From Skermanella pratensis (GTDB taxonomy: Bacteria; Pseudomonadota; Alphaproteobacteria; Azospirillales; Azospirillaceae), in the NCBI RefSeq assembly GCF_008843145.1, contig NZ_CP030265.1, positions 2,032,001-2,096,000 of the forward strand: 64,000 nt of DNA, in the 5' to 3' direction. Shown piece by piece: positions 1-64,000 of the stretch. The notes under the pieces are model-generated. The model was not told the DNA's origin, made no database searches, and worked only from the letters and a program-made list of their open reading frames with translations. Both the position numbers and the translations under genes were made by a program. Position 1 is the stretch's first letter, and each line of letters begins with the position of its first letter.

Positions 1-1647
1 CTGCGTGAAGCGTGCAGTGACGAGTTCCTCGCTTTCCGGACGGCGCTGGAGCGGACCCGAGATGCAGTTGGTGTCGGCCAAAGCCTGGCGAACCTGGAAG
101 CGGCTATTGCGGCTACCCTCGTAACCTACGATCCGGATCGTCCCAAGGCGTCCAGGGAATCGACATACGAGCAGACCGCCGCGGATGCCGCGCAACGCAT
201 CGTGATCGACTTGCTGCCCCGCCGCCTGGGCCTTGTGCAGGGGCCTCCCGGAACGGGGAAGACGGAATTCGCCGCCCTGGCCATTCTCGTCTGGGCGCTG
301 ATTCAAGGCGAACGCACACCGGAGGATCTTCCTGCCGTCTTCGTGACAGGCGTTTCCCACCAATCGGTTTCGAACGTTCTTCGCCGCTGCGCGGCGGTTG
401 CCCCGCTTCTGGCCGGAGCTTGGCGGGCGACGACGCGGCGCGCCGGTGCGGCGATCCGAATTGAACGGTGGTCCGTCGATCCGAAACACACATTGCTCGA
501 GGCGCCGCTCGCCGGACCACAACGGCGCCTCTCGATCGTCGATTCTCGGATCGACGTCGTTCAGGGCCGGGCTCAGGCAGAATGTTACGACGACGGGCAA
601 CTGCGTAAGTGGGGGGACATCCTGGAGCAGCTTGCCGTGCGCATCGTCGGATGCGTCACGGCGCAGCTGCCCAACTTGGCCCCAGACGCTCCTATCCTTG
701 CAAAGCCCTTCCGTTACATGGTCTTTGACGAGGCGAGCCAGACGAAGCTCCAAGACGCCCTCCTCGCGCTACCCCTGCTCGACCATGAGCGTGGACAGGC
801 GCTCGTGATCGGCGATCACCGGCAGTTGGGTCCTGTGGAGAAGGGCGTCGGCGAGGCCGACCTTCGCTACCTCGTACGCCGCCACCAGCCCTACGGCAGC
901 TTCTACGACTTCGTTAGCAAGCACGTCCAACCGGTGGCGCTGTCCTACACGTTTCGCCTTCAGGAGGACGCATGGCGGCTGATCGCATCCGTGTACAAGG
1001 ACGATGCGGTGCGGCTTCTCGGGCGTGCACGGGGCGATGCGCCGCATCCCTCCAAAGCATCCGGACTGCTGAGCGACGCTGTGGACTGGGAGGGCGTGTG
1101 CCTGTTGACCTACGATTCGATCCGCTGGCCGGGCGATCAAAAAGTCAACCCGATCGAAGTGGCCATCATTGAGAGGTTGTTCCAGAATGGCTCCAAGGCG
1201 ATCCTGGACCAGACCGCCATTCTCGCCCCGTTCAAGGCGCAAGAGCAGGAACTCATAAAAAACTTTACAAAACAGCGGGTCGGAACGGTCGATTCCATGC
1301 AGGGCTCCGAGCGGCCGACGGTCATTTATTCGGCGACGGGAGCGGCTGCCGCCTTGACGCGCTTTGAGGAGTTCATGATCGACCTGCGGCGTGCCAACGT
1401 TGCGATGTCCCGGTCGAAGAAGCGCCTCATCGTCATCGCGTCCCAGGACCTGCTCAGCTACACGCCATCGGACCCCGAAGCGTTCGAGGTGATGCGGATA
1501 TGGAAGCATCTGCGTCGATACGCGGATAAGCGACTGGACGGTTCGCCATACGACGTCACCGTTACAGATGAGGACGGAAAGATCCGCAGGATCGCAGTGG
1601 AGGCCCTGCAGGTCCGTCATCCGGCGGAGCAGGCAGAGGAAGCGTGA
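1..1647 (+). CDS. SF1 DNA/RNA helicase, AAA_11/AAA_12 (DNA2/UPF1-like), 5'-truncated by window edge
   Basis: The frame is open from base 1, so the gene starts upstream; 548 codons are visible. Helicase motifs appear in order: Walker A GPPGTGKT (about residues 81-88), Walker B VFDEASQT (about 240), motif III GDHRQLGP (about 270), motif V TVDSMQGSE (about 430) and motif VI NVAMSRSKKRLIVI (about 465). These define an ATP-dependent SF1 helicase of the UPF1/DNA2 type, cytoplasmic, acting on nucleic acid. The gene sits next to a DNA methyltransferase/ATPase operon, so it may belong to the same defence island, but a 450-bp gap separates them and co-transcription is not shown. An internal ATG-like start at 202 exists but would delete residues just before the Walker A and is unlikely to be real. 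Confidence 0.88.
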   Translation: MREACSDEFLAFRTALERTRDAVGVGQSLANLEAAIAATLVTYDPDRPKASRESTYEQTAADAAQRIVIDLLPRRLGLVQGPPGTGKTEFAALAILVWALIQGERTPEDLPAVFVTGVSHQSVSNVLRRCAAVAPLLAGAWRATTRRAGAAIRIERWSVDPKHTLLEAPLAGPQRRLSIVDSRIDVVQGRAQAECYDDGQLRKWGDILEQLAVRIVGCVTAQLPNLAPDAPILAKPFRYMVFDEASQTKLQDALLALPLLDHERGQALVIGDHRQLGPVEKGVGEADLRYLVRRHQPYGSFYDFVSKHVQPVALSYTFRLQEDAWRLIASVYKDDAVRLLGRARGDAPHPSKASGLLSDAVDWEGVCLLTYDSIRWPGDQKVNPIEVAIIERLFQNGSKAILDQTAILAPFKAQEQELIKNFTKQRVGTVDSMQGSERPTVIYSATGAAAALTRFEEFMIDLRRANVAMSRSKKRLIVIASQDLLSYTPSDPEAFEVMRIWKHLRRYADKRLDGSPYDVTVTDEDGKIRRIAVEALQVRHPAEQAEEA

Positions 1648-1693
1648 GTGGCTTTGGCCACGACACCTAGCTGGTGCAACACTGGACGCGTAA

Positions 1694-1721
1694 CCCCCGG
1701 CCGTCTTCGAAGTGCCGGGGG
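1694..1721. terminator. GC-rich hairpin after the helicase gene; otherwise featureless 1648-2099 gap
   Basis: Perfect 8-bp stem CCCCCGGC/GCCGGGGG with a 12-nt loop, 47 bp after the helicase stop. There is no clear T-tract, so terminator function is only suggested. In the rest of the 450-bp gap I see no convincing gene; the stretch just before 2100 is relatively AT-rich and should hold the promoter of the downstream operon. Confidence 0.35.
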
Positions 1722-2099
1722 CGGACTGGTCTCTCTGCCCGATCCACGCAGGACTATGTAGGCCCGTCGAAAGCCTCCTGGGCCGAAGGACCCTAGGCGA
1801 CACGGCGGCAGTTTGTGTGCATGCGCGACTTGGGGGCCTTGCTTCCAAGACGAGTTCACAATGTACTGAACACCACTGCATGCATCATGAGCACATGTCC
1901 AGGGCAAGTATGTGAATCCATCTAAAATGTTATGATTAGTTCTGCGCGATGCCTCCGCGGCCAGAGGTGAGCCAATCATCGATCATGCTTATCGGCATCA
2001 CACAGGCACCTTGCGGCGGCCAGTTCCAATCGTTGCATTACCCTAAGAGTTGCATTTGGTATGAGGATCGGCGATCAACGCGTCCGGGGGTGCTTTTAT

Positions 2100-5606
<3,507 letters not shown>

Positions 5607-5672
5607 GGCTTGCGAATAGCCCGCTTAGCTGGGACAAGAAGGCGGCTTGGATAGTCGTTCGGATAGGCGAGA

Positions 5673-6092
5673 ATGAAGGCGCTGATAGTGGATGAACCCT
5701 GGATCGGCTTGATCCTGCGGGGTGACAAGACCTGGGAGATGCGGAAGACGGGCTGTTCGCACCGTGGCGAGATCGCCCTGATCCGCAAGGGAAGCGGACA
5801 TGTCGTCGGCATCGCCCGCGTCACCGATTCGCGCCCGCATCTGGCGACCATCGAAGCTTATGCCGAAGCCGAGCCGTTCCACCGCATCCCGGTCGAGCGC
5901 CAGCAAAAGGCGTTCGCGGACGGCTGGCGCGTGCCCTGGGTCCTGGCCGACGCAAGGCCGCTGCCGCAACCCGTCGCATACCGGCATCCGTCGGGCGCGG
6001 TGATCTGGGTCAACCTGCTGCCGGATGTCGTCGCCCGCATCAGGTCGCAGGTCGCGGGCGCGCCGCCCGATGGGCTCGATGGGGAAACGTAA
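5673..6092 (+). CDS. ASCH-domain protein
   Basis: A 139-aa protein with ASCH features: LIVDEPWIGLILRGDKTWEMRKT near the N-terminus (the conserved K-x-x-E-x-R type signature) and VVGIARVTD. ASCH domains are PUA-like RNA- or modified-nucleobase-binding folds. It lies 66 bp after the SNF2 gene and 3 bp before the next gene, so it is in the same operon. In this context it could read nucleic-acid modification or act as an RNA-binding regulator; that role is inferred. The neighbouring gene organisation makes it a likely accessory part of the methyltransferase/helicase system. Confidence 0.85.
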   Translation: MKALIVDEPWIGLILRGDKTWEMRKTGCSHRGEIALIRKGSGHVVGIARVTDSRPHLATIEAYAEAEPFHRIPVERQQKAFADGWRVPWVLADARPLPQPVAYRHPSGAVIWVNLLPDVVARIRSQVAGAPPDGLDGET

Positions 6093-6095
6093 CCG

Positions 6096-6443
6096 ATGGC
6101 TCCGAAACCGGAAATGCGCTTGGCCGGGCCGGTTGGCAGAGTCCTTTTGACCGGCGGAAATCTCCGCAACAACCATATCTATCTCACGTCGATGCTCGAT
6201 CTCATCCCAGCCGACTCGATCGGGGGGTCCAACAAGAGTACGGCGGCCCATCGAACGCTTCGGGTCAGTTTTGAACCCGGCACGACAGTCGATACTGACG
6301 TGGACGGGAGCAAGAACATCCTGCGCGCCCGTGGAGCCGTCCGCGACTTCTTTGCTCGCTCCGGCGCACGGGAAGGCGATACGGTGCTGATCGAACGTAC
6401 CGGACCTTATGCCCTCACCATCTCGCTCGACCGCCCTGTCTAA
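6096..6443 (+). CDS. Small conserved protein, possible B3/EcoRII-N-like DNA-binding domain
   Basis: A 115-aa protein translated almost end-to-end with the ASCH gene and followed 16 bp later by the methyltransferase start. The pattern NNHIYLTSML, DLIPADSIGG, TDVDGSKNILRARGAVRDFF, GDTVLIE resembles the DNA-recognition pseudobarrel attached to some restriction enzymes (EcoRII-N, BfiI C-terminal type). This resemblance is from memory of motif spacing, not a search. If correct, it would give the system a sequence-specific DNA reader. No catalytic motif, signal peptide or membrane segment is visible. Confidence 0.6.
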   Translation: MAPKPEMRLAGPVGRVLLTGGNLRNNHIYLTSMLDLIPADSIGGSNKSTAAHRTLRVSFEPGTTVDTDVDGSKNILRARGAVRDFFARSGAREGDTVLIERTGPYALTISLDRPV

Positions 6444-6459
6444 AGAATCCAGGAACCCA

Positions 6460-9443
6460 ATGCCCGCGCCTCGCAAGAAACTGATCGAAGTATCCATCCC
6501 GCTCGAGGCCATCAACGCCGCCTCCGCCCGTGAGAAGTCGATCCGGCATGGGCATCCCTCCACCCTGCATCTGTGGTGGGCGCGGCGTCCTCTGGCGGCG
6601 TGTCGGGCCGTGCTGTTTTCGCAGTTGGTGGACGATCCCTCATCCTGGCCCGACCGCTTCCCAACCGAGGAGGAGCAGGAAGCCGAACGCAAGCGGCTGC
6701 ACGACGTCATCCGGCGCCTTGTACCCTGGGAGGCGTCCAACGACGAGACGATCCTGAACGAGGCCCGCTGGGAGATCGCCCGCTCGGTAGCCTGGGGCCT
6801 GGGCGAGGAACCTCCGGCGAAGGACGATGCCGCCGCGATCCTGGAATTTCTTCAGACCAAGGCGCCGCCGGTCTACGACCCATTCTCCGGCGGCGGTTCG
6901 ATCCCGCTGGAGGCGCAACGGCTGGGCCTGCGCGCCTATGGGTCCGACCTGAACCCCGTGGCGGTGCTGATCGGCAAGGCGCTGGTGGAGATCCCGCCGA
7001 AATTCGCCGGAATGCCGCCGGTGAACCCCAAGTCGCAGGAGGAATTAAAACGCGGCGGGGTCTGGAACGGCAAGGGCGCGCAAGGCTTGGCCGAGGACGT
7101 GCGCTATTACGGCCAGTGGATGCGGGACGAGGCCGAGAGGCGCATCGGCCATCTCTATCCAAAGGCGAAGCTGGCGGACGGGTCGGAGGCTACCGTCATC
7201 ACGTGGCTCTGGGCACGCACCGTTCGATCGCCCGATCCGTCGGCCCACGGTGCCATGGTGCCGCTGGTATCGTCGTTCATGCTCTCCAATAAGGTGGGGA
7301 AGAAGACCTGGGTAGAGCCTGTGATCGATCCGTCTGCACCGGATGGATATCGGTTTGAGGTGAAGACAGGGTCGTTATCAAAAGCCGATGAAGAGCGACT
7401 GAAGCTCGGCACTAAATCTGGTAAAGGGCAAGCTTTTTTCTGCATATTGACAGCATCAATTATTGATAGGGACTATATCCAGGCTGAGGGCAAGGCAGGC
7501 AGATTAAATCAGAGGCTTATGGCGATTGTCGCGGACGGCGGGCGCAGACGCATTTACCTTCCCCCAAATGGACCGCACCAGACAATTGCCGACTCCACCT
7601 CGGAAGTTCCAAGTGTCGGCGAGGCGCGGGCAACATTCCTGTCTCCGCCAACACCGACCCGAGCAATGATCACTGGTGGCGTTTGTTCAGCCTATGGCTT
7701 ACGAACTTATGGCCATTTATTCATTGCCCGCCAAATTATTGCCCTAACAACGTTTTCTGATTTGGTATCTGAAGCGCGGCAAAAGGTGCTCGCTGATGCC
7801 TATATAGAGGGCTTAATAGAAAACGGACTCGCACTTCATCATGGTGGTTCTGGCGCTTCTGCGTATGCAGATGCAGTGGTTACCTATATTGGGTTTGCAA
7901 TCAGTCGCAGCGCGGACCGGGATCTTCAATTTGTTCTTGGGATAGCAGTCCAAAGATGGAGGCACTGCGCAATACGTTTGCACGGCAAGCCATTCCAATG
8001 ACTTGGGATTTTGCTGAAGGTAACCCTTTTTCATCATCAAGCGGGAATTTTCTTTTTAATGTAAATTGGGTCTCAGACGCGCTTGGGCGAACTCCTGCGC
8101 TTGCGGCTGGAGGTATAGGGAATATTGATGCAGCGAAGAATTCATTTCCCGTTAGACCAGTAGTTATTTCGACCGACCCCCCGTACTACGATAATATAGG
8201 CTATGCAGACTTATCTGATTTTTTCTACGTGTGGCTTAAGCGTTCTCTTTCCACCGTATGGCCAGATCTTTTTCGTCGTGTCATCACACCCAAGGCTGAA
8301 GAGCTAGTTGCAACACCCTATCGCTTTGTCGATCCCGAAATTCCAGATTGGGTAAAAGCGTCCCCTGAGCTGGCCGCTCGTTGGCTTCGTATGGGCAGCA
8401 AAGAGCGAGCGGAAACCTTCTTTATGAGAGGCATGGGTGAAGCGCTGACAGCAATGCGCAAAGCCGCCACGAATGGAGATCCGCTAACGATTTACTATGC
8501 CTTCAAGCAGTCCGAAGTTGGCGTGGACGGGATCACTTCGGCCGGCTGGGCATCGTTCCTACAGGCGGTTGTCGATGCCGATCTCTCCGTAGACGGAACT
8601 TGGCCGGTACGAACCGAACTGGCGAATCGAATGATCGGCAGAGATGCTAACGCACTGGCCTCCTCTATCGTTCTCGTCTGCCGCAAACGCGCACCCGACG
8701 CCTCCATCGCCACTCGTGCCGACTTCATCCGCGCCCTAAAGCGCCAGTTACCCGCCGCCATTGATGACATCCGCAAAGCAGGCGTTGGCCCTGTGGACAT
8801 GCAGCAATCTGTGATCGGTCCCGGCATGGGGTTTTTCTCCCGTTATGCCAAGGTGCTGGAGGACGACGATAGCGCCATGACTGTGAAGACTGCTCTCGCC
8901 CTGATCAACCGTGTCTGGGAAGAGATCGAGAACGAGCTGGATACCGCCTTCGACCCGGAAACCCAGGTGGCGCTGGCGTGGTTCGCCAGCTACGGGTTCG
9001 ACGCGCGGGCATCGGGCGATCTGATCACGCTGGCGAACGCCAAGAACATCCCCTCCGACGCCCTGTTCGACAGTGGCGTCTTCACCGACTTGCGGGGCAA
9101 GGCGGCGCTCACCCAGCGAAAGGACCTGTCCGAGGACTGGAACCCGGCGACCGACAAGTGGCTGACGGTCTGGGAATGCGTCCAGCACACCGCGCGCGTC
9201 CTGAACGCGGAGGACGGCGGCGGAGAGGCCGCCGCCCGTTTGGTGGCGCAGATGGGACCGAAGGCGGCGGAGGCCCGTGCCCTGGCGTATCGCCTGTTCG
9301 AGATCGCCACCCAGAAGGGCTGGGCCAGCGAGGCGCTGGTGTATAACGAACTGGCGCAGGAATGGCCGAGGCTGGAAGACCTGATGCAAGGACTGGAAAA
9401 GACGCCCGTTTTCGTCGGCAAGCCCCAGGGCTCGCTGTTCTGA
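6460..9443 (+). pseudogene. DUF1156 (COG1743) DNA methyltransferase, frameshifted
   Basis: Two overlapping frames make one DUF1156-type N6-adenine/N4-cytosine methyltransferase. Frame 1 (6460-7925) holds the DUF1156 start (LIEVSIPLEAIN, HLWWARRPLAACR) and SAM motif DPFSGGGSIPLEA. Frame 2 (about 7926-9443) holds NTFARQAIPMTWDFAE and catalytic DPPYYDNIGYADLSDFFYVW. Joining needs one extra base near 7922-7926 (frame 2 upstream of its ATG reads SICSWDSSPK, the expected family sequence). The usual Zn-ribbon cysteines after WLWARTVR appear replaced (SPDPSAHGA). Sequence from about 7270 to 8600 is clearly more AT-rich than both ends of the gene. It is followed 22 bp later by the DUF499 gene. As read here the enzyme cannot be made in one piece; a sequencing error remains possible. 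Confidence 0.85.
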
Positions 9444-9465
9444 CCGGACGGAGAGGAAAGAAGAA

Positions 9466-12400
9466 ATGACTGCCGTGATGGTCGAAAAGGAAACGCTGCG
9501 CCGCGTTCAGGACGGTCTTTTCCATCTCGCCAAGGGGGTGAAGCCCTTTGTCGAAGCCCGCATGCGCGCGGTGCATGGCGACCGCTGGCTGCATTACGCC
9601 AGCCGCGCCAACGGATCGCCGCCCAATGCGCCGCTCGACGCCTATGGCCTCATCAAGACGATGCTGGACAGTTGGCGCGAGGCGTTCGACGAATCCTTCG
9701 CCCGTAACGAAAAGCAGAAGGTGCGGAACTTCGCCTCCACCGCGCTGGAGGCCCGCAATGCGACGGCGCATCTGGCGGTCCCGCTCCAGGACGACGAGGC
9801 CTTGCGTTACCTGGACGCCATGCATCAACTGCTGAGGGCGGCGAAGGCTCCGGCCAGCGAACTAGCGGAGCTGAAGCGCCTGTACGACGAACAGCGCCGC
9901 TCCGGCTTCGCGTCGCCGGCGCCAGCACCACAGCCGGCTCCGGCGGGAATGGCGGCGCCCAAGCTGGACTTTTCCGCGGCAGAGGCTCCATCCTCGGCCT
10001 TGAAGCCCTGGATTCAGGTGGCTCTGCCCCATCCCGACGTGCTGGAAAACCGCTTCAAGGAGGCGGAGTTCGCGGCCGACCTGTTCGCCGTCGATGCCGG
10101 CTTGGCGACCGACGATTACGCCGACGCGGCAAGCTTCTTCCGCATCACCTTCCTGACCGAAGGCCTGCGCCGGGTGCTGACCTCGACCCTTCAGCGGCTT
10201 GCCGGCAGCGGCGGCGATCCGGTGATCGGCCTTCAGACCGCGTTCGGCGGCGGCAAGACGCACACGATGCTGGCGGTGCTCCACCTTGCCCGGTCAGCCG
10301 ATCTTTCCGTGCTGGCGGGCGTCGGCCCGCTGGCGGAAAAAGCCGGCGTGACGGCCTGGAAGAAGGCGAAGACCGCCGTCTTCGTCGGGTCGTCCAAGGG
10401 AACGGACGTGTCGCTGATCCTCAAGGACGGACCGAAGGTCCATACGCTATGGGGCTACATCGCGTGGCAACTGGCGGGCGAGGAGGGATTGAAGCTCGTC
10501 GCCGAGTCGGAAGCCGCGCGCACGAACCCCGGTTCCGAACTGATGGTGGAGGTGCTGAGGCTGGCCGGTCCCTGCGTCATCCTGCTAGACGAGCTGGTGG
10601 CCTATGTGCGGCAGCTTCCCGACGACCGGTTCGAAGCGTTCCTGTCCTTCATCCAGTCGCTGACCGAGGCCGTCAAGATGGTGCCCGGCGCTCAGATCGT
10701 CGGGTCGCTGCCGGAAAGCGCTCCGGAAGCGGGGGCCGACAAGGGCAAGATGGCGCTGCTCCGGCTGGAGAAAGTCTTCGGCCGCCTCCAGTCCGCCTGG
10801 CTGCCGGCCGCCGGCGACGAGACCTATGAGATCATCCGCCGCCGGCTGTTCCAGGCGCTGGACAGCGACGGCGAGCGCGACCGGGACGAGACGGTGAAGG
10901 CCTTCCACGAGCTTTACCGCAAGAACGCGGCCGAGTTCCCGCCGGAAGCCAGGGAATCCCGCTATCTCGAACTGCTCCGCATCTCCTACCCGATTCATCC
11001 GGAACTGTTCGACCGCCTGTCCAGGGACTGGGCCAGCCTTGAGAAGTTCCAGCGCACCCGAGGCGTGCTCCGGTTCATGGCGAACGTCATCGACGTGCTA
11101 TGGCAGCAGCAGGTCCGCGATCCGCTGATCATGCCGGCGCGCATCCCCATCGCGCATGAGCGCGTGCGGGTGAACGCGCTCTACTCCCTGGACGCCGCCT
11201 TCGGACCCGTGGTCGACAAGGAGGTGGACGGCGAGAGTTCGCTGCCGTCCCGGCTGGAAGCCAATCCGTCGCGGCGCATCTCGCAGTCCCGTGCGGCGAC
11301 GCGAGCGGCGCGGGCGGTCTTCCTGTGCTCGGCTCCGCTGGTCGGCCAGCCCAATGCCGGGGTGACCGCGCAGGGCCTGCGTCTGGCCTGCGCCGAACCG
11401 GGCGACCAGCTCGCCATCTTCGGCGAGGCGCTGCGCGAGGTGAAGGACCGCGCCACCTATCTGTACGAGGAAGCCGGGCGCTACTGGTTCTCGACCCAGC
11501 CGACCCTGAACCGCCTTGCCGACGACAAGGCGAAGTCCTGGCCGGCCCATCAGGTCGATGAGCAGATTTCGGAAGTCCTGCGCGGCGATACGAAGCAGAA
11601 AGGTTCCTTCCACGGGATTTTCGCGGTACCGGACGACCCCGTCACGATCGACGAGGCGAAGGCCCTGTCGCTGGTCATCCTTGGACCGGCGACGCCGCAT
11701 GCCGGCAAGGGCGTGGGTAAGTCGGCGGCCACCGACACGGTGACCGACACGCTGATGCGCTGCCGCTCGGGGCAGCGCCGCTTCCGCAACACGCTGCTGT
11801 TCGTGGCCGCCGACGTGGCTCTGCTCGATACCGCGCGCGAGGCCATGCGGCGGGCGCTGGCCTGGGAATCGATCGTCAAGGACGAACGCCTTCAGCAGCA
11901 ACTGACCCAGGCCCAGATCACCGACGCCAGGAACAAGGCCCGGTCGGGCCGTGACGGCGCGGTCAACGCCGTCCGGCAGGCCTGGAACCACATCCTCTAC
12001 CCGGTCAAGTCGGAGGCGCCGGGGACTCCGTTCGACCTGGAACACCTGTCGATCACCGCCAAGGACCGCGCCGCCGTCCCGGCTGCCGTCTACGAAAAGG
12101 CCAAGGGCGACAGCGTCGCCAAGGAGCAGCTTGGGCGGAGGCGCTGGTGTACCACCTCAAGCCGCTCTGGCCGGAGGACCGGCCGCACTTGGCGGTCGGC
12201 GAGGTCGCGGACTGGTTCACCACCTATGTCTACCTGCCGAAGCTGAGGGACCGCGTCGTCTTCGACAAGGCCGTCAGTGACGCCGTAACCAAGCTGGACG
12301 CGGCCTTCGGCTTCGCCGACGGCTATGACGAGGCGACCGGCGAATACCAGGGCCTGATATACGCGAAGGCGCCGCCGGTCTTCATGCCTCCGACTGCGGT

Positions 12401-12806
12401 CCTCGTCCGGGCGGAAGTCGCCCGTGACCATCTCCAGCGCCGTCAGAAGCCGATGCCCGCCACCGTCGGCGGCGTGTCCACGGTCGGCGGAACGGTGACG
12501 GGAGACGATGACACCCGCCACCCGGAGGCTCCTCCCGCATCCGGCGACCCTGTCGCCGCCCCCCGGCAGCCCCGCCGCTTCTACGGGTCCGTCGAGATCG
12601 AATTGGTGCGTCCGATCAGGGTGTTCGAAGATATCGTAAACGCGGTCGCACTCCAACTCCAGCGGACACCCGGCGCCAAGGTCAAACTGACCCTGGAAGT
12701 CGAGGCCGAAGCGCCCGAAGGGTTCGCGGAGGCGGACGTCGGCATCGTCCGCGACAACGCCCGCCAGCTCAAGTTCAAGGCTGAATCGACGGGGTTCGAG
12801 GAGTAG
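9466..12806 (+). pseudogene. HEPN(Swt1-like)-DUF499 ATPase (COG1483), frameshifted near the C-terminus
   Basis: The first 130 residues resemble the Swt1-type HEPN domain (SWREAFDESF, STALEARNATAHL). A proline-rich linker and the DUF499 AAA+ ATPase follow: Walker A FGGGKTHT (about residue 258) and Walker B VILLDELVAYV (about 370). At 12133-12135 (GGG) the frame breaks; adding one base gives a smooth EQLGAEALVYHLKPLWPEDRPHL and continues in frame to 12806. The start ATG has a good ribosome site (GAGAGGAAAG). The product normally partners DUF1156 methyltransferases and SNF2 helicases, presumably powering DNA or protein remodelling during defence. Only the last 220 residues are lost in the zero frame, so partial function cannot be excluded. 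Confidence 0.85.
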
Positions 12807-14056
12807 AAGCCTCAAGCCCCCCTTCGACTCCGACGGAGGTCCGCAGCCCGCTGTAGATCTCGTCGCGCAGGGTTGAGCAGCGGCGCTTGAGGGCGCCGAT
12901 CTCGCTCTGCGCGCGGGACCGCGCGTCGCCGCCGGCGGTAATGCGCTCCGCCTCACGGTCCAGTTCTTCCTGGGCTTCCTGGAGCGGCCCGCGCGAAACC
13001 TTGAGGACGACTGCCTCCAGGGTATCGGCTTCCACCTTCGCCTGATCAGCAAAGGCGTTGCGCAGCGTCAGGCGAAGATTTGCCAAGTAGCGCGCCTTCT
13101 CCTCTTTGGCCTTTTCTTCTCGATACTGGAAGAACAAGTCAAGTCCAGCGGCTAGAAACGGTATAGCCTTTCCAAGCTTCCCAGCCACTTTTGCGGCACC
13201 TTGCCCCATCTTTACCGCTTCCCATGGCCGGAACTTCTTTCCGAGCGTCTTCCCGACTTCATAGATTATGTTGCGTAGTTCCGCAGCATTGTCAGCGGCA
13301 AACTGAAGACCCTCCTGAAGTGGTTTGCCCGTGGCCTTGAAGAAACGGAGAACATACTCCGTGCCTTGGTTTGGACCGGAGTTCTTATGGTCGATCCCTA
13401 ACCGCTCGGCATGCTCCGCTTCGATTCTGGCGACATCCTGCGCCAAAGGGGTTTGCCCGAGATCCTCCAACTCGGAATTCGCCAGGGCAATGGCGTCCCG
13501 CAGGTCCGCTTCGAGATCGTCATAGACCTGATTGATCGGTGCGATGACCTGGCTCATGGCGGTCGTGAACAGGCTGTCCAAATCTTCGCCTGTCGTTGTG
13601 TCCGAGATTTGCTCCACTGCCTCGTCCGTCTGGGACATCACCGTCGAATAAGCCTGCTGCTTCCAGGTTTTCCGGACATCGACAAGCTTGCGCTGCAAAC
13701 GCTCCAGCACTGCCGATTTCCGTCGAAGCAACTCAAGCCGCTTCCGGTCATCATCCGAAGCCGCGAGCCGGGCCTGCAAACTATCGAGAAGGTCGGATAC
13801 GATGGTCAAAGGCGTCGTCAGACGCCCAGCGATGCCGGCATCGGCGACAAAACCGTCCAACCCATCCACCAGTTCACGCATGCGACTCTGCTGAATGAAC
13901 CGCTGCCGATTTTCCCCTGCTCCGGAGGCACGCAGATACTTCGACGCGGCGCATGGATAGATGGGAATGCCTTGGTGAGGCCCCAGAACTTTGTATACCT
14001 CGCCAAGGATTGTGGCTTCGGAATTGTTTTCCCGATCAATCTTATTCACTACCAGA
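12775..14056 (-). pseudogene. Dynamin-like (LeoA-type) GTPase, N-terminal half removed by IS insertion
   Basis: Reading away from the IS end, the first codons give L-V-V-N-K-I-D-R-E, the G4 motif NKxD of a GTPase preceded by its hydrophobic strand. About 25 residues later PCAASKY fits the G5 (SAK) motif. The remaining 400 residues are helical: a glycine-rich hydrophobic stretch (AAKVAGKLGKAIPFLAAGLDLFF) that could be a membrane-binding paddle, then a long charged coiled-coil-like tail. This matches the stalk part of bacterial dynamin-like proteins. G1-G3, including the P-loop, are absent: the IS begins exactly before the G4 strand. The stop overlaps the 3' end of the convergent DUF499 gene by about 32 bp. 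The LeoA-type assignment is inferred from layout. Confidence 0.65.
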
Positions 14057-15325
14057 CCTCAAGGATCCCCTCATTTTACACGATAGCGAAAGTTTCGGTG
14101 ACCACACGTGACTGCTCCAGGAGATCGGCGTATCGTTCGGCGAGGGCGCGCAGCCTGTGTTCAGGCATGTTGGGGATGAGGTCGTAGAGCATACAGCCCT
14201 GGCGGAACAGGGAGTGAGTGCGGGTTTTGACGGTGTTGGACTTGAGATGGCGGTCCATGCCGAGGCTTTCGCCGGCGGCACCGAGCAGGGTGAGCAGAAC
14301 GACAGCGAACGCATTGAGCAGCAATAGCCTATCGCGCCGTTGCGGGTCGGCAATGTGGACCGCCGAGAGGCCCATGCCGAAGCGCAAGTCTTTGGTATCT
14401 CTGAAATTGGGCTCCACTCGCCACCGCTTCGAGTACAGCGCGATGATCTGCGGCGCGGTCGCGCCAGCGTCGCTGGCGGCCAGGCACCAGGGCTCCTTCA
14501 TGGCCTTGGCGTGGGTGCACACGACGGCGCCAACCGGGCACTGCGCCTCGGTAACCACGGCATCGCGCAGCTTGCGCGCCCGGCCGCCTTGGCCGACCCA
14601 CTCGGTCGCCGAACGGATCGTTCCGTCGGCAGCCCTGACCCTGGTGTTGCCTTTCAGCCGGATGACGTAGTCGAAGCCCAGGTCGGCGAGAAAACCGAAC
14701 AGCTTGGTGTCGGCGAAGCCGCGGTCGGCCAGGAGGGTGACTTTGACGTCGTCGGGCAGCACCTCGGCCAGCCGGCGCACGGCGGCGTCTTCGTAGGCGT
14801 TGCGCGCGTCGCTCAGTTCGTCCTTGTGAACGCTGAGCCAGATCAGCGGCGTCGTCCGGCCATGGCGGGTCACCAGCTTGAGCGCCAGGGTGGCCTGCCC
14901 GTCGGCGTCAAAGTCGGTCCAGTCCATCGCCACCACGATGTCGGTGCGCGGGCCGACCATTTCCGGAACCCAGCTGGCAAAAACATCCCAAGCCTCGATC
15001 CCAGGGTTGCTCAGCAGCCGGTCAACCTGCTTGACGGCATGCTTGGGCAGAAGGCCGCGTGCCTGAGCCAAAGACTTGCCGATCACGGCGACGCCCAGAG
15101 AGGCACCCGTCATTACCCCAAGGGTGGCGTTGGCAAGAGAGGCGATCCGCTTGGTATGAGTATCTTCATCAAGAACACTGTCGAGGAAGCTCCGAACATC
15201 CTTCACCTGCATTAAGCCGCGCTTCGATCCGTCGATCATCTTGCTCTACATAGCTGCCTCTGTTGAGCAATACTGCGATATCACGCAGGTGAATGCACTG
15301 CCTGAAAATGAGGGGATCCTTGAGG
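14057..15325. mobile_element. IS4-family insertion sequence with 21-bp inverted repeats
   Basis: Perfect 21-bp terminal inverted repeats: the left copy at 14057-14077 starts CCTCAAGGATCCCC and its reverse complement ends the element at 15305-15325. They enclose one transposase gene. The flanks (left ...CTACCAGA, right GCTTCGAGA...) show no target-site duplication. The left end abuts a truncated GTPase gene and the right end a 5'-truncated nuclease gene on the opposite strand. Confidence 0.85.
14076..15239 (-). CDS. IS4-family (YREK) transposase
   Basis: A 387-aa DDE transposase. It carries VVAMDWTDFD (first catalytic D), TLLADRGF (second D) and the YREK signature YSKRWRVEPNFRDTK, which defines IS4-type enzymes with the catalytic E in a beta-strand insertion. 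The stop codon lies at the edge of the left terminal repeat, and the start (15239, or the internal ATG at 15212) lies about 65-110 bp from the right repeat, so the gene fills the element and looks intact. Confidence 0.9.
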   Translation of the reverse strand: MIDGSKRGLMQVKDVRSFLDSVLDEDTHTKRIASLANATLGVMTGASLGVAVIGKSLAQARGLLPKHAVKQVDRLLSNPGIEAWDVFASWVPEMVGPRTDIVVAMDWTDFDADGQATLALKLVTRHGRTTPLIWLSVHKDELSDARNAYEDAAVRRLAEVLPDDVKVTLLADRGFADTKLFGFLADLGFDYVIRLKGNTRVRAADGTIRSATEWVGQGGRARKLRDAVVTEAQCPVGAVVCTHAKAMKEPWCLAASDAGATAPQIIALYSKRWRVEPNFRDTKDLRFGMGLSAVHIADPQRRDRLLLLNAFAVVLLTLLGAAGESLGMDRHLKSNTVKTRTHSLFRQGCMLYDLIPNMPEHRLRALAERYADLLEQSRVVTETFAIV

Positions 15326-15882
15326 GCTTCGAGACGTTCGAAAAAAAGCTCGACACCTTGCTGGACAGCAAGCGCCGTCTCGCCGGAGACATGTTGAACG
15401 GATATGACGACATCGGAGCCGGGGATTGGGAAGGACTGTCTGCCCCCGGCGGCACCGCCGTTCCCGTCGCCACCCGGATCGCAGTGGAACATCTGACTAG
15501 CATGGAGGCGACCACTTTCGAAGCCCTCTGCGCCCGCCTGTGGTCGCTCGAGGGCTACACTGTCTACCGCACCCCGGCGAGCGGCGACGGCGGTGTGGAT
15601 GTCGTGGCCTTCCGAGGCGAGATTGGGGTTCTGATTCAATGCAAGACGACATCGGATGTCGGTCGCGCGCTGGGCTGGGAGGCCGTGCGCGACGTTGTCG
15701 CCGGTGCCGCAGCCTATCGCGCCAAACACCCGACGGTGCATTTCCAGCTTATTGCCGCAACCAACCAGACCTTCAACACCGACGCACGCGAGCAGGGGGC
15801 CATCAACAATGTCAAATTGATCGACCGAAGCCATTTCACCGAGCGGCTTTTGACGCATACGGTTGCGATGACCGACCTATGA
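15241..15882 (+). CDS. Mrr-type restriction endonuclease, 5' end replaced by IS sequence
   Basis: Residues 80-200 form an Mrr_cat PD-(D/E)xK domain: FEALCARLWSLEGYTVYRT, then GDGGVDVVAF (catalytic D) and VLIQCKTT (QxK active-site variant usual in Mrr). Mrr enzymes cut modified foreign DNA (type IV restriction). The first 28 codons lie inside the IS4 terminal region (up to 15325), so the open frame is a fusion of IS DNA and the remaining gene; the native N-terminus, often a winged-helix specificity domain, is missing. It may be expressed from the IS end but has probably lost targeting. Confidence 0.75.
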   Translation: MLYIAASVEQYCDITQVNALPENEGILEGFETFEKKLDTLLDSKRRLAGDMLNGYDDIGAGDWEGLSAPGGTAVPVATRIAVEHLTSMEATTFEALCARLWSLEGYTVYRTPASGDGGVDVVAFRGEIGVLIQCKTTSDVGRALGWEAVRDVVAGAAAYRAKHPTVHFQLIAATNQTFNTDAREQGAINNVKLIDRSHFTERLLTHTVAMTDL

Positions 15883-16086
15883 TGCGTTGATCTTGGCTCA
15901 TATCGGGCTTTAGGTTGATGAGTTTAGCGGATTGCGGCCAGTGTGGCGGGGCGCCGTTTCGAGTGTGATGAAGGTGGTGGTGAATAGGTGATCAGGGAGA
16001 TACTCCTCCCGCCGACATGAAAGTTGGATCACTTTCGACCTGATCCACCTATCCGGCGGTTCTCGACATCGCTTGTCGGATAGTGT

Positions 16087-16255
16087 GCGGTGCTCGTTCT
16101 GCGACAGAGGCCACGCTGTCCGGAACGGCTGGGGCAATGCCTGTCACAGGTGCCAGCGCTAGCTGTGCAAGTGCTGCAAGGCGTGCTTCGACCATCACTT
16201 TCCGAAATCCGATCCAGCACCGCATAAAGGCCTGTTGTGGTCTCCGATGCCACTG
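16087..16255 (+). pseudogene. Zinc-finger transposase remnant in the 15883-16463 gap
   Basis: A short frame reads C-S-F-C-D-R-G-H-A-V-R-N-G-W, then (after an in-frame stop) LCKCCKACF. The paired CxxC arrangement resembles the N-terminal zinc ribbon of IS1/ISL3-like transposases. No other part of such a gene is present. The rest of this 580-bp gap shows no supported gene, though it must contain the promoter for the following operon. Confidence 0.3.
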
Positions 16256-16463
16256 GGCACGGCGTGGGCATTTCGGAAGATCCGAACTAATTCGTTGGGC
16301 ACCGGACCGGTTTACGTGCCGTCTCCAGGCGCCAACGCGTTGGCGCGCGCATGAAAACATTTCGGCCGCGGCATCTGTATTAGTGCTGCTGGAATGCGCG
16401 CCTCTGGTTCGCAGGCATGGCACATTCTGGGAGTCGGACCCAATCATGGCAGGGAGGTTTGGT

Positions 16464-16802
16464 GTGGCTCAGTACAGGCAGGGTGACATCCTCCTCGAGG
16501 AAACTGACGACTTGCCGGCTGGGCTGGCGGGCCTGCCAGCGGCTTCAATCACCGAGTCGCCGATCGCGCTCGCGAGTGGAGCAAGGCATTCCCATACGTT
16601 GATGCCTGGCCCGCACCTTCTGGCGCTTTGCTTGCCGGAGAACCGGAGCGGCATGCCCGACTACCTGGTGATTGGACCGGCTGGCGCCCGGCTGCTTCAT
16701 GATGAGCATGCACCGATCGACCTACCGCCCGGCCGGTACCGGGTGATCAGGCAGCGGGAGTATGACCCCATTGCTGCCGGGACGAGACTCGTTTGTGATT
16801 GA
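16464..16802 (+). CDS. Small conserved protein (RQGD...GHSH...RQREYxP type), partner of DUF6745 protein
   Basis: A 112-aa protein. Conserved landmarks are YRQGDILLEETDDLP near the start, ARHSHTLMPG in the middle, and HDEHAPIDLPPGRYRVIRQREYDP near the end. Proteins of this pattern are commonly encoded beside DUF6745 genes; their biochemical role is unknown to me. I chose the GTG at 16464 because GGGAGG lies 6 bp upstream. The upstream extension to 16083 has no resemblance to the family. The next gene starts 8 bp after this stop, so the two are co-transcribed. Confidence 0.75.
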   Translation: MAQYRQGDILLEETDDLPAGLAGLPAASITESPIALASGARHSHTLMPGPHLLALCLPENRSGMPDYLVIGPAGARLLHDEHAPIDLPPGRYRVIRQREYDPIAAGTRLVCD

Positions 16803-16810
16803 GGCTTCGG

Positions 16811-18220
16811 ATGTCCTTCCTGACTGACGGAGGCCGGTCGTCCGCAACTGGTATCGAGGCTGCGGTCCGCCGCCTTTACAGGTCCCTGCACTTGTCCGAG
16901 CCAATGGTGGTCGAAGCGCGCAATGCCCTTGAGTTCGCCCGGGTCTGTGCCGCCTTGGCTCCCCGAACCGGCAGCCGGCGCGATCTCAACATTCTGGGCG
17001 TATGTCTTTTGGTGCCCACACTGCTGATCTACGGCGCGCTCCTGCTGGCCGTCTTCCACGTCATCGGTTCGAGTGACCACGATCAGAATGCCCTGGATCT
17101 CGCCTCCCTTTTCTTCGGTGCTGCCGTCCCCTACTGGGCCATGGTCATCCGGACACCGGTCGGTCGGGAGAATCATGAAGCGCGTCTGCCTATATTGCTG
17201 TGCATTGGCCTGGTTGCGGTGGTTCACATGGTCGGCACTGGGGTAGCCTGGGCAGCGCTGCCGGATCAGCCGATTCAGGCAGCTCTGGTCGGCGTGGTGA
17301 TTGGCTTGATCGTTGTGCTGACAATGCTCGTGGGCAGACTGTTGTGGCCAGCGTGGTGGCGCAACGAGCTCGGGCGAAGCCTCGGGACAAGACTCCCCCT
17401 ATGGGGCGCCCGGCCGATCAGGGAGATCGTGGAGCAGCGATTGCGGTCGGCAATCGATGATGTCCGGCAATCCATGCCTGTCCAGATCGGATGGACCGAA
17501 TTCCTCCAGTCCCGTCGCGAGGATGCCGGCGGCGTCATCCAGCATGAGGGGCGTCGGATCGACATCCAGTGGCATGAACTCTCGCCAGTCCTTGGGCGGA
17601 CCAGTATACTGCCGCCGGCGCAGGCCATTGCCGGATTCGCGATCACCGAAATGGACGAGGCAGCCTTGCCGGAGGTCGTGAAGGCCGCAGTCGCCGTGGA
17701 CCGACTGGCGGACGCGATCAGCGTCTTCGATGGAGTGGCAGTTGTGCTGTCTGCCGGCGCGCCGATTGCCTTCCCGATCGTCACGGCACTGCCGGACCCG
17801 GCATCGAGGACCGTTCGCTACTCGGCCGTTTTCGACTGGCTGGGGTACCGCGGCCCCCTGTCACTGCTGATCGAAATCCTGCCGATCCGTGCCGCCGAAG
17901 TCCTGCTCGCCCGCTATATCCGCCGCGTGCCGGATGCAGGAAGGCGCACGGCGGCGATTCAGGCCATGGGCACGCAACGCTTCATGACCGCCGTGCGGGC
18001 AAGGCCCGTGCAGGGGGATCGTTTCGGCCGGCTGTACCTGGTCGGACGGCCGGAAGATCCGAGCGCCTTCGTCGAGGTGATGGACGCGACGGTTTCGCAG
18101 GACGGCATCCGGCAGCGCTATTGGTGCGCCGTGCCTCCCCACATGGCTACGGCTCACGAGGCGGTTGCATGGACGTTCGCCCGGACACTTGGCACATACG
18201 AACCTTCCGTCGAGACCTGA
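16811..18220 (+). CDS. DUF6745-type protein with an inserted four-helix membrane domain
   Basis: A 469-aa protein. The N-terminal part (GIEAAVRRLYRSLHLSEPMVV) and the C-terminal end (RYWCAVPPHM, TAHEAVAWTFARTLGTYEPSVET) match the ends I know from DUF6745 proteins. Between them, about residues 55-190, lie four hydrophobic helices (CLLVPTLLIYGALLLAVF; ASLFFGAAVPYWAMVI; LLCIGLVAVVHMVGTGVAWAAL; GVVIGLIVVLTMLVGRLLW), which are not usual for that family. The product is therefore probably an inner-membrane version. I selected the ATG at 16811 (GAGG 9 bp upstream) over the upstream TTG. Function is unknown; the pair with the preceding small protein is the only contextual clue. Confidence 0.7.
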   Translation: MSFLTDGGRSSATGIEAAVRRLYRSLHLSEPMVVEARNALEFARVCAALAPRTGSRRDLNILGVCLLVPTLLIYGALLLAVFHVIGSSDHDQNALDLASLFFGAAVPYWAMVIRTPVGRENHEARLPILLCIGLVAVVHMVGTGVAWAALPDQPIQAALVGVVIGLIVVLTMLVGRLLWPAWWRNELGRSLGTRLPLWGARPIREIVEQRLRSAIDDVRQSMPVQIGWTEFLQSRREDAGGVIQHEGRRIDIQWHELSPVLGRTSILPPAQAIAGFAITEMDEAALPEVVKAAVAVDRLADAISVFDGVAVVLSAGAPIAFPIVTALPDPASRTVRYSAVFDWLGYRGPLSLLIEILPIRAAEVLLARYIRRVPDAGRRTAAIQAMGTQRFMTAVRARPVQGDRFGRLYLVGRPEDPSAFVEVMDATVSQDGIRQRYWCAVPPHMATAHEAVAWTFARTLGTYEPSVET

Positions 18221-18440
18221 CCCGCCCTTGGACACCGAAACTGATGTTTGTCCTGTGGACCACGCCAACAAGCGAGCAACTGAGCGAAGTTCCTGAGGCT
18301 GGTCACGGAACCAGCTTGCGGTTCGCTGGTCTGGTCCGGCTTCGGATACAGGTCATGGGCGACAAGCCTCCCCGGGTATGGGGCGTGTTTCAGTTTGAAA
18401 TTCAAAGCGCGAAACCTATGTGGTTCTGCATTCCATCCGT

Positions 18441-18593
18441 ATGAGGCTGCACATGGCCAAGAAGCAGTTCACCAGCAAAGTTCCGGCCCCTATCGGCCAC
18501 GTGCTGTATAAGAGGCTGACCCCACGCGAGAGCCGTATTCTGGCTGCCTTCGGCCGGGACAAGAAGACGGACCAGACGCCCTCGAAGAAGTAA
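18441..18593 (+). CDS. Short hypothetical protein (50 aa)
   Basis: ATG at 18441 opens a 50-codon frame: basic, starting MRLHMAKKQFTSK and ending in a lysine-rich tail. No domain is recognised. The start has only a weak ribosome site and it may not be a gene. Confidence 0.3.
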   Translation: MRLHMAKKQFTSKVPAPIGHVLYKRLTPRESRILAAFGRDKKTDQTPSKK

Positions 18594-18996
18594 ATCGCGG
18601 TCGGCCCGGGTGGAGAGGGGCAGTGCGCGAGAAGCCTCATGCCCTGCAGATCCCAAACCGGGACGCGACCCGGGTGCGGTAGATCGCTACGCGCTGTCGG
18701 ATCGGCGGAAGCGGGTCGGGCGCGGCCGTTGTAATGCTGTTCTTGACCCACCCGTCGAGCAGTCAGCGGATGTTGGCTGATCGGTATGGGACGGCGTTTC
18801 GAGAAGCATTCTGGATTCCGGCTATCCCGACCCGACTTGCGTCGCCTCCTGGGCAGGATTGAAGTTAATTGCACGCGCAGTGTTTTGCCGCCTGGCAACA
18901 TCAGCGTGGGTGCTGCGGATGGCCGGCTTGTTCGATCTCCCGTTTCCGCAGCGATAAGGCGGCGGTTGGGGTTCTCGTCGGATGCATCTCGTGGTC
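18594..18996. other. Non-coding stretch with one 17-bp motif copy
   Basis: No supported gene in about 400 bp. It holds the first copy of the recurring near-palindrome (18860-18875). Confidence 0.4.
18860..18875 (+). repeat. Dispersed near-palindrome, copy 1
   Basis: TGAAGTTAATTGCACG, matching the consensus of ten copies between 18.8 and 32.5 kb. Intergenic. Confidence 0.8.
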
Positions 18997-19012
18997 CGTG
19001 CAATTAACTTCA
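18997..19012 (-). repeat. Dispersed near-palindrome, copy 2
   Basis: CGTGCAATTAACTTCA, overlapping the stop of the HNH gene. Forms a divergent pair with copy 3, 26 bp away. Confidence 0.8.
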
Positions 19013-19591
19013 TTGGTCGGCCACGGGACTGTTGTGCCGTGAAGTTAATTTCACGCAGGCGTCACCGTGCTGCGGTTTCGGTCCTGCGGTCCCTGAACCC
19101 ACGACATCGACATGCTCGACCGGGAGCGCTGGATCGGTACCCTCCGCATGCCGGGCCCGCACTACGAGCTCATCGATCAATTGAGTGGAAATTCCATACA
19201 GGGCCGCGACATCGTCCACGGTCGCCTCGCCCCGCAGAACCACGTCGCTCATGAAGCATATGTCGCCTACGTAGAGCCTGCTCCCGCCAGAGCGGTTCAG
19301 CACGGCCGCGTCCTTGCTGCCGCAGACGATCAGGTGAAGGGGATTGACGCAGTTCCGGTTGGTGCAGAGATTGATGACTTGACTGCGCTTTCCGATCTGC
19401 GCTCCGCCGAGCATAAGTGCAACCCGCTGCGCGCGAACGGTTCTGTGATCAAACCAGAAAACCGGGTCGTCCTTGGCGTTGGTCGCCCCGAGCCACTCCT
19501 GACACGGCGTCGCCATGCCCGGCGCGAGGTAGTCGCTTTCCCTGACCTTCGCCTGGAAGCGGACCTGGGCCGATTTCCTTGGCCGTGCCAT
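19010..19591 (-). CDS. HNH-type nuclease-like protein
   Basis: A 193-aa protein beginning MARPRKSAQVRFQAKV. The segment VINLCTNRNCVNPLHLIV is the HNH/homing-endonuclease-like zinc motif (C-x4-C-x2-P-x-H-L). A helix-turn-helix-like stretch follows (ATVDDVAALYGISTQLIDELV). The start at 19591 has GAGGGG 7 bp upstream; the longer frame to 19783 has no such support. The last 15 codons run through a copy of the dispersed repeat, so the 3' end looks recently altered. It lies just downstream of the integrase and is plausibly cargo of the same element. Confidence 0.65.
   Translation of the reverse strand: MARPRKSAQVRFQAKVRESDYLAPGMATPCQEWLGATNAKDDPVFWFDHRTVRAQRVALMLGGAQIGKRSQVINLCTNRNCVNPLHLIVCGSKDAAVLNRSGGSRLYVGDICFMSDVVLRGEATVDDVAALYGISTQLIDELVVRARHAEGTDPALPVEHVDVVGSGTAGPKPQHGDACVKLTSRHNSPVADQ
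19039..19055 (+). repeat. Dispersed near-palindrome, copy 3
   Basis: GTGAAGTTAATTTCACG; almost perfectly self-complementary and inside the 3' end of the HNH reading frame. Confidence 0.8.
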
Positions 19592-19792
19592 CTGATGCCC
19601 CTCGAGTCTGGCTGCTAACTGGTGGCGGAACAACGGTGTTTTCGAAAGGAACCAGTCACTTGGCGTGCCATTGGGAACTCTCGGTCCACCCGGATGACAC
19701 TTTGTGGGCCGTGGCGACCGGCGCAGACCCATGCCTGGCGGAACCGGGAAATGGAACCGGCATACGGACGGAAGCAGATGCAATGTCCCTGC

Positions 19793-21112
19793 TCATTCGG
19801 TATCCCGCCCGATGTCCTCATCCACAGGATCCCCTGGCCTCCCGCCTGCGCCGGGATCCCGCTCCGATTGATGGCCGGTCACCCGCAGGACGATGTCCTC
19901 GAGGTCCTGCCCGGAATTGCGCGTCCGCTGCGTGTCCCGCCACAGGTGGGTGTAGGTGCGCAGGGTCATCGCCGGATCCGAATGCCCCAGTCGGTACTGG
20001 ACCTCGGAGACCGAATAGCCGAGGTGAATGAGGCCCGAGGCGTAGAAATGCCGGAACGCGTGGAAGGCGTACTTGTGAGTCCCGTCCGCGCCGGTCACTC
20101 CCGCCCTGATCTGCATGGGGTGGAGAAAGCGCCGGTAAAGGTTCTGCACCTGATAGGGCCTGCCGGCGGCGTTCGGAAACACCAGCCCGGACGTTCGGCG
20201 TCCGCCCGCGATGTGCCATTCCTTCAGGATGCGCACCAGTTCGTGGCCGATCTCGATGTCGCGTATCCCGCTCGTACCGGTTTTGGTGTCACCTATCGTG
20301 CCCCACTCGTCGGCACGCTGCTCGACTCTGATCACCCCCTTCTTCAGGCTCACGCAACGCCAGTCCAGCCCCCGCAGTTCCGAGATACGCATGCCGGTGA
20401 ACGCGGCCATGCACAGCATCGGGTAGAACGCCGGGTAATGCTCGCTCGTGACCGCCAGCATGCTCTGCATTTCCATGGGGGTCGGGATCTCCACCCGCCC
20501 GCAGAAGGGATCACCGTTCACGGCGCCGACCCTGCGCCGCTTGGCCCGCGTCCGGCGAAGCGTTGTCGCCACGTTCTGGGCAACCTTGCCGCGCTCCATG
20601 GCGATGTTGATCACCGTCTTCAGGTAGGAAAGCACCTTCCGGGCCAGCGTGTCCGACCCCTTTGCCAGCCGCTCCTCCCCCGTCGGTTCGCCGCGCCTGA
20701 AGACCGGCACCGGGAACCCACCCTTGCGCAGCATGTCGCGGAACTCGACGACATCCGATTGCGTGAGCTGGGACAGCTTCCTGTCGCCGAGCAGCGGCTT
20801 CAGGTAAAGCCGGGCGTGCTCCTGGTACTGCTTCATGGTCGAGCGCTCGACCTCGCCCTGGCACAGCGCCAGCCACAGGTCACATGCATCGGCGATCGTG
20901 ATGCTGTCCCGGTCGGGGGTATGCGTTCCCTTTTTCAGGTCGACCCTGGCACCGGCAAGCCACTCGACGGCCTCCTTCTTGTTGCGGAATATTGACTTGG
21001 TGACACGGTTTCCTCGAGCGTCAAGATATTCCACACACCAAATATAGGAACCGTCTTTTCGGCGGACCGATTTTCCATCCTTCTTGCGCTGATATATGGC
21101 GTTGGTGCTCAT
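19793..21112 (-). CDS. Tyrosine site-specific integrase
   Basis: A 439-aa protein with a phage/ICE-integrase layout: an N-terminal arm-binding part (KDGSYIWCVEYLDARGNRV), a SAM-like core-binding domain (about residues 70-180) and the catalytic domain. Catalytic residues are visible: R in TGMRISELRGL, H-x-x-R in HAFRHFYASGL, H in YRLGHSDPAMTLR and the nucleophile Y in RTYTHLW. It probably integrates the element that also encodes the two excisionase-like HTH proteins and Rep upstream on the same strand. Start 21112 (ATG) was preferred over the TTG four codons earlier. No tRNA-like attachment site was found nearby. Confidence 0.9.
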   Translation of the reverse strand: MSTNAIYQRKKDGKSVRRKDGSYIWCVEYLDARGNRVTKSIFRNKKEAVEWLAGARVDLKKGTHTPDRDSITIADACDLWLALCQGEVERSTMKQYQEHARLYLKPLLGDRKLSQLTQSDVVEFRDMLRKGGFPVPVFRRGEPTGEERLAKGSDTLARKVLSYLKTVINIAMERGKVAQNVATTLRRTRAKRRRVGAVNGDPFCGRVEIPTPMEMQSMLAVTSEHYPAFYPMLCMAAFTGMRISELRGLDWRCVSLKKGVIRVEQRADEWGTIGDTKTGTSGIRDIEIGHELVRILKEWHIAGGRRTSGLVFPNAAGRPYQVQNLYRRFLHPMQIRAGVTGADGTHKYAFHAFRHFYASGLIHLGYSVSEVQYRLGHSDPAMTLRTYTHLWRDTQRTRNSGQDLEDIVLRVTGHQSERDPGAGGRPGDPVDEDIGRDTE

Positions 21113-21619
21113 TGGAATCCGCAAAATATAATTTTAACAAATTGAATGATAATGAAATTAGATTAAGAAATCAATAAACCACAATAATGATAATCGATTC
21201 CTAGTTCGTTTTAAGTAAGTGAAAATTACTTTGATAGACATTATGTAGCCAGAAATTATTGCGGTCAGTCTTCCGGAGTGCGATCATGTTCTGGTCGTTC
21301 AGCCAATGTTGGGGGCTCCCGTCTTTCTTTGGCAGTCCGACCTCATCTCGTCGTCTGATAAGCCCATGGTTTCGGCGGAGATCGAACACCTGTTCTCCAT
21401 CGGCAGCTAGGTTAGTCCGTGAGCCGCAACTAGGATTCTTGCCGGTATGACAATTATCGCAGCACCGACATACGTTTTCGTGGCCGGCTGGTGATGTGGA
21501 GTGGCAGTGCTGTGCCTTCTCAGGCCGTTGACCGATTACCCCCCTGAAGATTTCAAGTCCTCGGATGGTGCAACCCCGGCACAGTCCAGGACATGCCAGG
21601 GGATCGGGCATTCGTGCAA
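21113..21619. other. AT-rich intergenic region with one possible small Cys-rich ORF
   Basis: Bases 21113-21250 are very AT-rich and could hold the integrase promoter. A minus-strand frame ending at 21201 contains CRCCDNCHTGKNPSC and GLIRRRDEVGLPKKDGS, which could be part of a zinc-containing protein, but no start or family can be supported. Confidence 0.35.
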
Positions 21620-21628
21620 TTAACTTCG
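21613..21628 (-). repeat. Dispersed near-palindrome, copy 4
   Basis: CGTGCAATTAACTTCG, overlapping the stop codon of the AlpA-like gene. Confidence 0.8.
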
Positions 21629-21850
21629 CAATCCAGAGTCCGCGCTCTGGTTGTCGATCCAGGCAAACAGGTCGGTTCGCCGGCAGAACAGGCGGCCCCG
21701 GATGACGAGCGCAGGAAAGCTGGGCATCTTCGCCAAGCGGTAGGCGGAGGCGCGGCTGGTTGGAATACCTGCCCGGGTCAACGCGTCGGCGACCTGAGGC
21801 AGCGTAAGGTACATGGCGTCGGAAGCCAACGGCGGAGCGGGTGCTGCCAT
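21620..21850 (-). CDS. AlpA/excisionase-like HTH protein
   Basis: A 76-aa protein: MYLTLPQVADALTRAGIPTSRASAYRL is a MerR/AlpA-type helix-turn-helix, followed by the wing (PALVIRGRLFCRRTDLFAWID). Such proteins act as excisionases or integrase regulators in integrative elements. The start at 21850 has GGAGG 7 bp upstream. The stop falls in a copy of the dispersed repeat. Confidence 0.7.
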   Translation of the reverse strand: MAAPAPPLASDAMYLTLPQVADALTRAGIPTSRASAYRLAKMPSFPALVIRGRLFCRRTDLFAWIDNQSADSGLRS

Positions 21851-22080
21851 GAATAACCTCCAGATTAGATAACAGGTGGAAACCAAATGACCTAGCAAGG
21901 GTCAAATATTCAGCCACCATGCGCCAACATATCTCAATCATCATCAAGAACCTCCTACGCTAAGTTGGAGCGGGAGCCATAAATACCTTGGTGCCCTTTA
22001 GCTTCTCAGAACATATCTATTCGGAAATCGAGGTGCAACGGCGTCTCAGTCGAGACGGTCCCAGATCAGTACCAGTTGCC

Positions 22081-22098
22081 TGTGAAGTTAATTTCACA
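22081..22098 (+). repeat. Dispersed near-palindrome, copy 5
   Basis: TGTGAAGTTAATTTCACA, the most symmetrical copy; 9 bp after the stop of the HTH gene on the minus strand. Confidence 0.85.
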
Positions 22099-22106
22099 AA
22101 TCCTGG

Positions 22107-22352
22107 TCAGGTGGTCTCCGACATTGCGATGAAAGCATCCAGGTCCGCAGCGGAAACGAAAATGCTGCCGAGGACCCAGTGGTGCGGCAGGCGGCTATCC
22201 TTGATCATGCGCCGCACGGTTTTCAGCAACACAGCCAGGAACCCGGCCACCTGATCGTCGGTCAGCAAATGGCGGTATCTGGACGCCAGCTGCTGGGGAC
22301 GGGTTTCTGGCTCATGGAATCCCCAAGACGACGTTGGTGGAATAAAGTTCAA
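22107..22352 (-). CDS. Excisionase-family HTH protein
   Basis: An 81-aa frame with LLTDDQVAGFLAVLLKTVRRMIKDSRLPHHWVLGSIFVSAADLDAFIA, the helix-turn-helix plus wing typical of excisionase/MerR-like DNA-binding modules. The start is uncertain: the only in-frame candidate is TTG at 22352, without a good ribosome site. Placed between the Rep and integrase genes, same strand. Confidence 0.55.
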   Translation of the reverse strand: MNFIPPTSSWGFHEPETRPQQLASRYRHLLTDDQVAGFLAVLLKTVRRMIKDSRLPHHWVLGSIFVSAADLDAFIAMSETT

Positions 22353-22493
22353 GGGCCGTGCCGGCCAGCGTTGAAAGTGAATCCGCGGTTGCCGGCCCTC
22401 AATGCCACAGTATCCGCTGACTCATCGATCCTTCGAGAACCGACCATCCTTGGGCAGATCGGCGGGCTGGTTTCCGGGGCATCGCCTTCCCAG

Positions 22494-22511
22494 CGTGCAA
22501 TTAACTTCACG
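22494..22511 (-). repeat. Dispersed near-palindrome, copy 6
   Basis: CGTGCAATTAACTTCACG, in the gap downstream of the rep gene. Confidence 0.85.
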
Positions 22512-22669
22512 CGCTTCCAAGTTGACCCGGTTCCGCTCTGCCGCGCCTGTTGGGCGGATCAGGCCTGTGACGCCGACCTTTTCCAGGGGATGTCGGCCGG
22601 GTGCTCCCGCAAAGGGGCTGGCACCTTGGCCGACGCTCCCGGATACGTCGTACTGTGCGGACGCCCTTG

Positions 22670-23599
22670 TCAGGCACTGGTGGCGAGGGACGGGAGCATG
22701 AACCAGGGAGGGACAACACCGGGGGCATCCGGAATGTACTGGTCGAGGAGAGTGTTCCAGACTTCAAGCTGACCGGTCTTGATCACCTTGCCTGAGCTAG
22801 GCTTGCCGGAGATGCCGCGCAACAAGCCAGTCGTCTCGATGAGCCGAACACCCTTCACCCCATCAAGGTAGGCAACCACCATCTGGTCGTCGTACAGGAC
22901 TTGGTTCTGGCCCATGGAAAGTTCCGGCTTGGTCATGTACCCGATCCAACCCACGATCTTTTTCGGGTCCGCTGTCTCGACCGTCACGTTCCGAATGCTC
23001 TTCGCGGCCACGGCCTGTGTCCAGTCCGACGCCCAGTTCAACTCCGCGTCGTCCAGCAGTACAAGGGCATGGATGTGCGGATTGAACTGCATGGGTTCGC
23101 TCTTGTCCTCGCGCTGCCCGAAGCCGGTTTCAAGGGAATAGAGCGCGCCCTTCACGGATCGTTGGTATGGCCGGCGGCGCAACAGCTTGGCAAAGCTCTT
23201 TTTGAGAAAGGGAAGGGTGGACGGGAGCGCCTCGGCCGTGACCTTGCCGAAGGTCAGGGTCAGCGCGACCCATCTCAATCCCTGCTCCGACCAGGCCGAG
23301 TCGGTGACAAAATTCCAGAGCTGCGCGACTTTCCTGGCTTGCCGCCGATGCATACATAGCGCGCAGGCCCGGGAGCGGCAGTACCTAACCTGGTACCGGT
23401 CGTAGCAGCTGCCATCCGGCCGCTCGACCGTTTCGAGCCTGCGCTTCTCGGCGCAACTCTTCAGGCGGTCGGCTTCCCTGTCGAGGTCGGCTCGACCGTG
23501 GGAACCTCCGATGCGGAGACAATCCTCAATGGCCGCAGTCTGACGACGATGATCGTCAAAGGACGGCCGCTTGAAGCTTTTAATGATTTTCGTTGTCAT
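22670..23599 (-). CDS. Rolling-circle replication initiator (Rep_1-like)
   Basis: A 309-aa protein. A cysteine cluster (RYCRSRACALCMHRRQARK) is followed by motif 1 (VALTLTFGKV), the metal-binding HUH motif FNPHIHALVLL and the Y-containing motif 3 (GWIGYMTKPEL). These are the hallmarks of HUH rolling-circle Rep proteins, which nick the double-strand origin through the tyrosine. Together with the integrase and excisionase-like genes this suggests a plasmid-like integrative element. The start ATG at 23599 is followed by a lysine-rich N-terminus (MTTKIIKSFKRPSF). Confidence 0.85.
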   Translation of the reverse strand: MTTKIIKSFKRPSFDDHRRQTAAIEDCLRIGGSHGRADLDREADRLKSCAEKRRLETVERPDGSCYDRYQVRYCRSRACALCMHRRQARKVAQLWNFVTDSAWSEQGLRWVALTLTFGKVTAEALPSTLPFLKKSFAKLLRRRPYQRSVKGALYSLETGFGQREDKSEPMQFNPHIHALVLLDDAELNWASDWTQAVAAKSIRNVTVETADPKKIVGWIGYMTKPELSMGQNQVLYDDQMVVAYLDGVKGVRLIETTGLLRGISGKPSSGKVIKTGQLEVWNTLLDQYIPDAPGVVPPWFMLPSLATSA

Positions 23600-24935
23600 G
23601 ATGGATTACGCCTGCGGATCACTGAAGACAGGAAGCTGCCACGCAGTCGGGCCCGCTGCGCGATCCGTCTGCGTCCATAACTACGGGTCGGCCGATACCA
23701 TCGGAAAGGCTTCGGGAACCCGTAACAATGGAAGGTAGGTGGCAGAGGAGTTTGACTCCGGGGAAAGGTGAGGGGACGGGGCTGAGCGATGCTCGACGGC
23801 GGCATACCGGTCGAACCCCATTGGTCCGGATTGAACCGAGCCGAGCGATGCTCGGCGGAGATGAAGTGTGCAGGTTTATGTCTATTATGTATCAAGATTG
23901 TGTACCGGCGTTGATTGGTTTCCAAGTCGAAGGGGCAGGAGGTCTGTTCGATTGGGCAGTGGAGAGTCGGCACATCGGCCAGGAGTCGTGTAATGGGCTC
24001 CGGCGTTGATGCGGATCGGCCAAGCAGGCGAGCTAGTAACGCGAGGAAGCAGTTGAGCCAAAGGGGTGCTGTTGCCGAACGCCGTTGCGCTCCCAACTGT
24101 TGGATGCTCATAGACATGGCAATGCCAAGTTGATGTTGTTCGGTTTGGTCAGTCGTATGGTTCCTCATTCCAGCATTCTCCTTGAATGAAACTAGCGCGA
24201 CAGAACAACCCTAAGTGCCCGATTTTGCATCCCGGTACAACGGCGTGAAACAGGCTGGGACCTCTTTGGACCACCTTCGGGGCGCACTGGCTGGTGAAGT
24301 TAATTGCACGCCCGAGCCCGACGCGGCGACCGATCTCGAGTCCTGCTGGGGAGCTGTGGAAAGAACGGCCACCGACATGATAGTCCGGCGACAAGATCCC
24401 TATCCCAGGATGGATCCGACCTTCGCGCCCGCAAGTTCCCGGATCGATTGTATGTTGGCCGCCATTGGGGCGGCGGTTCCGAAACGACGGGAGATGGTTC
24501 ATGAATACTCCAGAATCGGGCAGGGATATCTTCTGCTGGAGCAGGTCGCAGCACTGTCCACCGGGGTTGTGTACGCGGTCTCGAATGCCCGTTCGGCGGT
24601 GGCCGTCGCTGAAAGGATCTGACAGCCGCCACTAAGTGCTGCTTGTTGGGTGGTCGCTGGCCCTGGGAAAGCCGCTTGCGTTCGGCTATCCCAGGCTCGG
24701 CGCGCCCATGTCCTTCCCAAAATCGAGATCCGCCTGGATGATAGCGGGCCTTAGTGCAAGCCGACCAACCGCGGCGATGTTCCGGGCCGGCAGCGCGACG
24801 GAATGCTCAGACAAACCTCATACTTCGATCAAGATTTCTGCATCGGCAACACAAGGCGCAGTGTAGGAAACAACTATATCCGTCAAGGGATCTTGATCTT
24901 GCGAAGCAATCTTGAGCCGAAGGTTCTGAAAATTG
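23600..24935. other. Long stretch without a convincing gene; possible origin-like hairpins
   Basis: About 1.3 kb upstream of rep. Two related hairpins occur: GAGCGATGCTC at 23784-23794 and CCGAGCGATGCTCGG at 23841-23855. Such paired stem-loops upstream of a rolling-circle rep gene would fit an origin, but no nick site can be named. Open frames here (for example 24215-24622) lack family resemblance or ribosome sites. Confidence 0.3.
24294..24310 (+). repeat. Dispersed near-palindrome, copy 7
   Basis: GTGAAGTTAATTGCACG, intergenic. Confidence 0.85.
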
Positions 24936-25274
24936 TTAGGCTTTCTCGACCCAATATTTCAAATCCGAAGGTATGCTCACCGTCAGTTTGGCCTCGTGCT
25001 TGCTGAAATTGTTGGGATCCGATATCCAGGCCCAGACACCAGGAGCGATTTCCTCGGCAAAAGCCGTGTCCATCCCGGCAAAGGTCCGGAAGTGGGTTTT
25101 CCGGTCGCAGGATCGGGTGAACCAAACGTACAGCCGCTCGTTGTGGATCTCGATAGACTGCACCCGGGCCCAATGCTTGTACCCACCCTTAAGTCGGCGA
25201 ATCTGCAGGGTATCGCCCGTGCCGAGGGTCACCTTTATGGAGACGGGCTTATGATTGCTCAAGATGGTCACCAC
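24936..25274 (-). CDS. Hypothetical protein (112 aa)
   Basis: I do not recognise this family. The GTG at 25274 lies 5 bp after GGAGGAAAC, a strong ribosome site that decides the start against the longer frame. The protein alternates short strands with aromatic and basic residues (SIKVTLGTGDTLQIRRLKGG, NERLYVWFTRSCDRKTHF), suggesting a small beta-rich fold. No signal peptide or membrane segment. It stands alone beside an AT-rich non-coding region. Confidence 0.5.
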   Translation of the reverse strand: MVTILSNHKPVSIKVTLGTGDTLQIRRLKGGYKHWARVQSIEIHNERLYVWFTRSCDRKTHFRTFAGMDTAFAEEIAPGVWAWISDPNNFSKHEAKLTVSIPSDLKYWVEKA

Positions 25275-25881
25275 TGTTTCCTCCCTGTGGGCCAGACGAC
25301 ACGAGCACGGAAAACTGATGCACGGAAGCTGGCGGATAAAGTTCTTCCGGTAGTAAATATCCACAAAATTAATTTTAATTCAGTTTCTTTAATTACTAAA
25401 GCATTTTCAGCCAAATGAAATAGTAAAAAAATAGAAGCGCCATCTTGAATAGTAAGTTAAAATATTACTGATGCGCAAACAATTATCCCAGAAAGATCAA
25501 GAATATTCTATTTATTGCTTAACATGATTGGAAAACTTTTTGGCATGAGGCAAGCACGTACTTGAATTACCTTCGCCCTCATAAAATCGCCGAATTTAGG
25601 GGTAGCGAAAATTCAAAATTCTGCAACTTCGCTCTCGAAAATCGACTAACTTATTGATATGTTTTAGAAATAATTGAACCCGGTGCCGCATCTTTCCCGC
25701 GGCTTCCCTCCCGAAAGGCAAAACGTGATTGTCGGACGACCGATGTGCCCAGCCTTGGTGCGGAGGCGGAAGCAACCCTCCGGCCTGGCTGCCTGTTGGA
25801 TCTTGCGGCACCGCCAGCGGGGAGACCATGGAGCGTTCCCTGAGCGTGCTGCCAAACCGTCCGGCAACAAGGAATACACCC
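25275..25881. other. AT-rich non-coding region
   Basis: About 600 bp, strongly AT-rich between 25340 and 25670 compared with both sides. No gene is supported. It is a likely junction of acquired DNA and contains the promoter regions of the divergent flanking genes. Confidence 0.45.
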
Positions 25882-26736
25882 ATGACGTCCGACAGCTCCC
25901 CGGTCTGGTTCATCACAGGTTGCTCCACAGGCTTCGGCCGTGAGCTCGCCAAGCTCGTGCTCGACCGCGGCTGGCGGGCGGTGGTGACGGCCCGCGACGC
26001 TGGCCGGGTGCAAGATCTGGCGCAGGGCCGCGGGGATCGTGCCCTGGCAGTGTCGCTGGACGTGACCGACGCCGGCCAGGTCGCGGCGTCGGTCAAGGCG
26101 GCGGAGGAGCGCTTCGGCGCCGTCGACGTGCTGGTCAACAACGCCGGCTACGGCTACCAGTCCTCAGTCGAGGAAGGGGACGACGCCGAGATCCGTGCGA
26201 TGTTCGAGGCTAACGTGTTCGGGCTCGCCGCCATGGTCCGCGCCGTGCTGCCGGGCATGCGGGCGCGCCGGCGCGGGCACATTGTCAACGTCTCCTCGGT
26301 CGCCGGGTTCGTCGGCTTCCCAGGCTCCGGCTACTACGCAGCGACCAAGCACGCCGTCGAGGGGCTTTCGGACTCCCTGGCCCGGGAGGTCGAGCCGCTC
26401 GGAATCCGGGTCCTGTGCGTCGAGCCGGGGCCGTTCCGCACCGACTGGGCCGGACGTTCCCTGAGGCAGACGCCGAGCCGGATCGCGGACTACGCTGAGA
26501 CCGCCGCCGCCCGCATGCAAGCCACATCCGGCATCAGCGGCAGGCAGCCCGGCGACCCAGCGCGCGCCGCAGCCGCCATCGTTACGGCGGTGGAGTCCCC
26601 AGACCCGCCGCGCCACCTCGTCCTCGGCGCCTTCGGCGTGGAGGCGGTGCGCGGCAAGCTTGCCGGCGTGATCGAGGAGATCGATGCCTGGAGGGAGACC
26701 AGCCTGGGCGCCGACTTCCCTGAGAGCGAGCGTTGA
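25882..26736 (+). CDS. Short-chain dehydrogenase/reductase (SDR)
   Basis: A 284-aa classical SDR. The cofactor motif is the variant FITGCSTGFGREL (TGxxxGxG), then DVLVNNAGYG (NNAG), the catalytic S in VNVSSVAG and YxxxK as YYAATKH, followed by VEPGPFRTDW. It would be a cytoplasmic NAD(P)-dependent oxidoreductase; the substrate is unknown. The ATG at 25882 follows AAGGAA and starts the domain directly (MTSDSSPVWFITG). Composition returns to GC-rich here, so it looks like host-type DNA. Confidence 0.9.
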   Translation: MTSDSSPVWFITGCSTGFGRELAKLVLDRGWRAVVTARDAGRVQDLAQGRGDRALAVSLDVTDAGQVAASVKAAEERFGAVDVLVNNAGYGYQSSVEEGDDAEIRAMFEANVFGLAAMVRAVLPGMRARRRGHIVNVSSVAGFVGFPGSGYYAATKHAVEGLSDSLAREVEPLGIRVLCVEPGPFRTDWAGRSLRQTPSRIADYAETAAARMQATSGISGRQPGDPARAAAAIVTAVESPDPPRHLVLGAFGVEAVRGKLAGVIEEIDAWRETSLGADFPESER

Positions 26737-26808
26737 ACCGGCCCTGCGCCGGACCTTGCCGACCCCGTTTCGCCGGGACGTGCCGGAATACTTGGCCTGC
26801 CCATTGCC

Positions 26809-27882
26809 ATGCCATTGCTTGCCCATGCAGTTGACGGGGCTGTCTACCAAGCCTGGGCGATGTCGCCCGCCGCCTGGGAGGACCTGAAGGCCGACTACCG
26901 GGAGCGGGGCCTGACCGCCCCTTGCTGCGGGGCACCGGTCGTTCCCGTCCGTTCGCCGACCGGCTGGCAGTTCTTCCGCCACAGGCCGAACACCGGTTGC
27001 GACCTCCGCGAGAGCGTCGCTCACATCGTCTGCAAGTCGATCATGGCACGCGCGGCCGCCCGCCTGGGCCTGGAGGTCACCACCGAGGCCCGCGCGGACG
27101 ACGGCACCTGGGTGGCCGACGTACTCGTGCGGCATCCGAACTGGACGGTGGCCCTGGAGGCCCAGCTTTCCCGCATCCCACTGGCCGCCATCGAAGAGCG
27201 CCAGGAGCGCTACCGGGAAGCCGGCATTCGGGGTGCCTGGCTGGTCGGGTACGACATCGCCCGACTGGAGGCCCGGCGGGACCTCCCGCTCTTCCGTCTG
27301 GAGGTGAAGCGGACCGGGCGCCTCGAACCGGCGGTGATCGGCCCCGCGACGGATGGCACGCCAGCACGGACCTACCTGGGGCCGTTCGCTGAGGCACTGC
27401 TGACCGGGCGGGTCCGGTTCGAGGGGCCGCCGCCCCAGGCAAGCATGCCTTCGGTGGCGACGGTGCCGTCGGTGTGCTGGAAGTGCCGCCGCGACATCGA
27501 CTTGGCCGTGGCGCTGGTCAACGTCCCGGCGCATGCCATGTTCGCTCCACACGGTGTCCTGCCGGCGCGCGACCTCGGCAAGCTGCCGGGGATCCTGGCG
27601 GCTTACCGGGACGCCATTCCAGCGCTGCACGGAGCGTGCGGGTCGCTCACGCCGCTGCGGCGTCCGCCGCCCGCCCGCCTCGCCCTCGGCATGCGTGCGC
27701 ATTGCCCCTGGTGTGACGCACCCATCTCGCTGCAGGGGCTTCCCGAAACGTCGCTGAGGCCCGGCCGATGGCTACGCTGCTGGACGCTCGCCGGTGAGGC
27801 CTGGACGCCGCCCGAGCCGCGGGCATCACGCTGGACTTGGAGCGGATCGGCGGACTGGGGCGGACATCGCCGCGCAATCTAA
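26809..27882 (+). CDS. CoiA-like competence/nuclease family protein
   Basis: A 357-aa protein. The first part has APCCGAPVVPVRSPTGWQFFRHRP and SVAHIVCKSIMARAA, the substrate-side segment of CoiA-like proteins. WVADVLV and VALEAQLSRIP supply the D...ExQ/K nuclease residues. Pairs of cysteines (CWKC, about residue 223; CPWC, about 303) suggest two zinc ribbons. CoiA is linked to processing of transforming DNA in Gram-positives; distant homologues in proteobacteria have no known role. The gene lies 72 bp after the SDR gene on the same strand. Confidence 0.75.
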   Translation: MPLLAHAVDGAVYQAWAMSPAAWEDLKADYRERGLTAPCCGAPVVPVRSPTGWQFFRHRPNTGCDLRESVAHIVCKSIMARAAARLGLEVTTEARADDGTWVADVLVRHPNWTVALEAQLSRIPLAAIEERQERYREAGIRGAWLVGYDIARLEARRDLPLFRLEVKRTGRLEPAVIGPATDGTPARTYLGPFAEALLTGRVRFEGPPPQASMPSVATVPSVCWKCRRDIDLAVALVNVPAHAMFAPHGVLPARDLGKLPGILAAYRDAIPALHGACGSLTPLRRPPPARLALGMRAHCPWCDAPISLQGLPETSLRPGRWLRCWTLAGEAWTPPEPRASRWTWSGSADWGGHRRAI

Positions 27883-27884
27883 CC

Positions 27885-28058
27885 CTATTCCAGGCGTTTC
27901 GGCTTGCCCGGCAGTATCGGGATCAGCTCGCTGACCGTGGGATTGATATGCACGCTGCGCTGGATCACCGTGTACAGCGCTACGGCGACCATAAAGCCCA
28001 GCAGGGAATGGATGATCTCGTCTCCCTCTATGCACTTGGCGCCGCCGACAAGAGTCAT
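27885..28058 (-). CDS. Small putative membrane-associated protein (57 aa)
   Basis: A short minus-strand frame starting MTLVGGAKCIEGDEI, with one hydrophobic stretch (IIHSLLGFMVAVALYTVI) and ending PILPGKPKRLE. The stop sits 2 bp from the CoiA-like stop (convergent). No ribosome site and no family recognised; moderate chance of being real because the composition and hydrophobic helix look protein-like. Confidence 0.35.
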   Translation of the reverse strand: MTLVGGAKCIEGDEIIHSLLGFMVAVALYTVIQRSVHINPTVSELIPILPGKPKRLE

Positions 28059-28257
28059 GGGCAGGAATGGGCAGGACGCCTTTCAGCGAGGACCGGCCGC
28101 TGACCCGTAGCCCCATGCCAGGCATGTCGACGCAGTCCCGATAGCAGTTACCGTCGTTACCGCGCAGCCTTGAACGGGCTGGCCCAGCCAGGGGCTAAAC
28201 AGATCAGGGCCTCGTTAATGGCGACAGCACGGCTCCGGTTTCGGCTCCCCGATTCCT

Positions 28258-28275
28258 TGTGCAATCAACTTCACG
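28258..28275 (-). repeat. Dispersed near-palindrome, copy 8
   Basis: TGTGCAATCAACTTCACG; divergent pair with copy 9, 25 bp apart, the same arrangement as copies 2 and 3. Confidence 0.8.
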
Positions 28276-28300
28276 GCCGATTTCGGTAAGTGCAGCGGCT

Positions 28301-28318
28301 TGTGAAATTAATTGCATG
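28301..28318 (+). repeat. Dispersed near-palindrome, copy 9
   Basis: TGTGAAATTAATTGCATG, with two changes from the consensus. Confidence 0.75.
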
Positions 28319-28514
28319 GCAGGGATTGCCGGCATGGAGCATGGACTTCGTGATCTTTGCCGCTGGCCAGCAAATGCGGTCGAGTACCGCACGTTAGGCG
28401 CTGGCCTCAACCTGGTTTCTACGTCGTACACTGGGGCCGTCTGCGGTGAGCTTAACGGATGGTTGAAGGAAATTGTGGTAGCGGTTCATCTTCGGAGTTT
28501 AGTCGTGCTGTGCA

Positions 28515-28643
28515 ATCGCCGTCGTGATCTTCCCCGGGGTCCATCTGTTGGATACTCCCAGACTCACAACGGCGTTCGAAATTGCGGAGCGAATCCGCCC
28601 CGGGAGCTACGATCTGGCGCTGCTGGCGCCCGGCGGGGGCAAG
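28515..28643 (+). pseudogene. Fragment of a GlxA/AraC-family (DJ-1/PfpI-like) regulator
   Basis: About 43 codons read IAVVIFPGVHLLDTPRL, then FEIAERIRPGSYDLALLAPGGG. This is the first strand-helix-strand of the DJ-1/PfpI-like domain of GlxA-type transcriptional regulators. Resemblance stops after the triple glycine and no AraC HTH follows, so it is a remnant. Confidence 0.5.
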
Positions 28644-28736
28644 TGGAGAGCCCGTCACGGCTCAGGGGGTCGGCTGCTTCCGCGATCGCCAGCTGTCGAC
28701 TGCTGGATTTGCTCATACCTCGTCCTCGTCAGGCGA

Positions 28737-29078
28737 CTACTGGTGGCGCGCCCAGAGCCGGTAGGCGGCAATCCATTCCGCGCCCTCTGGAGGCGGTACC
28801 GGCAAGGGCAGATCACTCAGGGAGATGTGCTGTCGCTCGCCGGCGCGCTCACAAACGGCGGCAATGCCGAGGCCATCGTTCTCCTGTTCGACAGCGAGCA
28901 CGGTGACGTCCATGCCAAGGATCGTGGTCCTAAAGGGTAGGTTCAGTCCCTCCTCGATTTTCGTGAACATCCCCACAGCCTGCTCGTGTTCGTTGTAGCA
29001 GTCGATAATTGCCTCCTCGATCAATTTCTCAAGGTATTCGCGGTCATAACTGCCCTTGCCGGACTGCCGCTTTGTCAT
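28737..29078 (-). CDS. Conserved acidic protein of the 'calcium-binding protein' type
   Basis: A 113-aa protein. LEKLIEEAIIDCYNEHEQAVGMFTKIEEGLNLPF matches a widespread small family annotated as calcium-binding, in which an acidic helix leads into a short beta domain (TTILGMDVTVLAVEQ). The function has not been established as far as I know. The start has GGAGG 9 bp upstream, a strong signal. A divergent or monocistronic unit. Confidence 0.75.
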   Translation of the reverse strand: MTKRQSGKGSYDREYLEKLIEEAIIDCYNEHEQAVGMFTKIEEGLNLPFRTTILGMDVTVLAVEQENDGLGIAAVCERAGERQHISLSDLPLPVPPPEGAEWIAAYRLWARHQ

Positions 29079-29192
29079 TTCCTATCCTCCGCATACCGCC
29101 TTCGGGCCAGGCCACATTCGGGAAAGAGATGGCCGGGCACGCCGGCAGGCGCTCCACACCGCAAAGCGGCTGAAGTCTGGATATCGCATGGA

Positions 29193-29480
29193 TCAGCCAC
29201 GATGGTGAGCATCTACGCGGCCCGTTATTGCTAGGCTGCTCGAGGGCTCGCCCGAGCCTATCTGCCGCTTGATGGCTCGGACATCCCGTTCCCGGATAAT
29301 CCGCCGCCATCGCACCCACAGGCGCTCGTGCTCCGTCACTGGCGGCAGGCGCCCCGCGGCAACCTCCAGGAAATGCCGCTGAGCGTCGGTTTCGGGCAAC
29401 CGCCGGCCCTCGACCAGATCGAGATAAAATCGCCGGTATCGGTGCAGCAGGTCCTGTTCGCGTCGGGTCAGGGATGGCAT
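29193..29480 (-). CDS. DUF413/MaoP-like small protein
   Basis: A 95-aa protein starting MPSLTRREQDLLHRYRRFYLDLVEGRRLPETDAQRHF. This helix pattern (HRYxxFYxxLxxGxxxPxTxxQxHFLEVxxG) resembles DUF413 proteins, whose E. coli member MaoP works in Ter macrodomain organisation. The resemblance is limited to this segment. ATG at 29480 with GGAG about 12 bp upstream; a longer frame to 29645 is possible. Confidence 0.5.
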   Translation of the reverse strand: MPSLTRREQDLLHRYRRFYLDLVEGRRLPETDAQRHFLEVAAGRLPPVTEHERLWVRWRRIIRERDVRAIKRQIGSGEPSSSLAITGRVDAHHRG

Positions 29481-29944
29481 GCCATCAAGCTCCACAAGAC
29501 GACCATAAGCCCAAACGTAGCGTAACGCTGTCCCGAGCACGAGCCCGACACTTGGCCCGGCATCCGTTCGCGCGGGAACTTGCCCTTTATATCCCGCGCC
29601 GCTCGCCACCGGGATCGATGGCCGCTTGTCGCCAAAAGCGGACATCCGGTGCCGATGAGCGACCTGTCTGGAGTCCTCCGTTTAGCGGACAAGGTCCTGA
29701 TCAGCCGTTCCTAACCCATAGACGAAGCTCAACGGATGGCCATCAGCAACCGCTTCGCGCCCTATCAGGTCATTCCGAAACCGGATCCGCGTTCATCTTG
29801 CCTGCGGCTGACTGCCCTGCTTCTGCTATAAGGGGGTAGAAGATACAAAGCGAGACAGGCCAGGCGATGAAACTTCCAACAAGGACGAAACAGCGGTCTT
29901 ATGTAGCAACAGCCACCAAGGCGGGGTTGGTTGCGGCACATTCC
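29481..29944. other. Gap without supported gene
   Basis: About 460 bp. A plus-strand frame beginning near 29868 (MKLPTRTKQRSY) runs antisense into the toxin gene and is not convincing. Nothing else seen. Confidence 0.3.
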
Positions 29945-30301
29945 CTAGCCGCCGTCAATGCCGATCGACAAGGCGATTCGCCGCCGGATCTCGGCCAGTT
30001 GAGCGTCGGTGATCCTGGATGTGGTTGTCTGTATCCGCTGCTTTGACGTTGCGGTGACATGGTGGGCGATGGCCCAGGAAGCCTTGGGGCACCCATTCTC
30101 CGGCGTCGGGGCGATGGGTACGGACAGGGACGGCATAGCCAGTTTTGGATCGTCGGTAAGCGGCACGAGGATGGCATTCGGATAAGCTGGGTCGAACAGG
30201 TCGCTGTCCTCCACCACAATGGCAGGCCGTCTCTTGTTCGCCTCCTTGGGAAGCGCATCCCGCCAGTCCACGATCACGATGTCGCCCGCCGTCACGTTCA
30301 T
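29945..30301 (-). CDS. PemK/MazF-type endoribonuclease toxin
   Basis: A 118-aa protein. TAGDIVIVDWRDALPKEANKRRPAIVVEDS is the MazF/PemK beta-barrel start with the conserved R-P-A-I/V-V; AILVPLTDD and SWAIAHHVTATSKQRI follow. MazF-like toxins cleave mRNA at short sites. The ATG overlaps the stop of the antitoxin gene (ATGA), the usual antitoxin-first operon with translational coupling. Confidence 0.88.
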   Translation of the reverse strand: MNVTAGDIVIVDWRDALPKEANKRRPAIVVEDSDLFDPAYPNAILVPLTDDPKLAMPSLSVPIAPTPENGCPKASWAIAHHVTATSKQRIQTTTSRITDAQLAEIRRRIALSIGIDGG

Positions 30302-30546
30302 TGCCTTCCGCCCTCAGCTGTCGGCGTGCCCCAGTCAGCATAGAAAGCCTGCGCCTCGGGCGATGAGGCCACATACTCCGCCACGCTCCGGCTTTCCGCC
30401 CGGATCCTTTCCTTGCGTATCTTCCTGGCCTCTCTTTCAGCCATCTCGCGGAGATAGGTGGATAGGCCGATGCCCCGCTCCCTGGCGGCGGCCTCAAGCA
30501 CCTCCTGGGCGTCATCGTCCAGGCGCACAGATACAGGAGAGCCCAT
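30298..30546 (-). CDS. Ribbon-helix-helix antitoxin
   Basis: An 82-aa protein: PVSVRLDDDAQEVLEAAARERGIGLSTYLREMAEREAR is a ribbon-helix-helix DNA-binding domain, with an acidic, disordered C-terminal part that would neutralise the MazF/PemK toxin encoded next. Start 30546 is set by GGAGG 7 bp upstream. Likely autoregulates the pair by binding the promoter upstream. Confidence 0.85.
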   Translation of the reverse strand: MGSPVSVRLDDDAQEVLEAAARERGIGLSTYLREMAEREARKIRKERIRAESRSVAEYVASSPEAQAFYADWGTPTAEGGRQ

Positions 30547-30783
30547 CTTTAACCTCCAAAATGCCTTCGCTGGCAGCATCCAGGAATGTATGACGGTTTG
30601 GTGCTACGGACAAGTAATCTCGCGTGTCTCGTAGCTTCACGAGATCGACGCGCAGTCGTGGTGGCGGTTGCTATATAAGACCGCATTATCCGGCGGTGTG
30701 CTCCATGGAATTTTGCATTCTTGCGCCTATTCCATGAGATGCTTTGTGGCTCCCAAACAGGGACCTGCCACCGAGTGTCCGTA

Positions 30784-31641
30784 TCATCCCGGCAGCCTTT
30801 GCCGCACCTCGAAGAAGCCCTTCCACGGATCGCCGGCCGGTAAGTCGGCCATGCCGTAGCGGGGCGCAGCGGCGGCGTCGCCCAGCGTCTCCCAGGCCAG
30901 TGGCATCGCCACCGGCGCGCCGGGCCGCGCGCGGGTCGAGTAGGCGGCTACCGCAGTGGCGCCGCGACTGTTGCGCAGGTGGTCCTGGAAAATACGGCCA
31001 CTCCTTGCCTCCTTCAGCGGGTTGGTCGTGTAGCGCTCGGGACGGGCCGCCGCAAGCCGCGCCGCCACGTCGCGCGCGAACGCCTTGACCGTTTCCCAAT
31101 CGGCGTGCGGCTCGATCGGGACCATCACGTGCAGGCCCTTGCCGCCGGTCGCCTTGACGAAGCCGCGCAGGCCCAGATCCTTCAAGGCCGCATGGATTGC
31201 CCTTGCACCCTCCACCACATGCGCCCACGGCACGCCCTCGTTCGGGTCAAGGTCGAAGACGATGCGGTCCGGCCGCTCTAGGTCGTCGGTGGTGGCTCCC
31301 CACGGGTGCAACTCCAGCACGCACGCTTGGACCAGCGCCGCCAAGCCGCTCATGTCGTCCACCGCCAGCCATTCGTCGTCGCCGTCGCGCACCCTGCGAA
31401 CCGCCTTGTGCAGCCCGGCCGACGAGTGTTTCTGGACAAAGCAGGCGCCGTCGTTGCCGGACGGGCAGCGCACCAGCGTCAGCGGTCGGTTAGCCACATG
31501 CGACAGAATGCGGTCGGCGATGTCGGCATAGTACTCCGCCAAGGCGCACTTGGAGACGCCCTGGTCCGGCCAGAGCACCCGGTCGGGATGGGTGAGCGTG
31601 ATCCCGGCGATCTCGACGGTTGCGGCGGTGGCTTTGGGCAT
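30784..31641 (-). CDS. ligD: Stand-alone LigD polymerase (primase-polymerase) domain protein
   Basis: A 285-aa protein made only of the NHEJ LigD polymerase domain: ITLTHPDRVLWP near the start, ELHPWGATTDD, catalytic DxD in VFDLDPNEGVPW and TGGKGLHVMVPI with the conserved H. The last visible part, YGMADLPAGDPWKGFFEV, is the normal end of this domain. No ligase or phosphoesterase domain is attached, and no ku gene is in the window, so this is a split or accessory copy. Ribosome site GGAG before 31641. Alphaproteobacteria often carry several such ligD paralogues. Confidence 0.88.
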   Translation of the reverse strand: MPKATAATVEIAGITLTHPDRVLWPDQGVSKCALAEYYADIADRILSHVANRPLTLVRCPSGNDGACFVQKHSSAGLHKAVRRVRDGDDEWLAVDDMSGLAALVQACVLELHPWGATTDDLERPDRIVFDLDPNEGVPWAHVVEGARAIHAALKDLGLRGFVKATGGKGLHVMVPIEPHADWETVKAFARDVAARLAAARPERYTTNPLKEARSGRIFQDHLRNSRGATAVAAYSTRARPGAPVAMPLAWETLGDAAAAPRYGMADLPAGDPWKGFFEVRQRLPG

Positions 31642-31772
31642 GGCGCGTCTCCTGCTGTTACAGTGGAAACGCCGCACCGCGACGATCGGTGCTGAATCGG
31701 CATCAATATCGGAGGGCTCAGGGCGAAGGCCGTCGGTGTACTATCATGCAGCATCTCAATATGGGAGCGGTG

Positions 31773-32327
31773 ATGGAAAACCCGCGGCGGCAGAGGATGG
31801 GGCGGGACGAGTTCCGGCAATGGGCGGAACAGCAGGAGGGTGTGCGCTACGAGCGCGTGGACGGTGAGCCGGTCGCCATGGCGCCCGAGCGCGCCATCCA
31901 TGCTCGCATCAAGGCCCGCGTCTGGCAGGCCCTCGACCGCACTCTCCGGGACCATGGCGGCGACTGCGAGGCTTTGCCCGACGGCATGACGGTCGAGATC
32001 GACGCGGACACCGACTACGAGCCCGACGTCGTCGTCAACTGTGGCCCGCCGATCCCGGACGATGCGGTTGCCGCCACCAATCCCGTAATCGTCGTTGAGG
32101 TGCTTTCCCCCGGCACCAGGGGCATCGATACCGGAGCCAAGCTCGACGGCTACTTCCGTGTCCCCGGCATCGTCCACTACCTCATCGTGCTGACGGCCAG
32201 GCGTGGCGTGATCCACCACCGGCGTGCCCACGACGGCGGCATCGACACCCGCATCCTCTCGAGCGGAAAGATCGAACTGGATCCGCCCGGCATCGCCATA
32301 GACATCGACGAGATCTACGGACGCTGA
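31773..32327 (+). CDS. Uma2-family (DUF820) putative endonuclease
   Basis: A 184-aa protein. The PD-(D/E)xK core reads RYERVDGEPVAM, YEPDVVV (catalytic D), VIVVEVLSPGT (ExL/V variant) and DTGAKLDGYFRVPGIVHYLIV. The Uma2 family is abundant in cyanobacteria and other bacteria with many paralogues; the biological target is unknown. The start at 31773 follows GGGAGCGG; upstream frames lack the family pattern. Confidence 0.85.
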   Translation: MENPRRQRMGRDEFRQWAEQQEGVRYERVDGEPVAMAPERAIHARIKARVWQALDRTLRDHGGDCEALPDGMTVEIDADTDYEPDVVVNCGPPIPDDAVAATNPVIVVEVLSPGTRGIDTGAKLDGYFRVPGIVHYLIVLTARRGVIHHRRAHDGGIDTRILSSGKIELDPPGIAIDIDEIYGR

Positions 32328-32412
32328 AGCGGGCTGAGCCTCCAGTCCGGCGGATCGGCAACCATGGGCTGAGGCCGTCGCGGCCGTCGGCTGGGTCTCA
32401 CTCGGATCTGCC

Positions 32413-32430
32413 TGTGAAGTTAATTGCACG
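32413..32430 (+). repeat. Dispersed near-palindrome, copy 10
   Basis: TGTGAAGTTAATTGCACG, the last copy seen, just before the direct repeat that opens the next module. Confidence 0.85.
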
Positions 32431-32514
32431 GTCGCTCCAGCGCGCCGTGTTTTTCGCTGCAAGACCTGACAGAGCCCCAGGGGCACGGAACCGGCCAGGA
32501 TATCGGGGAACAGC

Positions 32515-32682
32515 CGGCCGAGACGGGTCCGGAGAGCCCTGGGATGCGCGCGCCGAGCCTACCGCTCGCCCTTCATATCCCCGCCAACCCCTTGCCAGCG
32601 CGGGTGAATCCGCGCCCGGCAACGGCCCCGATTTTCTGGAAATCGTTCTGGAAACCCACAGAGACGCTCTGGTAACCCATTG
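32515..32682. repeat. Direct repeat (about 167 bp), left copy
   Basis: Begins CGGCCGAGACGGGTCCGGAG and ends TAACCCATTG; the other copy at 38804-38970 has the same orientation with scattered differences. The right copy is continuous with an ISAzo13-type transposase fragment, so the repeat is probably the terminal region of that element. Confidence 0.8.
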
Positions 32683-33146
32683 TTCTCAAGATCGCTGACC
32701 AGACCCATTATCTCTGGCGCGCTGTGGATCAACACGGTGTCGTGCTCAATGTGCTCGTCCAGAGCCGGCGCAACAGGAAGGCGGTCAAGCGGCTGCTGCG
32801 CAAGCTGCTCAAGCGACAATACCGGACTCCTCGCGTGATGATCACGGATAAGCTGAAATCTTACGGGGCGGCGAAGCAGGAGATCATGCCCGGCGTCTAG
32901 CACCGGCAGCACAAGGGGCTCAACAACCGGGCGGAGAACTCCCACCAGCCAACCCGACCGCGAGAACGACAGATGAAGCGGTTCAAGTCGGCCCGACACG
33001 CCCAGCGCTTCCTTTCCACTCTCGACCAGATCAACAACCTCTTCTTCCTGCCCTGCCACCGTATGACTGCAACCGACTACCGTGCCGATCGGGACCGCGC
33101 CTTCCAGGCGTGGCACGCCGTCTGCGGCATCATGCTCGCCGCATAG
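32683..33146 (+). pseudogene. IS6-family transposase, C-terminal fragment
   Basis: Reads VLKIADQTHYLWRAVD, then RKAVKRLLRKLLKRQYRTPRVMITDKLKSY and NNRAENSHQPTRPRERQMKRFKS, the last two thirds of an IS6 (IS26-like) DDE transposase. An in-frame TAG at 32898 interrupts it and the N-terminus is missing. It abuts the direct repeat without a gap. Confidence 0.85.
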
Positions 33147-33205
33147 CCCGCACCAGTCCCGTTCGCCGTCAAGCTCGTCCAGCTTTCAAACTCCCGCCCA
33201 ACAAG

Positions 33206-35131
33206 TTAACGATGCCGGTTCACCTCACTGATCAAGATCGCTTTCCACCCCCAGTTCCTCTTCCTCTTATCAAAGCTCTGGACAGCGACTCCAGTCACGA
33301 CATCCTCGTCATTGATATCACTGGCTCTCACGAGATCAGGCGGAATGAAGATGTTGTCGTCAGTGAAGCCCAGGCCATTCCTTACTTTGACCATACTCCG
33401 AAAGGACCGGCAGACCTGAGCGCCAGGCGTTTTGTCCGTCGCATTCGCCGTTAGGGCGCGCATGCCTCCTCCCTTGCGAGACTGAAACGTGGCCAGCCTG
33501 AGGGAGACGAATGCGCCGACAGCGGCTATCCCCTTGTAGTGGGCGAGAGGGAAGGTTCCCTGTGCTTCCCGGCCGGCCGTGAAGTGCATCAATCCCTTGC
33601 TGGGGTTGACCTGGTCGACGATTCCAACCGTTTCAGGGAAGATGTCAAAGGGCGCACCGTCCGGACGGTCGGAGACCGCATGGAGAATGAAGCGCCGCTC
33701 GCCCTCAGGGTCGTAGTCGGCCTTCACCCGGATGGGCTGGCCAATCCGCGGCGACTTCAGCTTCAGCCTGTTTTCCGGGATAGACACTTCGGCGGGAAGA
33801 AAGGGGGTCTTGAGATAAAGCTTCCGCCTCGGCTTCCCGTCCTGTCCTTCAACAGTGAATGTTTCTCCCACGCAGGCGTCGATCCAAGGGAGGTCAGAGA
33901 ACAGGAGGTCGTCGGCTGCGGCCGCGAAGCGCGCATAGAAGCCGACCTTAGGGGGCGTGGCATCGATGGCTGCATACCAGTCCATGGCGGTCATGTCCTG
34001 CACGTCGACAGGCACACGATGGCCGGAGCGCTTCTTGTGCTCGAGGATCCGTTCGATCTCCCCCTTTGCCTCGGCCGCATGCCCGGCGTCCAGGAACTCG
34101 CGCGCGAGCTTCAGGCGAAGCGGACTCACGAAGTTGTCATCCTGCGAGCAGGTCAGAGACTTGCAGTAGCAGGCCAGGCGTGTCCCAGGATCGGCCTGAA
34201 GATCTCCGAGAAGCTCCCATGCCCAATACTCCTGGGATTTCGTCTTGGTGAAGGAGAGCGCAAGGTTCCGGGCCTCGTCCTGGCGTCCAAGCGCCCGGAA
34301 GAGCTTCACTTTGTTCAGCTCCAACCAGTGGTTGTCCGGGAAGCGCACCATCATGCGGTCGACGAAGAGCAGCATGTAGTCGAGATCGGCACGGTTGCCG
34401 TTTTCGGCGGCTTCCTTTGCGGCCTTCATGACCACCTTCTCGGCGAGCGCGGGGATGCTCTTCCCGTCCTTCGCGGCGAAACGCTCGAAGTCCTCCTGCC
34501 GGAGATGCTCGAGCCCCCAGAGACGGGCGAAGGGCAACATCTTGAGATGGTCGCTAGAGGCGAGGCGCGAAGCCATGTACAGCATGCAGCTGTGAAGCTG
34601 CGAGGGACGCTCGACCTCGAGTCCCATATAGGCGTTGAGATGGCGCCGAGCTTCGCCCACGACGGCCGGCGGCAACTCCCCCGGGAGATTCTTCTCCAAG
34701 AGGTCCTTTGTCGCTTTGTAGAGATCCCAGCCGTAATTCGTCCTGTTCTCGGGGCCAAGCAGCTTGCGGCGGGCAAGGTCGGCGTAAATCGTGATCGCGT
34801 CGCGAAGGCGCTCTGCCTTGCTGTGCTCCTGCGCCTGGGCAATTTCGTCTGCTCCCTCCTCGAGGAGCGAGAGCGCACGGCGACGCTCCTTGGTAAGGAT
34901 CTCATCGTTCTCGGGCGGTTCCAGAGCGCGCAGCTGACGGGCATAATCCTCGGCTGCTTCACTGGAGCCCTTCCGGGCGTTCTCCTTGAGAAGGTCGATG
35001 AGGCACCAAGCATAGGCTCGAATATCCCAGGCATCTCGGTGGGGCGATGCCATGCGCTCCCGCGCCATCGCGTAGGCGGCATCGATCTGGCCGTCTCGGC
35101 GGAGCTTGAAGACCTCGCTCGACGAGCTCAT
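33206..35131 (-). CDS. TPR-repeat protein with two C-terminal cold-shock-like OB folds
   Basis: A 641-aa protein. Residues 1-400 are helical repeats (TPR-like: DAAYAMARERMASPHRDAWDIRAYAWCLIDLL; HWLELNKVKLFRALGRQDEARNLAL; AKGEIERILEHKKRSG). The C-terminal third is beta-rich with two cold-shock-like OB patterns: GIVDQVNPSKGLMHFTAG and NIFIPPDLV, VQSFDKRKRNWGWKAILI. It thus looks like a scaffold that binds single-stranded nucleic acid. Its ATG overlaps the stop of the upstream helicase gene (TGATG), so the two are translationally coupled and probably form a complex. I do not recognise a named family. Transposon debris on both sides points to acquisition as a unit. Confidence 0.75.
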   Translation of the reverse strand: MSSSSEVFKLRRDGQIDAAYAMARERMASPHRDAWDIRAYAWCLIDLLKENARKGSSEAAEDYARQLRALEPPENDEILTKERRRALSLLEEGADEIAQAQEHSKAERLRDAITIYADLARRKLLGPENRTNYGWDLYKATKDLLEKNLPGELPPAVVGEARRHLNAYMGLEVERPSQLHSCMLYMASRLASSDHLKMLPFARLWGLEHLRQEDFERFAAKDGKSIPALAEKVVMKAAKEAAENGNRADLDYMLLFVDRMMVRFPDNHWLELNKVKLFRALGRQDEARNLALSFTKTKSQEYWAWELLGDLQADPGTRLACYCKSLTCSQDDNFVSPLRLKLAREFLDAGHAAEAKGEIERILEHKKRSGHRVPVDVQDMTAMDWYAAIDATPPKVGFYARFAAAADDLLFSDLPWIDACVGETFTVEGQDGKPRRKLYLKTPFLPAEVSIPENRLKLKSPRIGQPIRVKADYDPEGERRFILHAVSDRPDGAPFDIFPETVGIVDQVNPSKGLMHFTAGREAQGTFPLAHYKGIAAVGAFVSLRLATFQSRKGGGMRALTANATDKTPGAQVCRSFRSMVKVRNGLGFTDDNIFIPPDLVRASDINDEDVVTGVAVQSFDKRKRNWGWKAILISEVNRHR

Positions 35132-37796
35132 CAGCCTTTCCTGACAGTCAGCAGGTTGATCACCTCAGACAGGAACGCACGCGGCGCCCGCGACGGGTTA
35201 ACCGGCTGGCATTTACCAAAGGTGCCCCTTCCGTCGTAATAGATATCGACAACCACCGCGTCGGAGTCGCGGGCGAAGGTGTACCGCTGGCACCATTGCA
35301 TCTCGGCCACGCCCACGATCCGGATCCCCCACTCCTTGGCCCGCGAAAGGAGCCGCGTGTGGAATGTGCGGAGGAACTCCTCGCTGGGGATATAGATCAA
35401 TTCGTCCGAGGAGGACGCTGGATTGGCGGGTGGCAGGAAGCGGCCCGACAGGGTACCAAGGCGCTGATTCAGCTCGTCGCTCAGCGCGTTGGCCTGGACC
35501 GGTATGACCTTTCCGATCACTCCCCGGCCGTTGTAGTAAATGTTCACTCGGGCGGATTCACCGTCACGGTGGAAGAAAAATGCTTCCTGATACGGATTAT
35601 GGGCAATGTCCTCGATTTCGATGTTGGTCCCTTCAAGGACGGCCTGCACCTGCCCTAGGAGGGCAATGGCGACAGGAGGCATATCCACCACCGTGGTAGG
35701 CCCCGGCTCCCGATGCGGGGGATTGACCATGTAAAGACGACCCTTCGCTCGTGTCATCGCTGTGTAGAGCCATCGGAAGTAGTCGGGTGAGAGTTCCTTT
35801 TGGCCGCGCGGGCAGACGACGAAGACGTGCTCCCATTCGCCGCCCTGGGCCTTGTGACAGGTGACTGCGTAGCCGAACTTGACCCGCAAGGCATTGAAAT
35901 ATGGGTCAGCCCGAAGAACCTCTTGGAAGCGTTTGCGGTCCTTCCTCAAATGCTCGTGCCGCATGCAGAAGTCGATATACAGGGCCTTCTGCTCGTCGGA
36001 CCCGATGTTCGGATTGTTGTCGTAGAGCAGGTTCTCGAGGATCTTCGTCCGGATGAACTGCGCGCGTCCATCCGTGTCCCGGACACCCAGCAAGGCCCCC
36101 GGAAGGAAAGGGCCACCTCGACGGTCTCCACGGCCTTGGTGTCGGGGTTCTTTCGTCGGATGGATATGCGGCGGGTCTCCACCCGTTCGTCCACCTCCTT
36201 AGCCAAGATGAAGTCGCCATTCGCGATGGAGAGGCCACCGACGGTGATGTTCGCAACCACCATCAGCTTGTCGCCAGGAACGATCTCCGACTTTCCCGGA
36301 AAGAAATGCTCGCGAATTATGCGGTTGTAGCCAGCGGCTTCCGCGTTCGAGCGGGCCACGATGATGGCCTTGTCGTTGATCGCGCTGTCGCAGGACTCGA
36401 GGTAGCGGGAGAGGACCAAATCGACCTCGACCTTCTCAATGTCGGGCACGCTGAAGTCGAAGGTCAGCTCGCAGAACTTCCCGCTCCTCAGGCTGTTGCG
36501 AAGCGGCATGACGTTTCGAAGAACGCCGCTGTCCGCCCTCTGCCGGACGACGTCCTCGAGCTCGTAGCTGCGGCAGCTTACGCCGTAGGTCTTGCGGAGG
36601 TAGTCGACATCGAGCGCGGGAGAGAATGACATATCGATGGGGGGCAGCTGCGCCGCATCCCCGATCAGGATGATCTTTTTGTCGTGGTCGTTGTGATCCA
36701 GCCCTACGAAGTCGAAGAAATCCTTCAGAAGATACCCGGAACCCGAGCGGAAGAACTCGCCCTCCTGGTAGATGTCCGAGATGAGCGACGCCTCATCGAC
36801 CATATAGACGGCGTTCGCCGCGTCGTCGTTGATCGCGATCTGGGCGTAGTTCTTGAAGGTTTCCGACCCTTTGAGGCCCTCGTCGGTGTATTCGATCAGT
36901 TCCTTGAAGTTATAGATCGTACGATGGATCGTTCCGGCTTGGTACCCGGTCTTCCCCTCGATCACTCGGGCGGCGCGTCCCGTGGGAGCACAGAGGCGGA
37001 ACCTACGCCCTTGGGCCGAAAGGTAGTCTGCCAAACCTCTAATAATAAAAGTTTTTCCGGTACCCGCATGGCCCTTGAGCAGAAAGACCTTCGCCCGGGG
37101 GTCCGCGAAGAAACACTCGAGTTCCTCGACTGCTTCCTCTTGGCTCTTCGAGAGGGTCGCGCCGGCGAAGGCTTCCCTCAGGCGGATGGGGGTCCTGAGC
37201 TCCCTCGTGGTGGGATCGACAGCATCGAACGCCTTGTCGGAGGCCTCCCTCTCCTGCCGGCTGTTGTCCTGGAGCAGGCGCGCAGGTTTGGCGGCGGGGC
37301 CGGACGCCTCCTCTCTCCCACTGCCGGTCTCGGCGAGCGCCTCCTCGACGGTCTCGCGGGACGCGCCGGCGGGCTGCGCCCCAGGATCGGGGAGGCGAAA
37401 CGGCCCCGAGGCATACAACTCTTCGGGTGCGATGAGGCGACAGAACCACTGGGCCAGAGCCCACGCATCCGCGAGAAGGCCTGCCGCCTGCGCCGCCGAG
37501 ACCGTGCCGCCATGGGCCGCCTTGTTCCCAAGAAGCCTGAGAGTGTGAAGCTTCCCGAGAAGTCGCTCATTCAGAAGGCGGTTGTCTTCGAGGAATCGCA
37601 GGCGATCGATCTGCCGACCGTTCGTGAGTTCTGGTAAGCTTTTCAATTGGAAAAAAGCGGAGATAAGAAGCTCCCCAAAGCACCGAAGGCGAATGGCTGT
37701 CACATCCGCATCGACATGGAGTGCGAATTCGGCTTGAACGGCACGCTTATGCAATTCCGGCCAGCGGGTTTGTAGGAACCCAAAACTACTCGTCAA
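35131..37796 (-). pseudogene. DUF4145-RecD/UvrD-like SF1 helicase, frameshifted in a G5 tract
   Basis: The N-terminal 120 residues match DUF4145 (HEPN-like: FALHVDADVTAIRLRCFGELL, LHTLRLLGNKAAHGG). The AAA_30/RecD-type core has Walker A LKGHAGTGKTFI (about residue 258), Walker B MVDEAS and GDAAQLPP. The frame breaks at 36096-36100 (five C on the plus strand); with one more base it continues as FRGALLGVRDTDG to KFGYAVTCHKAQGGEWEHV (motif V) and YTAMTRAKGRLYMV (motif VI). The tail has two copies of a short module (NIYYNGRGVIGKVIPV; DIYYDGRGTFGKCQPV). The start is TTG at 37796 with GGGGA upstream. It is the first gene of the pair with the TPR/OB protein. An assembly error is as likely as true inactivation. 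Confidence 0.8.
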
Positions 37797-37876
37797 AGCC
37801 GAATATCCCCAGTGTAGTCATTCTCGTCCGGAATGCGGATTTCTGACAGGGTTTACATAACGCGAGTGCATGGAAC

Positions 37877-37918
37877 CTTAACAACGGGAAAATAGATCTA
37901 CGCTGACAGGTTGTTAAG
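37877..37918. promoter_or_regulatory. Inverted repeat upstream of the helicase/TPR operon
   Basis: CTTAACAAC (37877-37885) and GTTGTTAAG (37910-37918) are perfect inverted 9-mers 24 bp apart, in the short non-coding region that must contain the operon promoter. CTGACAGG also occurs twice here (near 37847 and 37903). It could be an operator; there is no direct evidence. No gene is seen in the rest of 37797-38123. Confidence 0.35.
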
Positions 37919-38123
37919 CGGTAATTGTGTCACAGGGGCAAAGTTCGGGCACTGAGCGGGGCGCTGGAGTTTACCCACGACCGATTTGATCCCGACTCGC
38001 GCTAGGCATGTCGAACTTGGAAAAGCTGTCCCTGTCTGGCCTGTTGCGTGGCGACTGAACGGCACCGTCAAATTGGCGGCGGGTTGGATCGCGCAATCGG
38101 TGCGAGTTGGTCAGGAGGTGGCC

Positions 38124-38421
38124 ATGACGACCTCGACCAAGCCCCCCTACGTCGGCCACCGCTTTTCTCCGAAGCTGATCAGCCACTTGGTCGGGCTGTA
38201 CTTCAAGTTTCCACTGAGCCTTCATATGGTGGAGGAGATGCTGGCCTTCCGGGGCATCGTGGTCAGCCACGAGACGATCCGGCAATGGAGCCTTAAGTTT
38301 GGCCAAGCGTTCGCCAACATCATCCGCCGGCGGCTGCCCCGGCCGGACGACACGTGGCATATGGATGAGGTTGTTCTCAAGATCGCCGGCCAGACCCATT
38401 ATCTCTGGCGCGCCGTGGATC
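38124..38421 (+). pseudogene. IS6-family transposase, N-terminal fragment
   Basis: Starts with a good ribosome site (AGGAGGTGGCC) and ATG, reading TKPPYVGHRFSPKLISHLV, then FPLSLHMVEEMLAFRGIVVSHETIRQW, TWHMDEVVLKI and GQTHYLWRAVD. It is cut at about 38421, where unrelated ISAzo13-like sequence begins. It shares about 48 bp with the start of the C-terminal fragment at 32683 but is a different copy (IAGQ against IADQ). Confidence 0.85.
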
Positions 38422-38803
38422 TTCGCCGACGCCCGATGGCCTTGGCCCCACAAGGCCACTGCCAGCTTCTCCAAGCTCTTCGATACCCACAGCAGTGGGC
38501 GCTCCGGGCGCCCAGCGTCATCGGCGCGACCAACTCCAGCAGAGCGCGCTCCAGCATCACATCTGTCTCCGTCAGCCGCTTGCGCCCGCCCGGTCAGCGC
38601 GGGCGTGGCCCAGACGGCGGCACCCCGTCGGCGATCTCCTTGAGCCCGTGCCAGATCGTGCTGGGGGGCGATCCCGGTAGCCCGTGCCACGGCGGCGATG
38701 CCACCACAGCCAAGCGCCTAGGCTTGGGTGGCGGCAAACAAACGGCGCCTCCGCTGGTCAAGGCTGGGACGCAGAAGGGCGTATCGGTAGCGTGGGAATA
38801 GAC
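38422..38803 (-). pseudogene. ISAzo13-type transposase, N-terminal fragment
   Basis: On the minus strand broken frames read YRYALLRPSLDQRRRRLFAATQA, GGIAAVARATGIA and ERPLLWVSKSLEKLAVALWGQGHRASAK. This is the N-terminal third of an ISAzo13-family transposase, with at least one frame change. It is fused at 38421 to the IS6 fragment and continues rightward into the direct repeat. Confidence 0.7.
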
Positions 38804-38970
38804 GGCCGAGACGGGTCCGGAGAGCCCCGGGATGCACGCGCCGAGCCTGCCGCTCGCCCTTCGTCTCCCCGCCAACCCCTTGCCAGCACGGGTGAATCCG
38901 CGCCCTGCAACGGTCATTTTTTCTGGAAATCGTTCTGGAAACCCACAGAGACGCCTTGCTAACCCATTGA
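38804..38970. repeat. Direct repeat (about 167 bp), right copy
   Basis: Same orientation as 32515-32682. The two copies bracket the helicase/TPR operon and IS6 fragments. Confidence 0.8.
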
Positions 38971-39028
38971 TTCTGCTTGGGACGAAATGAGACGGCGGGA
39001 GACAACTCCGGGCCGGGTTCCAGGCACG

Positions 39029-39065
39029 AAAAAGCCCGCTAAGCTTTTGACTTAGCAGGCTTTTT
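39029..39065. terminator. Bidirectional rho-independent terminator
   Basis: AAAAAGCCCGCTAAG...CTTAGCAGGCTTTTT: a stem with A-tract and T-tract on its two sides, directly after the tRNA 3' fragment as in a native tRNA transcription unit. Confidence 0.7.
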
Positions 39066-39680
39066 AACTGGTAGCGGAGGAGGGATTTGAACCCCCGACA
39101 CAAGGATTATGATGTCTCCGACTGATGCCGGGAACTTGGACGAACGCTTTGATTTTCCAAAATATTTTGGAAGATGGCGGCGGGTTGGTCAGTGGTTCTC
39201 GGCATTGTCAGCCAAGGTCAAGTCGGCACACTAGGCAAGCAGGATAATAACCATGGATATCAGCGTCGTGGTGATCACGTATCTCTAGAGAATCTGCCGC
39301 GACCGGTCGATGCTGTGGCCGCTGACAGCAGCCATCTCGGTCTCGGTGACGCTGGCCTCGCCCATGCGGGTCATCGCTGTGCGGCGGAGATCCTGGAACC
39401 GCAATCCTGTCAGGCCCGCCTCCGCCATGGTGGCTGTCCACCGCTCCTCGAACCGACGTCGCTTGAAAGGGTGACCCCGGTGGTTCAGGAGGACATTGGG
39501 CATCTTCACGCGGGTGGGCATCCAGAACATCCTTGAGCGGGCTCATCACTAGAACGCTGACGGCCTGAGCAATCTTATCCTGGGTCAGGCTGATGCGGTG
39601 ACCATCGTATGTGACCACCGGAGCCGGAGCAGGTCACCTTCCTGCTGGGCCGTATAGAGACCCAGCAGGAGGGCCAATCG
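39063..39680. repeat. Large inverted repeat, left arm
   Basis: The reverse complement of this 618-bp stretch occurs at 44289-44738 plus 46353-46520, interrupted only by an IS1182 element. It contains a tRNA 3' half, an 18-bp palindrome (39155-39172) and a dead integrase remnant. Identity ends sharply at CGATTGGCCC on the inner side and just after the tRNA on the outer side. Confidence 0.85.
39069..39112 (-). other. 3' half of a CAT-anticodon tRNA (attachment-site remnant), left copy
   Basis: Read on the minus strand: anticodon loop T-CAT-AA, 3' anticodon stem TCCTT, variable loop, T-arm GGGGG-TTCAAAT-CCCTC, acceptor CTCCGCT, A and CCA. The sequence before the loop (GGAGAC) cannot pair with TCCTT, so the 5' half is missing. 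This is how an att site inside a tRNA gene looks at the far junction of an integrated element. Confidence 0.7.
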
Positions 39681-39780
39681 CATCGTCTGGTCAGCGACGG
39701 CCAGGAAAGGTGGCCTTCAGGCGGATACGTGTGCAGCGGGTCCATGACCCACTCTATGGCTTGCTTATGTCAATGAACTA
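39250..39780 (-). pseudogene. Tyrosine recombinase remnant (left arm)
   Basis: Minus-strand frames read RLALLLGLYTAQQEGDLLRLRWSH (first catalytic R), then RRRFEERWTATMAEAGLTGLRFQDLRRTAMTRMG and MAAVSGHSIDRSRQIL, followed by TAG where the RY of the catalytic tyrosine should be reached. At least one frameshift separates the parts. The IS21 element cuts it at 39780. Confidence 0.75.
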
Positions 39781-39925
39781 CGGCCCACTTTGCTGACCAA
39801 TGTTGGCTCCCCCTGGCTTCAATGGCTGCTCTTGACTGATGCCGCCCGGCCGAGCCAGCCCGCACGGCCTTTTGGGGCCGTGCAGAAGGCGGCGCGGAGG
39901 CCGTGTCGCGTGGCGAATACCTCGT

Positions 39926-40711
39926 TCATGAGACAGCACCCCGCTTGGCCATGCTGCGTTTGAAGCGGTATGATTCACCGCCGGTTTCGATGATGTGGGC
40001 TTGGTCGGTGACCCGATCGAGCACGGCACCGCAGAGCCGGGGGTTAGGGAACACCTGCCCCCACTCCGAGAAGGGCAGGTTCGTCGTCACGATCAGGGCC
40101 GCCTTTTCCGCCCGGTCGGCAATGATCTGGAACATCAATTCCGCGCCCATTTCCATCAGAGGCACGTAGCCCACTTCATCGATGCAGATCAGATCGACGC
40201 GCTCCCAGCGGCCCAGCACCCGGCTCAGCTGGCTGGCGGCGCGGGCTTCCACAAGCTCGTTGATCAGCGCCGAGGCACTGGTGAACCGAACGCGCCGCCG
40301 CTGCTGACACGCCGCTACGCACAATCCCAGCGCCAGGTGGGTTTTGCCGGTGCCCGCTTCGCCGATCAGCACCACCGGCTCCGCCCGCTCGATGTAGCCG
40401 CCCGCGGCAAGGTCCGCGAGCCGTGCTGCCGACACCGAGGATTGCCGGAAGTCGAACTCGGCCAGGGTCTTGACCCGCGGCAGATGGGCTTCCTGGATCC
40501 GACGCACTACCCCCTTGCGCTCACGCTCCTCGATCTCGGCCGTCAGCAGCGCATCCAGATACTGGACGTGGCCATGCCCCTCACGGATCGCCGCCTGGGC
40601 CAGCGTTTCGAACTGCCCGGCAACGGTCGGCATCTTCAGGGCGCGACAATGTTGCCGAACTGTCTGCTCATGAAGGGAGGCGGCGGGCGATGGCGTCTTC
40701 CCCCTGGTCAT
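39926..40711 (-). CDS. istB: IS21 helper ATPase IstB
   Basis: A 261-aa AAA+ protein of the IstB/DnaC type: Walker [16 protein letters not shown] (about residue 105), Walker [13 protein letters not shown] and sensor-like [11 protein letters not shown]. IstB organises target DNA and stimulates the IstA transposase. The ATG at 40711 overlaps the istA stop (ATGA), as usual in IS21. Confidence 0.92.
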
Positions 40712-42249
40712 GGCGCCACCTCCTGATCCCGGTCGAGCAGCCGGTCGTATCCCGTCAGGCACGGCATCGGACGGTCGTAGCGTGTGAGTTCGCCGACTTC
40801 AGCCATCTCCGGCGCCGGACGCTGCTGTCCGGCACAGGTCAGCAGGTAGCGGATCGCCGCACCGTCCGAACATCCCAGCTTCACGGCGGTGTCCACGGCC
40901 TGACGCACCGCGTCGTGCCCGAACTCCCTGGCGAGCTGGATGACTGCTATCATGGCCCGCGTGCCGTGCTGGCGCCCCTGGCGGTCAATCAGCCGCTGCC
41001 ACAGAACATCGAAGCTCGCCGGCCACCGTCCCGCCCGCCGCCACTGCTCCAACGCCGTGGATCCCGCCAAAGCACCGGGTTTGCGCTCGAGTACATCGAG
41101 ATAGTGCTCCAGATCCAGGATCTGCTGGCATCTTGAATAGCATCGTTCATGACGGGCGACACACCGGCCGTCATGCCAGACTTCCAGATGGGCCGGATAG
41201 ACTTTCACCTGCACCGTGGTCCCGGGACGCACCGGCGTCGAATAGGCGTTGGTCCTGACCCTGACGCAGCCGCCGCCATCAACGATGGGAAAGCTGATCT
41301 CGGCCAGATCGAACTCCTCTGCCGGCAGGGCCAGCAGATGATTGCGCTCTTCCGCCATGGCTTGCCCGACCTGCTGGCTGCGCCCATCGATCAGCCGCCC
41401 TTCATCCTCCCGGCAGCGCATCAGCAGCAGCTCGTTCAGCACTTCGAGGCTGGCCGCCTTGGGAACCGGAACCCAGTGATTGCGCCGGAAGTAGCCGTTC
41501 TCACCCTCGACGCCGCCTTTCTCGTGACCGGCACCGGGCGTGCAGAAGTCCGCCTCGAAGTGCCAGTGCGAGCGCAGGGCGATGAAGCGTTCGGTTTCCT
41601 CGCGCAGCCTCCCGCGCAGCACCTTGCGCACCGCGCTGGTCAGATTGTCGTAGCGCAGCAGCCTGAAGACGCCGCCAAAGTGCCGGAAGGCGAGTTCGTG
41701 GCCTTCCAGAAAGGCCTGCTGGGTGGCGCTCCGGTAAGCCCGGTGGAAAACGCCGCCACCGGCCATCGAGCGCATGCAGAAAACCTGAAGCTTTGTGAGA
41801 TCCCCGGCCAGTTCGGCATAGGCTTCGTACCAATCCACCTGGCCTTCGCCGCCCCACTGGTAGGACTGCGCCACGTAGGTTTCCCGGATCAGCAGCCCGA
41901 GTGACCGTTTACGGTCGCGAACGTAATTGCGGACCGTCGATTCCGCGACCGCGTGGCCCGGCATCTCCGCCAGGATGCGGCGATAAATCCGACGCGCCGT
42001 ATGGCGCTGCTTGCGCGGAGCCTGCCGGTCCGCCTCCAGAATGCCGTCGATGAACCCTTCGACCGCTCCCAGCACCGGCCTGGGCCGTTGGCGGTATGTG
42101 CGAACCGGAGGAAGCGCGCTGTTCACCGCCTGGCGCACAAGCCGGCGGTGGACACCAAACTTCCGGGCGACACCCTTGATCGTTCCAATCCCGAATTCAT
42201 ACTCGCGCCGCAACTGCTCGAATAGCTCCACCTTCGATCTCCTGTCCAC
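40708..42249 (-). CDS. istA: IS21 transposase IstA
   Basis: A 513-aa protein with an N-terminal HTH ([22 protein letters not shown]) and an rve-type DDE core: [12 protein letters not shown] (D), YDNLTSAV (D) and [12 protein letters not shown] (E). C-terminal beta-barrel and helical parts follow. It is full length for the family and looks intact. Confidence 0.92.
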
Positions 42250-42554
42250 CCCGCCTCTCCCGCTTGTTCAGCAGAAGGATGGGACGCCTCGACAAAAGGG
42301 GGGCCGAATTTCGTCAGCAAAGTGGGCCGTCATCCGATAGCAAACTCAATGGCTATGCTGCTATAGGCAGACTTAACTTTGCCACCGCTACGCCTGAGCA
42401 ATGACCAGCGGACATACCCGCTGAGTTTGGATATGGAAAGCCATGGGAACCATCACCTTCTTGATCAAGGCGAATGATCCAGTGTACAACCTCTACACTC
42501 AATGTAAGCCTCCATGACATACCAGGGAGGTTCGTTAGGCAGCACGGGGTACTG

Positions 42555-43553
42555 ATGCGGAAATATCACGCGACATTCGCAAATTTCATTTGTCGATTCG
42601 GGATCAAAGGGGTTTTACTTGACTATGCTGCTGAGATTGTTCTCCCTGCCTTATCTGACGAAAGTCTTGTCCGAACATTCGGGCCGCATACCTCGTATTT
42701 TATAAAAAACTACAAGCTTACACGATTGGGCGAGCCTGACGCTCCAGTGCTTATTGCATCCGGGAGATTTATCAAAAATACTGTCCTTAGGCGAACTCAG
42801 ATATACGATCCATCAAGAGGTTTGGTGCCGGACAGTCAGACACTCGAGTCTGCTCCGTCTGCGTTTTTTGCGTTAATCCTCAACAATCATCGACTTGTCT
42901 ACTTCCCAGAAACTCCGCATGCTCCTGATATTCCGACATTTGAGGCAACAGTCAAAAAATTTATTTCGGAAAAATATCGAGGGTTCATCGACAAATTGTA
43001 TAAAGAGCAAGCTCATAACTTGCAGAAGATTACGAAGACACAACTACGAAAGCAACATGCTCCGCCAACTCTGAACATAATTCCACTTACCAACGAAGCA
43101 AGTATAGAAGAGTTTATCCAAAAATTTTCTAAATTACAACAAATTGAATTCGAGCTTGTTAAGCCCAATCAAGAGTTTGATGGGCATGAAATTTGGCAGG
43201 AGCTTAAACAATATAACGAAAGGCTTGAGCCAGACAAAACTTTTGTCCGTACTGAACGTGCAGAAGGATTTGATCATAAGGAGGCCATAAAACAAATCAA
43301 CGATGCGGCAGCTTCAGGGAACCAAAGAGTACGACTGAAAGGCATCGATGCGGATAGGAACCGTTTGGAGGGTAACAATGAAAGCTTCCGTGTCTCGACT
43401 AAAATCACAGAGGTGCCTGACACTCAAGATGGCTTAGTTGCGAGATTGTATCAAGCTTTCACTAATCTTTTGACTTCTGGTGCAATCCGCATAGGCTCTC
43501 CTGCCGAAGACGTAACCTCGAAGATCCAGGAATTAGAGGCTGATCTTGGGTAA
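42555..43553 (+). CDS. AT-rich cargo protein, possible RexA-like sensor
   Basis: A 332-aa soluble protein. I do not recognise it by direct family similarity. It has the segment SAPSAFFALILNNHRLVYFPETPHAPDIPTFEATVKKFI, whose layout (strand, turn, strand, Y/F-x-P, helix) recalls the RexA motif around FARTVFGPTTSDLTDFL, and a charged C-terminal half. The base composition is far more AT-rich than the surroundings, so it is foreign here. The next gene starts 12 bp later and encodes a 4-TM protein. I took ATG 42555 (MRKYHATFANF); an in-frame ATG exists at 42474. Confidence 0.65.
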   Translation: MRKYHATFANFICRFGIKGVLLDYAAEIVLPALSDESLVRTFGPHTSYFIKNYKLTRLGEPDAPVLIASGRFIKNTVLRRTQIYDPSRGLVPDSQTLESAPSAFFALILNNHRLVYFPETPHAPDIPTFEATVKKFISEKYRGFIDKLYKEQAHNLQKITKTQLRKQHAPPTLNIIPLTNEASIEEFIQKFSKLQQIEFELVKPNQEFDGHEIWQELKQYNERLEPDKTFVRTERAEGFDHKEAIKQINDAAASGNQRVRLKGIDADRNRLEGNNESFRVSTKITEVPDTQDGLVARLYQAFTNLLTSGAIRIGSPAEDVTSKIQELEADLG

Positions 43554-43565
43554 GAACACAGAAGA

Positions 43566-44207
43566 TTGGCGGGGGATTTATTCGCAGAGCGTAGCTTCCT
43601 CAAGCTAATTCTAGCAGCGTGGAGGGTAACCAGCAACAAGAGAGAGATCGCTCTTGTTGTATTGACATTCTTCTTTTTGTCACTGGGTGGATATTGCGGA
43701 GACGTTTTTGTCCTCGAGAGTAGAGGACTGGCAGATGGAGCAGTGACTGTTCTTCGGAACTGGTCATCTATGGGATTGTCATTTTCGACTGCAATGCTCG
43801 CGTTTATAATTGCTGGATTCACGATTTTTGCAACCGTTACTAAGGTGACCTTGTTTGAGAGGTTAGCGGTGTTACGTCAACCCGGAACCAATATCAACAG
43901 GCTCAAATATATATTCTTCACGTTTATGATGACTTTTTGGCATTTTCTAATATTTATATTCATATGTTACATCATATCATTCATTTTTTCCGAGAATTCT
44001 GTTGCTACCAATCTACTCGGGTGGTGGCTCAAAGACACTCCTGTGATTAGAGGATTATTGATTTACTTTGCTCTCGGCGTAGTAGGAACATATATGCTTA
44101 TTCTGATAATCGAGATCAAGTCCTTTATCTGGAATATCTATCAAGCGACTCTTCTTTCAATAGCCCATGAGTCATTAATCATAGAAAAACCGGAAAATGG
44201 AAAGTAA
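43566..44207 (+). CDS. Four-helix membrane protein, partner of the preceding gene (RexB-like layout)
   Basis: A 213-aa protein with four hydrophobic helices: IALVVLTFFFLSLGGYCG (about 30), SFSTAMLAFIIAGFTIFA (about 77), FTFMMTFWHFLIFIFICY (about 122) and LLIYFALGVVGTYMLILI (about 172), then a short cytoplasmic tail. RexB of phage lambda is also a 4-TM protein encoded directly after a soluble sensor, but no sequence identity is claimed. The start is TTG at 43566; no earlier ATG exists. It shares the AT-rich composition of its partner. Confidence 0.65.
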   Translation: MAGDLFAERSFLKLILAAWRVTSNKREIALVVLTFFFLSLGGYCGDVFVLESRGLADGAVTVLRNWSSMGLSFSTAMLAFIIAGFTIFATVTKVTLFERLAVLRQPGTNINRLKYIFFTFMMTFWHFLIFIFICYIISFIFSENSVATNLLGWWLKDTPVIRGLLIYFALGVVGTYMLILIIEIKSFIWNIYQATLLSIAHESLIIEKPENGK

Positions 44208-44288
44208 CAATGCTAATCGGGAATTCCGATCAAATTACAGAGAGAGAGCTTTTTGTTTGTCAATGTTCCTCATAGTCTTTTGTTTCGC

Positions 44289-44690
44289 CGATTGGCCCTC
44301 CTGCTGGGTCTCTATACGGCCCAGCAGGAAGGTGACCTGCTCCGGCTCCGGTGGTCACATACGATGGTCACCGCATCAGCCTGACCCAGGATAAGATTGC
44401 TCAGGCCGTCAGCGTTCTAGTGATGAGCCCGCTCAAGGATGTTCTGGATGCCCACCCGCGTGAAGATGCCCAATGTCCTCCTGAACCACCGGGGTCACCC
44501 TTTCAAGCGACGTCGGTTCGAGGAGCGGTGGACAGCCACCATGGCGGAGGCGGGCCTGACAGGATTGCGGTTCCAGGATCTCCGCCGCACAGCGATGACC
44601 CGCATGGGCGAGGCCAGCGTCACCGAGACCGAGATGGCTGCTGTCAGCGGCCACAGCATCGACCGGTCGCGGCAGATTCTCTAGAGATAC
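44289..44690 (+). pseudogene. Tyrosine recombinase remnant (right arm)
   Basis: Same remnant as 39250-39680, inverted: RLALLLGLYTAQQEGDLLRLRW, LRFQDLRRTAMTRMG and SGHSIDRSRQIL then the same TAG stop. Both copies share the same inactivating stop and frameshift, so the duplication came after inactivation or the arms were homogenised. Confidence 0.75.
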
Positions 44691-44738
44691 GTGATCACCA
44701 CGACGCTGATATCCATGGTTATTATCCTGCTTGCCTAG
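44289..44738. repeat. Large inverted repeat, right arm (first part)
   Basis: Reverse complement of 39231-39680. Ends at CTAG (44735-44738), the target site of the IS1182 element. Confidence 0.85.
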
Positions 44739-46348
44739 CAGCCTGTCGGACTGGGATTTTCGGTCGAGCACTTGAGTGCAGGTTCGCCGCCGGAAGGTAC
44801 TGAAGACGCCGTCGGGACGGTGATGCTGTCCTCGAAACCGTCGGCATCGACCTGCCGCAGTCCGCGTCTGCACCGTGGGCGGCCCTTAGCCCGGTTATCC
44901 CGCCGTCATCCGGCCGGACTCAGGACAAACATCCGCTTCAGGTTCCAGGCCATGGTCACGAGGTTCCACTCGCCGCGAACCTTATCGAGCCCGCGCAGCA
45001 GGAACTGGCGGAATCCCAGCACGGACTTGATGATGCCGAACACCGGTTCCGGGGTGTGTTTGCGCTGGGCGTAAAGCTTCCTGCCCTCCAGCGTCTTCAG
45101 GCGGTGGGCCATGGCCTCGACCGCTGTCGCATCGTCCGGTGCGGATGGCGCCTCGGCAAAGCGCTCGCTCAAGGAGGGATGGTGGGCCTCGCGGCCCAGC
45201 GCGATCAGCGGCGCGATGCCGGCCGTCTGGCAAGTCTCCACATTGGGCGCGCTGAAATAGCCGGTGTCAGCCAGCAGGGTCTCGGGCTTGCCCAGATCCT
45301 CGGGCAGGGCGGCAAGTTTGTCCAGCATCGGCGCGAGCTGCCGCTTGTCGTTGGGAGCCTGGACGACGTCAGCCGCGACCACCAGCAGGCTGCCCGCCGC
45401 CACCACGGCCTGGGCGTTGTAGCACTGCTCGAAGCCGCCGCCCGCCACCGGCATGATGCGCGATTGCTCGTCCGTCAGATTGATCTGGTCGGTCGGCAGG
45501 GGACCTTCGACCGGCGGCTGGGGCGGCTTGCCCCGGGGCTTCCGACCAGTCGCCGCAGCCTTGGCGTCACGCGCCGCAAGCCTGGCTTCATGGTCGGCTT
45601 GCTCGCGTTCGAAGCGTTCCTTGGCCCGTGCTTCAATCTTGGCCCGCGCCTCGGCGAGCTTTGCCAGCCGCTCCTCGCGGCGCGCCAGTTCATCGGGGAT
45701 CGACAGGCCGTCGGGCAGGTCCGAGCGGTCCGCCGCCTCGGCCTTGGCCAGCAACTCGGCCACCTCGGCCTTCAGCTGCGCCTCGATCTTGCCGGCATGC
45801 TCATACGACAGCGCGCTGTGCCGGCTGGCATTGGCGTGGATCTTGGTGCCGTCGAGCGCCATCGTGCCCATCTTGAGCACGCCCATCTCGCGCGCCACCT
45901 CCAGCACCTGGACGAACAATCCCTCGATCTCTTGGAGAAACCGTCGCCGGAACGCCGCGATCGTGTCGTGATCCGGATGCTGGTTCGCCGCGATGAAACG
46001 GAAGGCCACCGAGTCATAGCTCGCCCGCTCCAGCTTGCGGCTCGAGAACACGCCGGTCGCATAGCCATAAACCAGGATACCCAGCAGCAGCGACGGCGGG
46101 TACGACGCCGAGCCCGAGCCGCGGTAGCTCCCCCTCATCACGCTCAAATCCAACCCGTCGATCACCTCCACCACAAAGCGGGCCAGATGCTTCTCCGGCA
46201 GCCATTCGTCAACCGACGGCGGCAGAAGGAACCCGGTCTGGCGGTCGATCGGCCGGAAATTGCTCATGGGGGAAAGATCCTGGAGAAGCGGTCGAAACGT
46301 GCCCTGATTCTATCAGACCCGCCTCAAGGCGTTAAGTCCGACAGGCTG
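44739..46348. mobile_element. IS1182-family insertion sequence with CTAG target duplication
   Basis: 14-bp terminal inverted repeats CAGCCTGTCGGACT at both ends and a 4-bp duplication CTAG (44735-44738 and 46349-46352). The left inverted-repeat arm keeps the uninterrupted site GCCTAGTGTGCC (reverse complement around 39226-39237), proving the insertion point. Confidence 0.93.
44906..46267 (-). CDS. IS1182-family transposase
   Basis: A 453-aa protein: FRPIDRQTGFLLPPSVDEWLPEKHLARFV (DUF772-type start), ALDGTKIHANAS (catalytic D), ETLLADTGYFSAPN (second D), and a C-terminal FGIIKSVLGFRQFLLRGLDKVRGEW (E region). Full length and uninterrupted, in an element with perfect ends, so it is probably active or recently so. 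Confidence 0.92.
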   Translation of the reverse strand: MSNFRPIDRQTGFLLPPSVDEWLPEKHLARFVVEVIDGLDLSVMRGSYRGSGSASYPPSLLLGILVYGYATGVFSSRKLERASYDSVAFRFIAANQHPDHDTIAAFRRRFLQEIEGLFVQVLEVAREMGVLKMGTMALDGTKIHANASRHSALSYEHAGKIEAQLKAEVAELLAKAEAADRSDLPDGLSIPDELARREERLAKLAEARAKIEARAKERFEREQADHEARLAARDAKAAATGRKPRGKPPQPPVEGPLPTDQINLTDEQSRIMPVAGGGFEQCYNAQAVVAAGSLLVVAADVVQAPNDKRQLAPMLDKLAALPEDLGKPETLLADTGYFSAPNVETCQTAGIAPLIALGREAHHPSLSERFAEAPSAPDDATAVEAMAHRLKTLEGRKLYAQRKHTPEPVFGIIKSVLGFRQFLLRGLDKVRGEWNLVTMAWNLKRMFVLSPAG

Positions 46349-46410
46349 CTAGTGTGCCGACTTGACCTTGGCTGACAATGCCGAGAACCACTGACCAACC
46401 CGCCGCCATC

Positions 46411-46428
46411 TTCCAAAATATTTTGGAA
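46411..46428. promoter_or_regulatory. 18-bp perfect palindrome near the attachment site
   Basis: TTCCAAAATATTTTGGAA, also in the left arm at 39155-39172. The position about 45 bp from the tRNA fragment fits a recombinase or directionality-factor binding site; function is inferred. Confidence 0.45.
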
Positions 46429-46470
46429 AATCAAAGCGTTCGTCCAAGTTCCCGGCATCAGTCGGAGACA

Positions 46471-46514
46471 TCATAATCCTTGTGTCGGGGGTTCAAATCC
46501 CTCCTCCGCTACCA
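46471..46514 (+). other. 3' half of a CAT-anticodon tRNA (attachment site), right copy
   Basis: Identical to 39069-39112, inverted. The anticodon loop, T-arm, acceptor 3' strand and CCA are present; the 5' half is absent. The integrase stop lies 68 bp downstream, the normal arrangement for an element integrated at a tRNA 3' end. Confidence 0.75.
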
Positions 46515-46517
46515 GTT

Positions 46518-46555
46518 AAAACCCCTGCCAAGTCAAGCACTTGGCAGGGGTTTTT
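46518..46555. terminator. Bidirectional rho-independent terminator
   Basis: AAAACCCCTGCCAAG...CTTGGCAGGGGTTTTT after the tRNA fragment. Related in form but not in sequence to the one at 39029. Confidence 0.75.
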
Positions 46556-46581
46556 CGTTTGGCGGGCCATTCGTCCGGCGA

Positions 46582-47604
46582 TCAATCCGCGTTCCCTGTG
46601 CCGACCTTTGTACCGGGGCGGATCACCGCATGCAGGTCGTCGACTCTGAGGAAGGCGTAGGCCCTTTCGGTCATGGCAACCGACTTGTGCCCCAACCACT
46701 TGCTGACCCGGTATAGGTCCATACCGTAGTCCTGTAGGAGGCGGCAGCCACAGGTCCGGCGGAGATCATGCCATCGAAGATCGCTTATCCCAGCCCGCGT
46801 AGCGGCCCCATCCAGTCCACGAGTTAGCCTGAGGTACCGTGATCCATCTGGTTTGCAGAACACGTAGGGCGAGGTCAGATGTCGTGGCTGCTGTGCCAAG
46901 ATCTGTGCGGCCTGAGCGGTGAGGGGGACCACTCTTGGATTGCTGGTCTTAGTTTTGGTGAGAGTGAGTTCGTGACGCCGCTGGTTGACCTGTGACCACT
47001 CCAGAGACAGTTGCTCCTCCAGGCGAAGACCGGTTTCGATAGCGAACCAGACCATCGGCTTGAGATAAGACCCTGCCGCAACGAGAAGCCGTTCCTGCTC
47101 CTCATGGCTGAGGTAGCGTCTTCGAGGGTCTCCTTCCTTCAAGAGTCGCCGGTCCAGGGTCCGGATCGGATTTGCATCAACCCACTCCCATGAGATAGCG
47201 AGTTGCAGCATCGATGAGAGGCAAGCCAGGTCGCGTCTGATTGTTGATGGCGATATGCCCTGTTTTCTCCGGAAGCTGACATAGGCTAGGATCTTCGTCT
47301 TCGTGACCTCATCCAGATAGGCCCCGACGAAGTGCGGGTTCAACATCTTTAGGCTGAAGAGGTATCGGCGGGCAGCTAGAGGTTTGAGCGATGGAAGGTG
47401 CTCGCCGATAAATCGCTCGACAGCCTCATTAAAGGTGTGACGGGGACGGCCGCCTCGGTCCAGTCGTCGGCGTTCCTCAACCAGTTGAGCAAGATACTGC
47501 TGAGCCACAGCTTTCGACGAGGTTCGGGCTGACCTTCGGACCTCCTGTCCGTGCCATGTGAACCGGACCCACCATGTCCGCCCCCGCTTGTAAACCGCTG
47601 CCAC
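46582..47604 (-). CDS. Tyrosine site-specific integrase at the tRNA site
   Basis: A 340-aa protein. A short N-terminal arm domain (YKRGRTWWVRFTWHGQEV), core-binding domain, then catalytic residues: R in ETGLRLEEQLSLEW, DLRR in RWHDLRRTCG (D replaces the usual H of HxxR, also common), H in WLGHKSVAMTE and Y in ERAYAFL. The GTG start at 47604 has GGAGG 6 bp upstream; the longer frame to 47682 is unsupported. It points toward the tRNA fragment, so it is the likely integrase of the island that extends to the right. Confidence 0.9.
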   Translation of the reverse strand: MAAVYKRGRTWWVRFTWHGQEVRRSARTSSKAVAQQYLAQLVEERRRLDRGGRPRHTFNEAVERFIGEHLPSLKPLAARRYLFSLKMLNPHFVGAYLDEVTKTKILAYVSFRRKQGISPSTIRRDLACLSSMLQLAISWEWVDANPIRTLDRRLLKEGDPRRRYLSHEEQERLLVAAGSYLKPMVWFAIETGLRLEEQLSLEWSQVNQRRHELTLTKTKTSNPRVVPLTAQAAQILAQQPRHLTSPYVFCKPDGSRYLRLTRGLDGAATRAGISDLRWHDLRRTCGCRLLQDYGMDLYRVSKWLGHKSVAMTERAYAFLRVDDLHAVIRPGTKVGTGNAD

Positions 47605-47936
47605 GTAGATCCTCCTGCACCGGCAAATCCAGTTGTCCATGCAGGACGGTCCCATAGACCGAGCCGCTGTCAATCTGACCACTGGTTCCGCTTTGGATCG
47701 GCTCTAGAACATACCAATCGGAGTCCGGTTTGGTGGAGCCGAGGAGGGACATGGGACGGCCTCTGTCGGAAGGGATGGCTTCCGGTATTATCCAACGTCA
47801 GCCACATTGTGCCAATGAATGTCGTCGCTGGATTCCTGACGACCTGGTACGGGCTGATTCGTCATGTTCACCATGGTTGATAGTCGGGTGGTCGAGGGTC
47901 TGAACAATGTCGCCAGACCCCGATCCCATGCCTGCT
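47605..47936. other. Gap without supported gene
   Basis: About 330 bp between integrase start and the next minus-strand stop. Only promoter-type content expected; nothing specific seen. Confidence 0.3.
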
Positions 47937-48317
47937 TCAGGCATTCCACCGCTTGACGACGTGTGAGCCCCAATAATTGGCTTGTCGCGGCGTCATGTCC
48001 TCTCCGCGGCGGAGCCGCTGACAAGCCTCCACCAATTCGTCATGGACAACGACAGGCAGCTTTCTCACGGCGAGGGAAAAGCCAATGATGCTCGCAAAAC
48101 GCCCCTGGTCGCTCGCCTTTAGCCAAGCGTTCCACCATCGGCAAGCATCCTCCTGCTCCGGCGACAGATCATGTCCCCGCATCAGGGCAGCGAGGCAGCT
48201 TGCGAGAAGATCGCCAGTTCGGTCGTCCATCTCGGGGAAGAGCTTGAAGATCTTGCGGATATGGCGGATCTGCTCCTGCCGGAGGACCCAGGCCGCACGC
48301 GGGTTGGATATGGTCAT
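47937..48317 (-). CDS. Hypothetical protein (126 aa)
   Basis: Family not recognised. ATG at 48317 has GGAG 8 bp upstream. The protein is helical (IRHIRKIFKLFPEMDDRTGDLLASCLAALMRG; DELVEACQRLRRGEDMTPRQANYW) without membrane segments. It lies directly inside the integrase end of the island, where small regulators and anti-defence genes are frequent. Confidence 0.5.
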   Translation of the reverse strand: MTISNPRAAWVLRQEQIRHIRKIFKLFPEMDDRTGDLLASCLAALMRGHDLSPEQEDACRWWNAWLKASDQGRFASIIGFSLAVRKLPVVVHDELVEACQRLRRGEDMTPRQANYWGSHVVKRWNA

Positions 48318-48515
48318 TGTTGGCTCCTTCGTATTGCTGTCTATGCCGACAATGCGAAGACACGGACGGGAAAAGCAAATTGTCAGTGATGAAGAATGAG
48401 AAAGACGGAAGGCCTGACCTCGTGTCGGCCCTAGTCCCAAAAAATCACTGAGGTATGTATCTGAGATTTGCGTTTCCGATCCTGGATCAGTTTTTGTGTC
48501 AGCATCTGATGCCGC

Positions 48516-49622
48516 ATGAGACTGATCCCGATGTCCCGATCTTTTACCTATCAACCGCCCAGTGCTCTCCCTGATCTATACGACGAGGACGAAGAACTTG
48601 CCCCATGGCAGGTGGACCAACCTGCCCGAGAGGCGGCATGTGCCGATCCGACTCCTGCTGACCAAGCCCGGCTTGTCTCCGCCCTTGACTCGGAGGTGAA
48701 ACTTGTCTCCTCCCTTGTCCCGTACGGGAGGAGACAACCGCTTCGCTCCGAGACGAGCGGAGACACGGCGGAGCCGTGTCGTACGGGAGGAGACAACGAT
48801 TCCTCTCCACAGACGAGCGGAGACAACTCGCTCCGGCCTGGGCCGTCGCTCGTCTCTCCCGAAACCGAGGCTCGGCTCGCCGAGCAGGCTAGGCTCGTCG
48901 CTCACTATGACCGGGTCCGGTCCGGTCAGTTCAAGCTCGACCTCGACTTCGTCCTGCTCCACCTCAACCGGAAGGGATTCCACCCCGGTAAACCACGCAG
49001 GGGCCGCGACGGGACGCAGTACCCGTCAGCGGCTCCGTCTGACTGGAGCAGGTTCTTCGCCCGGCTCAAGCTGAACGGCGAGCACTGGAAAGTGAACCTT
49101 GCCCCGCCGGAGATCTGGGCACTCCAGTATGACGCTCCGGTGGGCAAGCGGCGGAGCCGCATTGCCGGCCCGGTCGCCCATTACCGCCAGATCATCGAGG
49201 CTTACCTCGGGCAGACCGACCCGAACGTGCCTCCGCACGAAGGGCGAGTCTGGCTTGGCTTGCTATGGCGAGACAAGCCGGGCGATCCGGGGTTCAGCCG
49301 GGGACCGCGTTATCGCGACAGCGATATGACCTGGGTCGTGGTCCACACGAACGATGACCTGAAGCCCGTCACGCTGGAGGTCGGCTGTGCCCTTCCGTCT
49401 TGGCATGACGATGCAACCGGCGATCCCGGCGTCTTCGAAATGGTGTCTCTGGTCGAGCGTGAGACCAAGCGTCAGATCAGGCAGGACAAGGCGGGCCAGA
49501 CCGCAGATCGGGATCGCCTCCTGAAGTGGGTCTGGTTCAAGCGGGGCTATGTCATGACGCCGGAGGACAAGGCCGCGGTATCGCCGAGGGCCAACGGCGT
49601 GGTAGAGGTCGGCCAGGACTGA
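48516..49622 (+). CDS. Hypothetical island protein with a repeat-rich N-terminal part
   Basis: A 368-aa protein of unknown family. Residues 55-110 are low-complexity and encoded by direct and inverted GGAGACAA repeats. Residues 130-360 look globular: FKLDLDFVLLHLNRKGFHPG, APSDWSRFFARLKLNGEHWKVNLAPPEIW, MTWVVVHTNDDL and LLKWVWFKRGYVMTPEDK. No catalytic motif is seen. The start is uncertain (ATG 48516 or 48531), without a clear ribosome site. Confidence 0.5.
   Translation: MRLIPMSRSFTYQPPSALPDLYDEDEELAPWQVDQPAREAACADPTPADQARLVSALDSEVKLVSSLVPYGRRQPLRSETSGDTAEPCRTGGDNDSSPQTSGDNSLRPGPSLVSPETEARLAEQARLVAHYDRVRSGQFKLDLDFVLLHLNRKGFHPGKPRRGRDGTQYPSAAPSDWSRFFARLKLNGEHWKVNLAPPEIWALQYDAPVGKRRSRIAGPVAHYRQIIEAYLGQTDPNVPPHEGRVWLGLLWRDKPGDPGFSRGPRYRDSDMTWVVVHTNDDLKPVTLEVGCALPSWHDDATGDPGVFEMVSLVERETKRQIRQDKAGQTADRDRLLKWVWFKRGYVMTPEDKAAVSPRANGVVEVGQD
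48672..48830. repeat. Cluster of GGAGACAA / TTGTCTCC repeats inside a coding frame
   Basis: Forward copies near 48731, 48787 and 48820 and inverted copies near 48673 and 48704, with CGTACGGGAGGAGACAA occurring twice. The reading frame passes through all of them. Confidence 0.6.
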
Positions 49623-49736
49623 CCCAGAGGTCATAGGAAAGGCCGGCGTGTTCGGCTTCAGGACGCCCATGGCGGAACCGTGCTCCACACAAGGAGGTGG
49701 CCGGCGTCAACGCCATCAACGTCGTGGTGGTCATGA

Positions 49737-50297
49737 TCACCCCGGCGTTCTCGCCTCCCGCAGAGCCCGGAACACCGACGACCGGCTGATCGCCAACTTG
49801 GCCGCGATCTCGTCCGGCCGGGCACCGGCCTGATGGAGATCGAGTACCTCATTGAACCGCCTGCGGGCCGTAGGCACGCGACCTCGGTACTTGCCCGCCG
49901 CCTTCGCCGCGGCGACGCCGACCTTCTGTCGCTCCAGCAGCAGACGACGCTCGAACCCGGCGACGGCGACCACGATCTCGGCGATCATGCGGCCGGTCGG
50001 GCTGCTGGTGTCGATCCCGAGGTCGAGGACGCGGATCTTGGCTCCCTTCCGCTCCAAGCGGTCGAACACCTCACAGAAGTGAGCCGTGCTGCGGCACAGG
50101 CGGTCGAGGCGAGTGACGATCAGCGTGTCGCCGTCCCGCAGGAAGTCCAAACACGCTGCAAGCTGGGACCACTCTCCGACGGCCGAGGCCTGCTCGGCGA
50201 AAACCTTCTCGACGCCGAGCCGCGTCAGGTGAGCGATCTGGTCTTCGTACCCGGCGACCTGATCAGAGGTTGAGGTGCGGGCGTATCCGACAATCAT
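49737..50297 (-). CDS. Serine recombinase (resolvase/invertase)
   Basis: A 186-aa protein: IVGYARTSTSDQ with the catalytic S, VTRLDRLCRSTAHF (R-x-D-R-x-x-R), LDLGIDTSSPTGRMIAEIVVAVAGFER and a C-terminal HTH (DLHQAGARPDEIAAKLAISRSSVFRAL). Resolvase-size, so it acts on res/inversion sites by a serine-linked intermediate. Start chosen at 50297 (MIVGYARTST); an in-frame ATG seven codons earlier is possible. No paired res-site repeats were identified with confidence. Confidence 0.9.
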   Translation of the reverse strand: MIVGYARTSTSDQVAGYEDQIAHLTRLGVEKVFAEQASAVGEWSQLAACLDFLRDGDTLIVTRLDRLCRSTAHFCEVFDRLERKGAKIRVLDLGIDTSSPTGRMIAEIVVAVAGFERRLLLERQKVGVAAAKAAGKYRGRVPTARRRFNEVLDLHQAGARPDEIAAKLAISRSSVFRALREARTPG

Positions 50298-50832
50298 CCG
50301 ATGACCTTGGTTCCACATGGCTGCTTAAGCCAGTGGAACACAGGTGCCACAGCCGTCAAGCCCACCCGTGTGGGACTGCCACCGCCGGTGTCGCACGGGT
50401 AGAGGCTACTGGGACGGGCGGGAGCGTGGGGGGATGGGGAGAGTGGAGTGCGGAGTCTGGGTGGAGGGAGTGACGGGAAGGGGGCCGGGGTGATGAGCAC
50501 GACCATGACGACGATCGGCACACGGCGTCATACCGCCCTGGCCGCGCTGCGCGCGGCCAGGGCAAGGTCACGAGGAAACGGTCAAGGGCTGGCTCATCAT
50601 CAGACCCCAACATCCGATGATCAAGTGTGACGCAGGTCGAATGATCCTTCAGTTCTCGACGACACCCTTAACGACCCCACATCACTCTTATGGGGTAGGT
50701 TAATAATGGTTAAGAAAGTCTTAACCGAATGCCTGGCATGATTTCGCCAACGCAAACCAGAGCATGGAGAGAACCCCAATGCTTTGTCTTTGGAAATACC
50801 CCCCGAACTGGTAGAAATCGTCATGAACGGGA
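50298..50832. other. Gap without supported gene; contains a hairpin
   Basis: About 535 bp. A perfect 8-bp hairpin GGTTAAGA-AAG-TCTTAACC sits at 50709-50727, about 105 bp before the next gene, possibly an operator. Nothing else seen. Confidence 0.35.
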
Positions 50833-51327
50833 ATGATAAAGATGTCTAAGAAGCTTAAGAACCCAACCGCCTGGGATGTTTTATTCGGCCAAAAGCAACC
50901 ACCAACGGCTGCAGAGCGACTAATATCAAATGCTAGGCGTCGGGTCGAGAGTGTGATGGATGAGCCTGTAAAGATCACTCTTATCTCGCAAGATAATAGT
51001 ACTAGCGAAGCGAACATGACCGTTTCTGAGTACCGTCAATTGTACGGCCATCGTATCGCCAGCATTATCGGGGAGACTGAAAACGACTGCCGCCTCTACA
51101 TTCTTCCTTATGCTATTGAAACTGATAACGGTGAGGGAGAAGCCCAACTTTTGCCGTTCGAGTGTAACACGCTCGTATACGTTGTTTTTGATTCTGCCAA
51201 GCACGATCCCAATGACATTAACGTAGTAGCGACCCAGCTATTGGCTGACGCTGGCTCAGCGGATCAGGCGGTTTGGGATGCTGCAGTAGTGTCTAGTACG
51301 CTAATGGGAGTAACTAATGAATCATAG
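50833..51327 (+). CDS. Hypothetical protein (164 aa)
   Basis: Not recognised. It starts MIKMSKKLKNPTAWDVLFG and has a regular alternation of strands (PVKITLISQD, CRLYILPYAIE, NTLVYVVFDS) that suggests an alpha/beta fold. Codon use is visibly less GC-rich than the neighbouring recombinase and recD2 genes, so it may be acquired. The second ATG (50842, MSKKLKNP) is an alternative start. Confidence 0.5.
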   Translation: MIKMSKKLKNPTAWDVLFGQKQPPTAAERLISNARRRVESVMDEPVKITLISQDNSTSEANMTVSEYRQLYGHRIASIIGETENDCRLYILPYAIETDNGEGEAQLLPFECNTLVYVVFDSAKHDPNDINVVATQLLADAGSADQAVWDAAVVSSTLMGVTNES

Positions 51328-51348
51328 CTAATACTCATCGAGGTAGGG

Positions 51349-51374
51349 AAGGATGGCGGCTTACGCCGCCGTCC
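51349..51374. terminator. Hairpin after the hypothetical gene
   Basis: GGATGGCGGC-TTAC-GCCGCCGTCC forms a near-perfect 10-bp stem about 20 bp downstream of the stop. No T-tract. The following sequence to 51740 holds no supported gene. Confidence 0.45.
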
Positions 51375-51740
51375 TCGCCCGGGAGACGGTAGTACAGACA
51401 TCCATCGCTATGCCGACCGCGTTCGTTACAGCGACGGAAACTGAAGAAGGATGTTTCTGGAGTAGGCTTGAAGGAGACTTCCCCCCGACCAAAATCCGGA
51501 GGGTCGGAACCAGATGAACTCAGCGATGGCAGACGCCCGATCTCGACGGAACGAGCCGAAGCGGAGGGAGTCGCAACACCGACCCGGCAGCGGGAGGTGG
51601 TCGGAGCGGCTATTCCTGGGATCGAGAACCATGGACAGTCTAGTCGCCACTCCCCGCTGCTACTCCACTGGGATTGCGGAACCCTGTTCATAGTCGTCCA
51701 GGTTCATAGGGCGGCCAGCAATAACACTTGGAAGGCGTCT

Positions 51741-52121
51741 ATGCTCAAGGGGCAAGCCGTCAAACGGCTCGGCAAGAAGGCGAAGAAGAGCTTTCGCGGA
51801 TACCCTGTGGCGACCATTGCCTTCTATGGGCCAGACAACAAGAAGGCGACCAAAGTGGCGGTCGCCATCGTCCTGGCGGCCGAACAGGAACCTGCTGAAC
51901 TGCGGCGGTGGTTGTCCGACGACCGTGATGTGCGGACTGATGCGGAAATTGCTACCGAGATCCTGACGTTCATCGACGGAGCCGGCGTCAAGACTGTCGC
52001 CATGGTTGACCAGATCATCGGCTGCCCACATGAGGAAGGCATCGATTACGAGGGCGAAACCTGCCCGCAATGTCCATACCGGGCCGGGCGGGACCGGTGG
52101 ACGAGCGAAACACTCCACTGA
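51741..52121 (+). CDS. Conserved hypothetical protein with C-terminal zinc-ribbon-like cysteines
   Basis: A 126-aa protein starting MLKGQAVKRLGKKAKKSFRGYPVATIAFYGP and ending with CPHEEGIDYEGETCPQCPYRAGRDRW, a C-H...C-x2-C arrangement fitting a zinc-binding site. Proteins with this end are widespread in proteobacteria; the function is unknown to me. The start follows GGAAGG. It is convergent with recD2, whose stop is 31 bp away. Confidence 0.65.
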   Translation: MLKGQAVKRLGKKAKKSFRGYPVATIAFYGPDNKKATKVAVAIVLAAEQEPAELRRWLSDDRDVRTDAEIATEILTFIDGAGVKTVAMVDQIIGCPHEEGIDYEGETCPQCPYRAGRDRWTSETLH

Positions 52122-52152
52122 AGGTCCGCAGGCATCACGTGATGTGTGCCAC

Positions 52153-54354
52153 TCAATTTCGGACAACGACACTCTCCAGCAATTCCCGGAGCTTCGACCA
52201 CCTCCGTCCACCTTCGGCCGACCGAACAGCGATACCGACAGCTTTCCGCTGACCGACCAACACCACCAGCTTCTTGCCACGGGTGACGCCGGTATAGATC
52301 AGGTTTCGCCGCAACATCATGTAATGGGTCATGCCCACAGGGATCACAACGGCGGGGTACTCAGAACCCTGCGATTTATGGATCGTCGTCGCGAAGGCCA
52401 GAGAGACTTCATCAAGTTCGCCGAACTGGTACACCACCTCCCGGCCGTCGAAAATGATCGTCACCTCCTGGGCATCAGTGTCAATGGTCGAGACGAAGCC
52501 CAGGTCACCGTTGAAGACCTCCTTGTCGTAGTCGTTGGTGGTTTGCATCACCTTGTCGCCCGGCCGGTAGGTCCACCCGAACCGCTCCACCTGGGGCTGA
52601 CCTTCAGCGGGGTTCAGGGCCGCCTGGAGGGCGACATTCAGCGTCCTGGCTCCCAGCCCGCCCCGGTTCATCGGAGCCAGCACCTGAATGTCCCTGGTGG
52701 CGTCGAAGCCGAACCGCCTGGGAATGCGGTTCTGCACCACCTCGACCACCTTGCGTGCCGCATCCTCGGAATCGGCGGCGTCGATGAAGTAGAAGTCCGA
52801 GTTCTGGCCTTCCGCCGGCGTCTTGAGATCAGGCATCCGGCCGGCGTTGATCCGGTGGGCACTGGTGATGATCTGGCTCTCGGCGGCTTGCCGAAACACC
52901 TCGGTCAGCCGCACCACGGGCACCATGCCGGAGCCGATGATGTCGGCCAGCACCTGTCCGGGACCGACCGAGGGAAGCTGGTCCACGTCACCGACCAGGA
53001 TCACGGCGGAGCCGCTGCGAACCGCCTTCAGGGTTGCCGCCATGATCGGCACATCGACCATGCTGGTCTCGTCCAGGACCAGCAGATTGCAGTCCAGCGG
53101 GTTCTCCTCCATCCGCTTGAAACCACCGCCGGCGGGGTCGAACTCCAGCAGCCGGTGGATGGTCTTGGCTTCCATGCCCGTCGCTTCAGTCATCCGCTTG
53201 GCCGCCCGACCAGTGGGGGCGGCCAGCAGGACCTTAACCTTCTTCGCTGCCAAGATTTTCAGGATGGCGTTGACCAGCGTGGTTTTACCCACCCCCGGCC
53301 CGCCCGTGATGACCACGACCTTGGACGCTAGGGCCATCCGGACCGCCGCCTGCTGACTTTCCGCCAGCGTGACGCCGAGTTTCGCCTGCACCCACTCGAT
53401 AGCCTTGTCGGCTTCGATGGTCGGCCAGGGTGGTTTGCCATCCCGCAGTGCCCGGAGCCGCTCGGCGATGGTCCGTTCGGCTTCCCACAGCTTCCTCATG
53501 AAGACGCACTGGCGTTCCCCGATGGTGTCGGCGACCACCATGCCGTCGCCGAGTTCGAGATTGATCGCGTCTTCCAGGATTTCGGTCGGGATCTCCAACA
53601 ACTCCTCGGCCAGCTTCAGCAACTCGTCACGGGGCAGTCCGCAGTGACCATCATCGACTGCGTTCAGCAGGGCATAGGAGATGCCGGCTCTGGCCCGGAT
53701 CATCGCCGTCTTCGGAATGCCGAGTTTCTCCGCAATCATGTCGGCGGTCTTGAAGCCGATGCCGCGGATGTCACGGGCCAGCCGGTACGGGTTCTCGGTC
53801 ACCAGCGGGATCGCATCGGCCCCATAGGTCTTGTAGATCCGGACCGCCCGCGACGTACCGACGCCATGGCTTTGGAGGAACACCATGATCTCGCGGATGG
53901 CTTTCTGGTCGGCCCAGGCCAGCCGGATCTTGGAGGCCCGCTTGGGACCGATGCCGGCAACCTCGATCAGGCGTTCGCCCTGCTGCTCGATGACATCGAA
54001 CACGGCCTCGCCGAACGCCCTGACCAGCTTCTTCGCGTAGACCGGGCCGATGCCCTTGATCAGCCCCGAGCCCAGGTACTTCTCCATGCCCTCCAGCGAT
54101 GACGGAGGTGCTGACTTCAGGAATGCCGCCCGGAACTGCTGGCCGTGCTCGCGATGAACTTCCCACTTGCCGGACGCTTGGACGAACTCACCGGCCGAAA
54201 TTGAGGCGGCATGGCCGAGCACGGTCACGAGGTCGCGATGCCCCCGAACCTTGACCCGGAGCACGCAGTAGCCGTTGTCGGGATTGTGATAGGTGACCCG
54301 CTCGACTAGCCCGGCCAAGGGTTCGCGGTCCGGAATGGAAGCCGGATTGTTCAT
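52153..54354 (-). CDS. recD2: RecD2 5'-3' DNA helicase
   Basis: A 733-aa protein with the RecD2 layout: N-terminal OB-like part (RVTYHNPDNGYCVLRVKV), helix-hairpin-helix repeats (GIGPVYAKKLVRAFG, VAGIGPKRASKIRLAW, NPYRLARDIRGIGFKTADMIA), then the SF1B core: Walker A VITGGPGVGKTTLV (about 350), APTGRAAKRM, DETSMVD, GDVDQLPSVGPG and the UvrD_C-type end FATTIHKSQGSEYPAVV, YTGVTRGKKLVVLVG. RecD2 proteins act outside RecBCD in replication and repair. Full length. The ATG at 54354 starts MNNPASIPDREPLAG. Confidence 0.95.
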   Translation of the reverse strand: MNNPASIPDREPLAGLVERVTYHNPDNGYCVLRVKVRGHRDLVTVLGHAASISAGEFVQASGKWEVHREHGQQFRAAFLKSAPPSSLEGMEKYLGSGLIKGIGPVYAKKLVRAFGEAVFDVIEQQGERLIEVAGIGPKRASKIRLAWADQKAIREIMVFLQSHGVGTSRAVRIYKTYGADAIPLVTENPYRLARDIRGIGFKTADMIAEKLGIPKTAMIRARAGISYALLNAVDDGHCGLPRDELLKLAEELLEIPTEILEDAINLELGDGMVVADTIGERQCVFMRKLWEAERTIAERLRALRDGKPPWPTIEADKAIEWVQAKLGVTLAESQQAAVRMALASKVVVITGGPGVGKTTLVNAILKILAAKKVKVLLAAPTGRAAKRMTEATGMEAKTIHRLLEFDPAGGGFKRMEENPLDCNLLVLDETSMVDVPIMAATLKAVRSGSAVILVGDVDQLPSVGPGQVLADIIGSGMVPVVRLTEVFRQAAESQIITSAHRINAGRMPDLKTPAEGQNSDFYFIDAADSEDAARKVVEVVQNRIPRRFGFDATRDIQVLAPMNRGGLGARTLNVALQAALNPAEGQPQVERFGWTYRPGDKVMQTTNDYDKEVFNGDLGFVSTIDTDAQEVTIIFDGREVVYQFGELDEVSLAFATTIHKSQGSEYPAVVIPVGMTHYMMLRRNLIYTGVTRGKKLVVLVGQRKAVGIAVRSAEGGRRWSKLRELLESVVVRN

Positions 54355-54498
54355 GCTGGGCAGCTTACCGAGAAGCCTTGCCGTGACAGGAAATTCGCTT
54401 GCAGTTCCATTAGGTCACCGCCGTCAGGGAGCATGTGCCTTTCACAGCCAACATGTACAGTGTAGCAAGTTACCACACCATCGTGATTGAGCTACCAC

Positions 54499-55065
54499 AT
54501 GCCCTTCGGTTCTCCCCGCACTCCTCGTCCCTTCGCCACCCATGTCCGTGCCACCGTGAAGTGGTACAATCCATCCAAAGGGTTCGGCTTCGTCACGCCG
54601 GATGATGGTTCGGCTGATGTGTTCCTCCATGTCTCGGTTGTGGAGCAGGCCGGCCTCCAAAGCCCCAGTGAAGGAGCGATCCTCGTGTGTGATCTGGCCG
54701 ACGGACAGAAAGGTCCTCAGGTCTCGACGATCCACAGCGTGGAGGCTGGTTCTGCACCAAACCAGCGTGGCAACCGCCCGGCAGCCGGATCCCGGTATCC
54801 CCGCCAGAGTGTCAGCGACTACGATGATTACGGATACGGGTCCAAGTCCAGCGGCGGCGGAACCGTAGAAGGCACCGTAAAGTGGTTCAATCCGGACAAA
54901 GGCTTCGGGTTCATCACCCCCGATCAGGGCGGCAAGGACGTTTTCGTCCACATCCGAGCGGTCGAGCGGGCTGGCTTGAGCACGCTGCGGGACAGCCAGC
55001 GTGTTCGCTTCATCGAAAAGGCGGGACAGAAGGGTACAGAGGCCGATGAGATCGAGGTGATCTGA
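54499..55065 (+). CDS. Double cold-shock-domain protein
   Basis: A 188-aa protein with two CSDs: VKWYNPSKGFGFVTPDDGSADVFLHVS (residues 15-75) and VKWFNPDKGFGFITPDQGGKDVFVHI (about 125-185), joined by a Gly/Ser/Tyr-rich linker. Both have RNP1 (KGFGF) and RNP2 (DVFxH). Twin CSD proteins are typical of alphaproteobacteria; they bind single-stranded RNA/DNA. ATG 54499 was chosen; a TTG four codons earlier has no better support. Transcribed divergently from recD2. Confidence 0.93.
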   Translation: MPFGSPRTPRPFATHVRATVKWYNPSKGFGFVTPDDGSADVFLHVSVVEQAGLQSPSEGAILVCDLADGQKGPQVSTIHSVEAGSAPNQRGNRPAAGSRYPRQSVSDYDDYGYGSKSSGGGTVEGTVKWFNPDKGFGFITPDQGGKDVFVHIRAVERAGLSTLRDSQRVRFIEKAGQKGTEADEIEVI

Positions 55066-55256
55066 AGGGCTCCCATTTTGAACGTATGGGGCTGCTCCCT
55101 CAGCGGTGCGGTATCCTGTGGTACTTCCGAGCGTGGTGCCATTGGCTACCGTACTGACCGGCGACACACTGGCCTCAGGTTGCGAAACGTCTCGGGCGTT
55201 TGAGCGGGGGATCCGGCACTGCTGAGGGCACATCTGGTGTCGCGACCGTCTTCCGC

Positions 55257-57653
55257 TCATCCCTCTCCACCGCAGCACTTCTTGACCTTCTTGCCCGTAC
55301 CGACCGGACAGGGATCGTTTCGGTGAACCTTGGTCGCGAACATTGACGCGGCGAGTTTCCCATGCTGTCCCGCCATAGCGGCCAGCTTGGTGTGAAGTCC
55401 CAGGTATTCATGGATGAAATCACCCAGAGTGGGCCAGCCGAGCGGTCGCCGACAGGGCAATGTTTTGCCGTGCCTTGCCCCGGCTTCAAGCATTGCAATC
55501 GCCTCCTGGATCTGTTCGCGGCGTTCGAGGGTGTCGGCGAGCCCGTAGTACGCCTCGACCCAGGCGGGATCCGTGTCAATGGCCTGCCGGTAGAGACGCT
55601 CCGCTTCGACAAACCGATTCGCGGCATGATAGGCATGTCCGAGTCGAAGCAGTCGGTACGCTTCGCCCTTCACGGCCCCTTCCCCAAGCTGGGCGAGCAA
55701 TTGCTGGGCCGACAGCTTCTCCCCGAACGCCCCGGTGAACGACCGCCGCTTGACTGGTGAGAACCGGTCGCTCCGCGAGAAGAACCAATCCTCCTGCGGT
55801 AAATCGGCAAGCTTTGCCGTGATGGCTTCGATGGCTTCAGGGGTGAACTCGAACTGCGACACCGCCCCGCAGGCCGTGCAGGCGATGTCCTCGGCCAGGA
55901 AGGGTTGGGGGTTGGAGGCGTCCGGCAATACCCAGACTTCATGCACCGCGTAGGTCGCGGTGTGTCCGCATTTGATGCATGTCAGCGGAACGTCGAGTCT
56001 GGGTACGCCAAGGTCGCCATCGAGGGTTTCCACCAGGAAGGCATGCTGCCGGCGGTTGTCCTTGTCGAACTGCGATCGGACCAACTTCTCGATCTCCCGA
56101 TGCTCCTCTGCCAGACCGCCATACAGCAAGCCGAGAATGACAAAGGCCCGGTCCATACCTTGCAAGTTCTGACCGACCATTCCCTTCAACCGCTCGTTCA
56201 GCACCGGCTCATCCAGAGCCAGGACGGCTTCGCCGAGTTCATAGTCGCTCTCGTCGAGAAACGCGTCCCAGTGGCGATCGATCAGGCCGACCGCTCCTGG
56301 CGATCCATTCCTCACGGCCAGTCCCAGGGTAAGGATGCGGACGAATTCGGGGAGCCGGTCGAAATGCTGATCAAGGTACTCGATGGCGGCGTCGCCGAAC
56401 GTCTCCACCGCCCTGATGGCGGCATCACGACTCTCTTCGAACTCAGCGTTCATCAGGTCGATCAGCACGGGCAGGAACGCCGGATCACCGAGTTGAGCCA
56501 TCAAATCAGCGGCATGGACGGCTCCATAGTCATCGGCATGCTCGCGAGCAATCCGGGTCAGGTGACCGGTGACCTCGCCCAGCGGCAGCGTGCGAAGGTG
56601 TTCGCCCACTTTGTCCAGGCCCGGCGGAAGCCGCATGTCCGCTGCGATCAGCGGCCAAACGTCTCGATTATGGATCTCGCTCAGATCAAGCCGATCCCGC
56701 CGGTGGACGCTGAGCACACCAGCTAAGGCCATGACGCCGTGCCAGATCCGCTTCGCCTTTGGAGACGATGGTTGCGAGAAGCCCTGTTCGACCAGGGCGA
56801 TGAGATCCTCCCAGGCGGGCTCGCCGACCGTTGCGGCGACTAACCCCTGCGGCACCGACTCGAGCAGCGTGACGGCCCTGTCGGCGGCCTTGCGGTCATT
56901 GATGCGGAGAGGCCGCAGGATGTTATCGACCGCGGTGATGTCGAGCCCGGACTGGTAAATGAATGCCGCAACCGGACTGACGCTCTGCTTGGTGAAGCCG
57001 AGCACGTAGTCGCGGATGATGCCGAACTGGCAATGGTCGCCGAACAGGACGGAACAGATGGTGTCGAGATGGTTGGCATAGGCTCCTTCTCCCCGTTCGC
57101 TGGCCCACTCGGACAGGAAACGTCGGATCAGGTCGATGTGGGCCGGATGACGGGAACGCAGGGCCGCCGTAATCCGTGCGATGTTTGCCGCATAGGCATC
57201 ATCGGTGTCGGCGAGGGTCTCGATCACGGGCTGGGCGAGATCAATGATCCGGCGGGTCGCCTCGGGGGTGAGGTGATTCAGCGATTGGAGAATACCAACG
57301 ACCTGCCGGGGGCGGACGGTATCCGGTGCGGACAGGTAGGCCTCGAACAAGCTGGCAGCACGGACGTTATCGTGGCGGGCCAGGAAGGCAGCGGCGTCAA
57401 TGGCAGCCCGATAGGGCAGCGTCGGCCATATCTCGACCAGCCGGTCCGCGTGCTCGGCGAGGACTGGGTCGGGGACAAGACCGATCAGCACGTTGAGGTC
57501 ATACGGCTCCCAGGTGTCGAAATAATATCGGACCGCTGATGGACTGAGGAATGTCTCCTCAATGAACTTGCGTGGGTCCGGGCGAGCGAACTCGGTATCG
57601 TGCAGGTACCCGATCGCCCAGTGGACCAGGAGTGGATCTTCGTGAAATGCCAT
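55257..57653 (-). CDS. HEAT/TPR-repeat protein with C-terminal SEC-C motif
   Basis: A 798-aa protein. Residues 1-520 consist of helical HEAT-like repeats (DPAFLPVLIDLMNAEFEESRDAAIRAVETFGDAAIEYL). A zinc-ribbon-like pair of CxxC follows (CIKCGHTA about 580, CTACGAVS about 617). Then TPRs (GEAYRLLRLGHAYHAANRFVEAERLYRQAIDTDPAWVEAYYGLADTL) and the SEC-C motif NDPCPVGTGKKVKKCCG at the end. SEC-C binds zinc and, in SecA, SecB. It is likely a cytoplasmic scaffold; function not known. Confidence 0.8.
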   Translation of the reverse strand: MAFHEDPLLVHWAIGYLHDTEFARPDPRKFIEETFLSPSAVRYYFDTWEPYDLNVLIGLVPDPVLAEHADRLVEIWPTLPYRAAIDAAAFLARHDNVRAASLFEAYLSAPDTVRPRQVVGILQSLNHLTPEATRRIIDLAQPVIETLADTDDAYAANIARITAALRSRHPAHIDLIRRFLSEWASERGEGAYANHLDTICSVLFGDHCQFGIIRDYVLGFTKQSVSPVAAFIYQSGLDITAVDNILRPLRINDRKAADRAVTLLESVPQGLVAATVGEPAWEDLIALVEQGFSQPSSPKAKRIWHGVMALAGVLSVHRRDRLDLSEIHNRDVWPLIAADMRLPPGLDKVGEHLRTLPLGEVTGHLTRIAREHADDYGAVHAADLMAQLGDPAFLPVLIDLMNAEFEESRDAAIRAVETFGDAAIEYLDQHFDRLPEFVRILTLGLAVRNGSPGAVGLIDRHWDAFLDESDYELGEAVLALDEPVLNERLKGMVGQNLQGMDRAFVILGLLYGGLAEEHREIEKLVRSQFDKDNRRQHAFLVETLDGDLGVPRLDVPLTCIKCGHTATYAVHEVWVLPDASNPQPFLAEDIACTACGAVSQFEFTPEAIEAITAKLADLPQEDWFFSRSDRFSPVKRRSFTGAFGEKLSAQQLLAQLGEGAVKGEAYRLLRLGHAYHAANRFVEAERLYRQAIDTDPAWVEAYYGLADTLERREQIQEAIAMLEAGARHGKTLPCRRPLGWPTLGDFIHEYLGLHTKLAAMAGQHGKLAASMFATKVHRNDPCPVGTGKKVKKCCGGEG

Positions 57654-57918
57654 GCCTGCGACCTGCCATGTTTGCCGAGGGTCGATCGTAACGGGGCGGT
57701 CCGCTGATCGGCAAGCCGCGGACGGATTTATCGATCACCTGCCTTGTTTCCATTCCGTTTGCTGGCCATGATCGGCGTGTTCACTCATGCCGCCCCTGGC
57801 GGCTTTCCCGCGGCCTACGGTGGGCGATGCATCCGAAATGGCTGAGGCCCTATGTGGACGCATTTGCCAGTCGGCCAATCCATGGCAGTCTGATGAGGTC
57901 GCCCCTATGAGGTGAACC

Positions 57919-58203
57919 ATGAGGTTCTGCCATCTCTGCACTGATATCTGTCAAAAGACAACGAAAGCCGGCATCAGGGATCCCATGGACGCCCAGCAGC
58001 GGACCTGCCTTACCATCCGCTCCATCACGGACCTGCTGATGATCCAAGGGTTGATCTGCCTCGACTTCGCGGATATCAGCAGTGTGATGCGGAATGGTGA
58101 TAGAGCCGTGGTAGGTCTCGGTGAAGCCACCGGTGAAGGAAGGGCCATGAGGGCAGCAGAGGCCGCCATTCTGGACGTGAAGCAGCAGCTTGTTGCCCTA
58201 TAA
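57919..58203 (+). CDS. Mini FtsZ-like protein (GTPase C-terminal fragment)
   Basis: A 94-aa frame. Residues 32-85 read SITDLLMIQGLICLDFADISSVM, then GDRAVVGLGEATGEGRAMRAAEAAI, closely following the FtsZ stretch around helix H7/T7 and S7 (GITDLI-xx-PGLINLDFADV-xx-VM...GxGEAxGExRAxxAAExAI). The tubulin GTP-binding half is missing and the T7 catalytic NxDxxD appears as LDFAD. GAGGTG lies 6 bp before the ATG, so it may be translated. It is either a broken ftsZ paralogue or a small protein mimicking FtsZ. Confidence 0.55.
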   Translation: MRFCHLCTDICQKTTKAGIRDPMDAQQRTCLTIRSITDLLMIQGLICLDFADISSVMRNGDRAVVGLGEATGEGRAMRAAEAAILDVKQQLVAL

Positions 58204-58574
58204 TCAACCTAGGGTAATGGGCGGCCTTGAGTCTGTCGAGGCGGCAATGACGTGCATCGGTCTTCCGCTCACACAAACCCGGTGGGCATGAGGAAGAGAA
58301 GTTCCTGCTGTCGATTTCCCAGTTCGCCATGCAAGGCGACAAGCTGGCCTTGCCTCTGACGGAACAGCAGGTCACCAGCTTCCAGAGATGACAGGACAGG
58401 AGCGATGAATTCGTTGAGATGGGGGACGACTGGCCCCTGAATGGGGCTCAATCATCCCGCTGCCGGTGTCGCGAGCCATACATCCGCGTATAGACGGCAT
58501 CATGCTGCTTCTGACGGAATTCAATGACGGTTCAGGTGTTGTGGATCCCAAGCATGCCATCACCGGAGGCCGAC
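58204..58574. other. Gap without supported gene
   Basis: About 370 bp; short frames on both strands have no ribosome site or family pattern. Confidence 0.3.
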
Positions 58575-58976
58575 ATGAGCGACTGGACCGACCAGATCCT
58601 GGACGCGATCCAACGCGTTTCCATCCTGGATTACCGCAAGGACAAAACCACCGGCCAGCCCCGAAATGTCGGTGAACAAACCGCCGCGATGATCTTCAAT
58701 GCGGTGCGGGCGGCCGAAAGGCGGGCTATCGATCCCGCTGAAGACTGGCAGATCCGCGGCAGCTACCAGCGACCGGTCCCCTATGCCTTGACCATGGGCG
58801 AGACGCTCGATGGCCGGCCCTCCGTTCGACTGACCAGCACAGTTGCAGCCAGCGAAGCCATTGCCCTGGACACGCCTGAGCAGATTGACGAACTCATTGC
58901 CCGGCTCCGGAGGGCTCGGGCCACTCTGCTGGCCGACCAATTACGTCAGTTTGACGTCAGTATCCAGGGCAAGTAA
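58575..58976 (+). CDS. Hypothetical protein (133 aa)
   Basis: Not recognised. GGAGG lies 6 bp before ATG 58575. It has a helical start (DWTDQILDAIQRVSILDYRKDKTTGQPRNVGEQTAAMIFNAVRAAERRA) and a C-terminal helix (DTPEQIDELIARLRRARATLLADQL). No membrane segments. The frame upstream of 58575 has no support. Confidence 0.55.
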   Translation: MSDWTDQILDAIQRVSILDYRKDKTTGQPRNVGEQTAAMIFNAVRAAERRAIDPAEDWQIRGSYQRPVPYALTMGETLDGRPSVRLTSTVAASEAIALDTPEQIDELIARLRRARATLLADQLRQFDVSIQGK

Positions 58977-59088
58977 TCATTGAGGGCAGCAGCTTTGCCA
59001 CCACTGCCCAGATAATGCTTCAATACGGATAGGGACCATGATGACTTCCTACACCACCCTGACTTGCTAATGATAGTATCGAAGACGA

Positions 59089-59283
59089 TCAGGTGCTGTT
59101 TTTCGGAGTCTGCGGTTCCCCGTCCGTCCGGGTGATCTTTGGTATCAGCTTCTGGTCTGCTGCCTGGACTTCCGTCGCAAAACTCCTGGCATCGTCGTAG
59201 TTGTCCGTCGTATACCAGAGATCCACGGGTTCGCCGCTCGGCAGACAGAACGCGACCTTCCATTGACCGCTCTGCTTGATCAT
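59089..59283 (-). CDS. Small hypothetical protein (64 aa)
   Basis: AAGGAATCC precedes the ATG at 59283. It reads MIKQSGQWKVAFCLPSGEPVDLWYTTDNYDDARSFATEV: two strands then a helix, a compact alpha/beta design. No known family. Confidence 0.45.
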   Translation of the reverse strand: MIKQSGQWKVAFCLPSGEPVDLWYTTDNYDDARSFATEVQAADQKLIPKITRTDGEPQTPKNST

Positions 59284-59413
59284 CGGTGGATTCCTTCATC
59301 TCTGTTCGGCATCTCTTCCGCAATGTCGCAGTTGGCAAGGGAACCTATCGCCTACTAATAGCGGAAGCGGAGGAGTTGGTGACGAATAGAGCAATGACTG
59401 CCCACGCCACACT

Positions 59414-60256
59414 CTAAGCTTGCTCTATGTTGGTCCTCTCTTGCTTGTCTTCCGGGTCGGTCACTCTCTGTGCAACAGCCAGAACGCCTATTACGTCGCC
59501 GCTTTCGGTGAACAGCGGCAACTTGACCTTCTCTACAGCTTGATCTCCAGTCACAAGGTTGATCGTCTGTTCCGCCTGATGGCAGCGATGCTCTGTCATC
59601 ACAGCGGAGTCCTGCTGGTGGAGAGACGTAGCTTGTTCCGGAGACAGGAAGTCCCAGTCGGTCTTGCCGCGGACCTCCTCTGGAGAGGTTAGGCCATTCG
59701 CCTCGGCGAAGGCCCGATTGCATCCAAGAAACCGTCCCTGCTGGTCCTTCCAGTAAATAAACTCGGGCAAGTGGTCGATGATCGCGGCCAGGAGGGCTTC
59801 GCTGGCCCGGTGACAAGCCTCGGCCTGCTTCCTGGCCGTTATGTCCCGGCCATGAACCATAATGGCAACCGCCTGATCTGCTTTCCCGACCATCGGTTCG
59901 ACAGAGATTTCGAACCATCGGTCTCCGACCTGCTGCTCGAAGCGGATGGACCGACGAGAGAGGACGACAGTGTCAACAACACCGGTGTAATCGTAAACCA
60001 TGCCTAGGGGCACGTGGTCCCACAGGAGATCGCCCGCCCTTGGTGGAGTTTCCAGCATGCTTGCCGCGGGGTGATTGGCCGCCAGGATCACTCCGTCGGG
60101 AGAGATTACCAGCAAGGGATCCCGGATCGTCGCCACCAGCAGCCGGTAGTCTAATACCGCATTCAGAAGATTCTGACTCTTGAAGAGGCTGGCTAGGGCT
60201 GGTGAAAGGTTGCTACCGGGGCTTGCAGGAGCAGGCAGTTTGTGATTCGGTTTCAC
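59414..60256 (-). CDS. Tandem PAS-domain protein without output domain
   Basis: A 280-aa protein with two PAS domains: residues 40-140 (ATIRDPLLVISPDGVILAANHPAASML, WFEISVEPM...GRDITARKQAE) and 150-270 (IIDHLPEFIYWKDQQGRFLGCNRAFAEANGL, GKTDWDFL). No histidine kinase, GGDEF or HTH follows; the frame ends just after the second PAS. It could be a stand-alone sensor or the truncated input half of a signalling protein. Its start lies only 25 bp from the divergent IS630 transposase start, so the upstream region may have been replaced by the IS. Confidence 0.8.
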   Translation of the reverse strand: MKPNHKLPAPASPGSNLSPALASLFKSQNLLNAVLDYRLLVATIRDPLLVISPDGVILAANHPAASMLETPPRAGDLLWDHVPLGMVYDYTGVVDTVVLSRRSIRFEQQVGDRWFEISVEPMVGKADQAVAIMVHGRDITARKQAEACHRASEALLAAIIDHLPEFIYWKDQQGRFLGCNRAFAEANGLTSPEEVRGKTDWDFLSPEQATSLHQQDSAVMTEHRCHQAEQTINLVTGDQAVEKVKLPLFTESGDVIGVLAVAQRVTDPEDKQERTNIEQA

Positions 60257-60280
60257 TGCGGTGATTTACGGAGGAACAGG

Positions 60281-61347
60281 ATGGTGGCTGTTGCGATCCG
60301 GCGAGACATTGCGGCGGGCGACTTGCGACGGCAGGTTCGCCTGGAGCGGGACGGTCGGGTTGCCAGTCGGCTCCTGGCGCTGGCGGCGGTGCTCGATGGC
60401 GTCAGCCGTGAGCAGGCCGCTCGCCTCGGCGGAATGGATCGGCAGACCCTGCGGGACTGGGTTCACCGCTTCAACGAAGCGGGTGTGGAAGGCCTACGCG
60501 ACCGTACCCGACCCGGTCGGCCTTGCCTACTGGCCGAGGAGTTGCTCCCGGAGTTGGCAGCCTTGATCGCCGACGGTCCGCAGATTGAGCGCGATGGTGT
60601 GGTGGAGTATCGCCTGTCGCATATCCGCGAGCTGTCCCGGCGTCATTTCGGCGCTGACTACAGTCAGGGCGGCATGCACGCTGTGCTGCGTCGGATGGGC
60701 TTTTCCTGGCTGAAGCCCCGGCCGATCCACCCCAGGACCGACCTGGCTGCCCAGGAGGCGTTTAAAAAAACTTTGCCCAGACGGTGGCGAGCATCCAGGA
60801 TCAGCATCCCAACGCCGAGCGGGTGGAGGTCTGGTTCCAGGACGAGGCCAGGGTTGGCCAAAAAGGCTCGCTGACCCATCTGTGGGCACCAACTGGCACG
60901 CGGCCGAGGGCGGTGCGTGACCATCGCTTCAAGTCCGCCTACATCTTCGGCGCGGTGTGCCCGGAGCGGGATACCGGTGTGGCCCTGGTGGTTAGCCGAG
61001 CCAGCACCGAGGCGATGAACCTCATGCTCACCGAAATCAGCCAGGCAGTCGGCGACACGGCGCACGCCGCCGTGCTGATCGACGGAGCCGGCTGGCACAG
61101 CGCAAACGATCTCATGGTGCCGACCAACATCACCCTCGTCCCGTTGCCGCCCTACAGCCCAGAGCTCAATGCCATCGAGCGTCTGTGGCAGGTCATGCGA
61201 GACACCCTGCTCTCACACCGCCTGTTCACCGATCTCAACCACATCATCGAGGTCTGCTGCACAACCTGGAATGCTCTCCTTAACCAGCCAGGACGGATCC
61301 GATCCACATGCGGCTATGCCTGGGCGGCTCCGGTCAAAATTTCCTGA
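60281..61347 (+). CDS. IS630-family transposase, two frames joined at an A7 tract
   Basis: GGAGG precedes ATG 60281. The first frame carries the HTH region (GVSREQAARLGGMDRQTLRDWVHRFNEAGVEGLRDRTRPGRP) and reads into TTTAAAAAAAC at 60761-60771. A -1 shift there gives AAC-TTT-GCC-CAG and continues with VWFQDEARVGQKG, AVLIDGAGWH and NITLVPLPPYSPELNAIERLW, the DDE core. The A7 tract is a classic slippery site, so this may be programmed frameshifting as in several IS families, or a simple indel. Terminal repeats could not be fixed with confidence. Confidence 0.85.
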
Positions 61348-61737
61348 ACTTGGTATAACTGCCCGGCAGAGAATGCCTCTCCTGGATCAGACGAAGTGGT
61401 GCTGTTCATATCAAGAGGATCCATGCAGTTGCTCACGCTGTCCTGCGGAGGGCAGGACAGCACGTGAGGTGTAGCCCAAGAAGCCGATGCGGCGTTGTTG
61501 TGCGGTGCAGCATTGGTTATACCGAGGTTACACTTTCGTTGCAAGCCCAACGAGTCTACGCCAAAAAACATAATTCTTTTTGGTGTGGAACTTTCTTGGA
61601 AAGGAACTTTATTTCCTTGGTGCTCGTGAAAGCGTGTTGATAAGTTCAGTTTGGAAGGGCCGCGGAAATGCTCCTCTATGCCGTCGGCGGCCTCGGCCTT
61701 GGCGGGCTTGTGCGAAACGCAAGAGGTTAGGACACCT
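61348..61737. other. Gap without supported gene
   Basis: About 390 bp downstream of the IS630 transposase, with a locally AT-rich section at 61540-61640. Presumably includes the IS end and the promoter of the next gene. Confidence 0.35.
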
Positions 61738-61740
61738 GCA

Positions 61741-62588
61741 TTGAAGTTCGCTCTGGTTTCCGACCTCCATGTCGATCACTACCCGGACAGCCAGCAGTTC
61801 GACTGGCATGTCGTGCGAAGATGGATCGGGACCGACACTCTGGTGATTACTGGTAATGTTTCGGACTCACCCGACCATACCATGGAGGAGATCCTGCTGG
61901 CCCGGCAGGCGTTTCGATGCGTGATCTTTGTCGAGGGGTCGTGCGAACACCCAAACAGCTACTGGACTTCCGCAGCGACAGAGAAGTTCCGGCAGTTCGC
62001 CGAGCAGCATGACGGCATCTACTATCTTGGCACTGGTTCCGGCGTGATGATCGAGAGCACGCTGGTTTGCGGCATGACCGGCTGGAGCCACCTCCGTGCC
62101 GAAGCGGCGGGGGCGGTGTTTCCGATCAGGAACGGTCCGATATACCGTGCGGCAACCATGATGTTGGCAATTTGGAACTCAGCACTCCCGTTCTGCCTGA
62201 TGGCCTTTCCGGACATCACGTGGAGCTTTTGGCTCAGCAGGTGAAGGGTGCGGCGGCGGATCCGTCCATACACGAGATCGTGGTTGTCACCTACGCGGCT
62301 CCCCACGCGGACGCCATAACTTTCACAGGCGACCACATCTGGGACCTGGAGCCAGAGGTAGCCTGCACGGCCGCCCTGGCCCCGATCTGGTCGGACTGCC
62401 TGGATGGCGGCAAGCTGACCACGTGGTGCTTCGGCCGATGCAGCCTTCATCAGGATTTCACCGACCAGGGCGTGCGGTTCATCAGCAATCCCCGCGGCTA
62501 TCCGGGCCTGAAAAGGAGCGGCCCATACACCGTGCAGGTGATCGATACGTCTACCGTGATGGATGAGGGCTTCGAGGCGTGGGCCTGA
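61741..62588 (+). pseudogene. Calcineurin-like metallophosphoesterase, degenerate
   Basis: Starts MKFALVSDLHVDHYP (motif DxH) at TTG 61741. The next two signature motifs are changed: LVITGNVSD has GN for GD, and VIFVEGSCEHPNSY has GSCE for GNHE, so metal-binding residues are lost. The frame then breaks between about 62050 and 62200, and the rest of the family sequence (VELLAQQVKGAAAD, TAALAPIWSDCL, GRCSLHQDF, FISNPRGYPG) is in another frame to 62588. The double damage shows a decaying gene. Confidence 0.75.
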
Positions 62589-63093
62589 GCGAAAACGGCT
62601 GGTCGCCGATCCTTTCAGCCAAGGCTCGCTCATCTACTCCGCCAAGCTCTGGCCGACTGATGCCCGGAGTTTCGAACTATTGGAATTCACCGAAAACATG
62701 CTCATCCGGGCGAGAGAGTATGAGGACCTGCTCCAGATGTTTGGCCAAGGCTCCATCTGGGATCCCGATGACGAGCGGGAGGTAACTTTTCGCGTCTTCT
62801 CGCTGGATCAGGCAACCACCATCGCCGAACTCTACGCCGCAATCCCGCACGCGTTCGAGCGTCGACACGTGGACCTCGACTTGCCGGGGCAGGGCGGTGG
62901 GGAAGTCGGACGCCCGGCGGTGCATGGACGGATCCTGACGAATAAAGAGCGGGCGAAAGCGAAGTACCGGCGGGACAAGCTGGCTGCGACAGGTGTAGGC
63001 GATGTCCGGGATCTGTCCAGAGCGGACAAGCTGACGGACGAAGAGGTGGCGATGATCGATGAGTCCTACCCGAGGGTCATCGCCACCGAGTGA
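62563..63093 (+). CDS. Hypothetical protein (176 aa)
   Basis: Family not recognised. It has TDARSFELLEFTENMLIRAREYEDLLQMFGQGSIWDPDDEREVTF and a basic, acidic-ended C-terminus (TNKERAKAKYRRDKL, LTDEEVAMIDESYPRV). It overlaps the end of the degenerate phosphoesterase gene by 26 bp in a different frame, which suggests translational coupling in the ancestral operon. Start uncertain. Confidence 0.5.
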   Translation: MRASRRGPERKRLVADPFSQGSLIYSAKLWPTDARSFELLEFTENMLIRAREYEDLLQMFGQGSIWDPDDEREVTFRVFSLDQATTIAELYAAIPHAFERRHVDLDLPGQGGGEVGRPAVHGRILTNKERAKAKYRRDKLAATGVGDVRDLSRADKLTDEEVAMIDESYPRVIATE

Positions 63094-63203
63094 ATGCGGC
63101 CCTTCGCATCACCGGCGGCAGCCACACGCGACCGGATGAGCGGGCAAAATTCATGCTGTTCAGGTAGTTGGCGATGACCCTACCCGGAACTACGTGTTCC
63201 ACC

Positions 63204-64000
63204 ATGGTAACCAGATCAGAGGAAGACATAGGAAACCTGAGCAAAGTCCTCGGCGTCATGCTGGCCAGCGGGCTTGCGGGCCGCAGTGGCCGCGGCCCAG
63301 CCTTTGCAGCAGCTACCCCGATGTTCCTGGGAAAAGGCAAGAAGAAGTTCAAGAAGGGCCACTACGATCAGGGCCAACCACCGGTCTCGGCGGGCGGTAT
63401 GGGCCTGACCGAGAAGGCGGGTCTCGCGGCCTTGGCATATCTCGCCTACAAAGCCTACCAGGACGGCCAGAAAGGCAAATCGATAGCGACGTCTTCCCCA
63501 AGCACCCACGCGTCTGGTTCCTCTGCCGGTCCCCTTGGGGGCGTCCTGGACAAGCTGGGACTCGGTGGGATAATCGGCGGAGTAAGCTCGGGAAAAGGGC
63601 TCGGTGGTGGTCTCGGGAACCGCTTGGCAGGCGTCTTAAAGGGCCGACCGCCCGAACCCGACCTCGGGGACGCCAAAGCCCTGCTCTTGATCCGGGCGAT
63701 GATCACGGCGGCTAATGCGGACGGCCAGATCACGCCCGATGAGCAGCAACGCATCTTATCAAGCCTTGATGCTGCCGGAGCCGGGCCGGATGACCGGCGG
63801 ATCGTCGAGCAGGAACTCCGGTCACCCAAACCGCTCGACGAGATCCTGCGGCAGGTCAACGATCCCGAGACCGCCGAACAGGTCTATCTGGCCTCGGAAC
63901 TGGCTGTGCAGGGCGGAACGGAGACGGACCGTCAGTACTTGTCCTATCTCGTCAGTCGCCTGAAACTCTCGCCTGAGCAGCGGCGGCAACTCGACTCTGT
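63204..64000 (+). CDS. DUF533 (YebE/TerB-like) protein, 3' end beyond the window
   Basis: The frame opens at ATG 63204 and is open to the last base (265 codons visible). A glycine-rich N-terminal part with a weakly hydrophobic stretch (GLAALAYLAYKAY) is followed by the DUF533 domain: LLIRAMITAANADGQITPDEQQRIL, then QELRSPKPLDEILRQVNDPETAEQVYLASELAV and TDRQYLSYLVSRLKLSPEQ. DUF533 is a TerB-like helical fold of unknown function, often in inner-membrane proteins such as YebE. Confidence 0.85.
   Translation, partial: MVTRSEEDIGNLSKVLGVMLASGLAGRSGRGPAFAAATPMFLGKGKKKFKKGHYDQGQPPVSAGGMGLTEKAGLAALAYLAYKAYQDGQKGKSIATSSPSTHASGSSAGPLGGVLDKLGLGGIIGGVSSGKGLGGGLGNRLAGVLKGRPPEPDLGDAKALLLIRAMITAANADGQITPDEQQRILSSLDAAGAGPDDRRIVEQELRSPKPLDEILRQVNDPETAEQVYLASELAVQGGTETDRQYLSYLVSRLKLSPEQRRQLDS

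What the first reader, a model, noticed from the sequence alone, without database searches (positions are those of the whole stretch)
33206..37796. Candidate uncharacterised defence module: DUF4145-SF1 helicase coupled to a TPR/double-OB protein
Two genes with overlapping stop-start (TGATG at 35131) encode a HEPN-like DUF4145-RecD/UvrD helicase and a TPR scaffold with two cold-shock-like OB folds. The block is framed by 167-bp direct repeats and IS6/ISAzo13 pieces, so it travels as cargo. A nucleic-acid motor plus ssNA-binding scaffold with a HEPN-like domain fits an anti-phage or anti-plasmid role; I cannot match it to a named system.
Basis: partly seen in the sequence, partly recalled or inferred. 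Interest (0 to 1): 0.8.

Follow-up and report, generated by a model that had tools for sequence, protein, structure and literature searches.

The report
A broken TOTE defence gene pair
Two coupled bacterial genes, a nucleic-acid motor and its binding partner, belong to an already catalogued family of predicted virus-defence systems (TOTE), and in this genome the motor gene is broken.

Summary
The two-gene block is real and at the stated coordinates, but it can be named. PADLOC already lists both as candidate system PDC-M16A/B. It is a TOTE (TPR, OB, TBP, Effector) conflict system. The window's helicase is split by a frame change; 13 of 13 long-form relatives checked are unbroken. Stop and start overlap in 14 of 15 loci; the marker domains are rare and mostly sit side by side. 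Some relatives lie beside McrBC-like, AbiE or Mokosh genes, and on plasmids. The "167-bp repeats" are 182 nt at 90% identity with a third copy elsewhere; the same-genus relative has one copy only, so the frame looks like insertion-sequence debris. Inferred mechanism: OB and TBP parts recognise nucleic acid, an SF1B motor acts on it, and an HsdR-type, HEPN-class head is the only candidate effector; no nuclease domain was recognised. Ordinary, with one testable lead.

The parts
33206..35131 (-). TOTE partner gene (PDC-M16B): TPR-like region with DUF7017, then S1CSD-TOTE-1 and S1CSD-TOTE-2 (OB-type) domains; 641 aa, intact
   Evidence: Pfam DUF7017 1.4e-40, S1CSD-TOTE-2 5.2e-20, S1CSD-TOTE-1 4.5e-18; PADLOC PDLC04488 2.4e-252 over residues 1-638
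35946..37796 (-). TOTE helicase, 5' piece (PDC-M16A): HsdR-type N-terminal DUF4145-like domain, linker, SF1B motor core with Walker A and B; frame lost after about 36099
   Evidence: Pfam AAA_30 4.1e-22, DUF4145 sub-threshold; NCBIfam HsdR N-terminus 3.5e-23 and RecD2 6.3e-23; PADLOC PDLC04472 3.8e-219
35131..36093 (-). TOTE helicase, 3' piece in another frame: end of the motor (UvrD_C_2) and two TBP-TOTE stretches
   Evidence: Pfam TBP-TOTE 7.1e-44 (2 stretches), UvrD_C_2 3.9e-20; PADLOC PDLC04472 1.1e-116
36093..36099 (-). place where the helicase reading frame changes
   Evidence: tblastn pieces 37775-36099 and 36093-35149 in two frames
32506..32686 (+). downstream copy of a 182-nt repeat of insertion-sequence debris
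   Evidence: 90% identical to 38794-38974; third copy in the genome
32712..33127 (+). piece of an IS6-type transposase gene
   Evidence: about 74-75% identical to annotated IS6 transposases of Roseomonas plasmids
37986..38801 (+). ORF with a piece of an IS6/IS240-type transposase
   Evidence: Pfam DDE_Tnp_IS240 1.6e-7 over 28 residues; 38371-38421 is 94% identical to 32680-32730
38794..38974 (+). upstream copy of the 182-nt repeat; also present beside the same-genus copy L051
   Evidence: 94% identical to L051 15852-16033, the one copy in those 20 kb

Best explanation
The block is a two-gene TOTE conflict system (PADLOC candidate PDC-M16), a predicted defence against phages or other invading nucleic acid, whose helicase gene is broken by a frame change in this genome. 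Likely working of an intact copy: the two proteins are made from overlapping genes and act as one complex. The tandem S1/CSD (OB-type) domains of the partner and the tandem TBP-like domains of the helicase bind the target nucleic acid; the TPR-like part holds the complex together; the RecD2/Dda-type SF1B motor moves along or unwinds the target. The only candidate effector I can see is the helicase's N-terminal HsdR-type DUF4145 (HEPN-class) domain, so the output is either RNA cleavage by that domain or disruption of invader replication or transcription intermediates by the motor itself. Shown here: family membership, domain order, gene overlap, co-occurrence, neighbourhood, breakage. Inferred: complex formation, target, order of steps, output. 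Family assignment about 0.95; defence role of intact relatives about 0.75; detailed mechanism about 0.3.
For: TOTE-named Pfam domains in both genes and near-complete PADLOC PDC-M16A/B matches. Overlapping stop/start in 14 of 15 loci. TBP-TOTE genomes: 5 of 385 in the class, 5 of 5 with S1CSD-TOTE-2 within about 2 kb; 5 of 398 in the phylum, 4 of 5 with DUF7017 next door. Defence-family neighbours in 4 of 8 long-form loci examined. Plasmids in 17 records; 4 viral-collection loci. Motor: RecD2/Dda relatives in the PDB. N-domain: HsdR model, DUF4145 above cut-off in 3 of 4 relatives, R38, E42, H84, R87, N91 and H95 invariant in 10 of 10 sequences. PMC3710099 passages place DUF4145 in HEPN and say the TBP-like domain of RNase HIII binds DNA-RNA hybrids. 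Breakage.
Against: No activity test of TOTE was seen in my literature searches. Four of 8 examined long-form loci showed no strong defence neighbour, and no random control was run. Short forms without the N-domain exist (L054, L056, L057), so that domain is not needed in every TOTE system. The R-to-H spacing in the N-domain (seven residues between) is longer than the usual HEPN motif as I recall it. No structure model was obtained, and the N-domain profile finds no solved structure above chance. The two pairs on conjugative plasmids lie inside transfer gene regions, which also fits a plasmid function.
Confidence: 0.7

Rival explanations
1. The pair serves the mobile elements that carry it (plasmid transfer, maintenance or competition between elements) rather than protecting the cell from phages.
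For: Found in 17 plasmid records, 9 mobilizable, 6 non-mobilizable and 2 conjugative; in Leisingera and Frigidibacter it lies between relaxase and type IV secretion genes; 4 loci in IMG/VR contigs.
Against: Chromosomal or large-contig copies exist (window, L051, L053); several lie beside recognised defence genes. Carriage by plasmids is also common for defence systems (general knowledge).
Confidence: 0.2
2. A nucleic-acid repair or RNA-processing pair with no conflict role.
For: The motor resembles RecD2 and Dda; the binding domains are generic nucleic-acid folds.
Against: Rare and patchy (5 of 385 and 5 of 398 genomes with TBP-TOTE); the window's genome has its own RecD2 at 52153-54354; defence and mobile contexts.
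Confidence: 0.07
3. The frame change in the window is a sequencing or assembly error and the system is intact here.
For: One frame change only is seen; the 5' piece and the partner show purifying selection against the same-genus copy (dN/dS 0.24 and 0.31).
Against: The 3' piece has dN/dS 0.70 (a poorly aligning linker may inflate it) and the window lacks about 110 nt there that L051 has. HmaB in the same window also reads as two overlapping ORFs, which fits either decay of the island or a general error rate.
Confidence: 0.35

Closest known systems
TOTE conflict systems (Aravind, Iyer and Burroughs 2022, named through PMC12458937; Pfam PF22707, PF22708, PF22721)
   Same: TPR-like region, tandem S1/CSD (OB) domains, tandem TBP domains, joined to a helicase
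   Different: PMC12458937 (passages) says TOTE systems often include RNase H domains; none was recognised in the families scanned here. The HsdR-type N-domain takes the effector place. I could not read the defining review, so I cannot say whether this architecture is drawn there.
PADLOC candidate PDC-M16 (PDLC04472 and PDLC04488)
   Same: Both proteins match near their full length; PDLC04472 is 930 aa and includes the N-domain region
   Different: Nothing beyond the break in the helicase and a shorter linker
TALON (PMC12458937)
   Same: TPR-CSD and TBP genes shared with TOTE (passages)
   Different: TALON has a YprA-like helicase and a NERD nuclease; here the motor is SF1 RecD2-like and no NERD was recognised
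RecD2 / Dda SF1B helicases
   Same: Motor motifs
   Different: Far below the RecD2 model's cut-off (80.8 against 500 bits); TBP domains and HsdR-type head added
HsdR (type I restriction) N-terminus
   Same: Residues 2-203 align with the HsdR model PRK11448, positions 3-199 (3.5e-23)
   Different: Below that model's whole-protein cut-off (81.6 against 729 bits); the motor is SF1, not SF2; no HSDR_N nuclease match in Pfam
RNase HIII / RnlA TBP-like domains
   Same: Weak match of the TBP part to RnlA_toxin_N (9.2e-5, 23.1 bits against a cut-off of 24); PMC3710099 passages say the RNase HIII domain binds DNA-RNA hybrids
   Different: Different enzymes and gene order; hybrid binding was not tested

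Membership tests
TOTE conflict system | TPR protein with OB-type (S1/CSD) domains | tested here: met
   DUF7017, S1CSD-TOTE-1 and S1CSD-TOTE-2 above cut-off; generic TPR model sub-threshold
TOTE conflict system | TBP-like domains of the TOTE type | tested here: met
   TBP-TOTE, two stretches, 147.7 bits against 27
TOTE conflict system | Effector | tested here: inconclusive
   Helicase plus HsdR/DUF4145-type N-domain present; no nuclease domain matched; catalysis untested
TOTE conflict system | The components occur together | tested here: met
   5 of 5 TBP-TOTE genomes in the class sample, 4 of 5 in the phylum sample
PADLOC PDC-M16 | Both proteins M16A and M16B | tested here: met
   A is in two pieces in the window
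HEPN RNase | Conserved R...H catalytic motif | tested here: inconclusive
   R87, N91 and H95 invariant in 10 of 10, but R and H are seven residues apart; usual spacing four to six is from recall; DUF4145 motif 'mostly conserved' in PMC3710099
HEPN RNase | HEPN fold and RNase activity | not testable with these tools
TALON | YprA-like helicase and NERD nuclease | tested here: not met
   RecD2/PIF1-type SF1 motor, no NERD match in either gene
IS-framed composite element | Matching repeats on both sides of the cargo in the window and in the same-genus copy | tested here: inconclusive
   The 182-nt repeats are 90% alike with a third copy elsewhere, and L051 has one copy only; but L051 has a different, perfect 45-nt direct repeat at 7059-7103 and 16127-16171, on both sides of the pair
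Active anti-phage system | Protection against phage | not testable with these tools
   needs a bench test

The most novel reading that the evidence does not exclude
Long-form TOTE pairs are nuclease-free, helicase-driven RNA-targeting systems: the HsdR-type head, with its invariant R-x3-N-x3-H and R, E and H residues, is a HEPN RNase switched on when the TBP and OB parts engage DNA-RNA hybrids or single strands of a replicating invader. That would link type I restriction enzymes to HEPN abortive-infection systems.
Probability: 0.15. Interest if true: 0.6.

Novelty: new member of a known kind. Interest (0 to 1): 0.27.

Why it matters
It settles an 'unknown module' as a TOTE/PDC-M16 pair and narrows the open question for this branch: which part is the effector. 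Intact pairs are at hand for a direct phage test, and invariant N-domain residues give clear targets for inactivation. The window copy itself is a decayed or mis-sequenced example.

Tried and rejected
Composite transposon framed by the '167-bp' repeats: not supported, because they are imperfect, have a third copy and occur once near L051. Against that, L051 has perfect 45-nt direct repeats on both sides of the pair, so movement by another frame is not excluded.

Programmed frameshift: rejected, because 13 of 13 long-form relatives have a continuous helicase frame.

TALON membership: rejected (SF1 motor, no NERD match).

A nuclease gene beside the short forms: two ORFs of 602 and 613 aa upstream in L054 had no Pfam or PADLOC match, and the gene next to the helicase is an MFS transporter; the flanks of L056 and L057 were not scanned.

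PDB search with the N-domain profile gave only chance-level hits (E 0.058 and 0.67). The best PDB hit of the helicase profile is called 'Putative deoxyribonuclease' (9kwf, 8.6e-31), but all three matched stretches are motor motifs, so I do not read it as a nuclease.

S1CSD-TOTE-2 hits: 189 of 385 genomes at E 0.001; 14 reach the curated cut-off, of which 6 score 59 bits or more and 8 only about 27-30 bits; 3 of 14 control genomes also ring (2 over the cut-off). The weak hits listed are mostly in frames of 400-550 aa and I take them for Rho-like proteins (recall, not checked); I counted the 6. One of the 6 (G336) lacks TBP-TOTE; its hit lies about 375 bases from a contig end, so its partner may be off the contig.

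Literature: 'TOTE conflict system' and 'PDC-M16' gave no paper; wider searches were judged by their listings. PMC12458937, PMC3710099 and PMC11090510 were seen as passages only.
Full report
What is there. On the minus strand, 33206-35131 is an intact 641-aa ORF whose ATG shares its A with the stop of the gene before it. Upstream lie two overlapping ORFs in different frames, 37796-35946 (616 aa) and 36093-35131 (320 aa). They match one PADLOC model, PDLC04472, in order: the first over positions 1-571, the second from 575 on. tblastn with an intact plasmid relative gives two main pieces in two frames, 37775-36099 and 36093-35149. So this is one helicase gene broken near 36.09 kb. Intact copies exist: L005, L051, L052 and L053 each gave one unbroken match, five plasmid copies are annotated genes with only the terminal stop, and four IMG/VR contigs gave one unbroken match each; 13 of 13. 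L051 comes from a genome of the same genus. Plasmid DNA hits suggest that the genus may be Skermanella (not proven). Against L051, dN/dS is 0.24 for the 5' piece, 0.31 for the partner and 0.70 for the 3' piece. The last value includes a linker that aligns poorly, and the window lacks about 110 nt there.

What the proteins are. Pfam assigns the partner to DUF7017 (1.4e-40), S1CSD-TOTE-1 (4.5e-18) and S1CSD-TOTE-2 (5.2e-20), and the helicase pieces to AAA_30, PIF1 and UvrD_C_2 with two TBP-TOTE stretches (7.1e-44). PADLOC assigns the partner to PDC-M16B (2.4e-252, residues 1-638) and the helicase pieces to PDC-M16A (3.8e-219 and 1.1e-116). NCBIfam places residues 2-203 of the helicase on the N-terminus of an HsdR model (PRK11448, 3.5e-23) and the motor on RecD2 (6.3e-23); both are below those models' whole-protein cut-offs. 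A profile of the helicases finds RecD2, Dda and RecD structures; the best hit, 9kwf, is named 'Putative deoxyribonuclease', but its matched stretches are motor motifs. DUF4145 is sub-threshold in the window (18.9 bits) and in L051 (18.8), but above the 23.1 cut-off in L005, L050 and L053. In ten aligned N-domains R38, E42, H84, R87, N91 and H95 (L005 numbering) are invariant. PMC3710099 (passages) places DUF4145 in the HEPN superfamily, lists its fusion to a UvrD helicase, and says the TBP-like domain of RNase HIII binds DNA-RNA hybrids.

Name. PMC12458937 (passages) expands TOTE as 'TPR, OB, TBP, Effector' conflict systems and credits Aravind, Iyer and Burroughs 2022; that review is not in the library. 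'TOTE conflict system' and 'PDC-M16' gave no paper. In the listings of wider searches I saw no paper that reports an assay of TOTE. The library holds open-licence papers only.

Pairing and spread. Stop and start overlap by 4 nt in 12 of 15 loci, by 1 nt in 2 of 15 (window, L051), and the genes are 202 nt apart in 1 of 15 (L053, by its listed start); the partner's start in L060 is my choice. In 385 genomes of the class, TBP-TOTE is found in 5; all 5 have S1CSD-TOTE-2 within about 2 kb. Strong S1CSD-TOTE-2 hits (59 bits or more) are in 6; the sixth, G336, is near a contig end. A further 183 genomes have weak S1CSD-TOTE-2 hits, 8 of them just around the cut-off, as do 3 of 14 control genomes; I did not count these. 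In 398 genomes of the phylum, TBP-TOTE is in 5 and DUF7017 in 6; 4 are shared and lie about 1 kb apart or less; the three single ones are weak (29-34 bits). DUF7017 rings in 1 of 14 controls, TBP-TOTE in none. The window's own genome and G333 are in both samples. The partner protein is in 4 of 99 relatives including the own genome, 17 plasmid records, 9 of them Acinetobacter, one phage record over a third of its length and 4 viral-collection loci. A scan of genome contigs by short exact peptides found one relative, L005.

Neighbourhood. Outside the window there are nine long-form loci with cellular or plasmid origin (L005, L046-L053). I scanned chosen neighbours of eight with PADLOC (not L048). 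Four have a strong defence-family neighbour: L005 (AAA_5 gene matching PDC-M26A, 1.8e-36, followed by a DUF2357 gene), L050 (MkoA, E 0, and a DUF262 gene), L052 (AbiEii 2e-98, with DUF6088), and L049 (HEC-06, 4.6e-21, about 7 kb away). The other four do not, by my reading: L051 has a Mutator-type transposase and no PADLOC hit in three proteins; L053 has one exonuclease hit (DEDDh 7.9e-26, PDC-S48 2.5e-12) in six proteins, which I take as generic; L046 has weak GajB-like similarity; L047 has weak RmrA hits and an annotated McrC gene about 12 kb away. No random-gene control was run, so this is context and not a test of enrichment. In the window itself Hma, MkoA-like and LeoA-like genes lie about 19-33 kb away.

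The frame. The repeats are 32506-32686 and 38794-38974, 90% identical over 182 aligned nt, with a third copy at genome position 1,981,007. The block 33216-38793 is 92-94% identical to L051. The 20 kb around L051 hold this repeat once, upstream. Pieces of IS6-type transposase lie on both sides in the window. I read this as layered insertion-sequence debris. A point against a simple dismissal: L051 has perfect 45-nt direct repeats at 7059-7103 and 16127-16171, enclosing the pair and a transposase gene, so the pair may have moved in another frame.

Mechanism. Shown: domain order, gene overlap, rarity, joint occurrence, defence and mobile contexts. Inferred: that the two proteins form a complex, that OB and TBP parts recognise foreign or abnormal nucleic acid, that the SF1B motor acts on it, and that the N-domain is the effector or a docking part. 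Short forms without the N-domain exist (L054 by Pfam; L056 and L057 by tblastn range), so motor, TBP and OB may be the core and the N-domain an added output. No structure model was obtained.

Verdict. A real, correctly located and already catalogued defence-type pair, with its helicase gene broken in this genome. Interest is low to moderate. The point worth a test is whether the HsdR/DUF4145-type head is an RNase.

Noticed in passing
window 2061-12246 (+): An Hma defence system: HmaA 2061-5606 (E 0), HmaB in two overlapping ORFs 6409-8001 and 7956-9443 (possibly broken or split), HmaC 9466-12246 with a Swt1-type HEPN domain and DUF499.
   Followed up: partly
window 202-1647 (+) and 12775-14049 (-): An ORF similar to the end of Mokosh MkoA (7.5e-28) and a dynamin-like ORF similar to part of LeoA (3.3e-37), both shorter than their models.
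   Followed up: no
window 29945-30579 (-): PemK/MazF-like toxin ORF (1.9e-16) next to a short ribbon-helix-helix-like ORF (sub-threshold): a likely toxin-antitoxin pair.
   Followed up: no
window 30784-31677 (-): ORF with a LigD-type primase-polymerase domain (7.6e-83), and a Uma2-type ORF at 31620-32327 (+).
   Followed up: no
window 39231-39680 and 44289-44738: A perfect 450-nt inverted repeat on either side of IS21-type genes (IstB-like 39926-40762, Mu-transposase-like 40708-42249); an integrase fragment lies in one arm.
   Followed up: no
window 52153-54354 (-): A RecD2 helicase with OB, HHH and SH3 domains, separate from the TOTE helicase.
   Followed up: no
window 22670-23599 (-): A rolling-circle Rep_1 replication protein (7.1e-20), with a phage-type integrase at 19793-21124: sign of an integrated plasmid-like element.
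   Followed up: no
L047 9218-13956 and L048 9218-13956: On two conjugative plasmids (Leisingera, Frigidibacter) the pair lies between relaxase and type IV secretion genes.
   Followed up: partly
L054 2404-6151 (+): Two ORFs of 602 and 613 aa upstream of a short-form TOTE pair have no Pfam or PADLOC match; ORFs of the same sizes are listed in L057, and one of 613 aa in L056.
   Followed up: no
L051 7059-7103 and 16127-16171: Perfect 45-nt direct repeats enclose the pair and a Mutator-type transposase gene in the same-genus genome.
   Followed up: partly
control genomes: DUF7017 rings above its cut-off in Methanocaldococcus jannaschii, so this domain reaches archaea.
   Followed up: no
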